Source: Alphaproteobacteria bacterium
GTDB taxonomy: Bacteria > Pseudomonadota > Alphaproteobacteria > RS24
Assembly: GCA_949498175.1 (NCBI GenBank)
Contig: CATDDF010000080.1
Span: forward strand, 1-43,939
Length of the DNA: 43,939 nt
Reading direction: 5' to 3'
Shown here: positions 1 through 43,939 of the stretch, piece after piece
How the letters are laid out: each line of letters begins with the position of its first letter
Numbering within the stretch: position 1 is the first letter of the stretch
The notes under the pieces: model-generated
Told to the model about the DNA's origin: nothing
The model's database searches: none
The model's input: only the letters and a program-made list of their open reading frames with translations
Translations under genes and position numbers: made by a program

Positions 1-1089
1 CGCACATTCTCCGTATTTTTGGCCTTGCATTATCGTTGGGTGGTCAATTTTGTTGAAGCGCCTGATACCAGCTTCGAAAACACTATGGAAGTATCACCGA
101 CCGTTTTCTTCGGCGTGCCGCGCATGTGGGAGAAAATGTATTCCGGTGTCGTCATCAAAATCAAAGAGGCGATTTGGCTCGGCCGCTTTGCCTATGATTG
201 GGCTGTCAGTGTCGGCGAGCGTTATGAAGAGGCGCGCGAAGAAAACGGCCCATCGGCAGTTTTGCGCGGTCAACGCTGGCTGGCTGAAAAGCTGGTATTT
301 CATAATTTAAAAGTGATGCTCGGTCTTGACCGTGCGCGCATCATGTTTACCGGTGCTGCGCCTGTATCGCCCGACCTTATTCGCTGGTATCGCGCCATCG
401 GGCTCGACCTTTATGAACTTTACGGACAGACCGAATGTTCGGGCATTACATCGTCCAATCGCGACGGCGCCAACCGCCTCGGCTCTATCGGCCAGGCCGT
501 TCCTCATGTAGAGATGAAAATTGCTGAGGACGGTGAAATTCTCTATCGAGGCCCGCATATTTTCAAAGGCTATCTCAACCAGCCGGAAAAAACCGCCGAG
601 ACGGTGATTGACGGTTGGCTGCATTCGGGTGATGTCGGTTCGGTGGATAATGAGGGCTATTATAAAATCACCGATCGCAAAAAAGACATCATCATTACGG
701 CCGGTGGTAAAAACATCACGCCGAGCGAGATTGAGAACCAGCTCAAATTTTCGCCCTATATTTCCGATGCGGTGATTATCGGCGACAAGCGGAAATATCT
801 CACTTGCTTGGTGATGATTGACCATGAAAACGTGCTGCAATATGCGCAGGATTTGAACGTGCCGTTTACCGATTATGCAAGCCTGTGCGCGCGCGAAGAG
901 GTGGTCGGCCTGATTAATGAAGAGGTCGAAAAGGTCAATCAAAACTTTGCGCGGGTTGAAACTGTCAAGAAGTTCTCCATAATCGACCAGGAATTGACAG
1001 CCGATGATGAGGAATTGACGGCGACGATGAAATTGAAGCGGTCGAAAGTGGCTGAGACTTATAAGGAATTGATCGACGCCATGTATTAG
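1..1089 (+). CDS. Long-chain acyl-CoA synthetase (AMP-forming), 5' end missing
   Basis: C-terminal 362 residues of an ANL-superfamily adenylating enzyme that would activate a fatty or other carboxylic acid to its CoA thioester with ATP. The frame is open to base 1, so the true start lies outside the window. Visible family motifs in order: the GAAPVSPDLIRWY segment, LYELYGQTECSG (adenine-binding region), the hinge-side stretch GYLNQPEKT...DGWLHSGDVG, and DRKKDIIITAGGKNITPSEIE (hinge and C-terminal lid). The AGGKNI...PSEIE form is typical of long-chain (FadD15-like) synthetases. The P-loop-like Ser/Thr/Gly motif is in the missing part. The substrate-binding protein gene starts 38 bases after the stop, so both are probably cotranscribed, which suggests the imported compound is an acid that is then activated. 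Exact substrate unknown. Confidence 0.9.
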   Translation, partial: RTFSVFLALHYRWVVNFVEAPDTSFENTMEVSPTVFFGVPRMWEKMYSGVVIKIKEAIWLGRFAYDWAVSVGERYEEAREENGPSAVLRGQRWLAEKLVFHNLKVMLGLDRARIMFTGAAPVSPDLIRWYRAIGLDLYELYGQTECSGITSSNRDGANRLGSIGQAVPHVEMKIAEDGEILYRGPHIFKGYLNQPEKTAETVIDGWLHSGDVGSVDNEGYYKITDRKKDIIITAGGKNITPSEIENQLKFSPYISDAVIIGDKRKYLTCLVMIDHENVLQYAQDLNVPFTDYASLCAREEVVGLINEEVEKVNQNFARVETVKKFSIIDQELTADDEELTATMKLKRSKVAETYKELIDAMY

Positions 1090-1127
1090 ACGCGCCGTTT
1101 GCGCATGGTGGATTTTGGGAGGCAAAA

Positions 1128-2306
1128 ATGACTACTGGACTTTTTAAACATATGATTGCTGCTGCAGCGCTGGTCGGTTTGACATTGTCACCGGCGCAAG
1201 CCGGGCAGGGGGTCAGCGATGACGAGATTGTTATCGGTGCGCATACGGCGCTGAGCGGCCCGGCCGCCTTTTGGGGTGTGGATTCAACCAAGCTGGCGCG
1301 CATGATGTTTGAGGAAGTGAATGCCAAGGGCGGCATTCATGGCCGCAAAATCCGTTACATTGTCGAAGATACGCAATATCAAGTGCCGCTGGCCGTGAAG
1401 GCTGTCAACAAGCTGCTCAATCGCGACAAGATTTTTGCCATGCATTTGGCGCTCGGCACCGGCCACAATAATGCCGTATTCAAGCGGCAATTCGCCAAAA
1501 ACGTGCCCAATCTTTTCCCGCTGACAGGCGCGGTATCTATGGGGCTGCCGTTCCACAAACTGAAATTCCAATCGCTCTCGACCTATCGCCAGCAAGCGCG
1601 TGCGAGTATTCGTTATTTCAATAAGGTCAAAGGGCACACGCGCATCTGCACCTTTGCGCAGGACACGGATTATGGGCAGGAAATTATCGACGCGGTTGAT
1701 GCCGAGGTTGCGGCTTCAGGGCTTGAACTTGTTGCTGCGACCAAACATAAGCCCACCGAAACCGAATTTATCGGTTCCATGACCAAGTTGAAAAATGCCA
1801 ATTGCGATTTGATTGTCTTCGGCACGATTATCGGCGATGCCGTTCGCGGTTATTCGACGGCCCGCAAGCTGGGCATTACGGCTGATATTGTCGCCAATGT
1901 CGCTTCGAGCGGCCGCATTGTTGCGGCTGCCAAAAACAATGCGACAGAGGGTTTTTATGTGGCAACCTCCTCACGCGCGGTTTATCGCGACAGCAATCCG
2001 ACACCGGTGCAATTGGATTTGATAGAACGCTTCAATAAGCGTTACGGACACGACCCCGGCGGGGCGATGATTTATGCGCATATGCAAACCAAGCTGCTGT
2101 TGAAAGCGCTGCAAGATGCAGGCCGTGACCTAACCGTGGACAGCTTTGTTGCTGCCATGGAGAATATCAAAGATTTTGATGACGGCATTGGCACACCACG
2201 GCACAGCTATTCATCGACCAGCCATGTCGGCACGGATGGCGTTTTGTTGGATGTGGTGAAGGGCGGCAAATTCGTTCCCGTCGCCGACAATATTCACAAA
2301 ATGTAA
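1128..2306 (+). CDS. ABC transporter substrate-binding protein, LivK/Peripla_BP_6 type
   Basis: A 392-residue periplasmic binding protein of the branched-chain amino acid (HAAT) class. A Sec signal peptide covers about residues 1-25 (hydrophobic AAAALVGLTL, then AQA cleavage site). The mature start (DDEIVIGAHTALSGPAAFWG) is the classic beginning of the type I fold, followed by the NAKGGIHGRKI signature. The ATG at 1128 follows a strong GGGAGG. In alphaproteobacteria such proteins often bind aromatic or aliphatic acids rather than amino acids. The acyl-CoA synthetase immediately upstream supports this. No permease or ATPase gene is in the window; they may lie upstream of base 1. Confidence 0.9.
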   Translation: MTTGLFKHMIAAAALVGLTLSPAQAGQGVSDDEIVIGAHTALSGPAAFWGVDSTKLARMMFEEVNAKGGIHGRKIRYIVEDTQYQVPLAVKAVNKLLNRDKIFAMHLALGTGHNNAVFKRQFAKNVPNLFPLTGAVSMGLPFHKLKFQSLSTYRQQARASIRYFNKVKGHTRICTFAQDTDYGQEIIDAVDAEVAASGLELVAATKHKPTETEFIGSMTKLKNANCDLIVFGTIIGDAVRGYSTARKLGITADIVANVASSGRIVAAAKNNATEGFYVATSSRAVYRDSNPTPVQLDLIERFNKRYGHDPGGAMIYAHMQTKLLLKALQDAGRDLTVDSFVAAMENIKDFDDGIGTPRHSYSSTSHVGTDGVLLDVVKGGKFVPVADNIHKM

Positions 2307-2316
2307 AACGAATGGG

Positions 2317-2336
2317 CATGGCGTTAACCCGCCATG
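2317..2336. terminator. Hairpin between convergent genes, possible terminator
   Basis: CATGGCG (2317-2323) pairs with CGCCATG (2330-2336) around a 6-nt loop in the 63-base gap between the binding-protein gene and the convergent SDR gene. There is no T-run on either side, so rho-independent termination is not assured; the site is simply well placed to end both transcripts. Confidence 0.35.
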
Positions 2337-2369
2337 GCCATCGTGTGCGACGCAAACTGTGCACGATTG

Positions 2370-3164
2370 CTAGAGAGCCAGCGTAAAGCCACCATTAACC
2401 GGATAGGTTTGACCCGAAATCCATTCGCTGGCATCGGAGGCGAGATATAAGGCCATATTGGCAATATCAGTCGGCTCACCGGGGCGGCGGACAATATATT
2501 TCGACATGGTACCTTTCATCCGCTCTGGGTCTTCCAACCAAGCTTGCGTGGCAGGTGTGTTGGTCAGAGAGATGACGATATTATTGGCGGTGATTTGATG
2601 CCGCCCCATAGTGCGCGCCACGCTGCGCATAAAACCGGCGGCACCGGCTTTCGCGCCGCTGTAAATCTCCATGCCCAAATCGCCATAGCGGCTGGCATCT
2701 GAAATAATGCTGATAATGCGGCCCGGCGCTTGGCGCTTCATCATCCCGGGCAGCACCGCACCGACACAATTAATGACGCCGTAAAAATTAACGCCAATCG
2801 TGCGGTCCCAAATTTCCTTATCGGTTTCCCAAAACGGCTTTCGCTGTTCGGGAATGGGCTCGGCACCGGCATTGCCGGCATTATTGACCAACACGCCGAT
2901 CGTGCCCAATGCCTCTTCGGTTTTGGCAACCATAGCTTCCACGCTGGCGCGGTCGCTGACATCGGCTTGCACGGCAATGGCCTTGCCGCCGGCGCTGTTA
3001 ATCTCATCGGCCACGGCTTCGGCGCGCTCAATAAAATAATCATTCACCGCAACGCCGCCGGAATTGCTTGCACTTGCCAAATGCCTGGCAATTTGTGCGC
3101 CGACACCTTGTCCCGCACCGGTGACCAAGCTGACGCGTCCACCCATATCCAAAATGTCACTCAT
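2370..3164 (-). CDS. Short-chain dehydrogenase/reductase
   Basis: A 264-residue classical SDR that should oxidise or reduce an alcohol/ketone with NAD(P)(H). Visible are the TGAGQGVGAQIA cofactor loop near residue 15, VLVNNAGNAG near residue 90, the catalytic pair in IYSGAKAG (Tyr-x-x-x-Lys), and the C-terminal SGQTYPVNGG common to this family. The ATG is preceded by AAAGGA. It lies 22 bases downstream of a P450 gene on the same strand and is probably cotranscribed; a P450 hydroxylation followed by alcohol dehydrogenation is a usual pairing. Substrate not deducible. Confidence 0.9.
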   Translation of the reverse strand: MSDILDMGGRVSLVTGAGQGVGAQIARHLASASNSGGVAVNDYFIERAEAVADEINSAGGKAIAVQADVSDRASVEAMVAKTEEALGTIGVLVNNAGNAGAEPIPEQRKPFWETDKEIWDRTIGVNFYGVINCVGAVLPGMMKRQAPGRIISIISDASRYGDLGMEIYSGAKAGAAGFMRSVARTMGRHQITANNIVISLTNTPATQAWLEDPERMKGTMSKYIVRRPGEPTDIANMALYLASDASEWISGQTYPVNGGFTLAL

Positions 3165-3186
3165 GCTATGTCCTTTATGTTCTGTT

Positions 3187-4461
3187 TTAGCCGTTCAGTT
3201 CAAATTTAATCGGCACGGAGAAGGGGCCTGAGACAAAGCTTGCACCGACACGTTTGGCCGGGCCGGTCATTTCAACCGATTTCAGGCGGGGCAATAATTC
3301 TTCCCAGAAAATACGCATTTCCAGCCGTGCCAAATGCTGGCCGAGGCATACATGCGGCCCATAGCCCAGTGCCATATGGCGGTTCGGTTTGCGGGTAATA
3401 TCAAATGCGAACGGATTTTTATAAACATCTTCATCGCGGCTGGCGCTGGCAAAGTTTGACATTAACCAATCGTCTTTTTTGATATCAATGCCTCGAATTT
3501 GTGTATCGCGCGTGGCGCTGCGCATAAAATGCTTGACCGGGCTTTCCCAGCGAATGCTTTCTTCAACAAACCCCGGAATGAGCGATGGGTCGTTTTGTAA
3601 GCGCTTTAACAGCTCGGCTTGTTCGCACAGGGCAATCATGCCGGCAGACGTAGAATTGGATGTGGTGTCATGACCGGCTGTGGCGGTGATGGCGTAATAG
3701 CCAAATGTTTCAACCTCCCCCAAAGGTTCGTCGTTGATTGTGCCGTTGGACAGCAGACTTGCCAAATCATCCTTCGGGTCCTTTCGTCGGCTTTCGGTCA
3801 AAGCTGAAAAATAGCCAAACGCTTCCATTGCAATTTCGGAGATGGCTTGTTGTTGTTCCTCCGGCGTTGCATAGCTGCGGCCCGTGGCATTGGCTTCCGC
3901 ATCGCTGCTGCCGAAAACCTCCTGGGTGAAGCGCAGCATGAGTTCTTCCGCCTCATCTTCAACCCCCAACACATCCATAATGACGCGCAACGGATAGAGC
4001 AGAGCAATATCGCGCGCGAAATCACATTCACCGCCCGTGGCCATAATGGAATCGAGCGTTTGCTGCATGCGGTTTCTAATGCGTGGCTCTAAATTACGAA
4101 GCGAGCGCGGACCAAACCATGAGGCCGTCAAGTCGCGATAAGCCTTATGCTTTTCGCCGTCCATTTGCACGAGTGTCAAAAAACGATGCGGCGAACCGAC
4201 TTCTTCAATGGTCAAGCGATTGGTTTCGCTATCGACCAACACGGTCGGCTGATCGCCGGCGTGAAATGTTTCATTATCGGCTTCGACGGCTTGCACATCT
4301 TCAAATTTTGAGATGAACCAGAAAGGCTCAAAGCCCCTCGGTTTGGCCAGCGCGACAGGCGCGGTTTGCCGCAATTCGGTGAACACGGCATGAATTTTTT
4401 CGAAATCCTTATAGCTGGCCGGATTGACGATTGCCTCGGCCAATTCTTTTTTCATTTCCAT
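3187..4461 (-). CDS. Cytochrome P450
   Basis: A 424-residue soluble bacterial P450, no membrane anchor. The I-helix oxygen-binding motif is TATAGHDTTS, the K-helix ExxR is EESIRWESP, and the haem loop is LGYGPHVCLGQHLAR with the thiolate ligand at Cys372; the usual Phe of the haem loop is replaced by Leu. The ATG at 4461 follows GGGAGGG by seven bases. The bacterial class needs a ferredoxin and ferredoxin reductase, neither of which is encoded nearby. It heads an operon with the SDR (2370-3164) and is divergent from an MFS transporter. The family within the CYP nomenclature could not be assigned; a terpene- or alicyclic-type substrate would fit this sort of small cluster but is a guess. Confidence 0.93.
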   Translation of the reverse strand: MEMKKELAEAIVNPASYKDFEKIHAVFTELRQTAPVALAKPRGFEPFWFISKFEDVQAVEADNETFHAGDQPTVLVDSETNRLTIEEVGSPHRFLTLVQMDGEKHKAYRDLTASWFGPRSLRNLEPRIRNRMQQTLDSIMATGGECDFARDIALLYPLRVIMDVLGVEDEAEELMLRFTQEVFGSSDAEANATGRSYATPEEQQQAISEIAMEAFGYFSALTESRRKDPKDDLASLLSNGTINDEPLGEVETFGYYAITATAGHDTTSNSTSAGMIALCEQAELLKRLQNDPSLIPGFVEESIRWESPVKHFMRSATRDTQIRGIDIKKDDWLMSNFASASRDEDVYKNPFAFDITRKPNRHMALGYGPHVCLGQHLARLEMRIFWEELLPRLKSVEMTGPAKRVGASFVSGPFSVPIKFELNG

Positions 4462-4655
4462 AATGACGCCCTCCCAAGCGATTACAGCTTACGCACATGT
4501 CGCGCCGGGCGTTACCTCCGATACCGCCCTAAACATATCCTTAGTCTGTCAGAAAAATTATTGCTTGGGCAACAGACTTTTCGTGAAGCTTTCTTTTGAA
4601 TGCTTGGCACGGCGCGGCAAGCAGGGTTAAGCTGCAAATAAATTGGGAGGGTGTT
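4462..4655. promoter_or_regulatory. Divergent promoter region with a 7-bp inverted repeat
   Basis: The 194-base gap between the P450 and MFS starts must hold the promoters for both transcripts. AGTCTGT (4543-4549) and ACAGACT (4572-4578) form a perfect 7-bp inverted repeat spaced 22 bases apart, a possible operator or weak stem. No convincing -35/-10 pair was identified. Confidence 0.4.
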
Positions 4656-5849
4656 GTGTCACAGCAAAATGAGTTTAAGCGCGGCTGGGCTGTTCTGCTC
4701 GGTGCTTTTATCGGTTCCGGCGTCGGTCTGGCTTCTATGGTCTATTATTCCACCGGCATATGGATTCGCCCATGGCAAGAAGAGTTTGGTTGGACGCGCG
4801 CCGAAATCGGTTTCCAGCAATCCATATCCGTCGTGGTGATGATGCTTCTCGCGCCTCTGGTCGGGCGGTTGATTGACCGCTACGGCTTGCGCCGTGTCAC
4901 TGCTTTATGCCTGCTCGGCTACGGTTTGTTTCTTGCCATATTCCCGTTTATGAGCGGCGCGCTTTTGGTGCTTTACGCGCTCAGCTTCGGTTATGCGGTT
5001 TTCGGCGTTGGCACGACCGGCATTGCCTTTACCCGCGCGGTCAACGCGTTTTTCATCAAAAATCGCGGGCTGGCTTTGGGCATTTGCCTCACCTCGACCG
5101 GCGTTATGGCCTTCGCCATGCCGCGTTATATGACACCTTATGTTGCCGAGCATGGATGGCGTGCCGGTTTTTGGGTGATGTTTGCCATTGTCATGGTCAG
5201 CGTGCCGATTGTTTATTTTCTGTTGCGCGATGCGCCGGAACAAGAAGACGGCGCGCCCGAAACGGCGCAGAGCGGTCTGACGTTCAACGAAGCCATTCGC
5301 ACGGTTACCTTTTGGAAAGTGGCGAGTATTTTCTTGCTCATTTCGACTGCTATTTTGGGTTTGATACCGGCCTTTATTCCGCTTTTGCAAGATGCCGGGC
5401 TGAATGCCAAACAAGCCGGTCAAATGGGTGCGGTGCTTGGCCTGTCTGTCATGGTGGCGCGGCTGTTTATCGGCTTCATTATTGACCGCATTTTTGCCCC
5501 TTATGTTGCCGCTGTGGCGTTTAGCTGTGTCGCTTTGGGCTGCCTGGCACTTGGGCTGGGCGGTATTGAATATGCCATGGTCGCGGCCATTGCGCTGGGT
5601 TTTGCGGTGGGCGCAGAGGTTGACCTTATCGGCTATTTTACCGCGCGCTATTTCGGCATGGCCCATTATGGCGCGATTTACGGGCTACAATATTCAATTT
5701 TCATTTTCGGCGCGGCCATCGGCCCGGTTTATACTGGTTATATTTGGGATGTGACGGGCAATTATGATTTGGCGTTGATTATCGCGGCTGCCCTGATGTT
5801 GCCTGTTATCGTGATTGCCCTGACCTTGCCGCGTTTTGAAAACGAGTAG
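4656..5849 (+). CDS. Major facilitator superfamily transporter
   Basis: A 397-residue inner-membrane secondary transporter with about 12 hydrophobic segments. The loop between helices 2 and 3 carries the MFS A-like motif GRLIDRYGLRR, repeated in weaker form as GFIIDRIFAPY in the second half, which shows the usual 6+6 duplication. A GTG start at 4656 is preferred over the upstream ATG at 4596 because GGGAGGG ends five bases before it and the extra 20 residues are not MFS-like. The best general match is the monocarboxylate/oxalate-formate-type branch. It precedes an aldehyde dehydrogenase by 77 bases and is divergent from the P450 gene, so it may import the substrate of that pathway. Confidence 0.88.
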   Translation: MSQQNEFKRGWAVLLGAFIGSGVGLASMVYYSTGIWIRPWQEEFGWTRAEIGFQQSISVVVMMLLAPLVGRLIDRYGLRRVTALCLLGYGLFLAIFPFMSGALLVLYALSFGYAVFGVGTTGIAFTRAVNAFFIKNRGLALGICLTSTGVMAFAMPRYMTPYVAEHGWRAGFWVMFAIVMVSVPIVYFLLRDAPEQEDGAPETAQSGLTFNEAIRTVTFWKVASIFLLISTAILGLIPAFIPLLQDAGLNAKQAGQMGAVLGLSVMVARLFIGFIIDRIFAPYVAAVAFSCVALGCLALGLGGIEYAMVAAIALGFAVGAEVDLIGYFTARYFGMAHYGAIYGLQYSIFIFGAAIGPVYTGYIWDVTGNYDLALIIAAALMLPVIVIALTLPRFENE

Positions 5850-5926
5850 TGCAAGTGCTGAGCAATATGCTTGCACGGACCAAAAAGCTGCGCTTAACTA
5901 TTTAGAATGATGGTTGGGAGGCTCTC

Positions 5927-7330
5927 ATGGATTTCAAATTATTGATTAATGGTGCGTTGGTTGATGGTGCGGCTAGCATGCCGGTTCTCAATCCGGCCAC
6001 CGAAGAAGTGCTGGCTGATTGCCCGACGGCTTCAGAAGCGCAATTGAACGAAGCGGTTGATGCGGCACAGGCCGCTTTCAAAAGCTGGAAAAACACCTCA
6101 ATTGATGAGCGGCGCGCCAAATTGGGCGAAATTGCCGATATTATCGATGCGAATAGCGAAGAGCTGGCGCGCACTCTGACGCAAGAACAGGGTAAACCGC
6201 TGGCCGATGCAATGGGCGAAGTTGCGGGCGCTGCCCTTTTCTTCCGCTATTTCCAGTCCCTCGATTTGCCGGTTGAAGTGCTGGAAGATAGCGATACGCA
6301 GCGGGTTGAGATACACCGTAATCCGCTCGGTGTGGTCGGTGCTATTATTCCGTGGAATTTCCCGATTATTTTGTTGGCCTTCAAATTACCCGCGGCGCTT
6401 TTGGCCGGTAATACCATTATTGTTAAACCGGCCCCGACAACGCCATTATCGGCCCTGCATCTGGCTTCGCTGATTGCCGATGTTTTGCCGGCCGGTGTCG
6501 TCAATATCATTGCCGACAATAATGACCTCGGCGACAAAATCACCACCCATAAGGGCATCAGCAAAATTTCGTTTACCGGTTCTACCGCAACCGGCGCGCG
6601 CGTTATGGCTTCTGCCGCCAGCACGCTGAAACGTATTACGCTGGAATTGGGCGGCAATGATGCGGGTATCATTATGGATGATGTAGACGTCGAAGCAGTC
6701 GCGCCGCAAATCTTTCAAGGCGCGTTCGGCAATAACGGCCAAATTTGCATCGCCATGAAGCGCGTTTATGCTCATGCGTCGATTTACGACAAGCTGGTCG
6801 ATCAGCTTGCCAAATTGGCTGAGGAGGCAATCGTCGGCAATGGTCTGGAGCAGGGCACTCAGCTTGGTCCGATGCAGAACAAAATGCAGTTCGATAAGGT
6901 CAAAGACTATATTGAAGACGGTCGCGCCAATGGAACTATTGTTGCCGGTGGTGAAGTGCCGGAAGGCAAGGGCTACTTCATTCCGCCGACCATTGTGCGC
7001 GATATTGACGATGACAGCCGCCTGGTAAGTGAAGAACAATTCGGCCCGGTTCTGCCGGTCATTAAATATGATGATATCGATGATGTGATTGAGCGGGCGA
7101 ATAATTCCGACTACGGCTTGGGCGGTTCGGTTTGGTCGTCGGATATTGACCGCGCTTATGAAGTAGCAAAAAAAGTCGATAGCGGCACAATTTGGGTCAA
7201 TAAACACGCCGACTTGCCACCACACGTGCCGTTTGGCGGCATCAAAACATCCGGCATTGGCACGGAGCTCGGCGCGGACGGGTTGAATGAGTTCACCCAG
7301 CGCAAGGTGATTAACGTCGCCAAAGGCTAA
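5927..7330 (+). CDS. NAD(P)+-dependent aldehyde dehydrogenase
   Basis: A 467-residue member of the ALDH superfamily, oxidising an aldehyde to the acid. Cofactor motifs PWNFPIIL and SFTGSTATG are present; the general base is Glu240 in LELGGND and the nucleophile is Cys274 in NNGQICIAMKR. The ATG follows TTGGGAGG. Its length and spacing are normal for the family. It sits between the MFS gene and a hairpin terminator, so it probably ends that transcript. It could oxidise aldehydes made by the neighbouring P450/SDR pair; the sequence does not fix the substrate. Confidence 0.93.
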   Translation: MDFKLLINGALVDGAASMPVLNPATEEVLADCPTASEAQLNEAVDAAQAAFKSWKNTSIDERRAKLGEIADIIDANSEELARTLTQEQGKPLADAMGEVAGAALFFRYFQSLDLPVEVLEDSDTQRVEIHRNPLGVVGAIIPWNFPIILLAFKLPAALLAGNTIIVKPAPTTPLSALHLASLIADVLPAGVVNIIADNNDLGDKITTHKGISKISFTGSTATGARVMASAASTLKRITLELGGNDAGIIMDDVDVEAVAPQIFQGAFGNNGQICIAMKRVYAHASIYDKLVDQLAKLAEEAIVGNGLEQGTQLGPMQNKMQFDKVKDYIEDGRANGTIVAGGEVPEGKGYFIPPTIVRDIDDDSRLVSEEQFGPVLPVIKYDDIDDVIERANNSDYGLGGSVWSSDIDRAYEVAKKVDSGTIWVNKHADLPPHVPFGGIKTSGIGTELGADGLNEFTQRKVINVAKG

Positions 7331-7349
7331 GTAAAGCGTTTGAAATGTG

Positions 7350-7373
7350 AAAAGGCACCAAAGGGTGCCTTTT
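7350..7373 (+). terminator. Rho-independent terminator
   Basis: AAAAGGCACC (7350-7359) and GGTGCCTTTT (7364-7373) form a perfect 10-bp stem with a 4-base loop, ending in TTTT and followed by CGTTT. It lies 19 bases after the aldehyde dehydrogenase stop and before the amidase start, so it separates the two. Confidence 0.85.
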
Positions 7374-7406
7374 CGTTTCCGCTTTGGCGGATATTCGGGG
7401 GATATG

Positions 7407-8912
7407 ATGCAAAGACGCGATTTTCTCGCCGGGGCCAGTGCATTGGCTCTTTCTACCGCCATAAAGCCGGCTTATGCGGCGATGGACGAGTTTGTTGCCT
7501 ATGATGGCATGGGACAAGCCGAGCTTGTGCGCAGTGGCCGAGTGTCTTCTCTTGAATTGGTAGAAGCAGCCATTAAACGCATTGAGCGGCTTAATCCGGC
7601 GCTGAATGCCGTGGTTCATAAAATGTATGACCAAGGACGGGAAGCGGCAAAAGGTGATTTGCCGGATGGGCCGTTTAAGGGCGTGCCTTATTTGATAAAA
7701 GATTTGTCGGAGCTTGAAGGCGAGCCGCTGACTTTCGGGTCAAAACTTTTTGAGCACAATGTCTCGGATTCCGACAATGGCAGCGTTGTGCGCGCCAAAC
7801 AAGCGGGTCTCGTCATTATCGGTAAAACCAACACGCCGGAATTCGGCTTCGTCTCAACCACGGAAAGTCAATTATTGGGAGCAGCGCGCAATCCGTATAA
7901 TGCGGCCTATCATACGGGTGGCAGTTCCGGTGGTGCCGGCGCGGCAGTGGCCGCCGGCATGGTGCCTTTTGCACATGCTTCAGATGGTGGCGGGTCAATC
8001 CGTATTCCCGCCTCCGTCAATGGTTTGGTCGGTTTGAAACCAACGCGCCAACGCCTGTTTATGAACACACCGCCCTATAGCGAAGCAGATATCAGCACGC
8101 GGCTTGCCGTTTCGCGTTCCGTGCGCGATACGGCGCAGATATTGAATGTTTCGGAGAAAAAAGGCAGTGATGCCAATTATCCGCCGACCGGTTTCATTTC
8201 CGGACCGGCTAAAAAGCGGCTGAAAATTGCCATGCACACCAAAGCCTTTGATGGTCGAGAGCCGCATATCGATGTCAAACGGTCAACAGAGCGAGCGGCC
8301 AAGCTGTGTGCCGATTTGGGGCATAAGGTTGAGTTGGTTGACATGAAAGTTGTCGGCTCTGAGTTTATTGATCAATTTATGAATGTTTGGTCATCCGTGG
8401 CTTATGAATTGGTCAATAATGCCCGCCTCATCGGCCTGATGCAGGGACGGTGGGTAAATCCCGAAGAAGTGCTGGAACCGTTTTCGCATGGCTTGGCTGA
8501 GCTTTATGCAGGACGTAAGGCGAAAAACCCCAATATTGATGCAGATGCGTTGGCTTATGTGAAATCCGTGGAAGCGGGATATCGCAGTTTTTTTGAAGAT
8601 TATGACGTTATTCTATCGCCGACCCTGTTCAAACCGCCCTTATTGCTTGGCGAGCAGGGCAGCGATAAGAGCTATGACGAGATTTACGCCTCGGTTATGG
8701 ATTATGTCACCTATACGGCGCAATATAACGCATCGGGCAATCCGGCAATCAGTTTGCCGCTCTATACCAGTCGTGACGGCTTGCCCATTGGCACGCAATT
8801 TGCCGCCGCGCATGGCGAAGAGGCCATATTGCTGCATCTGGCTTATGAGTTGGAAGAAGCCTTGCCATGGAAAAACCGGTGGCCGGAAATATCGGCAAAA
8901 AAATTGAGTTGA
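7407..8912 (+). CDS. Tat-exported amidase (amidase-signature family)
   Basis: A 501-residue amidase-signature enzyme hydrolysing an amide C-N bond with a Ser-cisSer-Lys triad. Lys98 is in PYLIKDL, the cis-Ser in GGSSGG (173-174), and the nucleophile Ser197 in [11 protein letters not shown]. The N-terminus [15 protein letters not shown]...PAYA is a twin-arginine-like signal peptide, so the protein likely acts in the periplasm. The ATG at 7407 is chosen over 7404 and over an upstream start because GGGG lies six bases before it and the protein then starts exactly with the export signal. It is separated from the aldehyde dehydrogenase by a terminator and is probably transcribed alone. Substrate unknown; these enzymes act on many aliphatic and aromatic amides. 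Confidence 0.88.
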
Positions 8913-9015
8913 GCCTTTAGCTTATCTGCAAAGCGGGCGTTGAAGAAATTCCACAAACGCTCCTAGGCGACTTAACCCCCCCTGATTTCGCCTGATTTTC
9001 AACAGATCTGCATGC

Positions 9016-9046
9016 TTGACTTTAGGCTGTCATAATAATTTATCTT
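9016..9046 (+). promoter_or_regulatory. Possible sigma-70-type promoter
   Basis: TTGACT at 9016-9021 followed after 18-19 bases by TTATCT/TATCTT (9040-9046) in the 186-base gap upstream of the small lipoprotein gene. The spacing is slightly long and the -10 box is poor, so this is tentative. The rest of this gap shows no other gene. Confidence 0.35.
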
Positions 9047-9098
9047 CCGTTAGGGAAAAACACGGCGTAGGATTTAGTCAGTCACAGGAGTTTGGGTT

Positions 9099-9257
9099 AT
9101 GCGTAAAGTCATTCTTATCAGTTTCTTTTCAATTGCTTTGGCAGCTTGCAGCGGCGGTGGTGGCGGCGGCGGCGATAGCAGCAGCAGTGGCGGTGGTGCG
9201 ACGCAGGGGTTATCAACTCCGGGTAGTTTGTCGGTCATCCCCTCGGCCAGTGAATAA
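9099..9257 (+). CDS. Small Gly/Ser-rich lipoprotein
   Basis: A 52-residue ORF with a clear lipoprotein signal: two basic residues (MRK), a hydrophobic core, and the lipobox LAAC with Cys17 as the lipidated residue. The mature 36 residues begin SGGGGGGGDSSSSGGG, a flexible linker of the type found in surface lipoproteins, and end GSLSVIPSASE with no folded domain. AGGAG lies eight bases before the ATG. The next gene, for a 790-residue exported protein, starts 24 bases after the stop, so the two are probably cotranscribed. The coding tract is a run of GGC/AGC triplets that could expand or contract in frame. No family was recognised. It may be an intact tiny lipoprotein or the remnant N-terminus of a longer one. 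Confidence 0.65.
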   Translation: MRKVILISFFSIALAACSGGGGGGGDSSSSGGGATQGLSTPGSLSVIPSASE

Positions 9258-9281
9258 TCAGTCTTTTTGGAGGGTTGCGTT

Positions 9282-11654
9282 ATGAAAAAAATACTTACCA
9301 TTGCTACAGGTTTATTCGCCGTTACTTTATCACCCCTTTGGGCTCAAAATTATAATGATGCCGGCACGGAATATAGCACCGCCAAAACAGAGACGTGGAC
9401 TGAAGATGAAGCCAATGAACTTGTCCATTATCCCAGCGCATTTGCGTGTCTCATCAAAAATTCGCGCGGCGATGTAATCCCCAACGGCAATTGGGAAGGG
9501 CTTTTAGATGAGGCTGCCTGCGGGCTAGATAATACGGATGTAGACCAAGCGGGCGTGCAATATGGGCGAGGCATTTTCTCTTCGTCGCGCGCTTCCAACA
9601 GTTCGCCGCAAAATGTGACCGTCTGGTTTGAGTCCCTAAGCGGTCTCAAGTTTCTAGCCGATACAAGCGTTTCATCTGCGCCGACCGATGCAAACCCCGT
9701 CGGTGAATGGACCTTTTCCTTTTACCAGGCCGGCTTGGACGGTACTGTCGCTCCGGCCGACAGTACCGATTATGGTTATGTCGAGGTTGCTGAAAATAAT
9801 GGCGCGGTCACCATTACGACGGCCAATCTCTATAATGAGGGGTATGGCGATGAAGAAGACGCTGCCATTGTCAAATATAATGCCGATGGCACGGTATCAT
9901 TTGTCGGCTTTAGAATAGAAGAAGATTACGAGGAAGCCGTCGCCGGAAAGGCCAGTGACGATTATTATTATCGGGTAAAATTCCAAGGCGACGGTGTGGA
10001 TGTTGCCGGCCTTCGCAGTGGCAGCGCGTCAGCGCTCACTGCTCTGCTCAATATTGCTGATCCTCCAGATGCCTGCTTTGCGCGGGAAAATCCTTGGAAG
10101 AGTGTCAATCGTTATGAATTGTTTACCGAGAGCGGCGCGCGCGTAAATTTGGATGGCGGCTTTGGTTTTATAACCGGTTCATCAGGTCAGGGCACACGCG
10201 GTTATGTCGGCAATTGGGGCGTCTGGATGGAAGATAGAGAAAACAGTCCGTTTACTCCAAGCTCAACCAGCCTTGATATTCGGGCTGAAATTCCCGGTGA
10301 AAACGGGGTGCGTCTGCGATCGTTGGAATGGGCGCCCGGCAAATTATATAAACTTAACACGGTGGTTGAGGACTTGGCCGATGGGACCGTTTTCCGAACT
10401 TGGGCAGAAATTTCTCCGGGAAATTGGGGGGAAGTAGAGGCCACTTATGACGCCACTGCCGATGAGTTCATTTTGACAGATGAAGGTTCACCGGTTGGAA
10501 TACTGGACGCAGCAGCAGCAGCGAGTGCCCCTTGGCGGGTGCGATTCTGGTCGCCTGAAAAACGCACGGAAGTGATGTGGAACTACGCCGGCGCCGATTC
10601 CGCCGAAAAGGACAAAATCATATTTGACCTTAGAACGAAAATGTCAAAAAACGCCGACATATTGGAAAACGGAATAGCCCTTGCATCGCGCTATAACGGT
10701 GCGCCAAAAGCGGCTCTTCCCATTTCTGTAGCTAACAGTTCGCGTGAAAATTACTCGACCGGAACCGCTGGTGACTCCTACTTCTTTTCAGGGCTGAACC
10801 CCGGCACCAATATAGAACCGAGAACCTTATATATTGACAGTGATGGTGTGAGCGGCCTGACTGCTGATGACAAGCCCGTGCGGTTCGACTTTTTGGCCAC
10901 ACACTCGGTTGCCGGTCAAGCCTATCAGAGTTACTCGGATAGCTTCGATTCGGGTGAATATACCGGACAATGGCCATATAGCAGCTTTGAGCTTTATGAC
11001 CCTAATGACAGTGATTGTGCAGACCCGTCCTCCTCGGATTGTGACCGCTATGAATGGTCATTCGGAGCCATGCGCTGGGACCACTCCATCATCGCCACCG
11101 AAAACGACACTTTGGTAAATATTGATGAGCCGATTCAATTCGAATATACGCATGCTGCAGCCAATGAACGCAATGGTAATCAAATTTTTGAATATGTTAC
11201 GAATGATGATTACAATCCGGCGGCGCATACATTCAACAACTCAAAATTTGTGGTAGACAACACCACTTTTGCCAATCGGGTTTTTTATCTTGAATTTGAC
11301 GGCACCAATTTGCACGGGCTACCCAATGTTGTTATCGGTAATGATGATTATGGCCATTGGGTATCGCTTATCAATTTGCTGGACGGCACACAGCTCACTG
11401 CAACAGACAGCGGCGGCACGACGTATCGGGTGAAGGCGGTTGAGGTTAGCGAGACGCTTAATGAAGTGAGCTACGACATATGCGAGAATGAGGGGATTAC
11501 TTTCGAGGACCCATCAGGACTTGGTATCGGCCTTGGGGATGTTCCGGAGACGTCGCAAGAGAATATTCCGACATCGCTTTGGAGTGATAAACCGGATGAA
11601 AGCACGCTTTTATGCACCGTCACGCATGGAGATGCGACGGATTGCACCGAATAG
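9282..11654 (+). CDS. Large exported acidic protein of unknown family
   Basis: A 790-residue protein with a Sec signal peptide (MKKI, hydrophobic core, LWA cleavage near residue 21). The mature part is rich in Asp, Glu, Asn, Gly, Ser and Tyr, as in extracellular beta-rich proteins, has no transmembrane segment, and carries eight cysteines, several in close pairs such as SDCADPSSSDC and LLCTVTHGDATDC, which could form disulphides. The ATG at 9282 follows GGAGGG. It shares a transcript with the small lipoprotein and ends at a terminator, convergent with the type II secretion operon. No enzyme family or catalytic motif was recognised. Codon use and composition differ from the housekeeping neighbours only through the acidic, repetitive character. 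Secretion through the adjacent T2SS is an inference from position and export signal. Confidence 0.8.
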   Translation: MKKILTIATGLFAVTLSPLWAQNYNDAGTEYSTAKTETWTEDEANELVHYPSAFACLIKNSRGDVIPNGNWEGLLDEAACGLDNTDVDQAGVQYGRGIFSSSRASNSSPQNVTVWFESLSGLKFLADTSVSSAPTDANPVGEWTFSFYQAGLDGTVAPADSTDYGYVEVAENNGAVTITTANLYNEGYGDEEDAAIVKYNADGTVSFVGFRIEEDYEEAVAGKASDDYYYRVKFQGDGVDVAGLRSGSASALTALLNIADPPDACFARENPWKSVNRYELFTESGARVNLDGGFGFITGSSGQGTRGYVGNWGVWMEDRENSPFTPSSTSLDIRAEIPGENGVRLRSLEWAPGKLYKLNTVVEDLADGTVFRTWAEISPGNWGEVEATYDATADEFILTDEGSPVGILDAAAAASAPWRVRFWSPEKRTEVMWNYAGADSAEKDKIIFDLRTKMSKNADILENGIALASRYNGAPKAALPISVANSSRENYSTGTAGDSYFFSGLNPGTNIEPRTLYIDSDGVSGLTADDKPVRFDFLATHSVAGQAYQSYSDSFDSGEYTGQWPYSSFELYDPNDSDCADPSSSDCDRYEWSFGAMRWDHSIIATENDTLVNIDEPIQFEYTHAAANERNGNQIFEYVTNDDYNPAAHTFNNSKFVVDNTTFANRVFYLEFDGTNLHGLPNVVIGNDDYGHWVSLINLLDGTQLTATDSGGTTYRVKAVEVSETLNEVSYDICENEGITFEDPSGLGIGLGDVPETSQENIPTSLWSDKPDESTLLCTVTHGDATDCTE
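9740..9768. repeat. 11-bp perfect inverted repeat inside the 790-residue-protein gene
   Basis: CGGTACTGTCG (9740-9750) and CGACAGTACCG (9758-9768) flank a 7-base loop within the coding sequence, around codon 155. The encoded residues are unremarkable, so a mRNA hairpin or a recognition site is possible. Confidence 0.6.
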
Positions 11655-11660
11655 TCTACT

Positions 11661-11688
11661 AAAAGCCCGGCCCTGTGCCGGGCTTTTT
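11661..11688 (+). terminator. Rho-independent terminator between convergent genes
   Basis: AAAAGCCCGGC (11661-11671), 5-base loop, GCCGGGCTTTT (11677-11687) with five T residues at 11684-11688. The A-run on the 5' side means it can also work for the minus-strand T2SS operon, whose last stop codon is at 11700. Confidence 0.9.
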
Positions 11689-11699
11689 ATGGCGTCACC

Positions 11700-12161
11700 C
11701 TAATTGCGGCAGCCATATAAGCCGACCACCGGAATCACGGTTTCGCGTCCCGATGTTTCTGCCAGAACAATACGGCCAGTCGGCACAGCAATGCCTTTCA
11801 GCACATTGCGCCCTTCCTCGACAAGAAGCGACACCTCCATTTTGAGGCCGTCAACGTCAAAAACCTGTTCGGCAAAAAACCCATCTATGATTTGTCGGTC
11901 ACTGGCGATGCGTGATATGGAACTGCCCGGTCGAAATGGGATAATCACCTTTTTGGTGCCGGTATTTTGAAAAAATTGTAGCGGTTTCCCTTCGCTTTGC
12001 CCCCAAAGAAACAGCCCGCATTGCCCTGTGTCGAGATTTTGCGGGCCGAGGCGGCTTTGGGTCACGCTCAGCGGGTCAAAATCCTTTTCTGAAACTGTCG
12101 GTGCATTGGCGCAAGCACTCAAAAAACCGGCGGCCAACAGGCTGATGGATAAATGTCGCAT
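11700..12161 (-). CDS. Small lipoprotein at the end of the T2SS operon
   Basis: A 153-residue protein with a lipoprotein signal peptide (MRHLSISLLAAGFLSAC, lipobox LSAC at Cys17). The start at 12161 is fixed by a TGATG overlap with the gspN stop and by AGAGGA upstream; a longer frame to 12191 exists but would bury the signal. The mature region contains two further cysteines (TGQCGLFLW and the C-terminal GLYGC) that could pair. No family was recognised. As the twelfth gene of the operon it is probably translated by coupling to gspN. A role in secretin targeting (pilotin) or as an outer-membrane accessory is a reasonable guess, without a sequence match to known pilotins. Confidence 0.75.
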   Translation of the reverse strand: MRHLSISLLAAGFLSACANAPTVSEKDFDPLSVTQSRLGPQNLDTGQCGLFLWGQSEGKPLQFFQNTGTKKVIIPFRPGSSISRIASDRQIIDGFFAEQVFDVDGLKMEVSLLVEEGRNVLKGIAVPTGRIVLAETSGRETVIPVVGLYGCRN

Positions 12162-12925
12162 CACAATAATCCTCTTAACTTGGCGCGCCATTGGCCGTTT
12201 TGCTTCTTGAACCCGGCCTGCCGTAAAGCGGCGCGCGCATTGCGGCTTTCGGTTAGCCTATCATCAAGCGTCAGGTCAATCTCGGCATCATAATTGCGCC
12301 CGTTAATATCACCGCGTATGACCGCGACCAAACCATTATCTACCGGATTGAGAAGGAAAGCGATGCGCCCGCGTTCACAATTTGCACTGCCTTCCCAACG
12401 CGTGCCTTGTGGCACTATCAGTGCCAAAGCGGCAATATTGACCTGCATTGTTACCGCAATGTCACCGGTGACGCATTGCCCATCATAGGTCAACGCCAAT
12501 TCGGAAGCGGAAATGCCGATGCGCGGATTGAATTCGGTCTGACTGAGTTGCAAAGGGTAATTCACCTCTGCCGATAATGCTTGCAGTTTAATGCGCGCGC
12601 CGTCCAAGCCGTAAAGACGACCTTCAACCCGAGCCATGCCGCCGCTCAAGGAAAATGCTCCAACCGTTCCATCGGTCAATAAGTCAAGCGGCGTAAAACT
12701 GTATGTGCCGCTTTGAAATCGCATATTTCGGAACTCAATGGCCTGAAACCGTCCGTCCCAAATTGTGCCTGATGCACCTTTAATATTGATACCGGCTTGC
12801 GCGGTATAGGGGAGAACAAGCGCGGCAGGCAAGCGCGCCAAACTCGCGGCCATGAAAACGATGATAAATAGGGCGAGCAAAACACTTTCCGCGCGCGCCC
12901 AAGCGATGAGCGATGCAGGCCTCAT
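12161..12925 (-). CDS. gspN: T2SS protein GspN
   Basis: A 254-residue bitopic inner-membrane protein. One N-terminal membrane segment (about residues 14-38) is followed by a periplasmic beta-rich domain with the GASGTIWDGRF sequence characteristic of the T2SS N family and related AsmA-like folds. Two cysteines (GQC and ANC) may form a disulphide. It shares one base with the gspM stop (TAATG) and one with the following lipoprotein (TGATG). GspN is absent from many T2SS and its function is not settled. Confidence 0.85.
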   Translation of the reverse strand: MRPASLIAWARAESVLLALFIIVFMAASLARLPAALVLPYTAQAGINIKGASGTIWDGRFQAIEFRNMRFQSGTYSFTPLDLLTDGTVGAFSLSGGMARVEGRLYGLDGARIKLQALSAEVNYPLQLSQTEFNPRIGISASELALTYDGQCVTGDIAVTMQVNIAALALIVPQGTRWEGSANCERGRIAFLLNPVDNGLVAVIRGDINGRNYDAEIDLTLDDRLTESRNARAALRQAGFKKQNGQWRAKLRGLL

Positions 12926-13422
12926 TATAAACCGCCTGCAAAACGAATATCGGCGTTGAGCCGTGAGCCTTGAGCCGATTTGCTTATGGACAGGGCTCTG
13001 ACCGACACGGCTTTTTTGTTTTCCACTTCATTCAGCCAAGCAAATAAGGCGGCGGCCGGCACATTGCTGACGGCGACGCGAAAACCCGGATTGAGCGGTT
13101 CAATTTGCTCCACCGCTATACCTTGCGCGCGCGCCGCCTCAATAATACGCACACGCGGTGGCTTTTGCGTATCGGCTTGCGTCGGCGCACCGGCCTCCAG
13201 CTGGCTCAACAAAACCTCAATGCGCGTCATGCGGTCTGCAGCATTGGCAAAATCGCGGGCGGCGGCTTGCTGATAGGCCGCTACGGGGCGTAGCAGCGCA
13301 ACATATAGGGCAAAAAGGCCGAGGGCGCTGAGCATTAAGACAAACGCCGTTTGCTCGCGCCGGGTCATACGCCGCCACAGTCGCTCAAATTGATTTCTGA
13401 TGCTTGCCGTCGCGTCCATCAT
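12925..13422 (-). CDS. gspM: T2SS protein GspM
   Basis: A 165-residue inner-membrane protein of the secretion platform. A cytoplasmic N-terminus (about 25 residues) is followed by a single membrane helix (FVLMLSALGLFALYVALL), a coiled stretch, and a periplasmic ferredoxin-like domain that in characterised systems pairs with GspL. Its start overlaps the gspL stop by 4 bases (ATGA), with a second ATG one codon later. Identification rests on topology, size and position as well as weak family resemblance (FAWLNEVENK region). Confidence 0.87.
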   Translation of the reverse strand: MMDATASIRNQFERLWRRMTRREQTAFVLMLSALGLFALYVALLRPVAAYQQAAARDFANAADRMTRIEVLLSQLEAGAPTQADTQKPPRVRIIEAARAQGIAVEQIEPLNPGFRVAVSNVPAAALFAWLNEVENKKAVSVRALSISKSAQGSRLNADIRFAGGL

Positions 13423-14420
13423 CTTGCTCCCGTGCGACGGGTCAAGCCCAAATTAAAGCGACCGATCACCAGATTCTCGTCCTGTTCGCTTGTGCCTTCA
13501 GTGACCCGAAAACCGGCCTGCATAAGCCGCAAACGACCCGCTTCAAGCGCGCTGAAATCAGTCGTGGAGACGGTAACTTCAAGTCCTTGCGCGCGCTCAG
13601 CGTCAAACTCGATCTCTTCCAAGCGCATATTGGGTAATGCGGCCAGCGTTGCCATGAGCCGCGTCGTTTGCCCGCTAAATGAGGCACTGCCGCTCATGCC
13701 GAGCTTATTGCGCAATTGCGCTTCCAAATTGACAAAGCGCCGCGTGTCGGGAAACAATTTCATAAAACGCGCTTCGGCTTGCGCTTCCATATTGGCGCGG
13801 TGGCGCTCGCTGTTAAAGGCATCAAGCAATCCGGCGCCGAGCCAGACCAGCAGTGCCGCCGCCATCAAAATGAGCGGGCGTCGCCAATTCTGTACCAGAG
13901 CGCCAAGCGGCAATTGCGCGCCATAGCGACCAATGGCAAATCCGGCCTCTTGGGTCGGTAGCGCATCGGCGCGGCCTGGATGGGTTTTACTATCGTTCAG
14001 TAGGCTGGCGGCAAGATGTTTTGGCAAACGAAAACCGCTACCATCTGCGCGCCGCGCGAGAATGTCATTGCCATCTTCCAGCACGGCAATACCGTCGGAA
14101 GGTTTCCCGACTGTCATATAGTCCGGCCATATACCCAATAATTCGAGATTACGCGCGCGCGCTTCATCCATTAAATCATCCAGCGTATCGCGAGAACAGG
14201 CGAATACGATATGCTGCCCGTCTTGGGCGGGGCTATGGCAAAACACCATATCGCTGCTATCGGCGGTAAGATAATCGGACATGATATGCGGCAGGGCGCG
14301 CTCCAGCTTAGACGGCGGTAAGGCGGGTAAGGTCAGGCAAAAGCTTGACACATGGCGTCCCGGCAAAAGCCCTAACGCCTGTTTTTCGCTATCGCCCAGA
14401 TTTATAAATCGTTCAACCAT
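13419..14420 (-). CDS. gspL: T2SS protein GspL
   Basis: A 333-residue platform protein. The cytoplasmic part (about residues 1-180) should have the actin-like fold that binds the GspE ATPase; a membrane helix (LILMAAALLVWLGAGLL) and a periplasmic domain follow. The cytoplasmic region is shorter than in the well-studied gammaproteobacterial proteins. The ATG at 14420 is used; a GTG three codons earlier (14429) is an alternative because neither has a strong Shine-Dalgarno sequence. It overlaps gspM by 4 bases and follows gspK by 12. Confidence 0.88.
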   Translation of the reverse strand: MVERFINLGDSEKQALGLLPGRHVSSFCLTLPALPPSKLERALPHIMSDYLTADSSDMVFCHSPAQDGQHIVFACSRDTLDDLMDEARARNLELLGIWPDYMTVGKPSDGIAVLEDGNDILARRADGSGFRLPKHLAASLLNDSKTHPGRADALPTQEAGFAIGRYGAQLPLGALVQNWRRPLILMAAALLVWLGAGLLDAFNSERHRANMEAQAEARFMKLFPDTRRFVNLEAQLRNKLGMSGSASFSGQTTRLMATLAALPNMRLEEIEFDAERAQGLEVTVSTTDFSALEAGRLRLMQAGFRVTEGTSEQDENLVIGRFNLGLTRRTGAR

Positions 14421-14432
14421 GCCACTCACAAA

Positions 14433-15416
14433 TTACATGTCGCCGAAATGACGGCTGATAATAGTGTAGGTGCCATTGGGATAAAAGTGTATGTCCGATT
14501 TCATGCGGTTTTTAACCCCTGCCAATTCTACGTCTATCATCACATTCAAACGCCGCGGATAAGTGGCAAAAAATGATTTTCTGACTCCCGCCAAGTCGCG
14601 ATAGGCCAAGGCAGGATGCTCCCAAAACCGCGTCATATCGGTGAAGCCTTGCTTCGGTCGGTCGGCAATCAGACCGCGCATTTCGTTTTCGTTGACTGTC
14701 GGCCCCAACAAAGCCGCCAAAAGCGGGGCGTGGCGTTCCGACAATGTGTTAATATTGATAAAGCTGTTCAAGACAACCGCATCAGCGCAAATTAACTCAC
14801 CCAATTGCTTCATCAGCTGTGGCGTGACATCGCGCACCAACCGCATCTCCCAAACACTGCTCATCGGTGCATTGGGGGCTTGATAGGCGGGCGCGCGGTC
14901 GGCATAAAAATCGCTCTCTGCACCGAGTGGCAATGGTTTGGCATCACTATCTTGCCAATCGGCCAATGCTGAGCTTATCGCCAAAGCGGCTTGCGACCCC
15001 AACCCATATGCGCGCAAGAGGCGGGAAAATTGCTCAACGGCTGCCATATTGGCCGTCCAGCCTTTGGCATAACTGCCCGAAACAAGGCCGGCCAGATTGA
15101 AGCAATTAGTGGCATCACGTAATTCACCGACCAATTGCGCCCCATCAAGGTTTTGTTGAAAACGGTTTTTCCCCTCGCTTATCAAAATTTGTAATGGCAT
15201 GCGGTCCCGCACCAATTGGCGGCCCACATTAATCGCCAGCATTTCCGCGCCCAAGGCATAATGGTGAGATTGTGATTCATGGGTTTTCGCGCCGCTCAAT
15301 GCAATCAGCCGTGATAGGCTCTCGAAAGAGAAAACCGCCATGCTGCTCATTACGGCAATAATGCCTAAGACCAGCACCAGAGCGGCGCCCTTTTCGCTAT
15401 CATTGCGGCGCGCCAT
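14433..15416 (-). CDS. gspK: T2SS minor pseudopilin GspK
   Basis: A 327-residue minor pseudopilin, the largest and the one that caps the pseudopilus tip with GspI and GspJ. The leader MARRNDSEKG is followed by the hydrophobic helix AALVLVLGIIAVMSSMAV; as usual for GspK, position +5 after the cleavage site is not Glu. The alpha-helical insertion and the NINTLSERHAPLLAALL motif are typical. The start at 15416 makes a TGATG overlap with gspJ; a longer frame to 15464 is less likely. A prepilin peptidase is needed for processing and is not encoded in the window. Confidence 0.9.
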   Translation of the reverse strand: MARRNDSEKGAALVLVLGIIAVMSSMAVFSFESLSRLIALSGAKTHESQSHHYALGAEMLAINVGRQLVRDRMPLQILISEGKNRFQQNLDGAQLVGELRDATNCFNLAGLVSGSYAKGWTANMAAVEQFSRLLRAYGLGSQAALAISSALADWQDSDAKPLPLGAESDFYADRAPAYQAPNAPMSSVWEMRLVRDVTPQLMKQLGELICADAVVLNSFININTLSERHAPLLAALLGPTVNENEMRGLIADRPKQGFTDMTRFWEHPALAYRDLAGVRKSFFATYPRRLNVMIDVELAGVKNRMKSDIHFYPNGTYTIISRHFGDM

Positions 15417-16027
15417 CAATAAATCCCCTCGGGCAGGCGAAACACATGCACGTAATGTTGCCATGCCAGCTTAACCAAGGGTGGTAAATCGCTGCGCTGG
15501 CCGTAAAACCGGCCATTGGCATGGCCGACAAACCAGCTCTCTTGCCATTCCCTACCATTGTGAAAGCGTGCTTCAATTTCGCCAATCTCGGTAATCAAAA
15601 CAAATTCACGCATAGGCGTGTCAATAGCGGCATCGGGATAGGCAAAGCTGCGGCGCACCAAATGCCCTTCTGAGAGGCAATAGGCGACCGACTCAATATC
15701 TGCTTTGCGCGCATCATATTGCGCCGCTACAGCAGCGCGGCGGGCAAAGCGCAAAAAACACGCCTTGTTGTCATCGCCCTCAAAAGCTGCCGCTTCGCTG
15801 GTCAGGCCGTGCGGTCTTAAAACAGCGTGTGACAAATCTTCGGCCAAAAGACTGCGCGCATGCATCATATTGGTCAACTTGTCCAGACGCTTTTGCTGAC
15901 CGTCACCGCTGGTCAAGAAATTTGAGAAAATCAATACTGAAGCCGTGCTGACCATTGCAAGCAGTGCCAGCGCGACCATCGTTTCGACCAACGAAAACCC
16001 GGCCTCATTTTTGCTTGCTCCCATCAT
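15416..16027 (-). CDS. gspJ: T2SS minor pseudopilin GspJ
   Basis: A 203-residue minor pseudopilin. The short leader ending AG is followed by FSLVETMVALALL with the conserved Glu at +5, then a globular periplasmic domain with two cysteines (NKACF and AYCLS). Its start overlaps the gspI stop by 4 bases, and a second ATG lies one codon later. In other systems GspJ joins GspI and GspK at the pseudopilus tip. Confidence 0.9.
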   Translation of the reverse strand: MMGASKNEAGFSLVETMVALALLAMVSTASVLIFSNFLTSGDGQQKRLDKLTNMMHARSLLAEDLSHAVLRPHGLTSEAAAFEGDDNKACFLRFARRAAVAAQYDARKADIESVAYCLSEGHLVRRSFAYPDAAIDTPMREFVLITEIGEIEARFHNGREWQESWFVGHANGRFYGQRSDLPPLVKLAWQHYVHVFRLPEGIY

Positions 16028-16416
16028 TTTTGCGCCCGCTGAAAGCCCACCAGCGAGGCCAATGTTCCGCTCTTGCCGCGTCGTGCGACGTTGACGGTTA
16101 TTTTAACCAACTCTGTATCGGCACCGTTGCGGCGCTCGAGCTGGCGTCGGATTCGATAGGAAAAATCCAGCGCGCCCTGTTTTTGTGTGCCGCGTTTTGT
16201 GCCCTTGGTTTCGGTTTCAAAAGCGGTGGCTTCATTGAGCAAATTTTCGGCCACCATGCCGGCCAAAACGCGTTCTTCCAGTCGTGCCGCATTACGCATG
16301 GCATCACCTTGTGACAGTAAAAGCGGGATGACGACCAAAGAGAGAAGCGATACGGCGACCATTAGCTCAAGCAGGGAAAAGCCCGCTTGCGCATTGAACT
16401 GTCGCTTATCCGGCAT
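16024..16416 (-). CDS. gspI: T2SS minor pseudopilin GspI
   Basis: A 130-residue minor pseudopilin. Cleavage after AQAG gives FSLLELMVAVSLLSL with Glu at +5, and the following MVAENLLNE is the characteristic GspI sequence after the first helix. It overlaps the gspG stop by one base (TAATG) and gspJ by four. It directly follows gspG, where gspH is normally found. Confidence 0.92.
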   Translation of the reverse strand: MPDKRQFNAQAGFSLLELMVAVSLLSLVVIPLLLSQGDAMRNAARLEERVLAGMVAENLLNEATAFETETKGTKRGTQKQGALDFSYRIRRQLERRNGADTELVKITVNVARRGKSGTLASLVGFQRAQK

Positions 16417-16823
16417 TATTGCTGCTGCAGCCAGTTGCCGATATCGGCATCCTCGCCTTCGCCACCCAGCCGCCCGTCGGCCCCGAACGACATGACATCA
16501 AAAACGCCGTTCTCGCCCGGTATTAGATAGACATAATCATTGCCCCACGGGTCTTTTGGCAGCGCCTTAATATAGCCTGGTGTCGCACCATCAGGCAGCA
16601 AAGCCTCCAGTCCGTCATCCATGCTTGGATAACGCAGATTTTCCAGTCGGAACATTTCTATCGCCTGCGCTAAAATGGCGACATCGGCGCGCGCTTTTTC
16701 ACTCATGGCGCGGTCTTGACTGGGCAGCACGTTGAGCGCGACTACCGAGGTGAGGAGCCCGATAATGACAATAACCACCATTAATTCGATGAAGGAAAAA
16801 CCGTTTTCAGCCTGTTTACGCAT
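16416..16823 (-). CDS. gspG: T2SS major pseudopilin GspG
   Basis: A 135-residue major pseudopilin that builds the periplasmic pseudopilus. The short leader MRKQAENG precedes FSFIELMVVIVIIGLL with Glu at +5. The C-terminal LPKDPWGNDYVYLIPGENG...DVMSFGADGRLGGEGEDADIGNW is the calcium-site region found in all GspG proteins. The start follows AGGGTCGG, eight bases after the gspF stop. Confidence 0.96.
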   Translation of the reverse strand: MRKQAENGFSFIELMVVIVIIGLLTSVVALNVLPSQDRAMSEKARADVAILAQAIEMFRLENLRYPSMDDGLEALLPDGATPGYIKALPKDPWGNDYVYLIPGENGVFDVMSFGADGRLGGEGEDADIGNWLQQQ

Positions 16824-16831
16824 AACCGACC

Positions 16832-18061
16832 CTAACTCAAAATCAGCGAATTCAACTGCATGATTGGTAGCATGATTGCCATGACGATTAAACCGACCAG
16901 CAAGCCCATTATCACCACAATCACCGGCTCCAAAAGATTGAGCATGGATTGAGTCCAGCCTTCTATTTCCTGCTCCAGATAATCTGCAGTTTTCATCAAC
17001 AAATGCGCCAAGGTTCCGGATTTTTCGCCTATGCCAACCATATAAATCAACAGTGGCGAAAACACCTCACTGGTACGAAAAGCGCGGGCCAAGGCGCGGC
17101 CTTCATACACATCACTGTAAATTTCATCAACCGCTTGCCTGAGGCGCAGATTGGTTTGCGTTTCGCGGGCCGCATTAAGTGCCTCCAATGCCGGACTGCC
17201 GCCTTCAATCAATGTGCCGAGCGTGCGCGCCAGCCTTGCACTATTGACGGTCTGAATAAATTTCCCGAGCACGGGCAAGGACAAAAGGCGACTGTCGAGC
17301 CGCAAACGGCACGCCTCATCCCGCCAGCGTTGGCGTAAGAGAAAAATTCCGCCGAGCAAAAGCACGGCCAATACTGGCCCATAACTCGTCAGCATATCCG
17401 ACAATCCAAGCACCAGCCGCGTCGGCAAGGGCAGTTGTGTTTGAAACGTATCGAATTGACCGGCGATTTTCGGCACGACAACAGTTATCAGTAAAGTTAA
17501 TACGCCGAGCGCAACAATGGCCAAGACGGCGGGATAAACCAAGGCGGCGCGCACACGGTCCCGCACGGCTTGGGTTTTTTCGCCATAACTGGCGACGCGG
17601 TCCAGTATTTCGGCGAGGTCACCGGAGGCTTCACCGGCGGTAATCATTGCCACGTACAGCGCACCGAAAGAGGCCGGTTCGCGACGCATGGACTCGGACA
17701 GTTTTTTACCCTCAACCACTTGGCTGCGTATATTGGTCAAAACTTCGCGAATAACCGGTTTGGTGTTTTGCATGGCAATGGATTGTAGCGTCTCATCGAC
17801 GGAAATGCCGGCGCCAATCATTGTTGCCATTTGTCTTGTGACAAGCGCCAAATCGCGAGCCCCGATGGCCGCGCCGCGTCGTGAGAAGAAAGGCAGTAAT
17901 TGTCTTCGGCCTTTCTCTGCTGCCACGGTCTCGTCAAGATTGAGCGGAAACAGGGCTTGGCCTTGCAAATTGCGCCGCGCCTCGCTCAAGCTTTCAGCTG
18001 CGATAACACCCTTACGGGTTTTGCCCTTTTCATCGACAGCAACATATTGATAGGTGGGCAT
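16832..18061 (-). CDS. gspF: T2SS inner-membrane platform protein GspF
   Basis: A 409-residue polytopic protein at the centre of the secretion platform. It has the duplicated cytoplasmic helical domain (around residues 70-170 and 270-370) and three membrane segments, the last near the C-terminus (PVIVVIMGLLVGLIVMAIMLP). The N-terminal YQYVAVDEKGKTRKGVI is typical. It is 17 bases downstream of gspE, with a weak Shine-Dalgarno sequence. Confidence 0.95.
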   Translation of the reverse strand: MPTYQYVAVDEKGKTRKGVIAAESLSEARRNLQGQALFPLNLDETVAAEKGRRQLLPFFSRRGAAIGARDLALVTRQMATMIGAGISVDETLQSIAMQNTKPVIREVLTNIRSQVVEGKKLSESMRREPASFGALYVAMITAGEASGDLAEILDRVASYGEKTQAVRDRVRAALVYPAVLAIVALGVLTLLITVVVPKIAGQFDTFQTQLPLPTRLVLGLSDMLTSYGPVLAVLLLGGIFLLRQRWRDEACRLRLDSRLLSLPVLGKFIQTVNSARLARTLGTLIEGGSPALEALNAARETQTNLRLRQAVDEIYSDVYEGRALARAFRTSEVFSPLLIYMVGIGEKSGTLAHLLMKTADYLEQEIEGWTQSMLNLLEPVIVVIMGLLVGLIVMAIMLPIMQLNSLILS

Positions 18062-18078
18062 GGCTGCGCGACCTTGCT

Positions 18079-19539
18079 CTATGCGCTCACGCGCGCGACG
18101 CGAAATACTTCCGCCATGCTTGTCTCGCCGGCGGCGACTAGGGCGTGGCCGCTTGCTGCCAATAATCCGCCATTGGCAAAAGCATAAGCTTCGATTTGCT
18201 GCTCGGTCGCGCCATCGGCAATCATTTGCCGCACCGTGTCGTCAACCGACAATAATTCGAATATGCCGATGCGGCCGCGATATCCGATATTTTGGCATGA
18301 TGGGCAGCCGACCGGTTTATGGCTGGCAATATCGTCGTTCTCATCCGGCACTTTGCAGTCCGGGCATAAGCGGCGCACCAGCCTTTGTGCCAGCACCAAA
18401 CGTAAGGAGGAGGATAAAAGCAACGGTTCAATGCCCATATCCATTAGTCGTGTCACGGCGGCGGCGGCGCTGTTTGTGTGTACGGTTGAGAGCACGACAT
18501 GGCCGGTCAGGCTGGCTTGCACGGCAATCTCGGCGGTCTCTTTATCGCGAATTTCACCGACCATAACGGTGTCGGGATCTTGGCGTAAAATAGATCGCAA
18601 GCCGTCGGCAAAAGTCATACCGATTTTCGGATTGACCTGTGTTTGACTGATACCGTGCAGCGCATATTCGACCGGGTCTTCTACTGTCATGATATTGCGC
18701 GAAGTATCATTCATCAGGCTCAGTGCGGAGTAGAGCGTGGTTGTTTTGCCCGATCCGGTCGGGCCGGTGACCAAAATAATGCCGTTGGGTTCGCGCAGCG
18801 CACCCTCAAACTGCGCCCGCATATCAGCCGCCATGCCCAAATCACCCAGTCCGAAAAACGCATTATCCTTGTCGAGCAAGCGCATCACCACGCGTTCGCC
18901 ATAGCGAATAGGCAGGGTAGAGACGCGCACATCGAAAACCTTGCCACCCAAAGTCAGTGACAAACGCCCATCTTGCGGCAAGCGCTTTTCGGCAATATCA
19001 AGGCGCGACATGACTTTGATGCGAGATACGAGATAGGGTGCAAGCTTTGGCGACAGCGAAGCAATTTCTTGCAACATGCCGTCAATACGCAGACGCACCA
19101 GCACATTGTTCTCAAACGGCTCCAAATGTACATCTGACGCGCCGCTCCTTACCGCTTCACTGAGCAAGCTGTTAAGCAGGCGAATGACCGGCGCATCATC
19201 ATCACCGGCGAGCAAATCGGCGGCATGCTCGACGCCTTGGACAACGGCATCGAAATCATCCTCGATACGGTCAGCATCCGCTTGCTCGCTATCTTCCTCG
19301 AAGGAACGGCGGGCATAAAGCTCCGACAGCAAATCGTCAAACTGTTCCTGGGAGACTTCTTCAATCAAGGCAATATCGTAATTGCGCGCCACTTCGACAA
19401 TCATATTGCGGTTGGCTGCGTCGCCAATATGTAGTGTTACACCCTTATCGGTTTGGCTGAGCGCAAGACCAAACTCGCGTGCAAAGCGATAAGGCAATTT
19501 TACCGCTTCGACCGAGGTCATGTTTTCAGCGGCGCTCAT
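18079..19539 (-). CDS. gspE: T2SS secretion ATPase GspE
   Basis: A 486-residue cytoplasmic hexameric ATPase that drives pseudopilus assembly. Walker A GPTGSGKTTT lies near residue 260, Walker B/Asp box around DTVMVGEIRD (about 325), and HVVLSTVHTN is the His box. A four-cysteine zinc motif (CPDC...CPSC, 16 residues between) lies in the C-terminal domain. The N-terminal part binds GspL. The ATG at 19539 overlaps the gspD stop by 14 bases, with GGCGAAGG upstream; an internal ATG at 19521 is less likely. Confidence 0.96.
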   Translation of the reverse strand: MSAAENMTSVEAVKLPYRFAREFGLALSQTDKGVTLHIGDAANRNMIVEVARNYDIALIEEVSQEQFDDLLSELYARRSFEEDSEQADADRIEDDFDAVVQGVEHAADLLAGDDDAPVIRLLNSLLSEAVRSGASDVHLEPFENNVLVRLRIDGMLQEIASLSPKLAPYLVSRIKVMSRLDIAEKRLPQDGRLSLTLGGKVFDVRVSTLPIRYGERVVMRLLDKDNAFFGLGDLGMAADMRAQFEGALREPNGIILVTGPTGSGKTTTLYSALSLMNDTSRNIMTVEDPVEYALHGISQTQVNPKIGMTFADGLRSILRQDPDTVMVGEIRDKETAEIAVQASLTGHVVLSTVHTNSAAAAVTRLMDMGIEPLLLSSSLRLVLAQRLVRRLCPDCKVPDENDDIASHKPVGCPSCQNIGYRGRIGIFELLSVDDTVRQMIADGATEQQIEAYAFANGGLLAASGHALVAAGETSMAEVFRVARVSA

Positions 19540-21445
19540 TGCCTTCGCCTCTGTTCTTAATCAGATTATCAAGGTCAATATCAGGAATGCCCTTGCCGTC
19601 GAGCCCGCGCATGGAATTATACTGGCGCATGGTGACGTTTTCGGCATCTTGCGCCGAGCGCACAATTGTCGGGCGTAAGAAAATCATCAAATTGGTTTTT
19701 TCATTGGCGCGACCCGAAGAGCGGAACAAACGACCAAGTAACGGAATGCTACCGAGCAGCGGAATACGGTCAATGGTGACGCGCTCATCCTGGCGTACCA
19801 AACCGCCAAGCACCACCACTTCGCCATTGCCGACACGCACCGTGGTTTCCATTTCGCGTTTGGAGGTAATCAATTCGGACGAGCCGCTGGCCAGCGGGCC
19901 GGTCACGGCAGAAACTTCTTGGCGGATTTTCAAACGAATATCGCCATCATCATTGATTTGCGGCTGCACATCCAATTGCACACCAACATTTTTGCGGTCA
20001 ATCGTGCGAAACGGATTGCTGTTAGCGCTGCCCAGCGCTTCGCCGGTCGTCACCGGAATTTCTTGCCCGACAATGAAGCTCGCCTTCTCATTATCAAGCG
20101 TCATAATAGATGGGGTGGAGAGAATATTACTGCTCACATCGCGTTGCAGCGCGTTCAAAATCACACCAAAGACACTGCCGTCGCTGCGTGTTGTGCCAGC
20201 CCCGACAATAAGACCGCGACTGCCGAGAAAACTGTCAATGGCGCGCGAACGCAAAAGACTACCGACCCCACCGTCGCCGTCTTCGCTGCTGCCGCCTTCG
20301 GCCAATATCGCGCCGGTGGTGGCCAAAATATCGGGCGCAGAGGTGCCGTAATTAGTCACGGTGAAGGGAATGGTCGTATCATTGCCCCCCGCCATTAAAT
20401 ATTGCACACCCAAATCGCGCGAAGCATTGTCCGACACCTCAACAATTATCGCTTCGACCAGAACTTGCGGCTGTGCTGTGTCTAACTCGTCAATAACGTC
20501 GGCGACCCATTTTTGTGTTTCGCTATCGGCATTAACAACGATCGCATTATTGGCTGTATAGGCGGATATGGTGACATCGCCTGATGCTGTGCCCTGTTGC
20601 GCTTTGGCATTGGCTAATGTTTGAAGCATGGGTAGCATATTTTCGGCTGCGGCATATTTCAACCGGTGTACGCGAATGGCACTGCCCGACAGGCTTTGCT
20701 CGTCAATCAATTGCAGCATGGGAACGTAATAGTCCAAAGCTTCGACATAGCCGCGCAGAATAAGCGTATTGCCGCCTTTCACCGGAATGGCGCGTAGGGC
20801 AAGATTGCGCTTTTCGCCATCGCCCTGCGAGCTGATTAAATCATCAAGCACACGCGACATGGTAAGCGCCGAAGTATTTTGCAAAACCAGCGTTCGGGTC
20901 TGTGTTTCATCTTTATCCAAATCGGCAATCAGCTTAGCTATCTTGCCGACATTGCCGCCGAAATCGGTGACAATGATTTTGCGTTGACCTTTCTTGAAGC
21001 TGGCACTGCTCTTCTTATTGACCAATGGCTTAACGGCATCGAAAACCATTTTCGGATCAACGAATTTAATCTCAAACACGCGTGTCACATATCCGTCGCC
21101 CGACAGAGGAGCGCTTTGACTGGCATCGCGCAGCCCTTCGTCGAGCGGAATGATTTTATAGCCGCCGGAAGCCAACGGCACGGCGGTGAAGCCATTAATT
21201 TTCAGCACGGATTTCAGAATTTCAATCAGGCTATCCCGATCAATGCGCGATTGCGAAAAAATATCGACCTTGCCGCGTACACGAGGGTCGATAATGAAAG
21301 TCAAGCCGGTGTCCAGTGCAATATCTTTGATGAACACGCGCAAATCGGCGTTTTGATAATTCAACCCGCTATCAGATTGGGCACGCGCCGAGGGTGCGGG
21401 GACAAGTGCGCAAAGCACAATAGCGAGGGCAAACAGGCGGCGCAT
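19526..21445 (-). CDS. gspD: T2SS outer-membrane secretin GspD
   Basis: A 639-residue secretin forming the outer-membrane pore. A Sec signal peptide ends around residue 22 (SARA). N0 begins with LNYQNADLRVFIKDIALDTG; repeated N1-N3 domains follow, and the secretin core contains the ILSTPSIMTLDNEKASFIVGQEIP and GVQLDVQPQINDDGDIRLKI signatures. The conserved end NEKTNLMIFLRPTIV is followed by a tail of roughly 45 residues. The start overlaps the gspC stop by one base (TAATG). The chaperone binding site cannot be recognised in the tail. Confidence 0.96.
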   Translation of the reverse strand: MRRLFALAIVLCALVPAPSARAQSDSGLNYQNADLRVFIKDIALDTGLTFIIDPRVRGKVDIFSQSRIDRDSLIEILKSVLKINGFTAVPLASGGYKIIPLDEGLRDASQSAPLSGDGYVTRVFEIKFVDPKMVFDAVKPLVNKKSSASFKKGQRKIIVTDFGGNVGKIAKLIADLDKDETQTRTLVLQNTSALTMSRVLDDLISSQGDGEKRNLALRAIPVKGGNTLILRGYVEALDYYVPMLQLIDEQSLSGSAIRVHRLKYAAAENMLPMLQTLANAKAQQGTASGDVTISAYTANNAIVVNADSETQKWVADVIDELDTAQPQVLVEAIIVEVSDNASRDLGVQYLMAGGNDTTIPFTVTNYGTSAPDILATTGAILAEGGSSEDGDGGVGSLLRSRAIDSFLGSRGLIVGAGTTRSDGSVFGVILNALQRDVSSNILSTPSIMTLDNEKASFIVGQEIPVTTGEALGSANSNPFRTIDRKNVGVQLDVQPQINDDGDIRLKIRQEVSAVTGPLASGSSELITSKREMETTVRVGNGEVVVLGGLVRQDERVTIDRIPLLGSIPLLGRLFRSSGRANEKTNLMIFLRPTIVRSAQDAENVTMRQYNSMRGLDGKGIPDIDLDNLIKNRGEGNERR

Positions 21446-22269
21446 TATTGACTCGCCACTAATGTGCGGAGTGCGGTCACGTCAAAACTGCGTGTTAGAC
21501 GTTGGTCGGCGCGGGCAATGTCGAGCGTAATGCTGGTTGCATTTTGCACTTGCGAAAATGCGCTTTCCAATCGTGCCCGCGAATTGACCGGTTTGCCGTT
21601 TATCGCACTAATAATATCGCCCGATACAAGGCCGGCGGCTTGAAGCAGGGCATCGTTTCCACTACCGCCAATGCTCACACCCGCGTCGCTGAATTGTAAA
21701 TCAAGCGCGCTGAACAGGCTTTGATCAAAAGATGTGCGCGATAGCAAGCGTCGCGTTCGGCGCTGTTTTGCATCAAATAGATAAATCGCGCCAGTTTCCT
21801 CATTTGCGATAACTTCTATACGGTCACTGAAAATACCGGTCACTCTGACACCGTTTTTTAGCCTTTCGCCGTGGCTGATCGATTGCTGGGCACCACCGTT
21901 GAGCGAAATAATGGCCGAGCCGCGCCCATTGGCCGTCGGGCGGGTGCCGAATAATTTGATTTTTGCATTGATTTCCGTCACCGCTGCGCTTTGGCTGCCA
22001 TCCAGTGTTGAAAAGAATACTTGCTCGGCAAGGCCTTTGTAATTGGCCTCGGTTGCCAATGTTTTCTGCGGGCCGGTTGGCGATATCATCGCTTGATGCG
22101 GCGGGGTGATGAATGTGAGAAAAATGGATGACGCGCTATAGGCAATCAAGGTAATCAGCCCCGCTTCCAACAAAAAGCGTGGCAGTTTTGCAAACACACT
22201 ATCGCGCAATCGCGATATCAGCGCATTGACGATCTGGCGTAAGAACTCTGTCCGTTGAGATACTGACAT
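21445..22269 (-). CDS. gspC: T2SS protein GspC with PDZ domain
   Basis: A 274-residue bitopic protein linking the inner-membrane platform to GspD. A membrane helix lies near residues 35-55, the periplasmic HR domain at about 80-165 (GVRVTGIFSDRIEVIAN segment), and a C-terminal PDZ domain at about 185-265 (LQAAGLVSGDIISAINGKPVNS). It is the first gene of the operon, with GTGGAG five bases before the ATG. The 122 bases upstream hold the promoter, but no reliable -35/-10 pair was seen. Confidence 0.9.
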   Translation of the reverse strand: MSVSQRTEFLRQIVNALISRLRDSVFAKLPRFLLEAGLITLIAYSASSIFLTFITPPHQAMISPTGPQKTLATEANYKGLAEQVFFSTLDGSQSAAVTEINAKIKLFGTRPTANGRGSAIISLNGGAQQSISHGERLKNGVRVTGIFSDRIEVIANEETGAIYLFDAKQRRTRRLLSRTSFDQSLFSALDLQFSDAGVSIGGSGNDALLQAAGLVSGDIISAINGKPVNSRARLESAFSQVQNATSITLDIARADQRLTRSFDVTALRTLVASQ

Positions 22270-22391
22270 TCACTCCACTCTCATACTGCCATAAGCGTCG
22301 GCTTTAAGACGCACAAAGTCAATGCCAGCCATATGGGATTATTGGTTTATTTTAAATGAGCGTGCGTTTCAAGCGGCCATTGTGCCACCGT

Positions 22392-22730
22392 TTAAACGGC
22401 AAGATAGGCTTGTGCCATATCGAATAAAGCGGTGCAGCGCGCACCGGAGCGGCAATAGGCCAAGACCGGCTTTTCGGCACTGTCGAGAATTTCCGCCAAT
22501 TGTCGTGCATCATCGTCACTCAGCGCGCCGCTGACCACCGGTTGATAGATAATCGGCACATTTTGCGCCTCGGCTATCGGTTTCAGGCTGTCAAAGGGCA
22601 CGGCGCCGTCTTCGCTGTCGGGTCGGTTGCAAATAATGGTTTTGAAACCGGCCGCAAGCGCGGTGTGCATATCATCGGCATCCATTTGCCCGTAAACTGC
22701 AAAATCATCGGTTAAAAAAGTCGGTTGCAT
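22392..22730 (-). CDS. DUF442 / TIGR01244-type phosphatase or sulfurtransferase-like protein
   Basis: A 112-residue protein of the beta-lactamase-hydrolase-like (DUF442) family with a tyrosine-phosphatase fold. It has the P-loop CRSGAR with Cys93 and Arg98, and the family sequence ICNRPDSED near residue 35. In other bacteria such domains occur alone or fused to persulfide dioxygenases (Blh), so it may act in sulfur or sulfide metabolism; the reaction is not settled. It is divergent from the LolA-like gene. Confidence 0.85.
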   Translation of the reverse strand: MQPTFLTDDFAVYGQMDADDMHTALAAGFKTIICNRPDSEDGAVPFDSLKPIAEAQNVPIIYQPVVSGALSDDDARQLAEILDSAEKPVLAYCRSGARCTALFDMAQAYLAV

Positions 22731-22844
22731 TTAACTTTCCCTTCACAAGTGCCTTTTATAAGCCTGATGCATTGTTTTGCGCAATAAGGCTTGAAATGAG
22801 GCCGTTTTTTGCGTCTAAATACCATCGTAATCGGAGGAATTGTA

Positions 22845-23606
22845 ATGTTGCGATTGAAATTTTCTGTTTGGACTATGACTTTACTTGTCATCGGCGCCAT
22901 GGCTTCTGCGCCCGCTCACGCCCAAAGCGGCGAAGAGATTATGCAAGAAGTGAATGCCGTCATGGGGCATTTCCCGTCTGCCGTGGCTGAGGTCAATCTG
23001 ACAACCGGCAAAGGTAATCGCATACGCGAGCGCGTTTTGCGGCTTGTCAGCAAACAGGGTGACGGTCGCCGTCAGTTGATTGCTACTTTCCGCGAACCGG
23101 CTTCAGTGCGCGGGGTCGGTTTTTCCACCGAATTGGACATTGCCTCAGACGAACGCCAAAGCTGGGTATACCTACCTTCACTGGGCGGCGTGCGCGAGTT
23201 GAAAGGCAATCAGCAACATGAGAGCTTCTTCGGCTCTGATTTTTCTTACAGCGATTTGATGGGGCGCGATGCCGAGCAGGACACGCACAAGCTGGTCAGT
23301 CAAGATGGAGACTTCTACTCCATCACCAGCACGCCGAAGAGCAAAAAAGATGCCTATTCAAAGCTGGACTATAAAATTGCCAAAGCCGACAACACCATTC
23401 GCGAGATCACCTATTACGACCGCAAAGGCGCGGCGCTGAAGCGCTTGACCAATATTGATTTTGAAAAGGTCGATGGCGTGCCGGTATTGCTCAAATCGGA
23501 AATGAAAAATTTGAAATCCGGCTCGGTCACTTTGCTGGACCGCACAAGCATTCAGGTGGAGGTTGAGCTTTTCGATTATGATTTCGGGCCAGAAGCCTTG
23601 CAATAA
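22845..23606 (+). CDS. LolA-like outer-membrane lipoprotein-sorting protein
   Basis: A 253-residue periplasmic protein with a signal peptide (cleavage after AHA, residue 26). The mature protein fits the LolA-like family associated with RND/MMPL transporters (repeated beta strands, FREPASVRGVGF, SWVYLPSLGGVRELKG, FFGSDFSYSDL). Such proteins are thought to carry lipids or hydrophobic molecules across the periplasm. The ATG at 22845 is chosen for GGAGGA seven bases upstream; the frame stays open to 22809. The usual partner transporter gene is not in the window. The SDR gene follows after 37 bases on the same strand. Confidence 0.85.
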   Translation: MLRLKFSVWTMTLLVIGAMASAPAHAQSGEEIMQEVNAVMGHFPSAVAEVNLTTGKGNRIRERVLRLVSKQGDGRRQLIATFREPASVRGVGFSTELDIASDERQSWVYLPSLGGVRELKGNQQHESFFGSDFSYSDLMGRDAEQDTHKLVSQDGDFYSITSTPKSKKDAYSKLDYKIAKADNTIREITYYDRKGAALKRLTNIDFEKVDGVPVLLKSEMKNLKSGSVTLLDRTSIQVEVELFDYDFGPEALQ

Positions 23607-23643
23607 AGGCTTTTTCTCTGCCTAATGGGGCAGGGAGACATTC

Positions 23644-24378
23644 ATGAGTGAATTAGATTTTGGCGGTAAGACCGTGCTTGTTGTCGGCGGTTCCAGCGGC
23701 ATAGGCAATGGCATTGCGCACGGCTTTTTAAGCCGTGGTGCCGATGTTCACGTGTGGGGAACACGCGCTTCGGCCGATGATTATGATGCGGCAGACGGCT
23801 CTGATTTGAGCGGCCTCCACTATAGCTGTGTCGATGTTGCCGATCATGCGGCGATTGAAGCGCATCAGCCCGATTTTGACTCTCTCGATGTGCTGGTGCT
23901 TTCGCAAGGGGTGGTGCGTTATCGCCAAGAAGAGTTTGAAAGACCGGGTTGGGATTATGTCATGGGTGTCAATATTGACAGCGTCATGGCGTGCGCCAGC
24001 AAATTCAAACCGCTTTTGGCCGAAAGCAATGGCGCTATCATTATTGTCAGTTCGATTTCCGGCATGCAGGCCAATATTGGCAATCCGGCCTATGCTGCGT
24101 CAAAAGCTGCTGCTATCAGCTTGACCAAAACACTGGGGCAAGCATGGGCGCGCGACGGTATTCGCGTTAATGGGCTGGCGCCCGGCCTGGTGCCAACCAA
24201 GCTGACGACAATAACCACTGAAAACGAAAAGCGCATGAAGGGCGCACTTCGCGCCATTCCGTTGCGACGCGCCGGCACGCCGGAAGATATGGCCGGCGTC
24301 GCACTATTTCTCGCTTCGCCGCTTGCTGCTTATGTGCAAGGGCAGACCATTATCGCCGATGGCGGCTTGTCGCTCTAA
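23644..24378 (+). CDS. Short-chain dehydrogenase/reductase, atypical second motif
   Basis: A 244-residue SDR with the cofactor loop VVGGSSGIGNGIA, the catalytic Ser in SSISG and YAASKAA (Tyr-x-x-x-Lys). The usual NNAG after the fourth strand is replaced by LSQG. The C-terminus (AYVQGQTIIADGG) is normal. GGGAG precedes the ATG. The stop shares bases with the convergent GST-like gene: the plus stop TAA is at 24376-24378 and the minus stop TAG at 24377-24375. Substrate unknown. Confidence 0.88.
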   Translation: MSELDFGGKTVLVVGGSSGIGNGIAHGFLSRGADVHVWGTRASADDYDAADGSDLSGLHYSCVDVADHAAIEAHQPDFDSLDVLVLSQGVVRYRQEEFERPGWDYVMGVNIDSVMACASKFKPLLAESNGAIIIVSSISGMQANIGNPAYAASKAAAISLTKTLGQAWARDGIRVNGLAPGLVPTKLTTITTENEKRMKGALRAIPLRRAGTPEDMAGVALFLASPLAAYVQGQTIIADGGLSL

Positions 24379-25418
24379 CTAAGCGCTTCGGTCAGACCGG
24401 TATCGGCGGTCAATGTGGCCAGCCGAGCTTTATCGGGGTCGGACAGCGCTGCATATTGCTCGCCAATCCATTGCAGACATTTGGCTTGATAGGGGAACGG
24501 GTTTTGCTGATAGGGGCGACCGTCCACTTCGCCATCAACCAGTTCTGCGCCGCTCAACACTGCTTCGGCATTGAGTTTCAGATAGGGAATGTAAAGCGTC
24601 GCCAATTCGATGATGAGTGGGCGCAGGGTCTCGGGCAGGCCGTTGGATGTGTCGAGCCAGCCGCTTTCATCTTCGGCGACGACAAGGCCCGACAAATCTT
24701 CCATCAGCTCGACCCAAGCATAAATGCGCGGGAATTGTTCCGTAACGATGGCGCTTGCTGTCGGGTCGAAAAGCGCCAAACAGGTCAATTGCCCGTAAAT
24801 TGCAAAATCGGCGGAGCTTGGTCGCTGGCCGAAAATATAGGGCGCTGTTTGCAAATGCTCATTCAGCAAGGTCAGGAAACGCTTGAAACTGTTTTCAATG
24901 GTTTCTTTCGTGACTTCATTGGAGCCGACATAGGTCAGGCGGCCGGTTTGTCGGTCGCTGACATATTTCGACAGCGGTTCAATTTCTTCATCGCTTCCTG
25001 AAATATTGCCCCAGCGTGGCAAAATCGATCCGGCTTTTTTTATGTCGGCAGCATAGTGCCAGCGATAATGAAACATGGCTTTGGTCAGCCATTCATCGCC
25101 ATAATCTTCCAACAGCCAGTTGAGAAAACTCAAAACCGCATCATTTGGAATAACGCTGCGGCCTTCATATTCTTCTTCAAAGCGGCGCAAAATCGGTGTG
25201 CTGTCGGTCACGGCCTGTATGTCACCATTCTCATCGGGAAAATAATAAGTCGGCAAAAGCGACACTTTCGGCTTAGGCCGGTCTTTGTGGTTAATATCAC
25301 CTTGCGAGGTAAAGCTTTGCCATGAAATCCGATAGGGAATATGGCGATAGCGCATCAGCGCCAACATTTTACGCGTGTAGGGCGAACCGGGTGCACCCAT
25401 TAATTCAACTGCAGTCAT
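24375..25418 (-). CDS. Glutathione S-transferase-like protein
   Basis: A 347-residue protein, longer than a normal GST (about 200-230). The N-terminal thioredoxin-like part (GAPGSPYTRKMLALMRY...STPILRRFEEEY) and an all-helical region containing FGQRPSSADFAIYGQL are GST-like, whereas the last 80-100 residues are extra. Serine in the GSPYTRK stretch may be the catalytic residue. The ATG follows TTTTGGGGAG. Convergent with the SDR and divergent from the FAD oxidoreductase. Function not deducible. Confidence 0.82.
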   Translation of the reverse strand: MTAVELMGAPGSPYTRKMLALMRYRHIPYRISWQSFTSQGDINHKDRPKPKVSLLPTYYFPDENGDIQAVTDSTPILRRFEEEYEGRSVIPNDAVLSFLNWLLEDYGDEWLTKAMFHYRWHYAADIKKAGSILPRWGNISGSDEEIEPLSKYVSDRQTGRLTYVGSNEVTKETIENSFKRFLTLLNEHLQTAPYIFGQRPSSADFAIYGQLTCLALFDPTASAIVTEQFPRIYAWVELMEDLSGLVVAEDESGWLDTSNGLPETLRPLIIELATLYIPYLKLNAEAVLSGAELVDGEVDGRPYQQNPFPYQAKCLQWIGEQYAALSDPDKARLATLTADTGLTEALS

Positions 25419-25511
25419 AATCTAACTCCCCAAAATTAATGTGATATTGGCGTTTAGAGTGCCAATTGTCTAGTCTTCTTAAGAGCGCAGATTGCTGCTA
25501 TTTTGCCGCCA

Positions 25512-26789
25512 ATGGCAAAGGATTTGACAATCATTATAGGTGGCGGTCTGGCCGGGGTTACGAGTTTTTACGAACTGTGCGCGCGCGACAAACCCTGCCT
25601 GTTGCTCGACAGTGAAAGCGCCGTAGCGCAAGGCACCAGCTTTGCCAATGGCGGCGGCCTGCATCCCAGCCTGCCTGACCCTTGGAACAATCCCGGTATC
25701 GGACGGCATCTTTTGGCTTCGCTGTTTCAGCGCGATGCCGCCATGAAATTGCATTTCAGCCAACTGCCCAATCTTTTCGGCTGGGGTATGTCCTTTATTC
25801 GTAATTCGCGGCGCGGCGCTTATGAAGCGATTACCCGCGCCAATTTTGACTTGGCCGAATATTCGACGCGCCAAACACAGGCCTTGCAGCAATTTCTCAA
25901 TTTGGATTATGACGCTGCCGCGCCCGGCACGTTGAAGTTACTCCGCAGCGCGGGTGAACGCGATGAGGCATTGCGACTGGCTGATATGTTGGCTGAAAAG
26001 GGATTGGCCTATGAGGAATTGGACCGCGCAGCGCTTCTGGCCTGTGAGCCATCATTGCGTGATGCACCGGATTTGATTGGGGCGTTGCGTTTCGCCGGTG
26101 ACGGTATTGGCGATGCACGCCGCTTTTGCGAAGGTCTGGCGGCGGCAGCTATAGAGCGCGGCGGCAGGATGCGCCTCAACACAAAGGTCGAGCACCTGCT
26201 GTTTGAAAATGGCAAGGTTTGCGGCGTGCGTTTTGAGGGTGAAGAAATGCGCGGCACTGTGGTGCTGGCAGCCGGTGTTGCAGCGGCGCAATTGGCACGA
26301 CCGCTTGGGTTCAACCTGCCTATTCGTCCGGCCAAGGGCTATTCCTTAACGCTTGATGCGGCGGGGCAGGCCGATTGCCCGAAACATTTGCTGGTTGACC
26401 CGACACCGCATATCGCCATTACCCCTTTGGGGTCGCGTTTGCGTATATTAGGCATGGCAGAATTTAGCGGTTTTGACCGCCATATTGACCCGAAACGCTT
26501 ACTGCAATTGCACCGTTTCTTTGCCGGTTTATTGCCCGATTTGGCCGACAGGCTGGATTGGCAAAAGGCCGAAGGCTGGGTCGGCTTGCGCCCGATGAGC
26601 GCCGATGGTCGCCCGTTTATCGGTCAAAGCGCCATAGAAGGGCTGTGGCTGAATGTTGGGCACGGCCATTTGGGCTGGACCAAAGCGGTCGGTTCGGCGC
26701 GCATTTTGGCCGATGCCATGACCGGACGTGAAGCGGAAATAAATGCTGCGCCGTTTTCTCCCAATGCAGGCGAGCGCCGTTTGCGCTAG
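25512..26789 (+). CDS. FAD-dependent oxidoreductase, D-amino-acid dehydrogenase (DadA)-like
   Basis: A 425-residue flavoenzyme of the DAO superfamily. The dinucleotide motif IIGGGLAGVTS is at the N-terminus, SFANGGGLHP resembles the DadA SFANAGQ segment, and the C-terminal GLRPMSADGRPFIG and GHGHLGWT are family features. Likely oxidises a D-amino acid or a related amine in the cytoplasm. The ATG at 25512 is used rather than a TTG at 25503; the Shine-Dalgarno is weak. It heads a plus-strand run of membrane protein, AlkB-like protein, GST and acyl-CoA synthetase. Confidence 0.88.
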   Translation: MAKDLTIIIGGGLAGVTSFYELCARDKPCLLLDSESAVAQGTSFANGGGLHPSLPDPWNNPGIGRHLLASLFQRDAAMKLHFSQLPNLFGWGMSFIRNSRRGAYEAITRANFDLAEYSTRQTQALQQFLNLDYDAAAPGTLKLLRSAGERDEALRLADMLAEKGLAYEELDRAALLACEPSLRDAPDLIGALRFAGDGIGDARRFCEGLAAAAIERGGRMRLNTKVEHLLFENGKVCGVRFEGEEMRGTVVLAAGVAAAQLARPLGFNLPIRPAKGYSLTLDAAGQADCPKHLLVDPTPHIAITPLGSRLRILGMAEFSGFDRHIDPKRLLQLHRFFAGLLPDLADRLDWQKAEGWVGLRPMSADGRPFIGQSAIEGLWLNVGHGHLGWTKAVGSARILADAMTGREAEINAAPFSPNAGERRLR

Positions 26790-26815
26790 GGCGGTCAGGC
26801 AGTTACAATTATGCG

Positions 26816-27247
26816 ATGAATTTTTTGCCAGCCAAAACCAATGCGCAATATCAGGGTCGGCTATGGGCCTGTGTGCCCTTGGCATTGGTCGCGCTGCAAA
26901 ACTTTGTCGGCGGCATGGTTCATGTCGTGTTACCCGATAGCGGGCTTATCAGTGTTGCCGGTCTCAATCTGTCGCATGACGGGGGCTTGCAAATGATACG
27001 CATGGCTGCTCGTTTGGGGGCAACGCAGGTCGCTTATGGTCTGGTTTTGGTATTCATTGTCTTGCGCCACCGCAATTTCACTCTGCCGTTTCTTGTTTTG
27101 GCGATTGCCGAAAAATCATTAATAGGGCTCGGTATATTGCTGAAGCCGACCGGCAGCGGCCACACGCCACCCGGAATTTACGGCACGGTGGTTTTGCTCG
27201 TATTGTGTCTGCTTGCCGTTTATGGCGCGCGCGCCAAATCAAATTAA
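26816..27247 (+). CDS. Small membrane protein, about four helices
   Basis: A 143-residue hydrophobic protein with four probable membrane segments (near residues 17-37, 60-80, 85-105 and 115-138). No family was recognised with certainty. It starts 26 bases after the oxidoreductase stop, and its own stop overlaps the next ATG by one base (TAATG), so translation of the AlkB-like protein is probably coupled to it. Confidence 0.7.
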   Translation: MNFLPAKTNAQYQGRLWACVPLALVALQNFVGGMVHVVLPDSGLISVAGLNLSHDGGLQMIRMAARLGATQVAYGLVLVFIVLRHRNFTLPFLVLAIAEKSLIGLGILLKPTGSGHTPPGIYGTVVLLVLCLLAVYGARAKSN

Positions 27248-27846
27248 TGGACTTATTCAACCCGCAAAGCCGCAATCTGCTGCCGCACAATGGCGAGGCG
27301 TTTTATTTCGGCCCGCTTTATGGCGCTGAAGAAGCCGATAGGCTTTTTGATAAGCTGATGGAAGAAATTGACTGGCAGCATGATCGGGTAAGATTATATG
27401 GCCGCGAGATTGTCACCAAGCGCGAAGTGGCGTGGCATGGCAATGCGCCTTATCAATATACCTATTCCCATAACACCAAAACGGCACTGCCCTGGACACC
27501 GTCATTGGAGAAAATAAAAGCGGTTGTCGAGGCGAAAAGCGGCGACAGCTATAATTGCTGCCTGCTCAATCTTTATCATTCGGGCGACGAAGGCATGGCA
27601 TGGCATGCCGATGATGAGAAAGAATTGCTGCCCGATGGTGCGATTGCTTCGGTCAGTTTGGGCGCGCCGCGCCGCTTTATATTTCGCAATAAGATCGATA
27701 AACAAAAAACCGAAATTTTGCTGGAGCACGGCAGTTTACTGCTCATGCGCGGCTCAACACAAAGCTATTGGGAGCACAGTCTGCCGATAATGAAGCGTGT
27801 TAAAGATGCGCGCATCAATCTGACTTTCCGCACGATTACCGCCTGA
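27247..27846 (+). CDS. AlkB-like 2-oxoglutarate/Fe(II) dioxygenase
   Basis: A 199-residue dioxygenase of the AlkB family, ALKBH2/3-like, which demethylates alkylated nucleic-acid bases oxidatively. The iron ligands are His120 and Asp122 (WHADDE) and His177 (WEHSLP); the 2-oxoglutarate-binding Arg is in RINLTFR. NLYHSGDEGMAWHADDE is the family core. The ATG at 27247 shares a base with the preceding stop; an upstream in-frame start would overlap that gene by 43 bases. The placement in a metabolic run, without ada or alkA, is unusual. Confidence 0.92.
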   Translation: MDLFNPQSRNLLPHNGEAFYFGPLYGAEEADRLFDKLMEEIDWQHDRVRLYGREIVTKREVAWHGNAPYQYTYSHNTKTALPWTPSLEKIKAVVEAKSGDSYNCCLLNLYHSGDEGMAWHADDEKELLPDGAIASVSLGAPRRFIFRNKIDKQKTEILLEHGSLLLMRGSTQSYWEHSLPIMKRVKDARINLTFRTITA

Positions 27847-27910
27847 TTTGCGCACTGGACTTTTGGCATCTAAATTGTCAATATCCGCATCAAGAAAGGG
27901 AGATTCTAAT

Positions 27911-28525
27911 ATGTTGACTTTGCACTTTGCCCCCAATTCGCGCGCCGTTCGGACGCTATGGCTGCTTGAAGAATTGGGGCTTGACTATGAGCTGAACCGA
28001 ATGGATTTCCACCCGAAAGATTTGAAATCCGACGCGCATCGCGCGCGCCATCCGCTGGGCCGGATTCCGGTTTTGGAAGATGGTGACGTTACGATTTGGG
28101 AATCCGGTGCGATTGCCGAATATATTCTTGAGCGCCATAAAAACGGCGGCTTGAAGCCGTCACCGGACGCGCCGAATTACCCAAAATATTTGCAATGGTT
28201 TCATTATTGCGAAGGCATGGTTATGCCGCCCATCAACACGATTGTCGTGCATACGATTTTACTGCCACCGGAACGGCGCGATGAAACGGCGCTCGGTCAG
28301 GCGCAACGGCTATTGGGCCGTGCCGTGCAACCGGTTGAAGAGGATATGGTCGGCAAGGATTATTTGGCAGGCGATTTTACGGCGGCTGATACCATGCTTG
28401 GCCATTCTATTATGATGGCCAATCGCATGGGTGTTGTGAATGAAGAGCATCCTAATTTATTGGCTTATATTGAGCGTCTGAAAGCCCGACCGGCTTTGCA
28501 GAAAGCTTTTGAGTTTGACGCTTAA
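27911..28525 (+). CDS. Glutathione S-transferase
   Basis: A 204-residue GST of normal length. The N-terminal thioredoxin fold includes FAPNSRAVRTLWLLEELGL with Ser as probable catalytic residue and the glutathione-binding GRIPVLEDGD...WESGAIAEY. The C-terminal helical domain contains FTAADTMLGHS, the usual N-capping box. The ATG follows GGGAG. Located 18 bases before an acyl-CoA synthetase. Confidence 0.92.
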   Translation: MLTLHFAPNSRAVRTLWLLEELGLDYELNRMDFHPKDLKSDAHRARHPLGRIPVLEDGDVTIWESGAIAEYILERHKNGGLKPSPDAPNYPKYLQWFHYCEGMVMPPINTIVVHTILLPPERRDETALGQAQRLLGRAVQPVEEDMVGKDYLAGDFTAADTMLGHSIMMANRMGVVNEEHPNLLAYIERLKARPALQKAFEFDA

Positions 28526-28543
28526 GTAAAGACTATACGAGAC

Positions 28544-30370
28544 ATGCAATTTACCGAACAAAAAATTACCACCGGAAAATATCTTTTCCGTTTTTTGAAA
28601 TTTCTCGCAACGCCCGGCGCAATCGGGCGCTTGAAGTCGCTTCTGACAACTCGCCCAAGCGATGAAGTGTCGATGATTGATTTCTTGGAGCGCCATGCAG
28701 TTGAACGCCCTGATGCGATAGCCGTCAAATATGAAGACCAAAAAATCAGCTGGGCTGAGTTGAACGCCAGAGCCAACCAAATGGCACATTATTTTCAGTC
28801 ACGCGGCGTGAAATATGGCGATAGCGTTGCGCTGAATATTGAAAATCGGCCGGAATTATTGGTCGCCGTATCGGCTTGTTTGAAGCTCGGCGCGATTGCA
28901 GGCATGGTCAATACGGGCCAAACCAATGAAGCGCTGGCGCATAGCTTGCGGCTTATCGAGCCGTCACTGATAGTTGTCGGTTCTGAATGTCTCGGCAATA
29001 TGGAAACGGTGAGCGATATATTGGAAGAGCAGCACGCCGATAAATTGCTTTATGTCGCCGATGCCGGACACGCCGGCCCACCTCAAAATTATCAAGATTT
29101 GATGGCTTTGGTGGCTGACCAGCCGGTCGAAAACCCTGTGCCAAGCAAAGTGCTGACGCTGGGCACGCCGATTTACTATATTTTTACTTCGGGCACGACA
29201 GGCTTGCCTAAAGCCAGTATCACCACCCATATGAAAGTGTTCCGTGCCGGTTTGCAGTTTGGCGTGAATGTGATGTCGCTCGGGCCGGATGATACATATT
29301 ATTGCGCCTTGCCGCTTTATCACTCAAATGCATTGGTTGTCGGCTTCGGCTCTTGTTTGTGCGGCGGCGCGACATTGGCCTTGCGCCGTAAGTTTTCGGC
29401 CAGTCAATTTTGGGAAGATTGCATTAAATTTGAGGCGACAGCCGCCATTTATATCGGCGAATTGCTGCGCTATTTGCTGGCTCAGCCGGAACGCGAAAGC
29501 GACCGCAGCCACAATGTGACCCGTGTTTTGGGCAATGGTTTGCGCCCCGATATTTGGATGGAATTCAAAAACCGTTTCGGCATTTCGCGTGTGCATGAAT
29601 TTTACGGCGCGTCGGAAGGCAATACGGGCTTTGTCAATATTTTCAATTTCGACAAGACGGTCGGTTGGTCGCCGCAAGTCGGCAAAGCATGGAATGTGGT
29701 TGCATATGATGTCGATGCCGATGAACCCATTCGGGGTGATGATGACTATATGAAAAAATTACCGGTTGGCGAAACGGGTCTTCTGATTATGCGTATTAAC
29801 GAGCAAAATCCGTTTGACGGTTATACCGACGCACAAGCCAGTGAAAAGAAAATCCTTCGCGATGTATTTGAGAAAGGCGATGCTTGGTTCAATTCCGGCG
29901 ATTTGGTGATCTTGCAAAAGCACGGTCACATTCAGTTCGGCGACCGCATTGGTGACACGTTCCGCTGGCAAGGTGAAAACGTCGCTACTACGGAAGTAGA
30001 AAGCGTGATTATGAAATGGCCCGAAATTGAAGACGCTGTGGTTTACGGCGTTACTGTGCCGGGCCGCGACGGGCGCTGTGGAATGTTGTATCTGACGCAA
30101 AAACAAGCCGGTGAGATTGACCTTAACGGTCTGGCCGCGCATATGCGCGAAAACCTGCCGCCTTATGCCGTGCCGCGCTTTATCCGTATCGGACAAAAGG
30201 TCGATGTTACCGGCACTTTTAAGTTTCAGAAATCGAAGTTGAAAAACGCCGCTTATAATGTCGAGGAAGTGGAAGACGATTTGTTCTTATTAGCGCGCGA
30301 TGCTGATGGCGTTGAACCGATGACAGCGGATTTGCAAGCCAAAGTGGATGAGGGCGCGATACGTCTCTAG
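28544..30370 (+). CDS. Long-chain acyl-CoA synthetase, FATP/FadD6-like
   Basis: A 608-residue adenylating enzyme of the FATP (solute-carrier-27-like) branch, activating long or very long chain acids. The P-loop is YIFTSGTTGLPKAS; FYGASEGN, NSGDLVILQKHGHIQFGDRIGDTFRWQGENVATTEVE and the C-terminal FKFQKSKLK region are characteristic. It is the last gene of the plus-strand run starting at 25512. The stop TAG overlaps the stop of the convergent ROK kinase gene, sharing a CTAG. A second acyl-CoA synthetase, of a different subfamily, lies at the left edge of the window. Confidence 0.94.
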   Translation: MQFTEQKITTGKYLFRFLKFLATPGAIGRLKSLLTTRPSDEVSMIDFLERHAVERPDAIAVKYEDQKISWAELNARANQMAHYFQSRGVKYGDSVALNIENRPELLVAVSACLKLGAIAGMVNTGQTNEALAHSLRLIEPSLIVVGSECLGNMETVSDILEEQHADKLLYVADAGHAGPPQNYQDLMALVADQPVENPVPSKVLTLGTPIYYIFTSGTTGLPKASITTHMKVFRAGLQFGVNVMSLGPDDTYYCALPLYHSNALVVGFGSCLCGGATLALRRKFSASQFWEDCIKFEATAAIYIGELLRYLLAQPERESDRSHNVTRVLGNGLRPDIWMEFKNRFGISRVHEFYGASEGNTGFVNIFNFDKTVGWSPQVGKAWNVVAYDVDADEPIRGDDDYMKKLPVGETGLLIMRINEQNPFDGYTDAQASEKKILRDVFEKGDAWFNSGDLVILQKHGHIQFGDRIGDTFRWQGENVATTEVESVIMKWPEIEDAVVYGVTVPGRDGRCGMLYLTQKQAGEIDLNGLAAHMRENLPPYAVPRFIRIGQKVDVTGTFKFQKSKLKNAAYNVEEVEDDLFLLARDADGVEPMTADLQAKVDEGAIRL

Positions 30371-31263
30371 GAATTATGGGTCGGCCATAGCCAAGCGGCG
30401 CCGCGCACACCGCTTGCATCGCCATGCTTGTTCTTCACCAGCCGCGTCTCGATGACATCTGAGAAAATATAAGCGTCCCAAATTTCGGGAATATGGGTGT
30501 AAAGCGCGTCGACATTGGACAAGCCGCCGCCCAGAACAACCACTTCGGGGTCAAGCAAATTAATGACGGCGCCCAAAGCGCGCGCCATGCGGTCGCATAA
30601 GCGTTCAAAGCTCGCTTTGGCGGCATCGCTGTCGCTGGCGATGATTTCTTCAGCTGTCAGCTTCTCGCCGGTTACGGCTTCATGGTCGCGCGCAAAACCG
30701 GAGCCGGAAATCCAGACCTCATTACAGCCATGCCGCCCGCAATAGCAGGGTGGGCCGGGCAGTTCATCGGCGCGCGGCGCAGCCAGCGGATTATGCCCCC
30801 ATTCACCGCCAATGCCGTTAACGCCATTTTGTAATTTGCCGTCAAACACCAAGCCGCCGCCGCAACCCGTGCCAACAATCACGCCGAATACGGACTGCAC
30901 GCCGGCACCTGCGCCATCAATGGCTTCGGATAGGGTAAAGCAATTGGCATCATTGGCGATGCGCACCGGTTGTGCCAATCGGCTTTCCAAGTCTTGTTGT
31001 ATGTCGCGCCCGTTTAAACTTTGTGTATTGGAATTACGCACCAAACCGGTTTTCGGCGAGAGGGATCCCGGCATACCAATGCCGACCGTTATCTCGTCTG
31101 TGCTGTGGCCACCGGCCTCAGAAACCAGTTCGGCAATCGTATCAATAATGGCTTTATAGTCGTCTGCCGGAGTCGGGCGCCGGTCGCGCCAGGCAATCTC
31201 TCCCGCATCGTCCAGCAATACGGCTTCCATTTTTGTGCCGCCAAGGTCAAGGCCGAAGCGCAT
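30367..31263 (-). CDS. ROK family sugar kinase, Mak-like
   Basis: A 298-residue cytoplasmic kinase phosphorylating a hexose with ATP. The phosphate motif LDLGGTK is at residues 5-11, the catalytic Asp105 is in NDANC, and the zinc site is His157 in EWGHNPL with Cys173, Cys175 and Cys180 in CYCGRHGC. The overall form (NDANCFTLSEA, GTGCGGG, HGDASGVRGAAWLWP) is closest to the Mak fructo/mannokinases, but such enzymes can also use glucose. It is the last gene of the glycosidase operon, coupled to the flavin monooxygenase by TGATG. It would feed the released sugar into glycolysis or Entner-Doudoroff. Confidence 0.93.
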   Translation of the reverse strand: MRFGLDLGGTKMEAVLLDDAGEIAWRDRRPTPADDYKAIIDTIAELVSEAGGHSTDEITVGIGMPGSLSPKTGLVRNSNTQSLNGRDIQQDLESRLAQPVRIANDANCFTLSEAIDGAGAGVQSVFGVIVGTGCGGGLVFDGKLQNGVNGIGGEWGHNPLAAPRADELPGPPCYCGRHGCNEVWISGSGFARDHEAVTGEKLTAEEIIASDSDAAKASFERLCDRMARALGAVINLLDPEVVVLGGGLSNVDALYTHIPEIWDAYIFSDVIETRLVKNKHGDASGVRGAAWLWPTHNS

Positions 31264-32342
31264 CAGATTTCCAAAGGCCCGTGGTCAAGCTTCGGCAGCA
31301 CATATTTACCGAACAAATCGCATTCATCTTGGTGCGGATAGCCCGATAAAATAAACGCTTCAATACCAAGCGCGCGATAGGCGTTGATTTTGGCAAGCAC
31401 TTGGTCCGGATCACCGACAATGGCTGCGCCACAGCCGGAACGGGCCCGCCCGACGCCGGTCCAGAGATTGTCTTCGACATAATCACCCGTGCCGGCGGCA
31501 TTGGCAGCGTCGCGCATTTCGGCCTGACGGCGCACGCCGTAAGAAGCGCTGTCCAAAGAGCGATTGCGGATTTCTTCACCGATATCGTCATCAAGTTTGC
31601 TGACCAGCGTGTCAGCGGCAGCGCGCGCCTCTTCTTCTGTTTCGCGCACAATCACATGCGCGCGATAGCCGAATTTCAGCGTGCGATTATAGCCGTCAGC
31701 GCGTTGGCGCATGTCTTCGAGAATATCGGCAACTTTATCCATCGTGTCGGGCCACATGAGAAACACATCAGCTTCCTGTGCCGCCACATCGCGTGCCGCA
31801 GGTGACAGGCCACCAAAGTAAAAGGGCGGGCATGTGCCGGAAACGGTCTGCATGCGCGGCGGCTCAAGGTCTAGCTGAATGTGTTCACCATCCATTTTGA
31901 CCGCCTCGCCATTGAGGAATTGCCGCAGCGCTTGCATAATCTCGCGCGTGCGTTGATAGCGCGGGCTACCATCAAGCATCTGCCCCGGCATGTCAGAAGA
32001 GATAATGTTAATGGTCAGGCGACCGCCGAGCATCCGGTCGAGCGTTGCCAATTGCCGTGCCAATTGTGGCACCCACATTTCACCGCAGCGCACGGCGACC
32101 AGCAGACGCATTTTCTCCAATAGCGGTGCAATGCCTCCGGCAAAGCTGATTGAATCCATGCCCAGCGTATAGCCTGAGGGCAGCAAAATATTATCAAAAC
32201 CGTTTTTCTCGGCTGTCAGCGCAATATCGCGGCAATGCGGCCAGCTGGCTTTCAGGCTCTGGTCTTCGACGCCGAGGAATTGATAATCATCGTCGCACAG
32301 GGCGGAGAACCAACTGATTTCGGCTTTTGGATGGTCTGTCAT
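31263..32342 (-). CDS. SsuD-like LLM-class flavin-dependent monooxygenase
   Basis: A 359-residue TIM-barrel FMNH2-dependent monooxygenase. It resembles alkanesulfonate monooxygenase SsuD throughout: Arg227 and His229 (GYRAHVIVRET), Arg301 (GVGRARSG) and Tyr335 (LSGYPH) correspond to SsuD active-site residues; the position of SsuD Cys54 is Leu60 here. SsuD-type enzymes split a C-S bond to release sulfite and an aldehyde. Lying inside an operon with a GH4 glycosidase, aldo/keto reductase and sugar kinase, it may be a sulfosugar (sulfoquinovose) monooxygenase as in the sulfo-SMO pathway. No flavin reductase gene is adjacent. The substrate is an inference; a non-sulfonate substrate remains possible. 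Confidence 0.9.
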   Translation of the reverse strand: MTDHPKAEISWFSALCDDDYQFLGVEDQSLKASWPHCRDIALTAEKNGFDNILLPSGYTLGMDSISFAGGIAPLLEKMRLLVAVRCGEMWVPQLARQLATLDRMLGGRLTINIISSDMPGQMLDGSPRYQRTREIMQALRQFLNGEAVKMDGEHIQLDLEPPRMQTVSGTCPPFYFGGLSPAARDVAAQEADVFLMWPDTMDKVADILEDMRQRADGYNRTLKFGYRAHVIVRETEEEARAAADTLVSKLDDDIGEEIRNRSLDSASYGVRRQAEMRDAANAAGTGDYVEDNLWTGVGRARSGCGAAIVGDPDQVLAKINAYRALGIEAFILSGYPHQDECDLFGKYVLPKLDHGPLEI

Positions 32343-32350
32343 TTGTATTC

Positions 32351-33265
32351 CTAAGGTAGGGGCAGGCCTTCACTGGCTTCAATCAGCGCATAGACATCTT
32401 GCCGCGTCAAGCATACAGACAAGGCTTGCGTCACCGCTTTGATGCGGTCGAGGTTTTGCGCGCCGATAATGGCAATCGGCGCGGCCGGATGAGCCAGCAC
32501 AAAAGCCAGCGCAATACCTGCGCGGTCGGTATTTTCGCGCGCCGCCAATTTATCGATTTTTGCCATTAATTCAGATTGCATATTGTCACCTGAAATAAGT
32601 TTGCCACCGGCCAAAGGCGACCAGGCGAGAAAGGCCGTGTCATTGGTCATGCAGCGATCAAGCGAGCCGTCGCGCAGCATGGTCAATGCGGCAAGCGAAT
32701 ATTCCGATTGCAGGGAGACGAGCGGGGCTTTCAGGAATTGGCGCAGCGCGTCTTCTTGCGCTTGCGTGTAATTGGAAATGCCGACCATGCCTATTTTGCC
32801 GGCTTGCACCAACCCATCAAGCGCGGCGGCCGTTTCAGCCGGATGGGCGAACATATCGGGGCGATGGATTTGATACAGGTCAATATGGTCGGTTTGCAGG
32901 CGCGTCAGCGAGGCATCGACAGCGGCGTTTAAATAATCGGCACCGGCAACATAGGGAATACCCGGAATAATGCCGCCCTTACTGGCCAACATCATGCGGT
33001 CGCGCAAGGTTTTATCGGCTGCCAGCACTTTGCCGAGTAACATCTCGCTCTCACCGAAAGCCTGACCGCCCCAATCAAGGCCGTAAACATCGGCATTGTC
33101 GATAAGGGTGAGGCCATTATCGAGTGCTGTTTCAATGCGCTGTGTTGCATCGGCGACATTATCACCGACCAAACGCCAGCAGCCGAAAGCCAGCGGGCCG
33201 ACTTGTTTGCCGCCAAGTTTGCGCGGTGCGCCATTGACCAAGTTTTCTTGTGTCCCAAAACTCAT
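32351..33265 (-). CDS. Aldo/keto reductase
   Basis: A 304-residue NAD(P)H-dependent (beta/alpha)8 reductase. The catalytic tetrad is Asp56 and Tyr61 (IDNADVYG), Lys96 (LASKGG) and His134 (YQIHRPD); ISNYTQ and IIGAQN belong to the cofactor site. The real start is the ATG at 33265, which overlaps the stop of the preceding gene by four bases (ATGA); a longer frame to 33535 is the shadow of that gene. Eight bases from the flavin monooxygenase gene, it could reduce the aldehyde made by it, e.g. 6-oxo-glucose to glucose. Other carbonyl substrates are possible. Confidence 0.93.
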   Translation of the reverse strand: MSFGTQENLVNGAPRKLGGKQVGPLAFGCWRLVGDNVADATQRIETALDNGLTLIDNADVYGLDWGGQAFGESEMLLGKVLAADKTLRDRMMLASKGGIIPGIPYVAGADYLNAAVDASLTRLQTDHIDLYQIHRPDMFAHPAETAAALDGLVQAGKIGMVGISNYTQAQEDALRQFLKAPLVSLQSEYSLAALTMLRDGSLDRCMTNDTAFLAWSPLAGGKLISGDNMQSELMAKIDKLAARENTDRAGIALAFVLAHPAAPIAIIGAQNLDRIKAVTQALSVCLTRQDVYALIEASEGLPLP

Positions 33266-34326
33266 AATCCGACCTCCGTCATGTCGACACGACGTTTTTC
33301 TGCCGCTGCCATTTGCGCCGCTACCCCCATAGCCACGGCACGATGACCGTCCAGCGCGGTTACCGGCACCGCCATATCGCCATGAATGCAAGCCAGAAAG
33401 GCTTTGTTCTGATGATAGGTTGCGCCCGAATGATAACCGGCATTCAAGATTTCGTCCGGCACATGAATATCCTCTTGCGCCACCTCCCATGTTTCGCGAT
33501 TGCCGTGTGTAACGATGTTTTGCGGCAGCAAGCATTCGACCTTTGCCCTATCGCCAATCGCCGCAAGTTCCTCGCTATGGCGCGAGCCTTCTGCAAACAT
33601 GCATAGATCGAGCATGGCACGCGCGCCATTGGCAAAATCAAACACGACATAGGCATTGTCCCAAATATCGGGGGTCTGGCCATGATATTTTTCGTCCAAA
33701 TGATTGACGTTTTGACCGCCCGAAGCGATTACGCCGGTCGGTTCACTGCCGATGATGAAGCGCATCAGATCGAAAAAATGGCAGCATTTTTCAACCAGTG
33801 TGCCGCCCGTATTGCGGTTAAAGCGGTTCCAATCGTCCACTTTCGGCAAAAACGGAAACCGATGTTCGCGAATGGCCAACATTTGAATTTGCCCGATATC
33901 CCCGCCATGCACACGCGAAATCATATTGTCGAGCGCCGGTTTGAAGCGATATTCCATGCCGACTTGGAAAATAATCCCATTATGGCCGACGCGCTGCATG
34001 ACTTTCTGCGTGTCGTCCAGATTGGTGCATAGCGGCTTTTCGCATAATATCGGCTTACCCGCTTCAAGGGCACTGTCGAGCACGTCAATATGATGAAAAT
34101 TCGGTGTCGCAATGACCAGCGCATCAGGGCCGTCATCGCCCAATAGGGTTTCAAAATCATCGGTCAGTGTCGGTGTGCCGTCCGCCATCTCCGCGGCTTT
34201 GGCCAGCATGGCCGCGTCCGTATCGGCCAGCGCCGTCACTTGCGCCCCGTCGAGCAAATTGAAATTTTGAATATGCTCTTGCCCCATCATACCGGTGCCG
34301 ATAATGCCAATGGTGATGTCGCTCAT
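33262..34326 (-). CDS. Gfo/Idh/MocA family oxidoreductase
   Basis: A 354-residue NAD(P)-dependent sugar oxidoreductase. The Rossmann motif is GIIGTGMMGQEHI and the conserved EKP is in LCEKPLC; the C-terminal region has WNRFNRNTGGTLVEKCCHFFDLM, the usual active-site helix with His. Family members oxidise a sugar hydroxyl or act as NAD-dependent glycosidases (GH109, GH179, GH188). It overlaps the AKR start by four bases and its own ATG follows the stop of the hydroxylase-like gene without a gap. In this context it may oxidise or cleave a glycoside; the exact role is not visible. Confidence 0.9.
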   Translation of the reverse strand: MSDITIGIIGTGMMGQEHIQNFNLLDGAQVTALADTDAAMLAKAAEMADGTPTLTDDFETLLGDDGPDALVIATPNFHHIDVLDSALEAGKPILCEKPLCTNLDDTQKVMQRVGHNGIIFQVGMEYRFKPALDNMISRVHGGDIGQIQMLAIREHRFPFLPKVDDWNRFNRNTGGTLVEKCCHFFDLMRFIIGSEPTGVIASGGQNVNHLDEKYHGQTPDIWDNAYVVFDFANGARAMLDLCMFAEGSRHSEELAAIGDRAKVECLLPQNIVTHGNRETWEVAQEDIHVPDEILNAGYHSGATYHQNKAFLACIHGDMAVPVTALDGHRAVAMGVAAQMAAAEKRRVDMTEVGL

Positions 34327-34956
34327 TTAACCCTCAAAACCTGACAGCTTTTTTGCTGTCGCGCTTTTTTCAACGTCGCCGGTAGTTTTCCATGTGCCAA
34401 GCATAATATCGCCCAGCCCGTTGGTGATGCCCCAATTATAATTTTCATTGTGGAAGTGGTGGCGCATATGTGCCTCGCGCAGACCGCGTCCCCAGCCGGT
34501 CAGCGGCTTATAGCTCTGGGTATGATGGGCCAAATGCACCCATTCATAAATCAGATAATAGGCCAATGAGGCGAGGAGCGGCATCAATACGTTCTCATGC
34601 GGCTGCCCGACCAACCAGACCATCAGTGCATAGCTGAGATAAAGCTGAATAAACATAATGATGATTGCGCTGATAGGCGCGAATTGCAGATCGCGTCGCT
34701 CGGGGTGCAAATGGTGGCCATGATGCAGGCGAATTTGATAATTGCGCCAAAAGCCCGGCGTGTCGGTCAGCGGGCTGTGCAATGTGTATTTATGCGTTAC
34801 CCATTCGAAAAACGGCGCGCTGGCTATCACCAGCAGCACCCATGGCCAGCTGTGCCATAGCGCCAATTCTTCAATGGCATAGGCGCAGAAAAACAGCGCG
34901 GCGAATAAAAATTGTACCGAGCCGTGGGTCACATAATTACGGAAAATATCTCGCAT
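34327..34956 (-). CDS. Fatty-acid hydroxylase / sterol desaturase family membrane protein
   Basis: A 209-residue integral membrane di-iron enzyme. The histidine clusters are HKYTLH, HHGHHLHP, HLAHH and HMRHHFHNENYNWG, as in the FA_hydroxylase superfamily. Four to five membrane segments. It would hydroxylate or desaturate an acyl chain or isoprenoid with O2. It is the second gene of the glycosidase operon, 29 bases after GH4, with its stop directly adjacent to the next ATG. Its presence among soluble sugar enzymes suggests a lipid-linked sugar as common substrate, or simple cotranscription. Confidence 0.87.
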   Translation of the reverse strand: MRDIFRNYVTHGSVQFLFAALFFCAYAIEELALWHSWPWVLLVIASAPFFEWVTHKYTLHSPLTDTPGFWRNYQIRLHHGHHLHPERRDLQFAPISAIIIMFIQLYLSYALMVWLVGQPHENVLMPLLASLAYYLIYEWVHLAHHTQSYKPLTGWGRGLREAHMRHHFHNENYNWGITNGLGDIMLGTWKTTGDVEKSATAKKLSGFEG

Positions 34957-34985
34957 TGAACTCTCCTGCCGATGACTTAGCAGAT

Positions 34986-36314
34986 TTACCTTAATTCGGG
35001 AATGGCGCCGCCATGTGCCTCCAGCAATTCATCAACCAGCGCCCAGATTTGGTCGAGGGTCAATTCAGCCGCCGTGTGCGGGTCGAGCATGGCGGCGTGA
35101 TAAACATGCTCGCGCTTGCCGCTTGTCAGCGCTTCGACGGTTAATTGCTGGACATTGATATTGGTCTGCATCAGCGCCGCAAGTTGTGGCGGCAGCGTGC
35201 CGACTTTCTGGGGCTGCAGCCCGTTACCGTCGACCAGACAGGGCACTTCGACACAGGCATTTTCGGGCAGATTGCCGATCAGGCCGTGATTGGCGACATT
35301 GCCATGAATTTTATCGCTTTTGCCAAGCGCGCAAGCGGCGATAATGCGCGCGGCATATTCGACCGATTTTTCACACACCAAGCTGTCGCCTTGTGTCAAA
35401 GCCGCTTCTTGCGCTTGCCATTCGGCTATTTGCGCTTCGCAGCGGCGCGGATATTCATCGAGCGGAATTTCATATTTATCTATTAATTCGGGGTGCCTCG
35501 CATTGATGAAATAGGGCGTGTATTCGGCGAAGTGCTCTGAGCTTTCAGTGACGAAATAGCCAAGCCTTTGCAGCATGTCATAGCGCACATGATTGGCGCA
35601 ATCTTCCCAGCCGCGACCATAGCCACGTGTTTGTGCCAGTTTTCTAAGGCGCGGGTAAAGGTCTTCCATGCGCCCGTCAGCATGGCGCTTTTCAAAGCGC
35701 GTATAAAAAGCGACGTGATTGATGCCGGCGCAATCATAATCAATGGTTTGCGGGTCTTCGCCAAGATCGCGCGCCAAATCAATCGCCGTGCCCTGCACGG
35801 AATGACACAGCCCGACATAATTCAATTGTGGCGCAAGTTTTGACAAGGCGAGGCAGTTAATCGCCATCGGATTGACATATTGCAAGAGCAGCGCATCAGG
35901 GCAGCATTCGGCCATATCATCAGCAATTTCTCTGAGCACCGGCACAGTGCGCAAGCCGCGCATAATGCCGCCAATACCGAGCGTATCGCCAATGGTTTGG
36001 CGCAGCCCGTATTTTTTCGGAATATCGAAATCAATAATGGTAGCCGGCTCATAACCGCCGACTTGAATCATGGTGATGACGAAAGTTGCATTTTGCAACG
36101 CCTCGCGCCGTTTGAGCGTGGCTGAAATTTTCGTTGTGGTATGGGTGGTTTCGGCTATGCGCTGCGCCACTTTTTCCGAGGTGGCGAGCCGTGCCGCGTC
36201 AATATCATGCAAGGCGATATGCGCGGTCTCAAGCCCCGGCTCGAGCACAATATCGGTAACGATATTCTTCATGAATACGGTGCTGCCTGCGCCGATAATG
36301 GCAATTTTGACCAC
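34986..36314 (-). CDS. GH4 family NAD+/Mn2+-dependent alpha-glycosidase
   Basis: A 442-residue cytoplasmic glycosidase of family 4, which works by oxidising C3 of the sugar and eliminating the aglycone. The NAD motif IGAGSTVFMKN is at residues 7-17, Asn148 in VNPM, the metal ligand Cys170 in GLCHSVQG and His200 in INHVAF. The CHSVQG form is that of the alpha-galactosidase/alpha-glucosidase (MelA-like) group; GH4 also includes 6-phospho and glucuronide enzymes. It is the first gene of a six-gene operon and divergent from GH3. No phosphotransferase genes are present, so an unphosphorylated substrate is likely. Confidence 0.93.
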   Translation of the reverse strand: MVKIAIIGAGSTVFMKNIVTDIVLEPGLETAHIALHDIDAARLATSEKVAQRIAETTHTTTKISATLKRREALQNATFVITMIQVGGYEPATIIDFDIPKKYGLRQTIGDTLGIGGIMRGLRTVPVLREIADDMAECCPDALLLQYVNPMAINCLALSKLAPQLNYVGLCHSVQGTAIDLARDLGEDPQTIDYDCAGINHVAFYTRFEKRHADGRMEDLYPRLRKLAQTRGYGRGWEDCANHVRYDMLQRLGYFVTESSEHFAEYTPYFINARHPELIDKYEIPLDEYPRRCEAQIAEWQAQEAALTQGDSLVCEKSVEYAARIIAACALGKSDKIHGNVANHGLIGNLPENACVEVPCLVDGNGLQPQKVGTLPPQLAALMQTNINVQQLTVEALTSGKREHVYHAAMLDPHTAAELTLDQIWALVDELLEAHGGAIPELR

Positions 36315-36402
36315 GCCTACTCCTTTGACTTGTCGCTGCCTTAACCCTTGCCTAGACTGTCATAAATGCAGTGTTTTGTGCAATGCGGTAGGGGAGTGGG
36401 CA
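36315..36402. promoter_or_regulatory. Divergent promoter region between GH4 operon and GH3
   Basis: The 88-base gap must drive both sugar transcripts. A TTGACT at 36325-36330 on the plus strand is the only -35-like element; no properly spaced -10 was found. No regulator gene lies nearby. GGGGAGTGGG before the GH3 ATG is its Shine-Dalgarno sequence. Confidence 0.45.
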
Positions 36403-38805
36403 ATGCAGCATCCATATGATTTTGAAAGCGAAGCGACCGGCTTGGTGGCGCGTATGTCGGTTGATGAAAAAGCCTCGCTCATGTCGGGTTCCAGCTTTTG
36501 GCATTTGCAGCCGCTTGAGCAATATGACCTGCCGCCGATTATGGTATCGGACGGGCCGCATGGCCTTAGAAAACAGGGTGACCAGACCGACCATATGGGC
36601 CTGACGGCCTCCGTTCCGGCGACATGTTTTCCAACCGCTGTTACACTGGCATCAAGCTGGGACAGAGAGCTTATCGGCGAAGTCGGTGCCGCCATTGGGC
36701 GCGAATGTCAGGCTGAGGGTGTATCGGTATTGCTGGCGCCGGGCGTCAATATTAAGCGCAGCCCGTTATGCGGCCGCAATTTTGAATATTATTCAGAAGA
36801 CCCGTTTATGGCAGGCGAGATGGCGGCGGCATTTATCAGTGGCGTGCAATCAACCGGCACGGGCACCAGCCTCAAACACTTCGCGGTCAATAATCAGGAA
36901 GCACAACGCATGGTTGTGGACACGCTGGTTGATCGACGGACATTGTTTGAGATTTATCTACCCGCCTTTGAAGCGGCGGTGACGCAAGCACAGCCGTGGA
37001 CGGTGATGTGTGCCTATAATCGCTTGAACGGCATTTACTGCTCTGAGCATGAAGAATTGTTAACCGGCATTTTGCGCGACCGTTGGGGCTTTAAAGGCTT
37101 GGTGGTGACCGATTGGGGTGCGGTTAATGAACGCCCGCGCGGAATCGCTGCCGGATTGGACTTGGAAATGCCGAGCAGTGGTGGCGTCAATGATCGGTTG
37201 GTTGTAGCGCAAGTGAAAGACGGCAGCTTTAATGAAGAGCATCTCAACCGCGCCGCCCGCCGCGTGACGCAGATGATATTGGCGTCGAAAAACAATGCCG
37301 CGCCGCAAGCCGTCGATTTTGACGCGCATCACGCGCTGGCCCGCAGGGCGGCGGCGGAAGGCGCAGTCTTGCTCAAAAATGATGGGCTTTTGCCGCTTAC
37401 CGATGATAAATCAGTGGCGCTTATCGGTGCTTTTGCCGACGCACCGCGCTTTCAGGGGGCGGGTTCCTCACAAGTCAATGCGGCCAAGCTCGACAAGCCG
37501 CTTGATGCTTTTGTTTCGCGATTGGGCACCGCCAATGTCACTTATGCGCAAGGCTTTGATGCCGAATTGGCGGAAGCCGATCAAGAACTGATTGCCGAAG
37601 CGGTGGCGGCCGCTCAGAAAGCCGAAATTGCCGTTATCATGGCCGGTCTGCCTCCTTTATTTGAGGCGGAAGGGTTTGACCGCACGCATTTGCGCCAGCC
37701 CGAACAAATTGAAAATCTGATTGCCGCCGTGGCCGCGGCGAATGAAAACACGGTGGTGGTGCTGTCCAATGGCGCGCCGATGGAAATGCCGTGGCTTGCA
37801 GATGCTCCCGCTGTGCTTGAAATTTATTTGGCGGGGCAGGCCGGTGCACACGCATTGGTTGATTTGCTGTATGGCGACATCAATCCGAGCGGTAAGCTGG
37901 CGGAAACCTTTCCTATGGTATTGGCTGATTGTCCGGCGCAGGAAAACTTTGCCAATCACAAGCGCCAATTGGTCTATCGCGAGGGCTTGAATATCGGCTA
38001 TCGCCATTTCACCAGCCATGATGCGCCGATGCTGTTTCCGTTCGGCCATGGCTTGAGTTACACAAAATTCACCTATAGCGATGCAGCGTTGTTGGCTGAT
38101 TGGTCAGCCGATAGCGAGACTGTGGAGGTGGCGGTGACTGTCACCAATAGCGGCGATAGGGCGGGCGCCGAAGTGGTGCAGCTTTATGTGCGCGATGTCG
38201 AAGCCACCGCCTATCGCCCCGATCGCGAATTGAAAGCATTTGAAAAAATAACGCTCGCGGCGGGGCAATCGCAGCAAGTGCGGTTTACGCTCAATAGGCG
38301 TGCTTTTGCTTATTTCGATGTCACGCAAGATGCATGGGATGTCGAGCCGGGGGCATTTGAAATTCTTTTTGGGTCTTCGTGCGTCGATATTCACCAGAAG
38401 CTGTCGGTCAATTTACCCGATGGGAGCGGTCGCAATTCTCAACCCTTGCGCGAAGCGCCTTATGTGATGATGGAAGATACGCAATTGGCCGCTTTGGGTT
38501 TGACGGTAACGCCGCCTGAAAGCATTAAGCCCTATCACGCCAATACGACGCTGGCCGATATTCGCGGCCATTGGCTCGGCAAGCGTGTGTGCGATGCGGC
38601 GCTGGAGATGGCGGCAAAAACCATGGGCAAACGGCAGGAAACGCCGGTGGCGATGAAAATGCGCGAGGAAATGATTATGTCGCTGCGCCTCAAGACCGTG
38701 CAAATCATGTCGGCCGGTGCACTTTCGCCAAAGCGCTTCGACTTGCTGCTTTTGGCCCTCAATAATCGCTGGCTGCGCTTTTTGGCGCGGCTGCTGCGCC
38801 GCTAG
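36403..38805 (+). CDS. GH3 family beta-glucosidase, cytoplasmic, with C-terminal extension
   Basis: An 800-residue glycoside hydrolase of family 3. The N-terminal barrel has PPIMVSDGPHG, GRNFEYYSEDP and the KHFAVNNQE segment; the nucleophile is Asp237 in VVTDWGAV and the acid/base Glu423 is in EAEGFDRTHL. The second domain and a fibronectin-III-like domain (about 560-650) follow. The last 135 residues or so are not part of the usual architecture. No signal peptide, so it acts on an imported glycoside. The ATG at 36403 follows GGGGAG; the frame extends to 36070 but that part overlaps the divergent GH4 gene. Its stop shares a CTAG with the convergent fusion gene. Confidence 0.92.
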   Translation: MQHPYDFESEATGLVARMSVDEKASLMSGSSFWHLQPLEQYDLPPIMVSDGPHGLRKQGDQTDHMGLTASVPATCFPTAVTLASSWDRELIGEVGAAIGRECQAEGVSVLLAPGVNIKRSPLCGRNFEYYSEDPFMAGEMAAAFISGVQSTGTGTSLKHFAVNNQEAQRMVVDTLVDRRTLFEIYLPAFEAAVTQAQPWTVMCAYNRLNGIYCSEHEELLTGILRDRWGFKGLVVTDWGAVNERPRGIAAGLDLEMPSSGGVNDRLVVAQVKDGSFNEEHLNRAARRVTQMILASKNNAAPQAVDFDAHHALARRAAAEGAVLLKNDGLLPLTDDKSVALIGAFADAPRFQGAGSSQVNAAKLDKPLDAFVSRLGTANVTYAQGFDAELAEADQELIAEAVAAAQKAEIAVIMAGLPPLFEAEGFDRTHLRQPEQIENLIAAVAAANENTVVVLSNGAPMEMPWLADAPAVLEIYLAGQAGAHALVDLLYGDINPSGKLAETFPMVLADCPAQENFANHKRQLVYREGLNIGYRHFTSHDAPMLFPFGHGLSYTKFTYSDAALLADWSADSETVEVAVTVTNSGDRAGAEVVQLYVRDVEATAYRPDRELKAFEKITLAAGQSQQVRFTLNRRAFAYFDVTQDAWDVEPGAFEILFGSSCVDIHQKLSVNLPDGSGRNSQPLREAPYVMMEDTQLAALGLTVTPPESIKPYHANTTLADIRGHWLGKRVCDAALEMAAKTMGKRQETPVAMKMREEMIMSLRLKTVQIMSAGALSPKRFDLLLLALNNRWLRFLARLLRR

Positions 38806-40781
38806 TCGCGCAAATCGAGCCAGTTAACCTGTTCCGCCGACAGGCTGATCTGCGCTGCATCAAGGCTGTCTTGTAGTTGCATCGGGTTGCGTGGGCCGAC
38901 CAAAGCACAGCATGGGAAGGGCTGGTTGACGACATAAGCAAAGGCAATTTGAATGGCGCTGACGCCCATTTCTTCCGCCAGCTGAAAAGCGCGGCGGCGG
39001 CGTTCGAGATTTTCTTCAGAGCCCCAAACGCGTTGCATTTCGTCATCAGTGGGGTCAGCCCCGTGCCGCGTTGCGGCCAGACCTTTGCCTTCCCAATCGA
39101 GGAAAAAGCCGCGTGCTTGCGCCGACCACGGCAAAAGCGGAAACTTATGAGCGCTGTGCCAGTCGCGGAAATCATCGGTCGAGCTGGCAAGGCAGCCGGG
39201 CCAGACCGGATCTTCCATGCGCGCCAGCGAGAAATTATTGCTCAATAGCGAGAAGCCTTGCAGCCCATTGGTGGCCGCATAGGCATTGGCTTCGTCGACC
39301 CGCGCAGCTGTCCAGTTTGAGCCGCCAAACAGCTTCATGCGTCCGGCATCAACCTCTCGGTTCAGCGCATCAATCCACTCCGACACCGGCACGGCAGGGT
39401 CGTCGCGGTGTAAGCAATAAAGGTCGAGATAGTCGGTTTTAAGCCGCTCGAGCGATTGGTCAAGCTGGCGCGATACGGTTTCCGGCGCGCATTCCGGCGG
39501 GTGCGCGCCTTTGCTCAGCACCACCAATTCATCGCGCACGCCGCGTGCGGCCATCCATTCGCCGAGTAGGGCTTCCGAGTGGCCGTCGGAATAAATAAAG
39601 GCGGTGTCGAAGCAATTTCCACCGCCTTCGAAAAATGCGTCACCCATCGCCGCCATGGTCGGCGCATCGATTTGATTATCCGTGCCCAACACAATTTTCG
39701 AAACCGGTTTATCGAGGCCGTCCAGCGTCACATGCGGCACGCTGCCATTGGCAACATGTTTCAGCGCGGCCCCGTGAAAGCCTGTCGCGCCCAGCACGTC
39801 GGCGGCATAACGCACGCCTCCCGCTTCGCGCCAACGGTCGAGCCAATAGGCCGTGTTTATGGAGAAGTCCGGCGTGACCAAGTCTGAGTTTTGCGCCTTG
39901 CGGGCAATCAAATCGCCGACATGATCGGCCTCAACTGCATAAAGCGGGCGCATATCATCACTTTTGTGAACCGTCTCGCTGCCGTCCTTATCGGTGATGA
40001 CAATATGATTATTTTCCGGCCCCGGATGCCAGGGCTGGTTGATTTTCAAAGTGCCGTTATCACCCTCAACGGTAATGTGCCATTCCAGTTCAGTATCTAT
40101 GGCGCAGTGCAAATGCGCCTCAAACCCGTCATAGGCCAGCACGGCCTTTGCTTCGGCGTCAGCGCCCGATGGTGCCAGCCTTGCTTCGCCGCTCAAGCCA
40201 TTGGGTTCGCCGATGAAATAGCGCGCCGCGGTGAGCGGGTAAATGCCGATATCAAGTATCCCGCCACCGGCGCGATCAATATTATAAAGCCGATGTTCCG
40301 GCGTGAAAGGAAAGGCAAAACCGAAGCTCGATGAAAAGCCGATAATTTTGCCAATCGCGCCGTCATCAATCAGACTTTTGGCCAAATGCATGCGCGGGTG
40401 CATGAGATACATGAGCGCCTCGACCAGCAGCACATTGCGCCGTGCTGCCGTGCCGTAAAGGTCAAGCACTTCGCCTTGATTGAGGCCGAGCGGCTTTTCA
40501 CACAAGGTCGGCTTGCCGGCAGCAAGGCATTTATGCGCCCACTCAATATGGCTGTCATGCGGCGTGGCGATATAAATCGCATCAATGTCATCGCGCGCAA
40601 TCAATGCGTCATAGGAATTGACGGCGTCGCCGCCATGCTTGGCGCAAAAAGCTTCAGCTTTCGCCAAATCGCGGCTTGCAGCGGCGGCCAAAACACCGCT
40701 ATGGCTGTGTTTCAAATCACTGGCGAATTGAGCGGCTATATTGCCGGTGGCGAGAATGCCCCAGCGGATTTTATCGGACAC
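38802..40781 (-). CDS. Gfo/Idh/MocA oxidoreductase-aldo/keto reductase fusion
   Basis: A single 659-residue reading frame with two complete enzymes. Residues 5-320 are a Gfo/Idh/MocA oxidoreductase (GILATGNIA Rossmann motif, CEKPLG at 94-99, DIGIYPL at 177-183). Residues 348-655 are an aldo/keto reductase with its tetrad Asp392, Tyr397, Lys424 and His458 intact. The start is a GTG at 40781 with a strong AGGAGG. Both domains use NAD(P), so they could pass a ketosugar or recycle a bound cofactor pool. The gene begins 12 bases after the CYP153 stop and converges on GH3. No break in either domain suggests decay. Substrate unknown; a two-step epimerisation or glycoside oxidation is a guess. Confidence 0.93.
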   Translation of the reverse strand: MSDKIRWGILATGNIAAQFASDLKHSHSGVLAAAASRDLAKAEAFCAKHGGDAVNSYDALIARDDIDAIYIATPHDSHIEWAHKCLAAGKPTLCEKPLGLNQGEVLDLYGTAARRNVLLVEALMYLMHPRMHLAKSLIDDGAIGKIIGFSSSFGFAFPFTPEHRLYNIDRAGGGILDIGIYPLTAARYFIGEPNGLSGEARLAPSGADAEAKAVLAYDGFEAHLHCAIDTELEWHITVEGDNGTLKINQPWHPGPENNHIVITDKDGSETVHKSDDMRPLYAVEADHVGDLIARKAQNSDLVTPDFSINTAYWLDRWREAGGVRYAADVLGATGFHGAALKHVANGSVPHVTLDGLDKPVSKIVLGTDNQIDAPTMAAMGDAFFEGGGNCFDTAFIYSDGHSEALLGEWMAARGVRDELVVLSKGAHPPECAPETVSRQLDQSLERLKTDYLDLYCLHRDDPAVPVSEWIDALNREVDAGRMKLFGGSNWTAARVDEANAYAATNGLQGFSLLSNNFSLARMEDPVWPGCLASSTDDFRDWHSAHKFPLLPWSAQARGFFLDWEGKGLAATRHGADPTDDEMQRVWGSEENLERRRRAFQLAEEMGVSAIQIAFAYVVNQPFPCCALVGPRNPMQLQDSLDAAQISLSAEQVNWLDLRD

Positions 40782-40793
40782 TAAGGCCTCCTA

Positions 40794-42041
40794 TTAACGG
40801 CGGGTGACTTGCACTTTCACGTCGGTATAGCCGTTAACGAAGTTCGATTTCAAGCGTGTCGGTTCTTTGACCAACTCGATTTTTTCGAACTTTTCAAGGA
40901 TTTGCTGCCACAAAATACGCAATTGCAATTCAGCGACACGCAACCCCATGCAACGGTGAATACCGAAACCAAAGGATAGATGATTGTTTCCATTGGGGCG
41001 ATCAAATTTAACAATGCGCGGGTCGTCAAACACCTCTTCATCGTGATTGCCCGAATAATACCACATAATGACTTTATCGCCTTTTTTGATGGTCTTGCCG
41101 TGCATCTCGACATCTTCCAAAGCGGTGCGGCGCATATGCGATAGTGGGGTCTGCCAGCGAATGACTTCGGCCACCATTTTATCAATCAGTGAAGGGTCGG
41201 CCTGCAATTTGGCAAACTCATCGGGGAATCGGTTCCACGCATTGATGCTGGCCGACATGGAATTACGCGTTGTGTCATTGCCGCCGACAATCAGGAGCAG
41301 CAAATTGCCGAGAAAGTTCATCGCGTCCATATCTTTGGTTGCGGGGTCGCGTGCCATCATGGAAACAAGGTCGAAACTGGGCGCGCCATTGGCGCGTTTT
41401 TCCCTTAGCGTCGTAAAATATTCGAGGCAATCCATGAGATGTTGCACGCGCTGCTCTTGACCGGGGAAATGGTCAGAGCCTTCGGTCGCTGTTGTCATGT
41501 CAGACCACAAAGTCAGCAAATGACGGTCTTCAAATGGGAAGTCGAATAAGGTTGCCAGCATTTGTGTCGTCAGTTCAATTGACACATGGTCAACCCAATT
41601 AATCGTTTCACCTTCAGGAATGGCATCCAACACATTGCCAGTGCGCTGCCAAATCAAATCACGAAAACTGTCCAATGCAGGCGGTGAAGCAATGGGCTGC
41701 ACAGATTTACGGATGGGCGCATGGTGGGGCTGATCTTTGGTAATAAAGGCGGATATTTCAACGCCTTCGACAGGGGGACGCACAATCGCGTCATCGATTT
41801 GAATGCCGCCATAAACATCAGAAGAAGAAAAGCGTTTATGATCGGTATCTACAGCCACGCAGTCTTTGTAGCGCGTGACATGCCACATCGGGCCGAAATG
41901 CTCGTTTTCGGCGAGGTGAATCGGGTCTTCTTCGCGCAAAATTTTGAATGCTTCCAGCACATCTTCGCTGGCATAAAGTTCCGGCCGCGCCATATCGAAG
42001 CCATCGGCCGGGATTTGCGAAAATTCATCAGCTGCACTCAT
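40794..42041 (-). CDS. Cytochrome P450, CYP153 family (alkane/fatty-acid omega-hydroxylase)
   Basis: A 415-residue soluble P450 that very closely follows CYP153: VSIELTTQMLATLFDFP, the I-helix LLIVGGNDTTRNSM, IRWQTPLSHMRRTALED, and the haem loop LSFGFGIHRCMG with Cys364. CYP153 enzymes hydroxylate terminal carbons of medium-chain alkanes, alcohols and fatty acids. The ATG at 42041 is chosen because GGGAGGG precedes it by five bases; a start at 42077 lies across an inverted repeat. Ferredoxin and reductase genes, usually beside CYP153, are not in the window. It is followed after 12 bases by the fusion gene and preceded by a desaturase. Confidence 0.94.
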   Translation of the reverse strand: MSAADEFSQIPADGFDMARPELYASEDVLEAFKILREEDPIHLAENEHFGPMWHVTRYKDCVAVDTDHKRFSSSDVYGGIQIDDAIVRPPVEGVEISAFITKDQPHHAPIRKSVQPIASPPALDSFRDLIWQRTGNVLDAIPEGETINWVDHVSIELTTQMLATLFDFPFEDRHLLTLWSDMTTATEGSDHFPGQEQRVQHLMDCLEYFTTLREKRANGAPSFDLVSMMARDPATKDMDAMNFLGNLLLLIVGGNDTTRNSMSASINAWNRFPDEFAKLQADPSLIDKMVAEVIRWQTPLSHMRRTALEDVEMHGKTIKKGDKVIMWYYSGNHDEEVFDDPRIVKFDRPNGNNHLSFGFGIHRCMGLRVAELQLRILWQQILEKFEKIELVKEPTRLKSNFVNGYTDVKVQVTRR

Positions 42042-42050
42042 ATCGCCCTC

Positions 42051-42072
42051 CCAAGCTTTTTTTAAAGCTTGG
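42051..42072. promoter_or_regulatory. 9-bp perfect inverted repeat before the CYP153 gene
   Basis: CCAAGCTTT (42051-42059) and AAAGCTTGG (42064-42072) with a 4-base loop lie between the desaturase stop and the P450 start. The arm nearest the gene overlaps the Shine-Dalgarno sequence by two bases, so a stem in the mRNA could influence translation, or the DNA site could be an operator. Confidence 0.55.
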
Positions 42073-42111
42073 CTCATTTAAAGGCGACTGGCAAGCCGTC
42101 AAGCGACAAAA

Positions 42112-43017
42112 TCAGTGGGCGTGCTCACGATCCAGCAAATCACATTTGCGCGCTTCCAAAATAGGATAAAGCTCGCGCAAAGCGGCCGGTGTTTTATCGA
42201 GCGGAATGCGCGGGTGCAAATGGTGCACAATATGTGCGGTCATGGCCAGCGAACTCCAGACACCAAGCCAGCTTTTAAAGCCACGCGTGTCTTTATAGCG
42301 ACCCGTCTCATGGCCGGGATAATGCGGCAGCCATGACAAGTAAACGCGAATGTAAATACTTGCCAATTTCAGCGGCAACCACCACAAAAGCAGGGCTTCC
42401 AGAGCATACCCATAAGCGGCAAAGGTGAATAATATGGCCATATGCGTCAGCAAAATGGCAATTTGCTCAATATAGGCGCGTTTGGCCTCCGGCGTTCCAA
42501 GACGCTCAAGGCAGGCGGCATAAGACTCGCTGTCTTTTGAATTCGGCTGAAATGAATTGATATTGAGTTTGATGGTCTGCCAGAGATTCTCACCTTTATT
42601 GAAGTTATGGTCGGGGTCCAATTCCGGCGTATTTGTGTGCTTGTGATGCTCCAAATGGGTCAGCCGCAAAATGCGATAGCCATAGGCCAGCGGAATAAGC
42701 GACAAATGGCCGATGGCTTCATTAAGCCAGCGCAATTTTTCGCCCGGACGGGCGTAAATATCGTGCTGTGCCTCGTGGCTCGGCAAATAAGAAAGGGTGA
42801 TATTGACCGTGGCGATGATGAAGCCAAGCCAGAGCGGTATCGTATTCGTAAGGACCAACGGCCAAAGCGCCAGCCAGCAAGTCAGGTTCAAAACCGGCCA
42901 TGCCACCATCGGCAGGGACAGCTTGCCCATATATTTGCGGGCAATTTCACGTTCCATTTTTGTCAGTTCGGCATCGCTGAGCCCGCTGACATCATAATCT
43001 GCTATTTTTTTGCTCAT
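42112..43017 (-). CDS. Fatty acid desaturase
   Basis: A 301-residue integral-membrane di-iron desaturase. The three histidine boxes are HEAQHD (around residue 85), HLEHHKH (around 125) and HIVHHLHP (around 265). Several membrane helices separate them. The start at 43017 is preferred because GGGAG lies six bases upstream and the ATG overlaps the preceding stop by four bases; an ATG at 43023 touches the Shine-Dalgarno. It would introduce a double bond or hydroxyl into an acyl chain. It is 70 bases upstream of CYP153 on the same strand. Confidence 0.9.
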   Translation of the reverse strand: MSKKIADYDVSGLSDAELTKMEREIARKYMGKLSLPMVAWPVLNLTCWLALWPLVLTNTIPLWLGFIIATVNITLSYLPSHEAQHDIYARPGEKLRWLNEAIGHLSLIPLAYGYRILRLTHLEHHKHTNTPELDPDHNFNKGENLWQTIKLNINSFQPNSKDSESYAACLERLGTPEAKRAYIEQIAILLTHMAILFTFAAYGYALEALLLWWLPLKLASIYIRVYLSWLPHYPGHETGRYKDTRGFKSWLGVWSSLAMTAHIVHHLHPRIPLDKTPAALRELYPILEARKCDLLDREHAH

Positions 43018-43220
43018 ATCCATCTCCCAAATCGCAGAGCGAAAACGCCGTATAAGCCACCGAAAATCATGCAGGCGGTGTAAATCTGGCCGGATGTCGC
43101 TTGGATAGGCACCAGACTATGCAATGGCGTGCGTAAATACAATTCAGCCAGCACCGGCCCCAAAAAGCCGATACCGAACCAAACCGGCATCATTTTTAGT
43201 ATTCTTGCAACGATCTCCAT
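43014..43220 (-). CDS. Small two-helix membrane protein
   Basis: A 68-residue hydrophobic protein with two probable membrane helices (near residues 12-30 and 45-62). No family recognised. Its stop overlaps the desaturase start by four bases (ATGA), which argues that it is really translated. The Shine-Dalgarno is weak. It may assist the desaturase or be an independent membrane protein. Confidence 0.6.
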   Translation of the reverse strand: MEIVARILKMMPVWFGIGFLGPVLAELYLRTPLHSLVPIQATSGQIYTACMIFGGLYGVFALRFGRWI

Positions 43221-43254
43221 GCTGCAAGTCTAGCAGTTTTGAGGTCGCGGGGCA

Positions 43255-43277
43255 ATAAGTGAAATAGTTTCACTTAT
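43255..43277. repeat. 10-bp perfect inverted repeat after metY
   Basis: ATAAGTGAAA (43255-43264) and TTTCACTTAT (43268-43277) with a 3-base loop. It covers the metY stop codon (43274-43276). Low GC makes it a weak terminator; an operator for the small downstream membrane-protein transcript is the alternative. Confidence 0.5.
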
Positions 43278-43939
43278 ATGGTTTTCAGCGCTTGCTCGAT
43301 ATCCGCAATAATGTCGTCAACATGCTCAATACCAATGGAAAGCCTCACATAACCGGGGGTTACGCCCGATGCCAGTTGGTCCTCGGCCGATAATTGGCTG
43401 TGCGTCGTGCTGGCCGGATGAATGGCCAATGAGCGCGCATCACCAATATTAGCGACATGATAGAGTAATTGCAGATTGTCGATGAATTTCTTGCCGGCTT
43501 CGACGCCACCTTCCAATTCAAAGCCCATCAGCGCCCCATAGCCACCGCTCATTACAGCATCGGCGCGTTTTTTTGCTTCGCCATCCATCAATGAAGGGTG
43601 AATGACCTTAATCACACCTTTTTGCTTGGTCAACCAGGCCGCCACGGCTGTTGCATTGTCGCAATGGGCGCGCATACGTAGTGCCAGCGTCTCCATGCCT
43701 TGTAGGAATTGAAACGCATTCATTGGTGACATGGCGCCGCCCAAATCACGCAGCAAAGTAGTGCGCGCTTTCAGAATATAGGCAATCGGGCCAAGCGGCT
43801 TCACTGCTTCGGTCCATACCGCGCCATGATAAGACGGGTCGGGCGAGTTGAGCAGCGGTTGACGCTCAACACCGGCGCCTTCCCAGTCAAAATTACCGCC
43901 ATCGACAATCAGGCCACCGATTGATGTGCCATGCCCGCC
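43274..43939 (-). CDS. metY: O-acetylhomoserine sulfhydrylase, 5' part missing
   Basis: C-terminal 221 residues of a PLP-dependent Cys/Met-metabolism enzyme forming homocysteine from O-acetylhomoserine and sulfide. The frame is open to the last base. The first visible residues GGHGTSIGGLIVDGGNFDW follow directly after the PLP-binding lysine, which must lie just outside. The sequences GGAMSPMNAFQFLQGMETLALRM and HPASTTHSQL are typical of the MetY/MetZ group. The cystathionine beta/gamma-lyase fold and C-terminal domain are intact. Confidence 0.9.
   Translation of the reverse strand, partial: GGHGTSIGGLIVDGGNFDWEGAGVERQPLLNSPDPSYHGAVWTEAVKPLGPIAYILKARTTLLRDLGGAMSPMNAFQFLQGMETLALRMRAHCDNATAVAAWLTKQKGVIKVIHPSLMDGEAKKRADAVMSGGYGALMGFELEGGVEAGKKFIDNLQLLYHVANIGDARSLAIHPASTTHSQLSAEDQLASGVTPGYVRLSIGIEHVDDIIADIEQALKTI

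Follow-up and report, generated by a model that had tools for sequence, protein, structure and literature searches.

Marine PS1-clade alphaproteobacteria carry a predicted sulfo-SMO operon for sulfoquinovose catabolism with a co-inherited ROK kinase

The membranes of plants and algae contain the sulfur sugar sulfoquinovose. In Agrobacterium it is degraded by the sulfo-SMO system (SmoA-I), whose two core steps are accompanied by a sulfoquinovosidase of family GH31, an ABC transporter and a SmoA encoded in the cluster; both of these steps (structures 7oh2 and 7bby) have counterparts at the locus described here. In marine Roseobacter bacteria, a GH188 sulfoquinovosidase was reported together with sulfo-SMO in 2023 (Kaur et al. 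2023, PMC10755693), and this combination of GH188, SmoC and SmoB is shared by the PS1 locus. On a Roseivivax plasmid, unlike in the PS1 operon, a flavin reductase, a TRAP transporter and a GntR regulator adjoin these genes; its SmoC is only 50% identical to that of PS1, where a ROK kinase has been added. Sphingomonads, Novosphingobium among them, have clusters of the sulfo-ASMO type (SquD/SquF; Liu et al. 2021, as cited by PMC9594981 and PMC12890257). They resemble PS1 in a SmoC/SquD that is 61–70% identical, in a directly adjoining SmoB/SquF and in the lack of a flavin reductase gene within the cluster, which is already known from sulfo-ASMO clusters (PMC9594981). A Sphingomonas cluster, unlike PS1, holds TonB receptor, MFS and LacI genes, whereas PS1 has a six-gene minus-strand operon that includes a kinase and in which no regulator was recognised.

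The window, that is the whole stretch of 43,939 nt analysed here, belongs to the marine PS1 clade, and its positions 30367-36314 very probably constitute a sulfo-SMO (sulfo-ASMO) operon for sulfoquinovose catabolism, as judged from the genes present, their homology and conserved active-site residues, the placement in the tree and the shared inheritance. SmoB and SmoC both lie within 10 genes, which is how sulfo-SMO is defined in PMC13372026. The operon consists of six tightly packed minus-strand genes, for a GH4 glycosidase, a hydroxylase, a Gfo/Idh protein, an aldo/keto reductase, an SsuD-like monooxygenase and a ROK kinase, separated in this order by 29 bp, 0 bp, a 4-bp overlap, 8 bp and a 1-bp overlap, a spacing that is operon-like. 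Five of these genes had been listed in an earlier note on this DNA, with coordinates as found here and as overlapping or near-adjacent; the sixth, the hydroxylase-like gene between GH4 and the Gfo/Idh gene, had been overlooked. A divergent intergenic region of 79 bp (36315-36393) separates the operon from a GH3 gene (36394-38805, plus strand; start set by alignment with relatives) and is a candidate shared promoter region. The promoter scan gave no sigma-70-like match in these 79 bp, RNA folding and promoter scans gave no clear signal over shuffles, and no transporter or regulator was recognised beside the PS1 operon.

Tree, residues and nearest solved relatives assign the SsuD-like LLM monooxygenase (31263-32342, minus strand) to the SmoC/SquD type, that is to the predicted FMNH2-dependent sulfoquinovose monooxygenases. 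It is 50–52% identical to solved SmoC, with E values of 7e-116 for 7olf and 8e-111 for 7oh2 as against 1e-62 for SsuD. The phylogeny suggested earlier, which was to set the protein against SmoC, SsuD and other LLM enzymes, placed it inside an 85-row SmoC/SquD clade with support of 100/100, apart from SsuD/MsuD. The residues W197, R227, H229, R301, Y335 and H337 are all present, including the four (Arg227, His229, Arg301 and Tyr335) that had already been pointed out, and the SmoC-type signatures ALCxDDY, LMWP and GRARSGCGAA stand in place of those of SsuD.

The neighbouring aldo/keto reductase (32351-33265, minus strand) appears SmoB/SquF-like and is predicted to convert 6-oxo-glucose to glucose. 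Its identity to solved protein is modest, the closest solved chains being 7bby/7bbz (E 4e-41), which we take to be SmoB and which their depositors named aryl-alcohol dehydrogenase; the tetrad D56, Y61, K96 and H134 is kept. For the Gfo/Idh protein (33262-34326, minus strand), the closest solved chains are 8qc3, 8zn9 and 8qc2 (E 1e-90 to 3e-87), and homology together with conserved residues identifies it as a predicted GH188 NAD+-dependent sulfoquinovosidase (SqgA). It is 43% identical to GH188 SqgA, and every catalytic or sulfonate-binding residue checked is preserved: the GH188 sulfonate triad Arg166, Leu170 and Lys172 corresponds to R156, L160 and K162, and Lys107, Tyr136, Glu189, His193 and His321 to K97, Y126, E179, H183 and H299, while E154 occupies the position of Glu163/164 (reference numbering from PMC10755693). 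Sulfonate-site residues are thus preserved in both the monooxygenase and the GH188 protein, and at residue level the pocket question can be taken as settled by the solved SmoC and SqgA structures, at 43–52% identity. Beyond PS1, the aldo/keto reductase adjoins SmoC in 63 of 64 loci, and GH188 stands beside this pair in several sphingomonads, one Acidimicrobiales genome and the Roseivivax plasmid; none of the 64 outside loci examined had a recognised ROK or GH4 gene in the vicinity of SmoC.

Conservation of the gene set in related genomes, proposed earlier as a check, was borne out. The order hydroxylase-GH188-AKR-SmoC recurs in PS1-clade genomes at 61–98% identity per gene, one of them (G027) a three-contig assembly with 100% completeness, so the arrangement is not due to chance. 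Of 28 PS1 genomes, 18 contain SmoC, GH188 and ROK together and the other 10 lack all three, a pattern that holds also where the kinase gene lies elsewhere; losses inside one clade are not independent, and some absences may be assembly gaps, as in a genome (G023) whose contig ends just beyond the hydroxylase. The kinase itself (30367-31263, minus strand) scores 258 bits for ROK and falls below all equivalog cut-offs, the top model being fructokinase (381 against a curated cut-off of 443). The genome carrying the operon yielded no other ROK protein and no Glk, which makes this kinase the likely glucokinase ending the pathway and agrees with the earlier proposal that it could take glucose.

From these observations we infer all enzyme activities, the substrate of the kinase and the origin of the flavin, and likewise transport and the disposal of sulfite. 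GH188 SqgA would split sulfoquinovosyl glycerol into sulfoquinovose and glycerol via transient NAD+-dependent oxidation at C3; SmoC would then use FMNH2 and O2 to cleave the C-S bond, yielding sulfite and 6-oxo-glucose, which SmoB would reduce to glucose, and the ROK kinase would pass glucose on to central metabolism as glucose 6-phosphate. The FMNH2 for SmoC would come from a reductase encoded outside the operon, within which no flavin reductase lies. The genome search recommended earlier for a flavin reductase and a sulfite exporter returned one flavin reductase gene (PF01613, HpaC-type) and four TauE-family genes, all of them unlinked and the latter not tied to the operon. Almost every PS1 genome has the HpaC-type reductase, whether or not it has SmoC; the reductase is therefore not SmoC-specific and was rejected as a dedicated SmoA.

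The hydroxylase gene (34327-34956, minus strand) codes for a predicted FA_hydroxylase-family membrane di-iron protein of 209 aa (PF04116, 52.9 bits; HX4H and HX2HH motifs). It adjoins GH188 in PS1 loci, yet three g5 genomes carry it among different neighbours and without sulfosugar genes; we therefore do not count it as a core enzyme. A part in the sulfosugar pathway is doubtful, and the gene may be an older neighbour of uncertain role. Genes for a long-chain acyl-CoA synthetase and a desaturase are also neighbours of the operon.

A broader alternative retains the sulfo-SMO reading and adds to it that GH4 and GH3 would act on galactosyl or glucosyl glycerols and GH188 on the sulfolipid head group, all from the same membranes of algae or cyanobacteria, and that the nearby lipid genes would use the fatty acids. 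The operon is indeed flanked by GH4 and GH3, g1 and g3 loci retain the divergent placing of GH3, and the acyl-CoA synthetase, desaturase and FA_hydroxylase genes adjoin; in the same locus comparison, however, GH3 does not adjoin the operon in g6, GH4 is patchy (8 of 28 PS1 genomes), and the lipid genes may be nearby by chance. We regard this extension as unlikely. In its fullest form, equally tentative, PS1 sulfo-SMO would be one module of a dedicated head-group system for photosynthetic glycolipids; in it, galactosyl and sulfoquinovosyl glycerols would be stripped by GH188, GH4 and GH3 together, and free glucose would reach glucose 6-phosphate solely through the ROK kinase, which is kept only with SmoC.

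The earlier note had assigned the entry step to GH4 and/or the Gfo/Idh protein and had seen in it a possible new pathway. The sulfo-SMO assignment holds, by the tree and residues of SmoC/SquD and the SmoB/SquF-like reductase, and so does the Gfo/Idh half of the entry proposal; the novelty does not, because the Gfo/Idh protein is of the GH188 type and GH188 with sulfo-SMO is already published. GH4 (34986-36314, minus strand) matches the NCBIfam alpha-galactosidase model PRK15076 with 638 bits (curated cut-off 486) as well as Pfam Glyco_hydro_4 and Glyco_hydro_4C, and has the motifs NHVAFY and CHSV, the latter typical of GH4 enzymes acting on non-phosphorylated sugars. That GH4 provides a new entry step, as a sulfoquinovosidase or by attacking the glycoside of some other sulfosugar, for instance a sulfofucoside, might be argued from its place as first gene of the operon, from GH4 enzymes using 6-phospho sugars, which show that the fold tolerates an anionic C6, and from the NAD-dependent chemistry common to GH4 and GH188 (PMC10755693). 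Yet the same operon holds a GH188 whose sulfonate site is intact, 11 of the 18 genomes with SmoC have no GH4, GH4 itself belongs to the alpha-galactosidase subfamily and carries CHSV, and a homologue 59% identical sits in a Sinorhizobium cluster of the tagatose/amino-sugar type. Such an entry step is thus very improbable; the enzyme of entry is probably not GH4, which is instead a patchily distributed accessory gene of the alpha-galactosidase type, and as an optional addition would probably strip alpha-galactosyl units off other glycosides. That the monooxygenase is an ordinary SsuD/MsuD scavenger of alkanesulfonate or methanesulfonate, in a sugar operon by chance, is just as implausible and was rejected on tree, family scores and signatures: LLM enzymes are common and easily misassigned, and the best NCBIfam family is alkanesulfonate monooxygenase, but the SsuD score (266 bits) is far from the cut-off of 518, the tree separates the protein strongly, the SsuD signatures are replaced, the gene is co-inherited with GH188, and the operon has no SsuA/B/C.

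The sulfo-SMO pathway is thus known from other bacteria, and what appears new here is its occurrence in the PS1 clade and the co-inherited kinase; the literature searched contained no prior report linking this clade with sulfoquinovose. About 10 billion tons of sulfoquinovose are produced per year (PMC10755693). The list of its oceanic consumers is still being compiled, and PS1 comprises small-genome marine bacteria known mainly from assembled genomes. Co-inheritance of the kinase suggests that sulfo-SMO is a main source of free glucose in PS1 cells, and the kinase, by travelling with both SmoC and GH188, offers a useful additional marker. Three of the six tested PS1 genera retain the operon, and its presence predicts complete use of the algal sulfolipid sugar, to glucose and sulfite, with no C3 sulfonate excreted.

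The six minus-strand genes running from 36314 to 30367 encode, in operon order, a GH4 glycosidase, an FA_hydroxylase-family protein, a Gfo/Idh/MocA protein, an aldo/keto reductase, an LLM monooxygenase and a ROK kinase; the earlier note had listed five of them correctly, omitting the hydroxylase-family gene. As the intergenic distances are only 29, 0, -4, 8 and -1 bases, a single transcript is likely. The GH4 start lies 79 bases from a divergent GH3 gene, and a long-chain acyl-CoA synthetase gene converges on the operon's 3' end. The genome of which the window forms contig C80 (1.68 Mb, 93% complete) has as named close relatives marine alphaproteobacterial genomes labelled PS1-clade or Rhodobiaceae. 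From its sequence, the operon is well supported as a PS1-clade sulfo-SMO pathway that includes GH188.

The best solved relatives of the monooxygenase are 7olf (E 7e-116) and 7oh2 (E 8e-111), named by their depositors methanesulfonate sulfonatase and alkanesulfonate monooxygenase, which we take to be the SmoC structures of Rhizobium and Agrobacterium; MsuD (1e-69) and SsuD (1e-62) follow, and the SsuD family model scored 266 bits, below its cut-off of 518. In a maximum-likelihood tree of 97 proteins, proposed as a check by the earlier note, the enzyme fell within an 85-row clade (support 100/100) containing both SmoC structures and sphingomonad SquD-type proteins, apart from SsuD and MsuD (100/97) and from SfnG (100/100); the root is unsure owing to some very long outgroup branches, while support for the SmoC clade itself is strong. 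The enzyme shares 68% identity with a Novosphingobium protein, 50-52% with SmoC and 36% with E. coli SsuD. The equivalents of Arg227, His229, Arg301 and Tyr335 recognised earlier are indeed present, together with His337, several of these being common to SsuD, and the SmoC-distinguishing signatures ALCxDDY, LMWP and GRARSGCGAA are all found. The aldo/keto reductase retains the D-Y-K-H tetrad and best matches 7bby/7bbz (4e-41), presumably SmoB, followed by YdhF-like proteins; a similar reductase (43-57%) adjoins SmoC in 63 of 64 loci outside PS1. One recent survey counted genomes as sulfo-SMO-positive when SmoB and SmoC lie within ten genes (PMC13372026), as they do here. In L038, a locus of a single-cell PS1 assembly, SmoC (63-1139) lies apart from and inverted relative to the reductase-GH188-hydroxylase genes (6655-9161), which may reflect a rearrangement or an assembly chimera.

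We assign the Gfo/Idh/MocA protein to GH188. Its top three solved matches are 8qc3, 8zn9 and 8qc2 (1e-90 to 3e-87), the last a published GH188 structure (PMC11465081), whereas inositol dehydrogenase-like chains match far more weakly (2e-25). With reference numbering from PMC10755693 anchored on Arg166, these GH188 residues are all conserved: Lys107 (K97), Tyr136 (Y126), Arg166 (R156), Leu170 (L160), Lys172 (K162), Glu189 (E179), His193 (H183) and His321 (H299). The glutamate counted as 164, conserved as E154, is probably Glu163 of that paper. Since a published survey has already tied GH188 to sulfo-SMO clusters, an association that is near-universal among Roseobacter bacteria (PMC10755693), the entry step is a known one and not the different one envisaged earlier.

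The kinase belongs to the ROK family, its top models being fructokinase and NagK with scores below both cut-offs. No second ROK protein turned up in the 93%-complete genome, where the search likewise detected no Glk-family glucokinase and did detect a PGI-family gene. Among 28 PS1-family genomes surveyed, SmoC, GH188 (once as a contig-end fragment) and ROK occur together in the same 18, and the other 10 lack all three; even in the g6 genus, where the ROK gene stands alone at another site, the presence pattern is the same. Ignoring relatedness, the chance of so perfect a match is about 8e-8, the true figure being weaker on account of relatedness and assembly gaps, such as the contig end beside the hydroxylase gene in the PS1 genome G023. 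No ROK or GH4 gene was seen near SmoC in the 64 outside loci. Given this co-occurrence within PS1 and the absence of ROK near SmoC outside it, our reading is that PS1 added the kinase, which would feed pathway glucose into metabolism. In six PS1 loci (L030, L031, L032, L033, L034 and L035; 7721-8125 in L031) a rhodanese-domain gene lies 3' of the ROK gene; none of these carries GH4 where the locus extends that far, and the gene is missing from the window and from GH4-bearing loci. Its product might handle released sulfite.

GH4 exceeds the alpha-galactosidase subfamily cut-off and is confined to eight closely related genomes of the 28, seven with SmoC; where it is missing (loci of the g1 and g3 genera), the hydroxylase gene comes first after the same divergent GH3 gene. 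On this distribution we class GH4 as accessory. The hydroxylase-family protein (34327-34956, minus strand), whose histidine boxes are of the Scs7/FA2H-superfamily type, is encoded directly before GH188 in those PS1 loci extending to it. As three genomes of the g5 genus carry it without sulfosugar genes, in a different setting beside DUF1214 and glyoxalase-like proteins, it is probably an older neighbour. The divergent layout with the GH3 glycosidase (36394-38805, plus strand) is kept in g1 and g3, which suggests a promoter region shared with the operon. Beside GH3 lies a 659-aa fused Gfo/Idh/MocA and aldo/keto reductase protein (38802-40781, minus strand), conserved across PS1 genera.

The operon contains no flavin reductase, and sulfo-SMO clusters lacking their own are already known (PMC9594981). 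The genome-wide search that the earlier note had advised turned up one HpaC-type flavin reductase gene, on contig C28, and four TauE-family genes, all unlinked to the operon. Because nearly all PS1 genomes have the HpaC-type gene, including those without SmoC, it would be a general flavin supplier at best. Among the PS1 loci inspected, none showed a recognisable transporter next to the operon. Elsewhere in the window, a gene run (12161-22269, minus strand) resembles, by reading, a type II secretion cluster with secretin, ATPase and pseudopilin genes, something unusual in a 1.7-Mb marine genome; upstream of it lies a 795-aa secreted-looking protein without a Pfam match (9267-11654, plus strand).

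The sulfosugar pathway suggested earlier thus holds as a predicted sulfo-SMO operon, on the monooxygenase tree, the GH188 residues and the SmoB-like neighbour, and the gene set recurs in relatives with GH4 patchy. The claim of novelty shifts: the chemistry is known, and what is new is the PS1 host group together with a co-inherited kinase.

Follow-up and report, generated by a model that had tools for sequence, protein, structure and literature searches.

The Gfo/Idh/MocA–aldo/keto reductase fusion of a marine PS1-group bacterium, an ordinary member of a widespread family

The window analyzed here, the whole stretch of 43,939 nucleotides from an alphaproteobacterium, contains an open reading frame in which two redox enzymes, a member of the Gfo/Idh/MocA family and an aldo/keto reductase (AKR), appear in a single polypeptide. 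This raises the question of whether such a protein is real, how unusual it is and what its two halves might do together.

The fusion gene and its two halves

The fusion gene is located at 38802..40781 on the minus strand, a strand that the initial annotation does not state. Its frame comprises 659 codons from a GTG at 40781 to the stop at 38802, and the extent of 659 aa is given by ORF reading, Pfam and full-length relatives. A Shine-Dalgarno sequence, AGGAGG (40787..40792, minus strand), lies 5 bases 5' of the GTG by direct reading. On the same strand, residues 1-322 form the Gfo/Idh/MocA half (39816..40781), residues 323-352 the interdomain linker (39726..39815) and residues 353-659 the AKR half (38805..39725). 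The halves were delimited by Pfam, motifs and fold, the linker as the part of lowest constraint in the alignment and in dN/dS. Pfam matches, all far above the cut-off, are GFO_IDH_MocA (PF01408) at residues 5-119, GFO_IDH_MocA_C3 (PF22725) at 133-245 and Aldo_ket_red (PF00248) at 365-656 (5e-50). In an alignment of 22 fused proteins and two split homologues, the AKR tetrad D392, Y397, K424 and H458 is invariant, as are the catalytic residues K96, D177 and Y181 of the Gfo half. Both motifs of this half, EKP (E95 K96 P97) and D-x-G-x-Y/H (D177 G179 Y181), are kept in every aligned row. ORF reading, Pfam and residue alignment thus bear out the earlier description of one uninterrupted two-domain frame with an intact tetrad.

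The fusion was read from a metagenome-assembled contig, and an assembly or frameshift error could in principle have joined two genes. We regard the probability of such an artefact as practically nil: the same frame is open in numerous assemblies made independently of each other, as well as in complete replicons of rhizobia, which refutes it. The read across the linker, which the initial annotation had marked for verification, is sound, with 15 further full-length open frames of 66-91% identity from separate assemblies of three PS1/Rhodobiaceae genera. The dN/dS values are roughly 0.07-0.18 for the Gfo half and 0.04-0.13 for the AKR half, compared with about 0.12-1.1 for the linker (residues 323-352), so that purifying selection is strong on either half. 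Because full-length open homologues are present in independent assemblies, the halves are under purifying selection and the catalytic residues are invariant, the fusion is a true single polypeptide.

The N-terminal half belongs to the Gfo/Idh/MocA family, with a Rossmann domain, a C-terminal alpha/beta domain and the EKP and D-x-G-x-Y motifs, and its fold matches 3e9m with a TMt of 0.88. By sequence and fold its nearest relatives are KijD10 3-ketoreductase, dimeric dihydrodiol dehydrogenase and related proteins. KijD10, a sugar 3-ketoreductase (3rbv), and dimeric dihydrodiol dehydrogenase (2o48) share the fold and the catalytic Lys/Tyr, but they are stand-alone enzymes of about 26-28% identity which act on TDP-sugars or diols. 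The C-terminal half has the domain and the Asp-Tyr-Lys-His tetrad of the aldo/keto reductase superfamily, and DepB and AKRtyl are its nearest solved relatives. DepB, a 3-keto-DON reductase (7utf, 8hwn), resembles it in fold and tetrad, whereas it is stand-alone and reduces a mycotoxin ketone delivered by a separate enzyme. Within AKR families, identity is about 40% or more; the fusion half reaches 25-27% to DepB in a structural alignment and therefore lies outside AKR18. It is also not a SmoB, since 7bby and 7bbz, which we take to be SmoB, are outside its 60 best PDB matches.

The AlphaFold model of the fusion (mean pLDDT 83, pTM 0.85), built from a shallow alignment, suggests that the halves have a defined arrangement relative to each other. 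No solved structure spanning both halves was present among the 50 best fold matches, and a search of viral folds gave no informative match. All fused proteins have R37, at a position that is also Arg in KijD10, which was solved with NADP. In DepB, Arg290 and Gln294 favour NADPH (PMC9427786). R631 and Q635 of the fusion have the same spacing in the PS1 group, but position 635 is Glu in fused proteins outside PS1, for which the NADPH prediction is therefore weaker. These residues suggest that both halves use NADP(H) in the PS1 group. With two apparently active redox domains, the fusion is likely to be bifunctional.

Distribution and gene neighbourhoods of the fusion

The initial annotation had proposed a domain-architecture search across genomes and named as a refutation that the fusion be common and already characterised. 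The first part of this came true, as this architecture is common among rhizobia and also found in several further families, so that its rarity does not hold; a previous characterisation was not found. Three PS1/Rhodobiaceae genera (labelled g1, g4 and g6) carry the fusion in 12 of 12, 3 of 3 and 5 of 5 sampled genomes, partly as fragments at contig ends. It is absent from the sampled genomes of three other genera of the same family. The full-length architecture was also identified in some 190 plasmid records, which come almost entirely from Rhizobium and Sinorhizobium and include Phyllobacterium, and in genomes of the families f22, f49, f91, f121 and f123, as well as f234, which belongs to another class. 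Outside the Pseudomonadota, the search covered plasmid and phage-labelled records only. In the open-licence literature, where matching by family name is partly weak, no paper describing a Gfo-AKR fusion was found.

The rhizobial proteins, like WP_011649798.1 on pRL9 of R. johnstonii or the homologue on pSymA of S. meliloti, consist of about 660-680 aa and share architecture, domain order and catalytic residues with the PS1 fusion. Aligned over 99% of its length at about 39-43% identity, the PS1 fusion is a member of this rhizobial family. The fusion architecture is not new; it is widespread and already annotated, and the marine protein is an ordinary member.

In the tree of the AKR domain, the fused proteins of PS1 and rhizobia form a clade together with one split and one solo form (support 97/100), and a split form of Paenibacillus falls outside. 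One split and one solo form lie next to a fused one in this clade, which means that a fused gene was split again or that the fusion arose twice. Branches in the Gfo tree are long. The two halves are adjacent separate genes in Paenibacillus (L068) and in another alphaproteobacterium (L106), where they overlap by 4 bases and lie beside CUT1 genes. AKR homologues also occur on their own next to genes for sugar transporters or isomerases, in one alphaproteobacterium and in Enterococcus and Listeria; in the latter two they adjoin a sugar phosphate isomerase/epimerase gene.

In rhizobia, the fusion gene comes after those for the substrate-binding protein, the two permeases and the ATPase of a CUT1 sugar transporter, and the regulator is of the AraC or ROK type. 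The fusion is usually the sole enzyme of this sugar ABC operon, which supports a role in sugar catabolism by consecutive steps. In Phyllobacterium, a TIM-barrel protein follows in the operon. The f234 homologue (L097:8977-18302) lies together with a further Gfo/Idh gene, two genes resembling TIM-barrel isomerases and those of a CUT1 transporter, and this locus is a good lead to the substrate. The alphaproteobacterial homologues in f91, f121, f49 and f22 have unrelated neighbours.

The PS1 fusions differ from the rhizobial ones in their surroundings and in having Gln instead of Glu at position 635. No sugar ABC operon was found beside the PS1 fusion, and its context of CYP153, desaturase-like or acyl-CoA dehydrogenase genes is not sugar-like. 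Its one constant neighbour is a GH3 beta-glucosidase-like gene (36394..38805, plus strand), which is convergent with the fusion gene and adjoins it in all three fusion-bearing genera wherever the contig reaches. The GH3 frame is open from 36070 (911 aa), and relatives align from about codon 109. This gene is absent from the annotated rhizobial regions that were read. In g1 and g6, the gene immediately upstream of the fusion encodes a CYP153-type cytochrome P450 (40794..42077, minus strand; 3.6e-145 to CYP153A7); together with a desaturase-like gene it occupies 40794-43023 on the minus strand. Their similarity suggests alkane or fatty-acid oxidation for these two genes. A functional tie of the fusion to them was rejected, as the arrangement is not conserved in g4, where an acyl-CoA dehydrogenase gene takes their place.

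Elsewhere in the window, type II secretion genes for GspC, D, E, F, K and L were identified by Pfam at about 13419-22269 on the minus strand. A 795-aa frame at 9267-11654 (plus strand) is without any Pfam match.

The neighbouring sulfoquinovose gene cluster

The initial annotation had seen separate versions of the same two families side by side at 32351-34326 and concluded that the association recurs within 8 kb. The adjacent gene pair is real. Its members belong to the same two superfamilies as the fusion halves but are not closely related to them (29% identity over 192 aa and 37% over 106 aa). The gene taken as a separate Gfo/Idh/MocA protein (33262..34326, minus strand) is an NAD+-dependent sulfoquinovosidase of family GH188, SqgA-like by structure match (E 1e-90) and conserved residues. 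The separate AKR (32351..33265, minus strand) is SmoB-like, with 7bby/7bbz as best PDB match (4e-41). Its 394-aa frame from 33535 extends 90 codons upstream into the Gfo gene; a start at 33265, which gives a 4-base overlap, is most likely. This is a different pairing, and the association does not recur. As GH188 is a glycosidase family of the Gfo/Idh fold, the shared superfamily names are coincidental. Frames of 670-706 aa in g4 seemed to indicate that this pair is fused there, which was rejected because ORF reading gave two genes with a stop between them.

The residues described for ArSqgA of GH188 are Lys107, Tyr136, Arg166, Leu170, Lys172, Glu189, His193 and His321 (PMC10755693). All eight are identical where the gene at 33262-34326 aligns to a GH188 structure, with the numbering matched by motif. 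The fusion apparently has Tyr181 of its D-x-G-x-Y motif at the position of His193 in the EKxxH motif of ArSqgA, a judgement made from the motifs and not from a joint alignment.

Downstream on the minus strand are a SmoC-like gene for an FMNH2-dependent (alkane)sulfonate monooxygenase (31263..32342), assigned by 7olf (7e-116) and 7oh2 (8e-111), two entries named sulfonate monooxygenases, and a ROK-family sugar kinase gene (30367..31263). Sulfo-SMO clusters are recognized by SmoB and SmoC homologues within 10 ORFs (PMC13372026), and the region 30367-34326 has both within this distance. A candidate flavin reductase gene is located elsewhere in the genome (G000:C28). The sulfo-SMO-type cluster with GH188, at 30367-34956 on the minus strand, has core genes that are kept in the three genera. 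In all of these, a gene of the fatty-acid-hydroxylase superfamily (34327-34956, minus strand) is always directly upstream of GH188. A gene of GH4, an NAD+-dependent glycosidase family (34986-36314, minus strand), adjoins the cluster in only some members of genus g1. The gene content indicates that the PS1 group may use sulfoquinovose, and no paper joining the PS1 clade with sulfoquinovose was found in the open-licence literature. A sulfo-SMO cluster with GH188 in this group is relevant to marine sulfur cycling.

In g1 and g6 the fusion is within 8 kb of this cluster, and the three genera that have the one also have the other, so that the fusion could be part of the sulfoquinovose pathway and handle, for example, an oxidised sulfosugar. 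We consider this very improbable. The GH3 gene intervenes on the other strand, and the annotated rhizobial regions around the homologue are without sulfoquinovose genes. In g4, the fusion and GH3 genes do not share a contig with the sulfoquinovose genes, and for this reason the fusion probably stands outside the neighbouring pathway.

Possible functions of the fusion

The reading we prefer, with middling confidence, is a bifunctional and probably NADP(H)-linked sugar oxidoreductase, of which the halves would catalyze consecutive steps with the cofactor regenerated between them. The Gfo half would convert a ring hydroxyl of a sugar or glycoside to a keto group, or the reverse, possibly at C3 by analogy with KijD10. 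The AKR half would act one step earlier or later in this route and reduce a keto or aldehyde group there, and the cofactor used by one half would be regenerated by the other. That both act on the same substrate, as well as the direction of each half, the C3 position and the cofactor, is what we infer. Consecutive action on a sugar is plausible because unfused forms are adjacent in other bacteria and because of the sugar-transport operons in rhizobia.

Two known systems are similar in logic, and neither is related to the fusion over the whole protein. Levoglucosan is degraded by four enzymes (LgdA/B1/B2/C) through C3 oxidation, elimination, hydration and reduction, and ABC transporter genes adjoin (PMC7676230). 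This route shares with our proposal the redox chemistry at sugar C3, a Gfo/Idh/MocA reductase (LgdC) and the recycling of the cofactor. It shows that a catabolic pathway can complete a cofactor cycle by oxidising at C3 and reducing at a later step. It differs in having four separate enzymes and in that its reductase is Gfo/Idh/MocA and not AKR. The reticuline epimerase REPI/STORR of opium poppy is a natural fusion with a C-terminal NADPH-dependent AKR which carries out two sequential redox steps (PMC10813097). It shows that epimerase activity can arise from an AKR joined to an oxidising domain, although the N-terminal half of REPI is a cytochrome P450 and its substrate an alkaloid. In a bolder version of the consecutive-step reading, the fusion would be a sugar epimerase that is redox-neutral and self-contained: the Gfo half would oxidise and the AKR half would reduce from the opposite face, with one recycled pool of NADP(H) and kinetic channelling of the keto-sugar. 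It would then be, by analogy, the nicotinamide-only counterpart of REPI. We regard this version as decidedly unlikely.

Since NADPH-linked members of both families are often reductases, two reductions are also possible. The fusion would then use NADPH in both halves on two carbonyls of one compound, like a dicarbonyl or a deoxyosone sugar, and would serve detoxification or salvage instead of an epimerisation or relay. The nearest solved relatives include the NADPH reductases KijD10 and DepB, and the Arg/Gln signatures of the PS1 proteins fit this as well. The rhizobial operons, however, resemble dedicated sugar uptake, and the Gfo/Idh/MocA family also holds many dehydrogenases, so we keep the double reduction as a tentative possibility. 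Somewhat less probable, and in our view unlikely, is that the fusion only fixes the stoichiometry or co-expression of two activities at separate points of a pathway, with no direct transfer between the active sites. The weakly constrained linker is in line with this, and AKR homologues alone beside sugar transporter or isomerase genes imply that an AKR can work without its partner. Against it, the two halves are found together repeatedly, as fusions and as neighbouring genes, and the pTM of 0.85 suggests, from a shallow alignment, that the halves are placed in a defined way.

The fusion links a widespread rhizobial family of fused oxidoreductases to marine bacteria of the PS1 group. If the substrate is solved once, the result would annotate the whole family, including a sugar uptake operon on many rhizobial plasmids.
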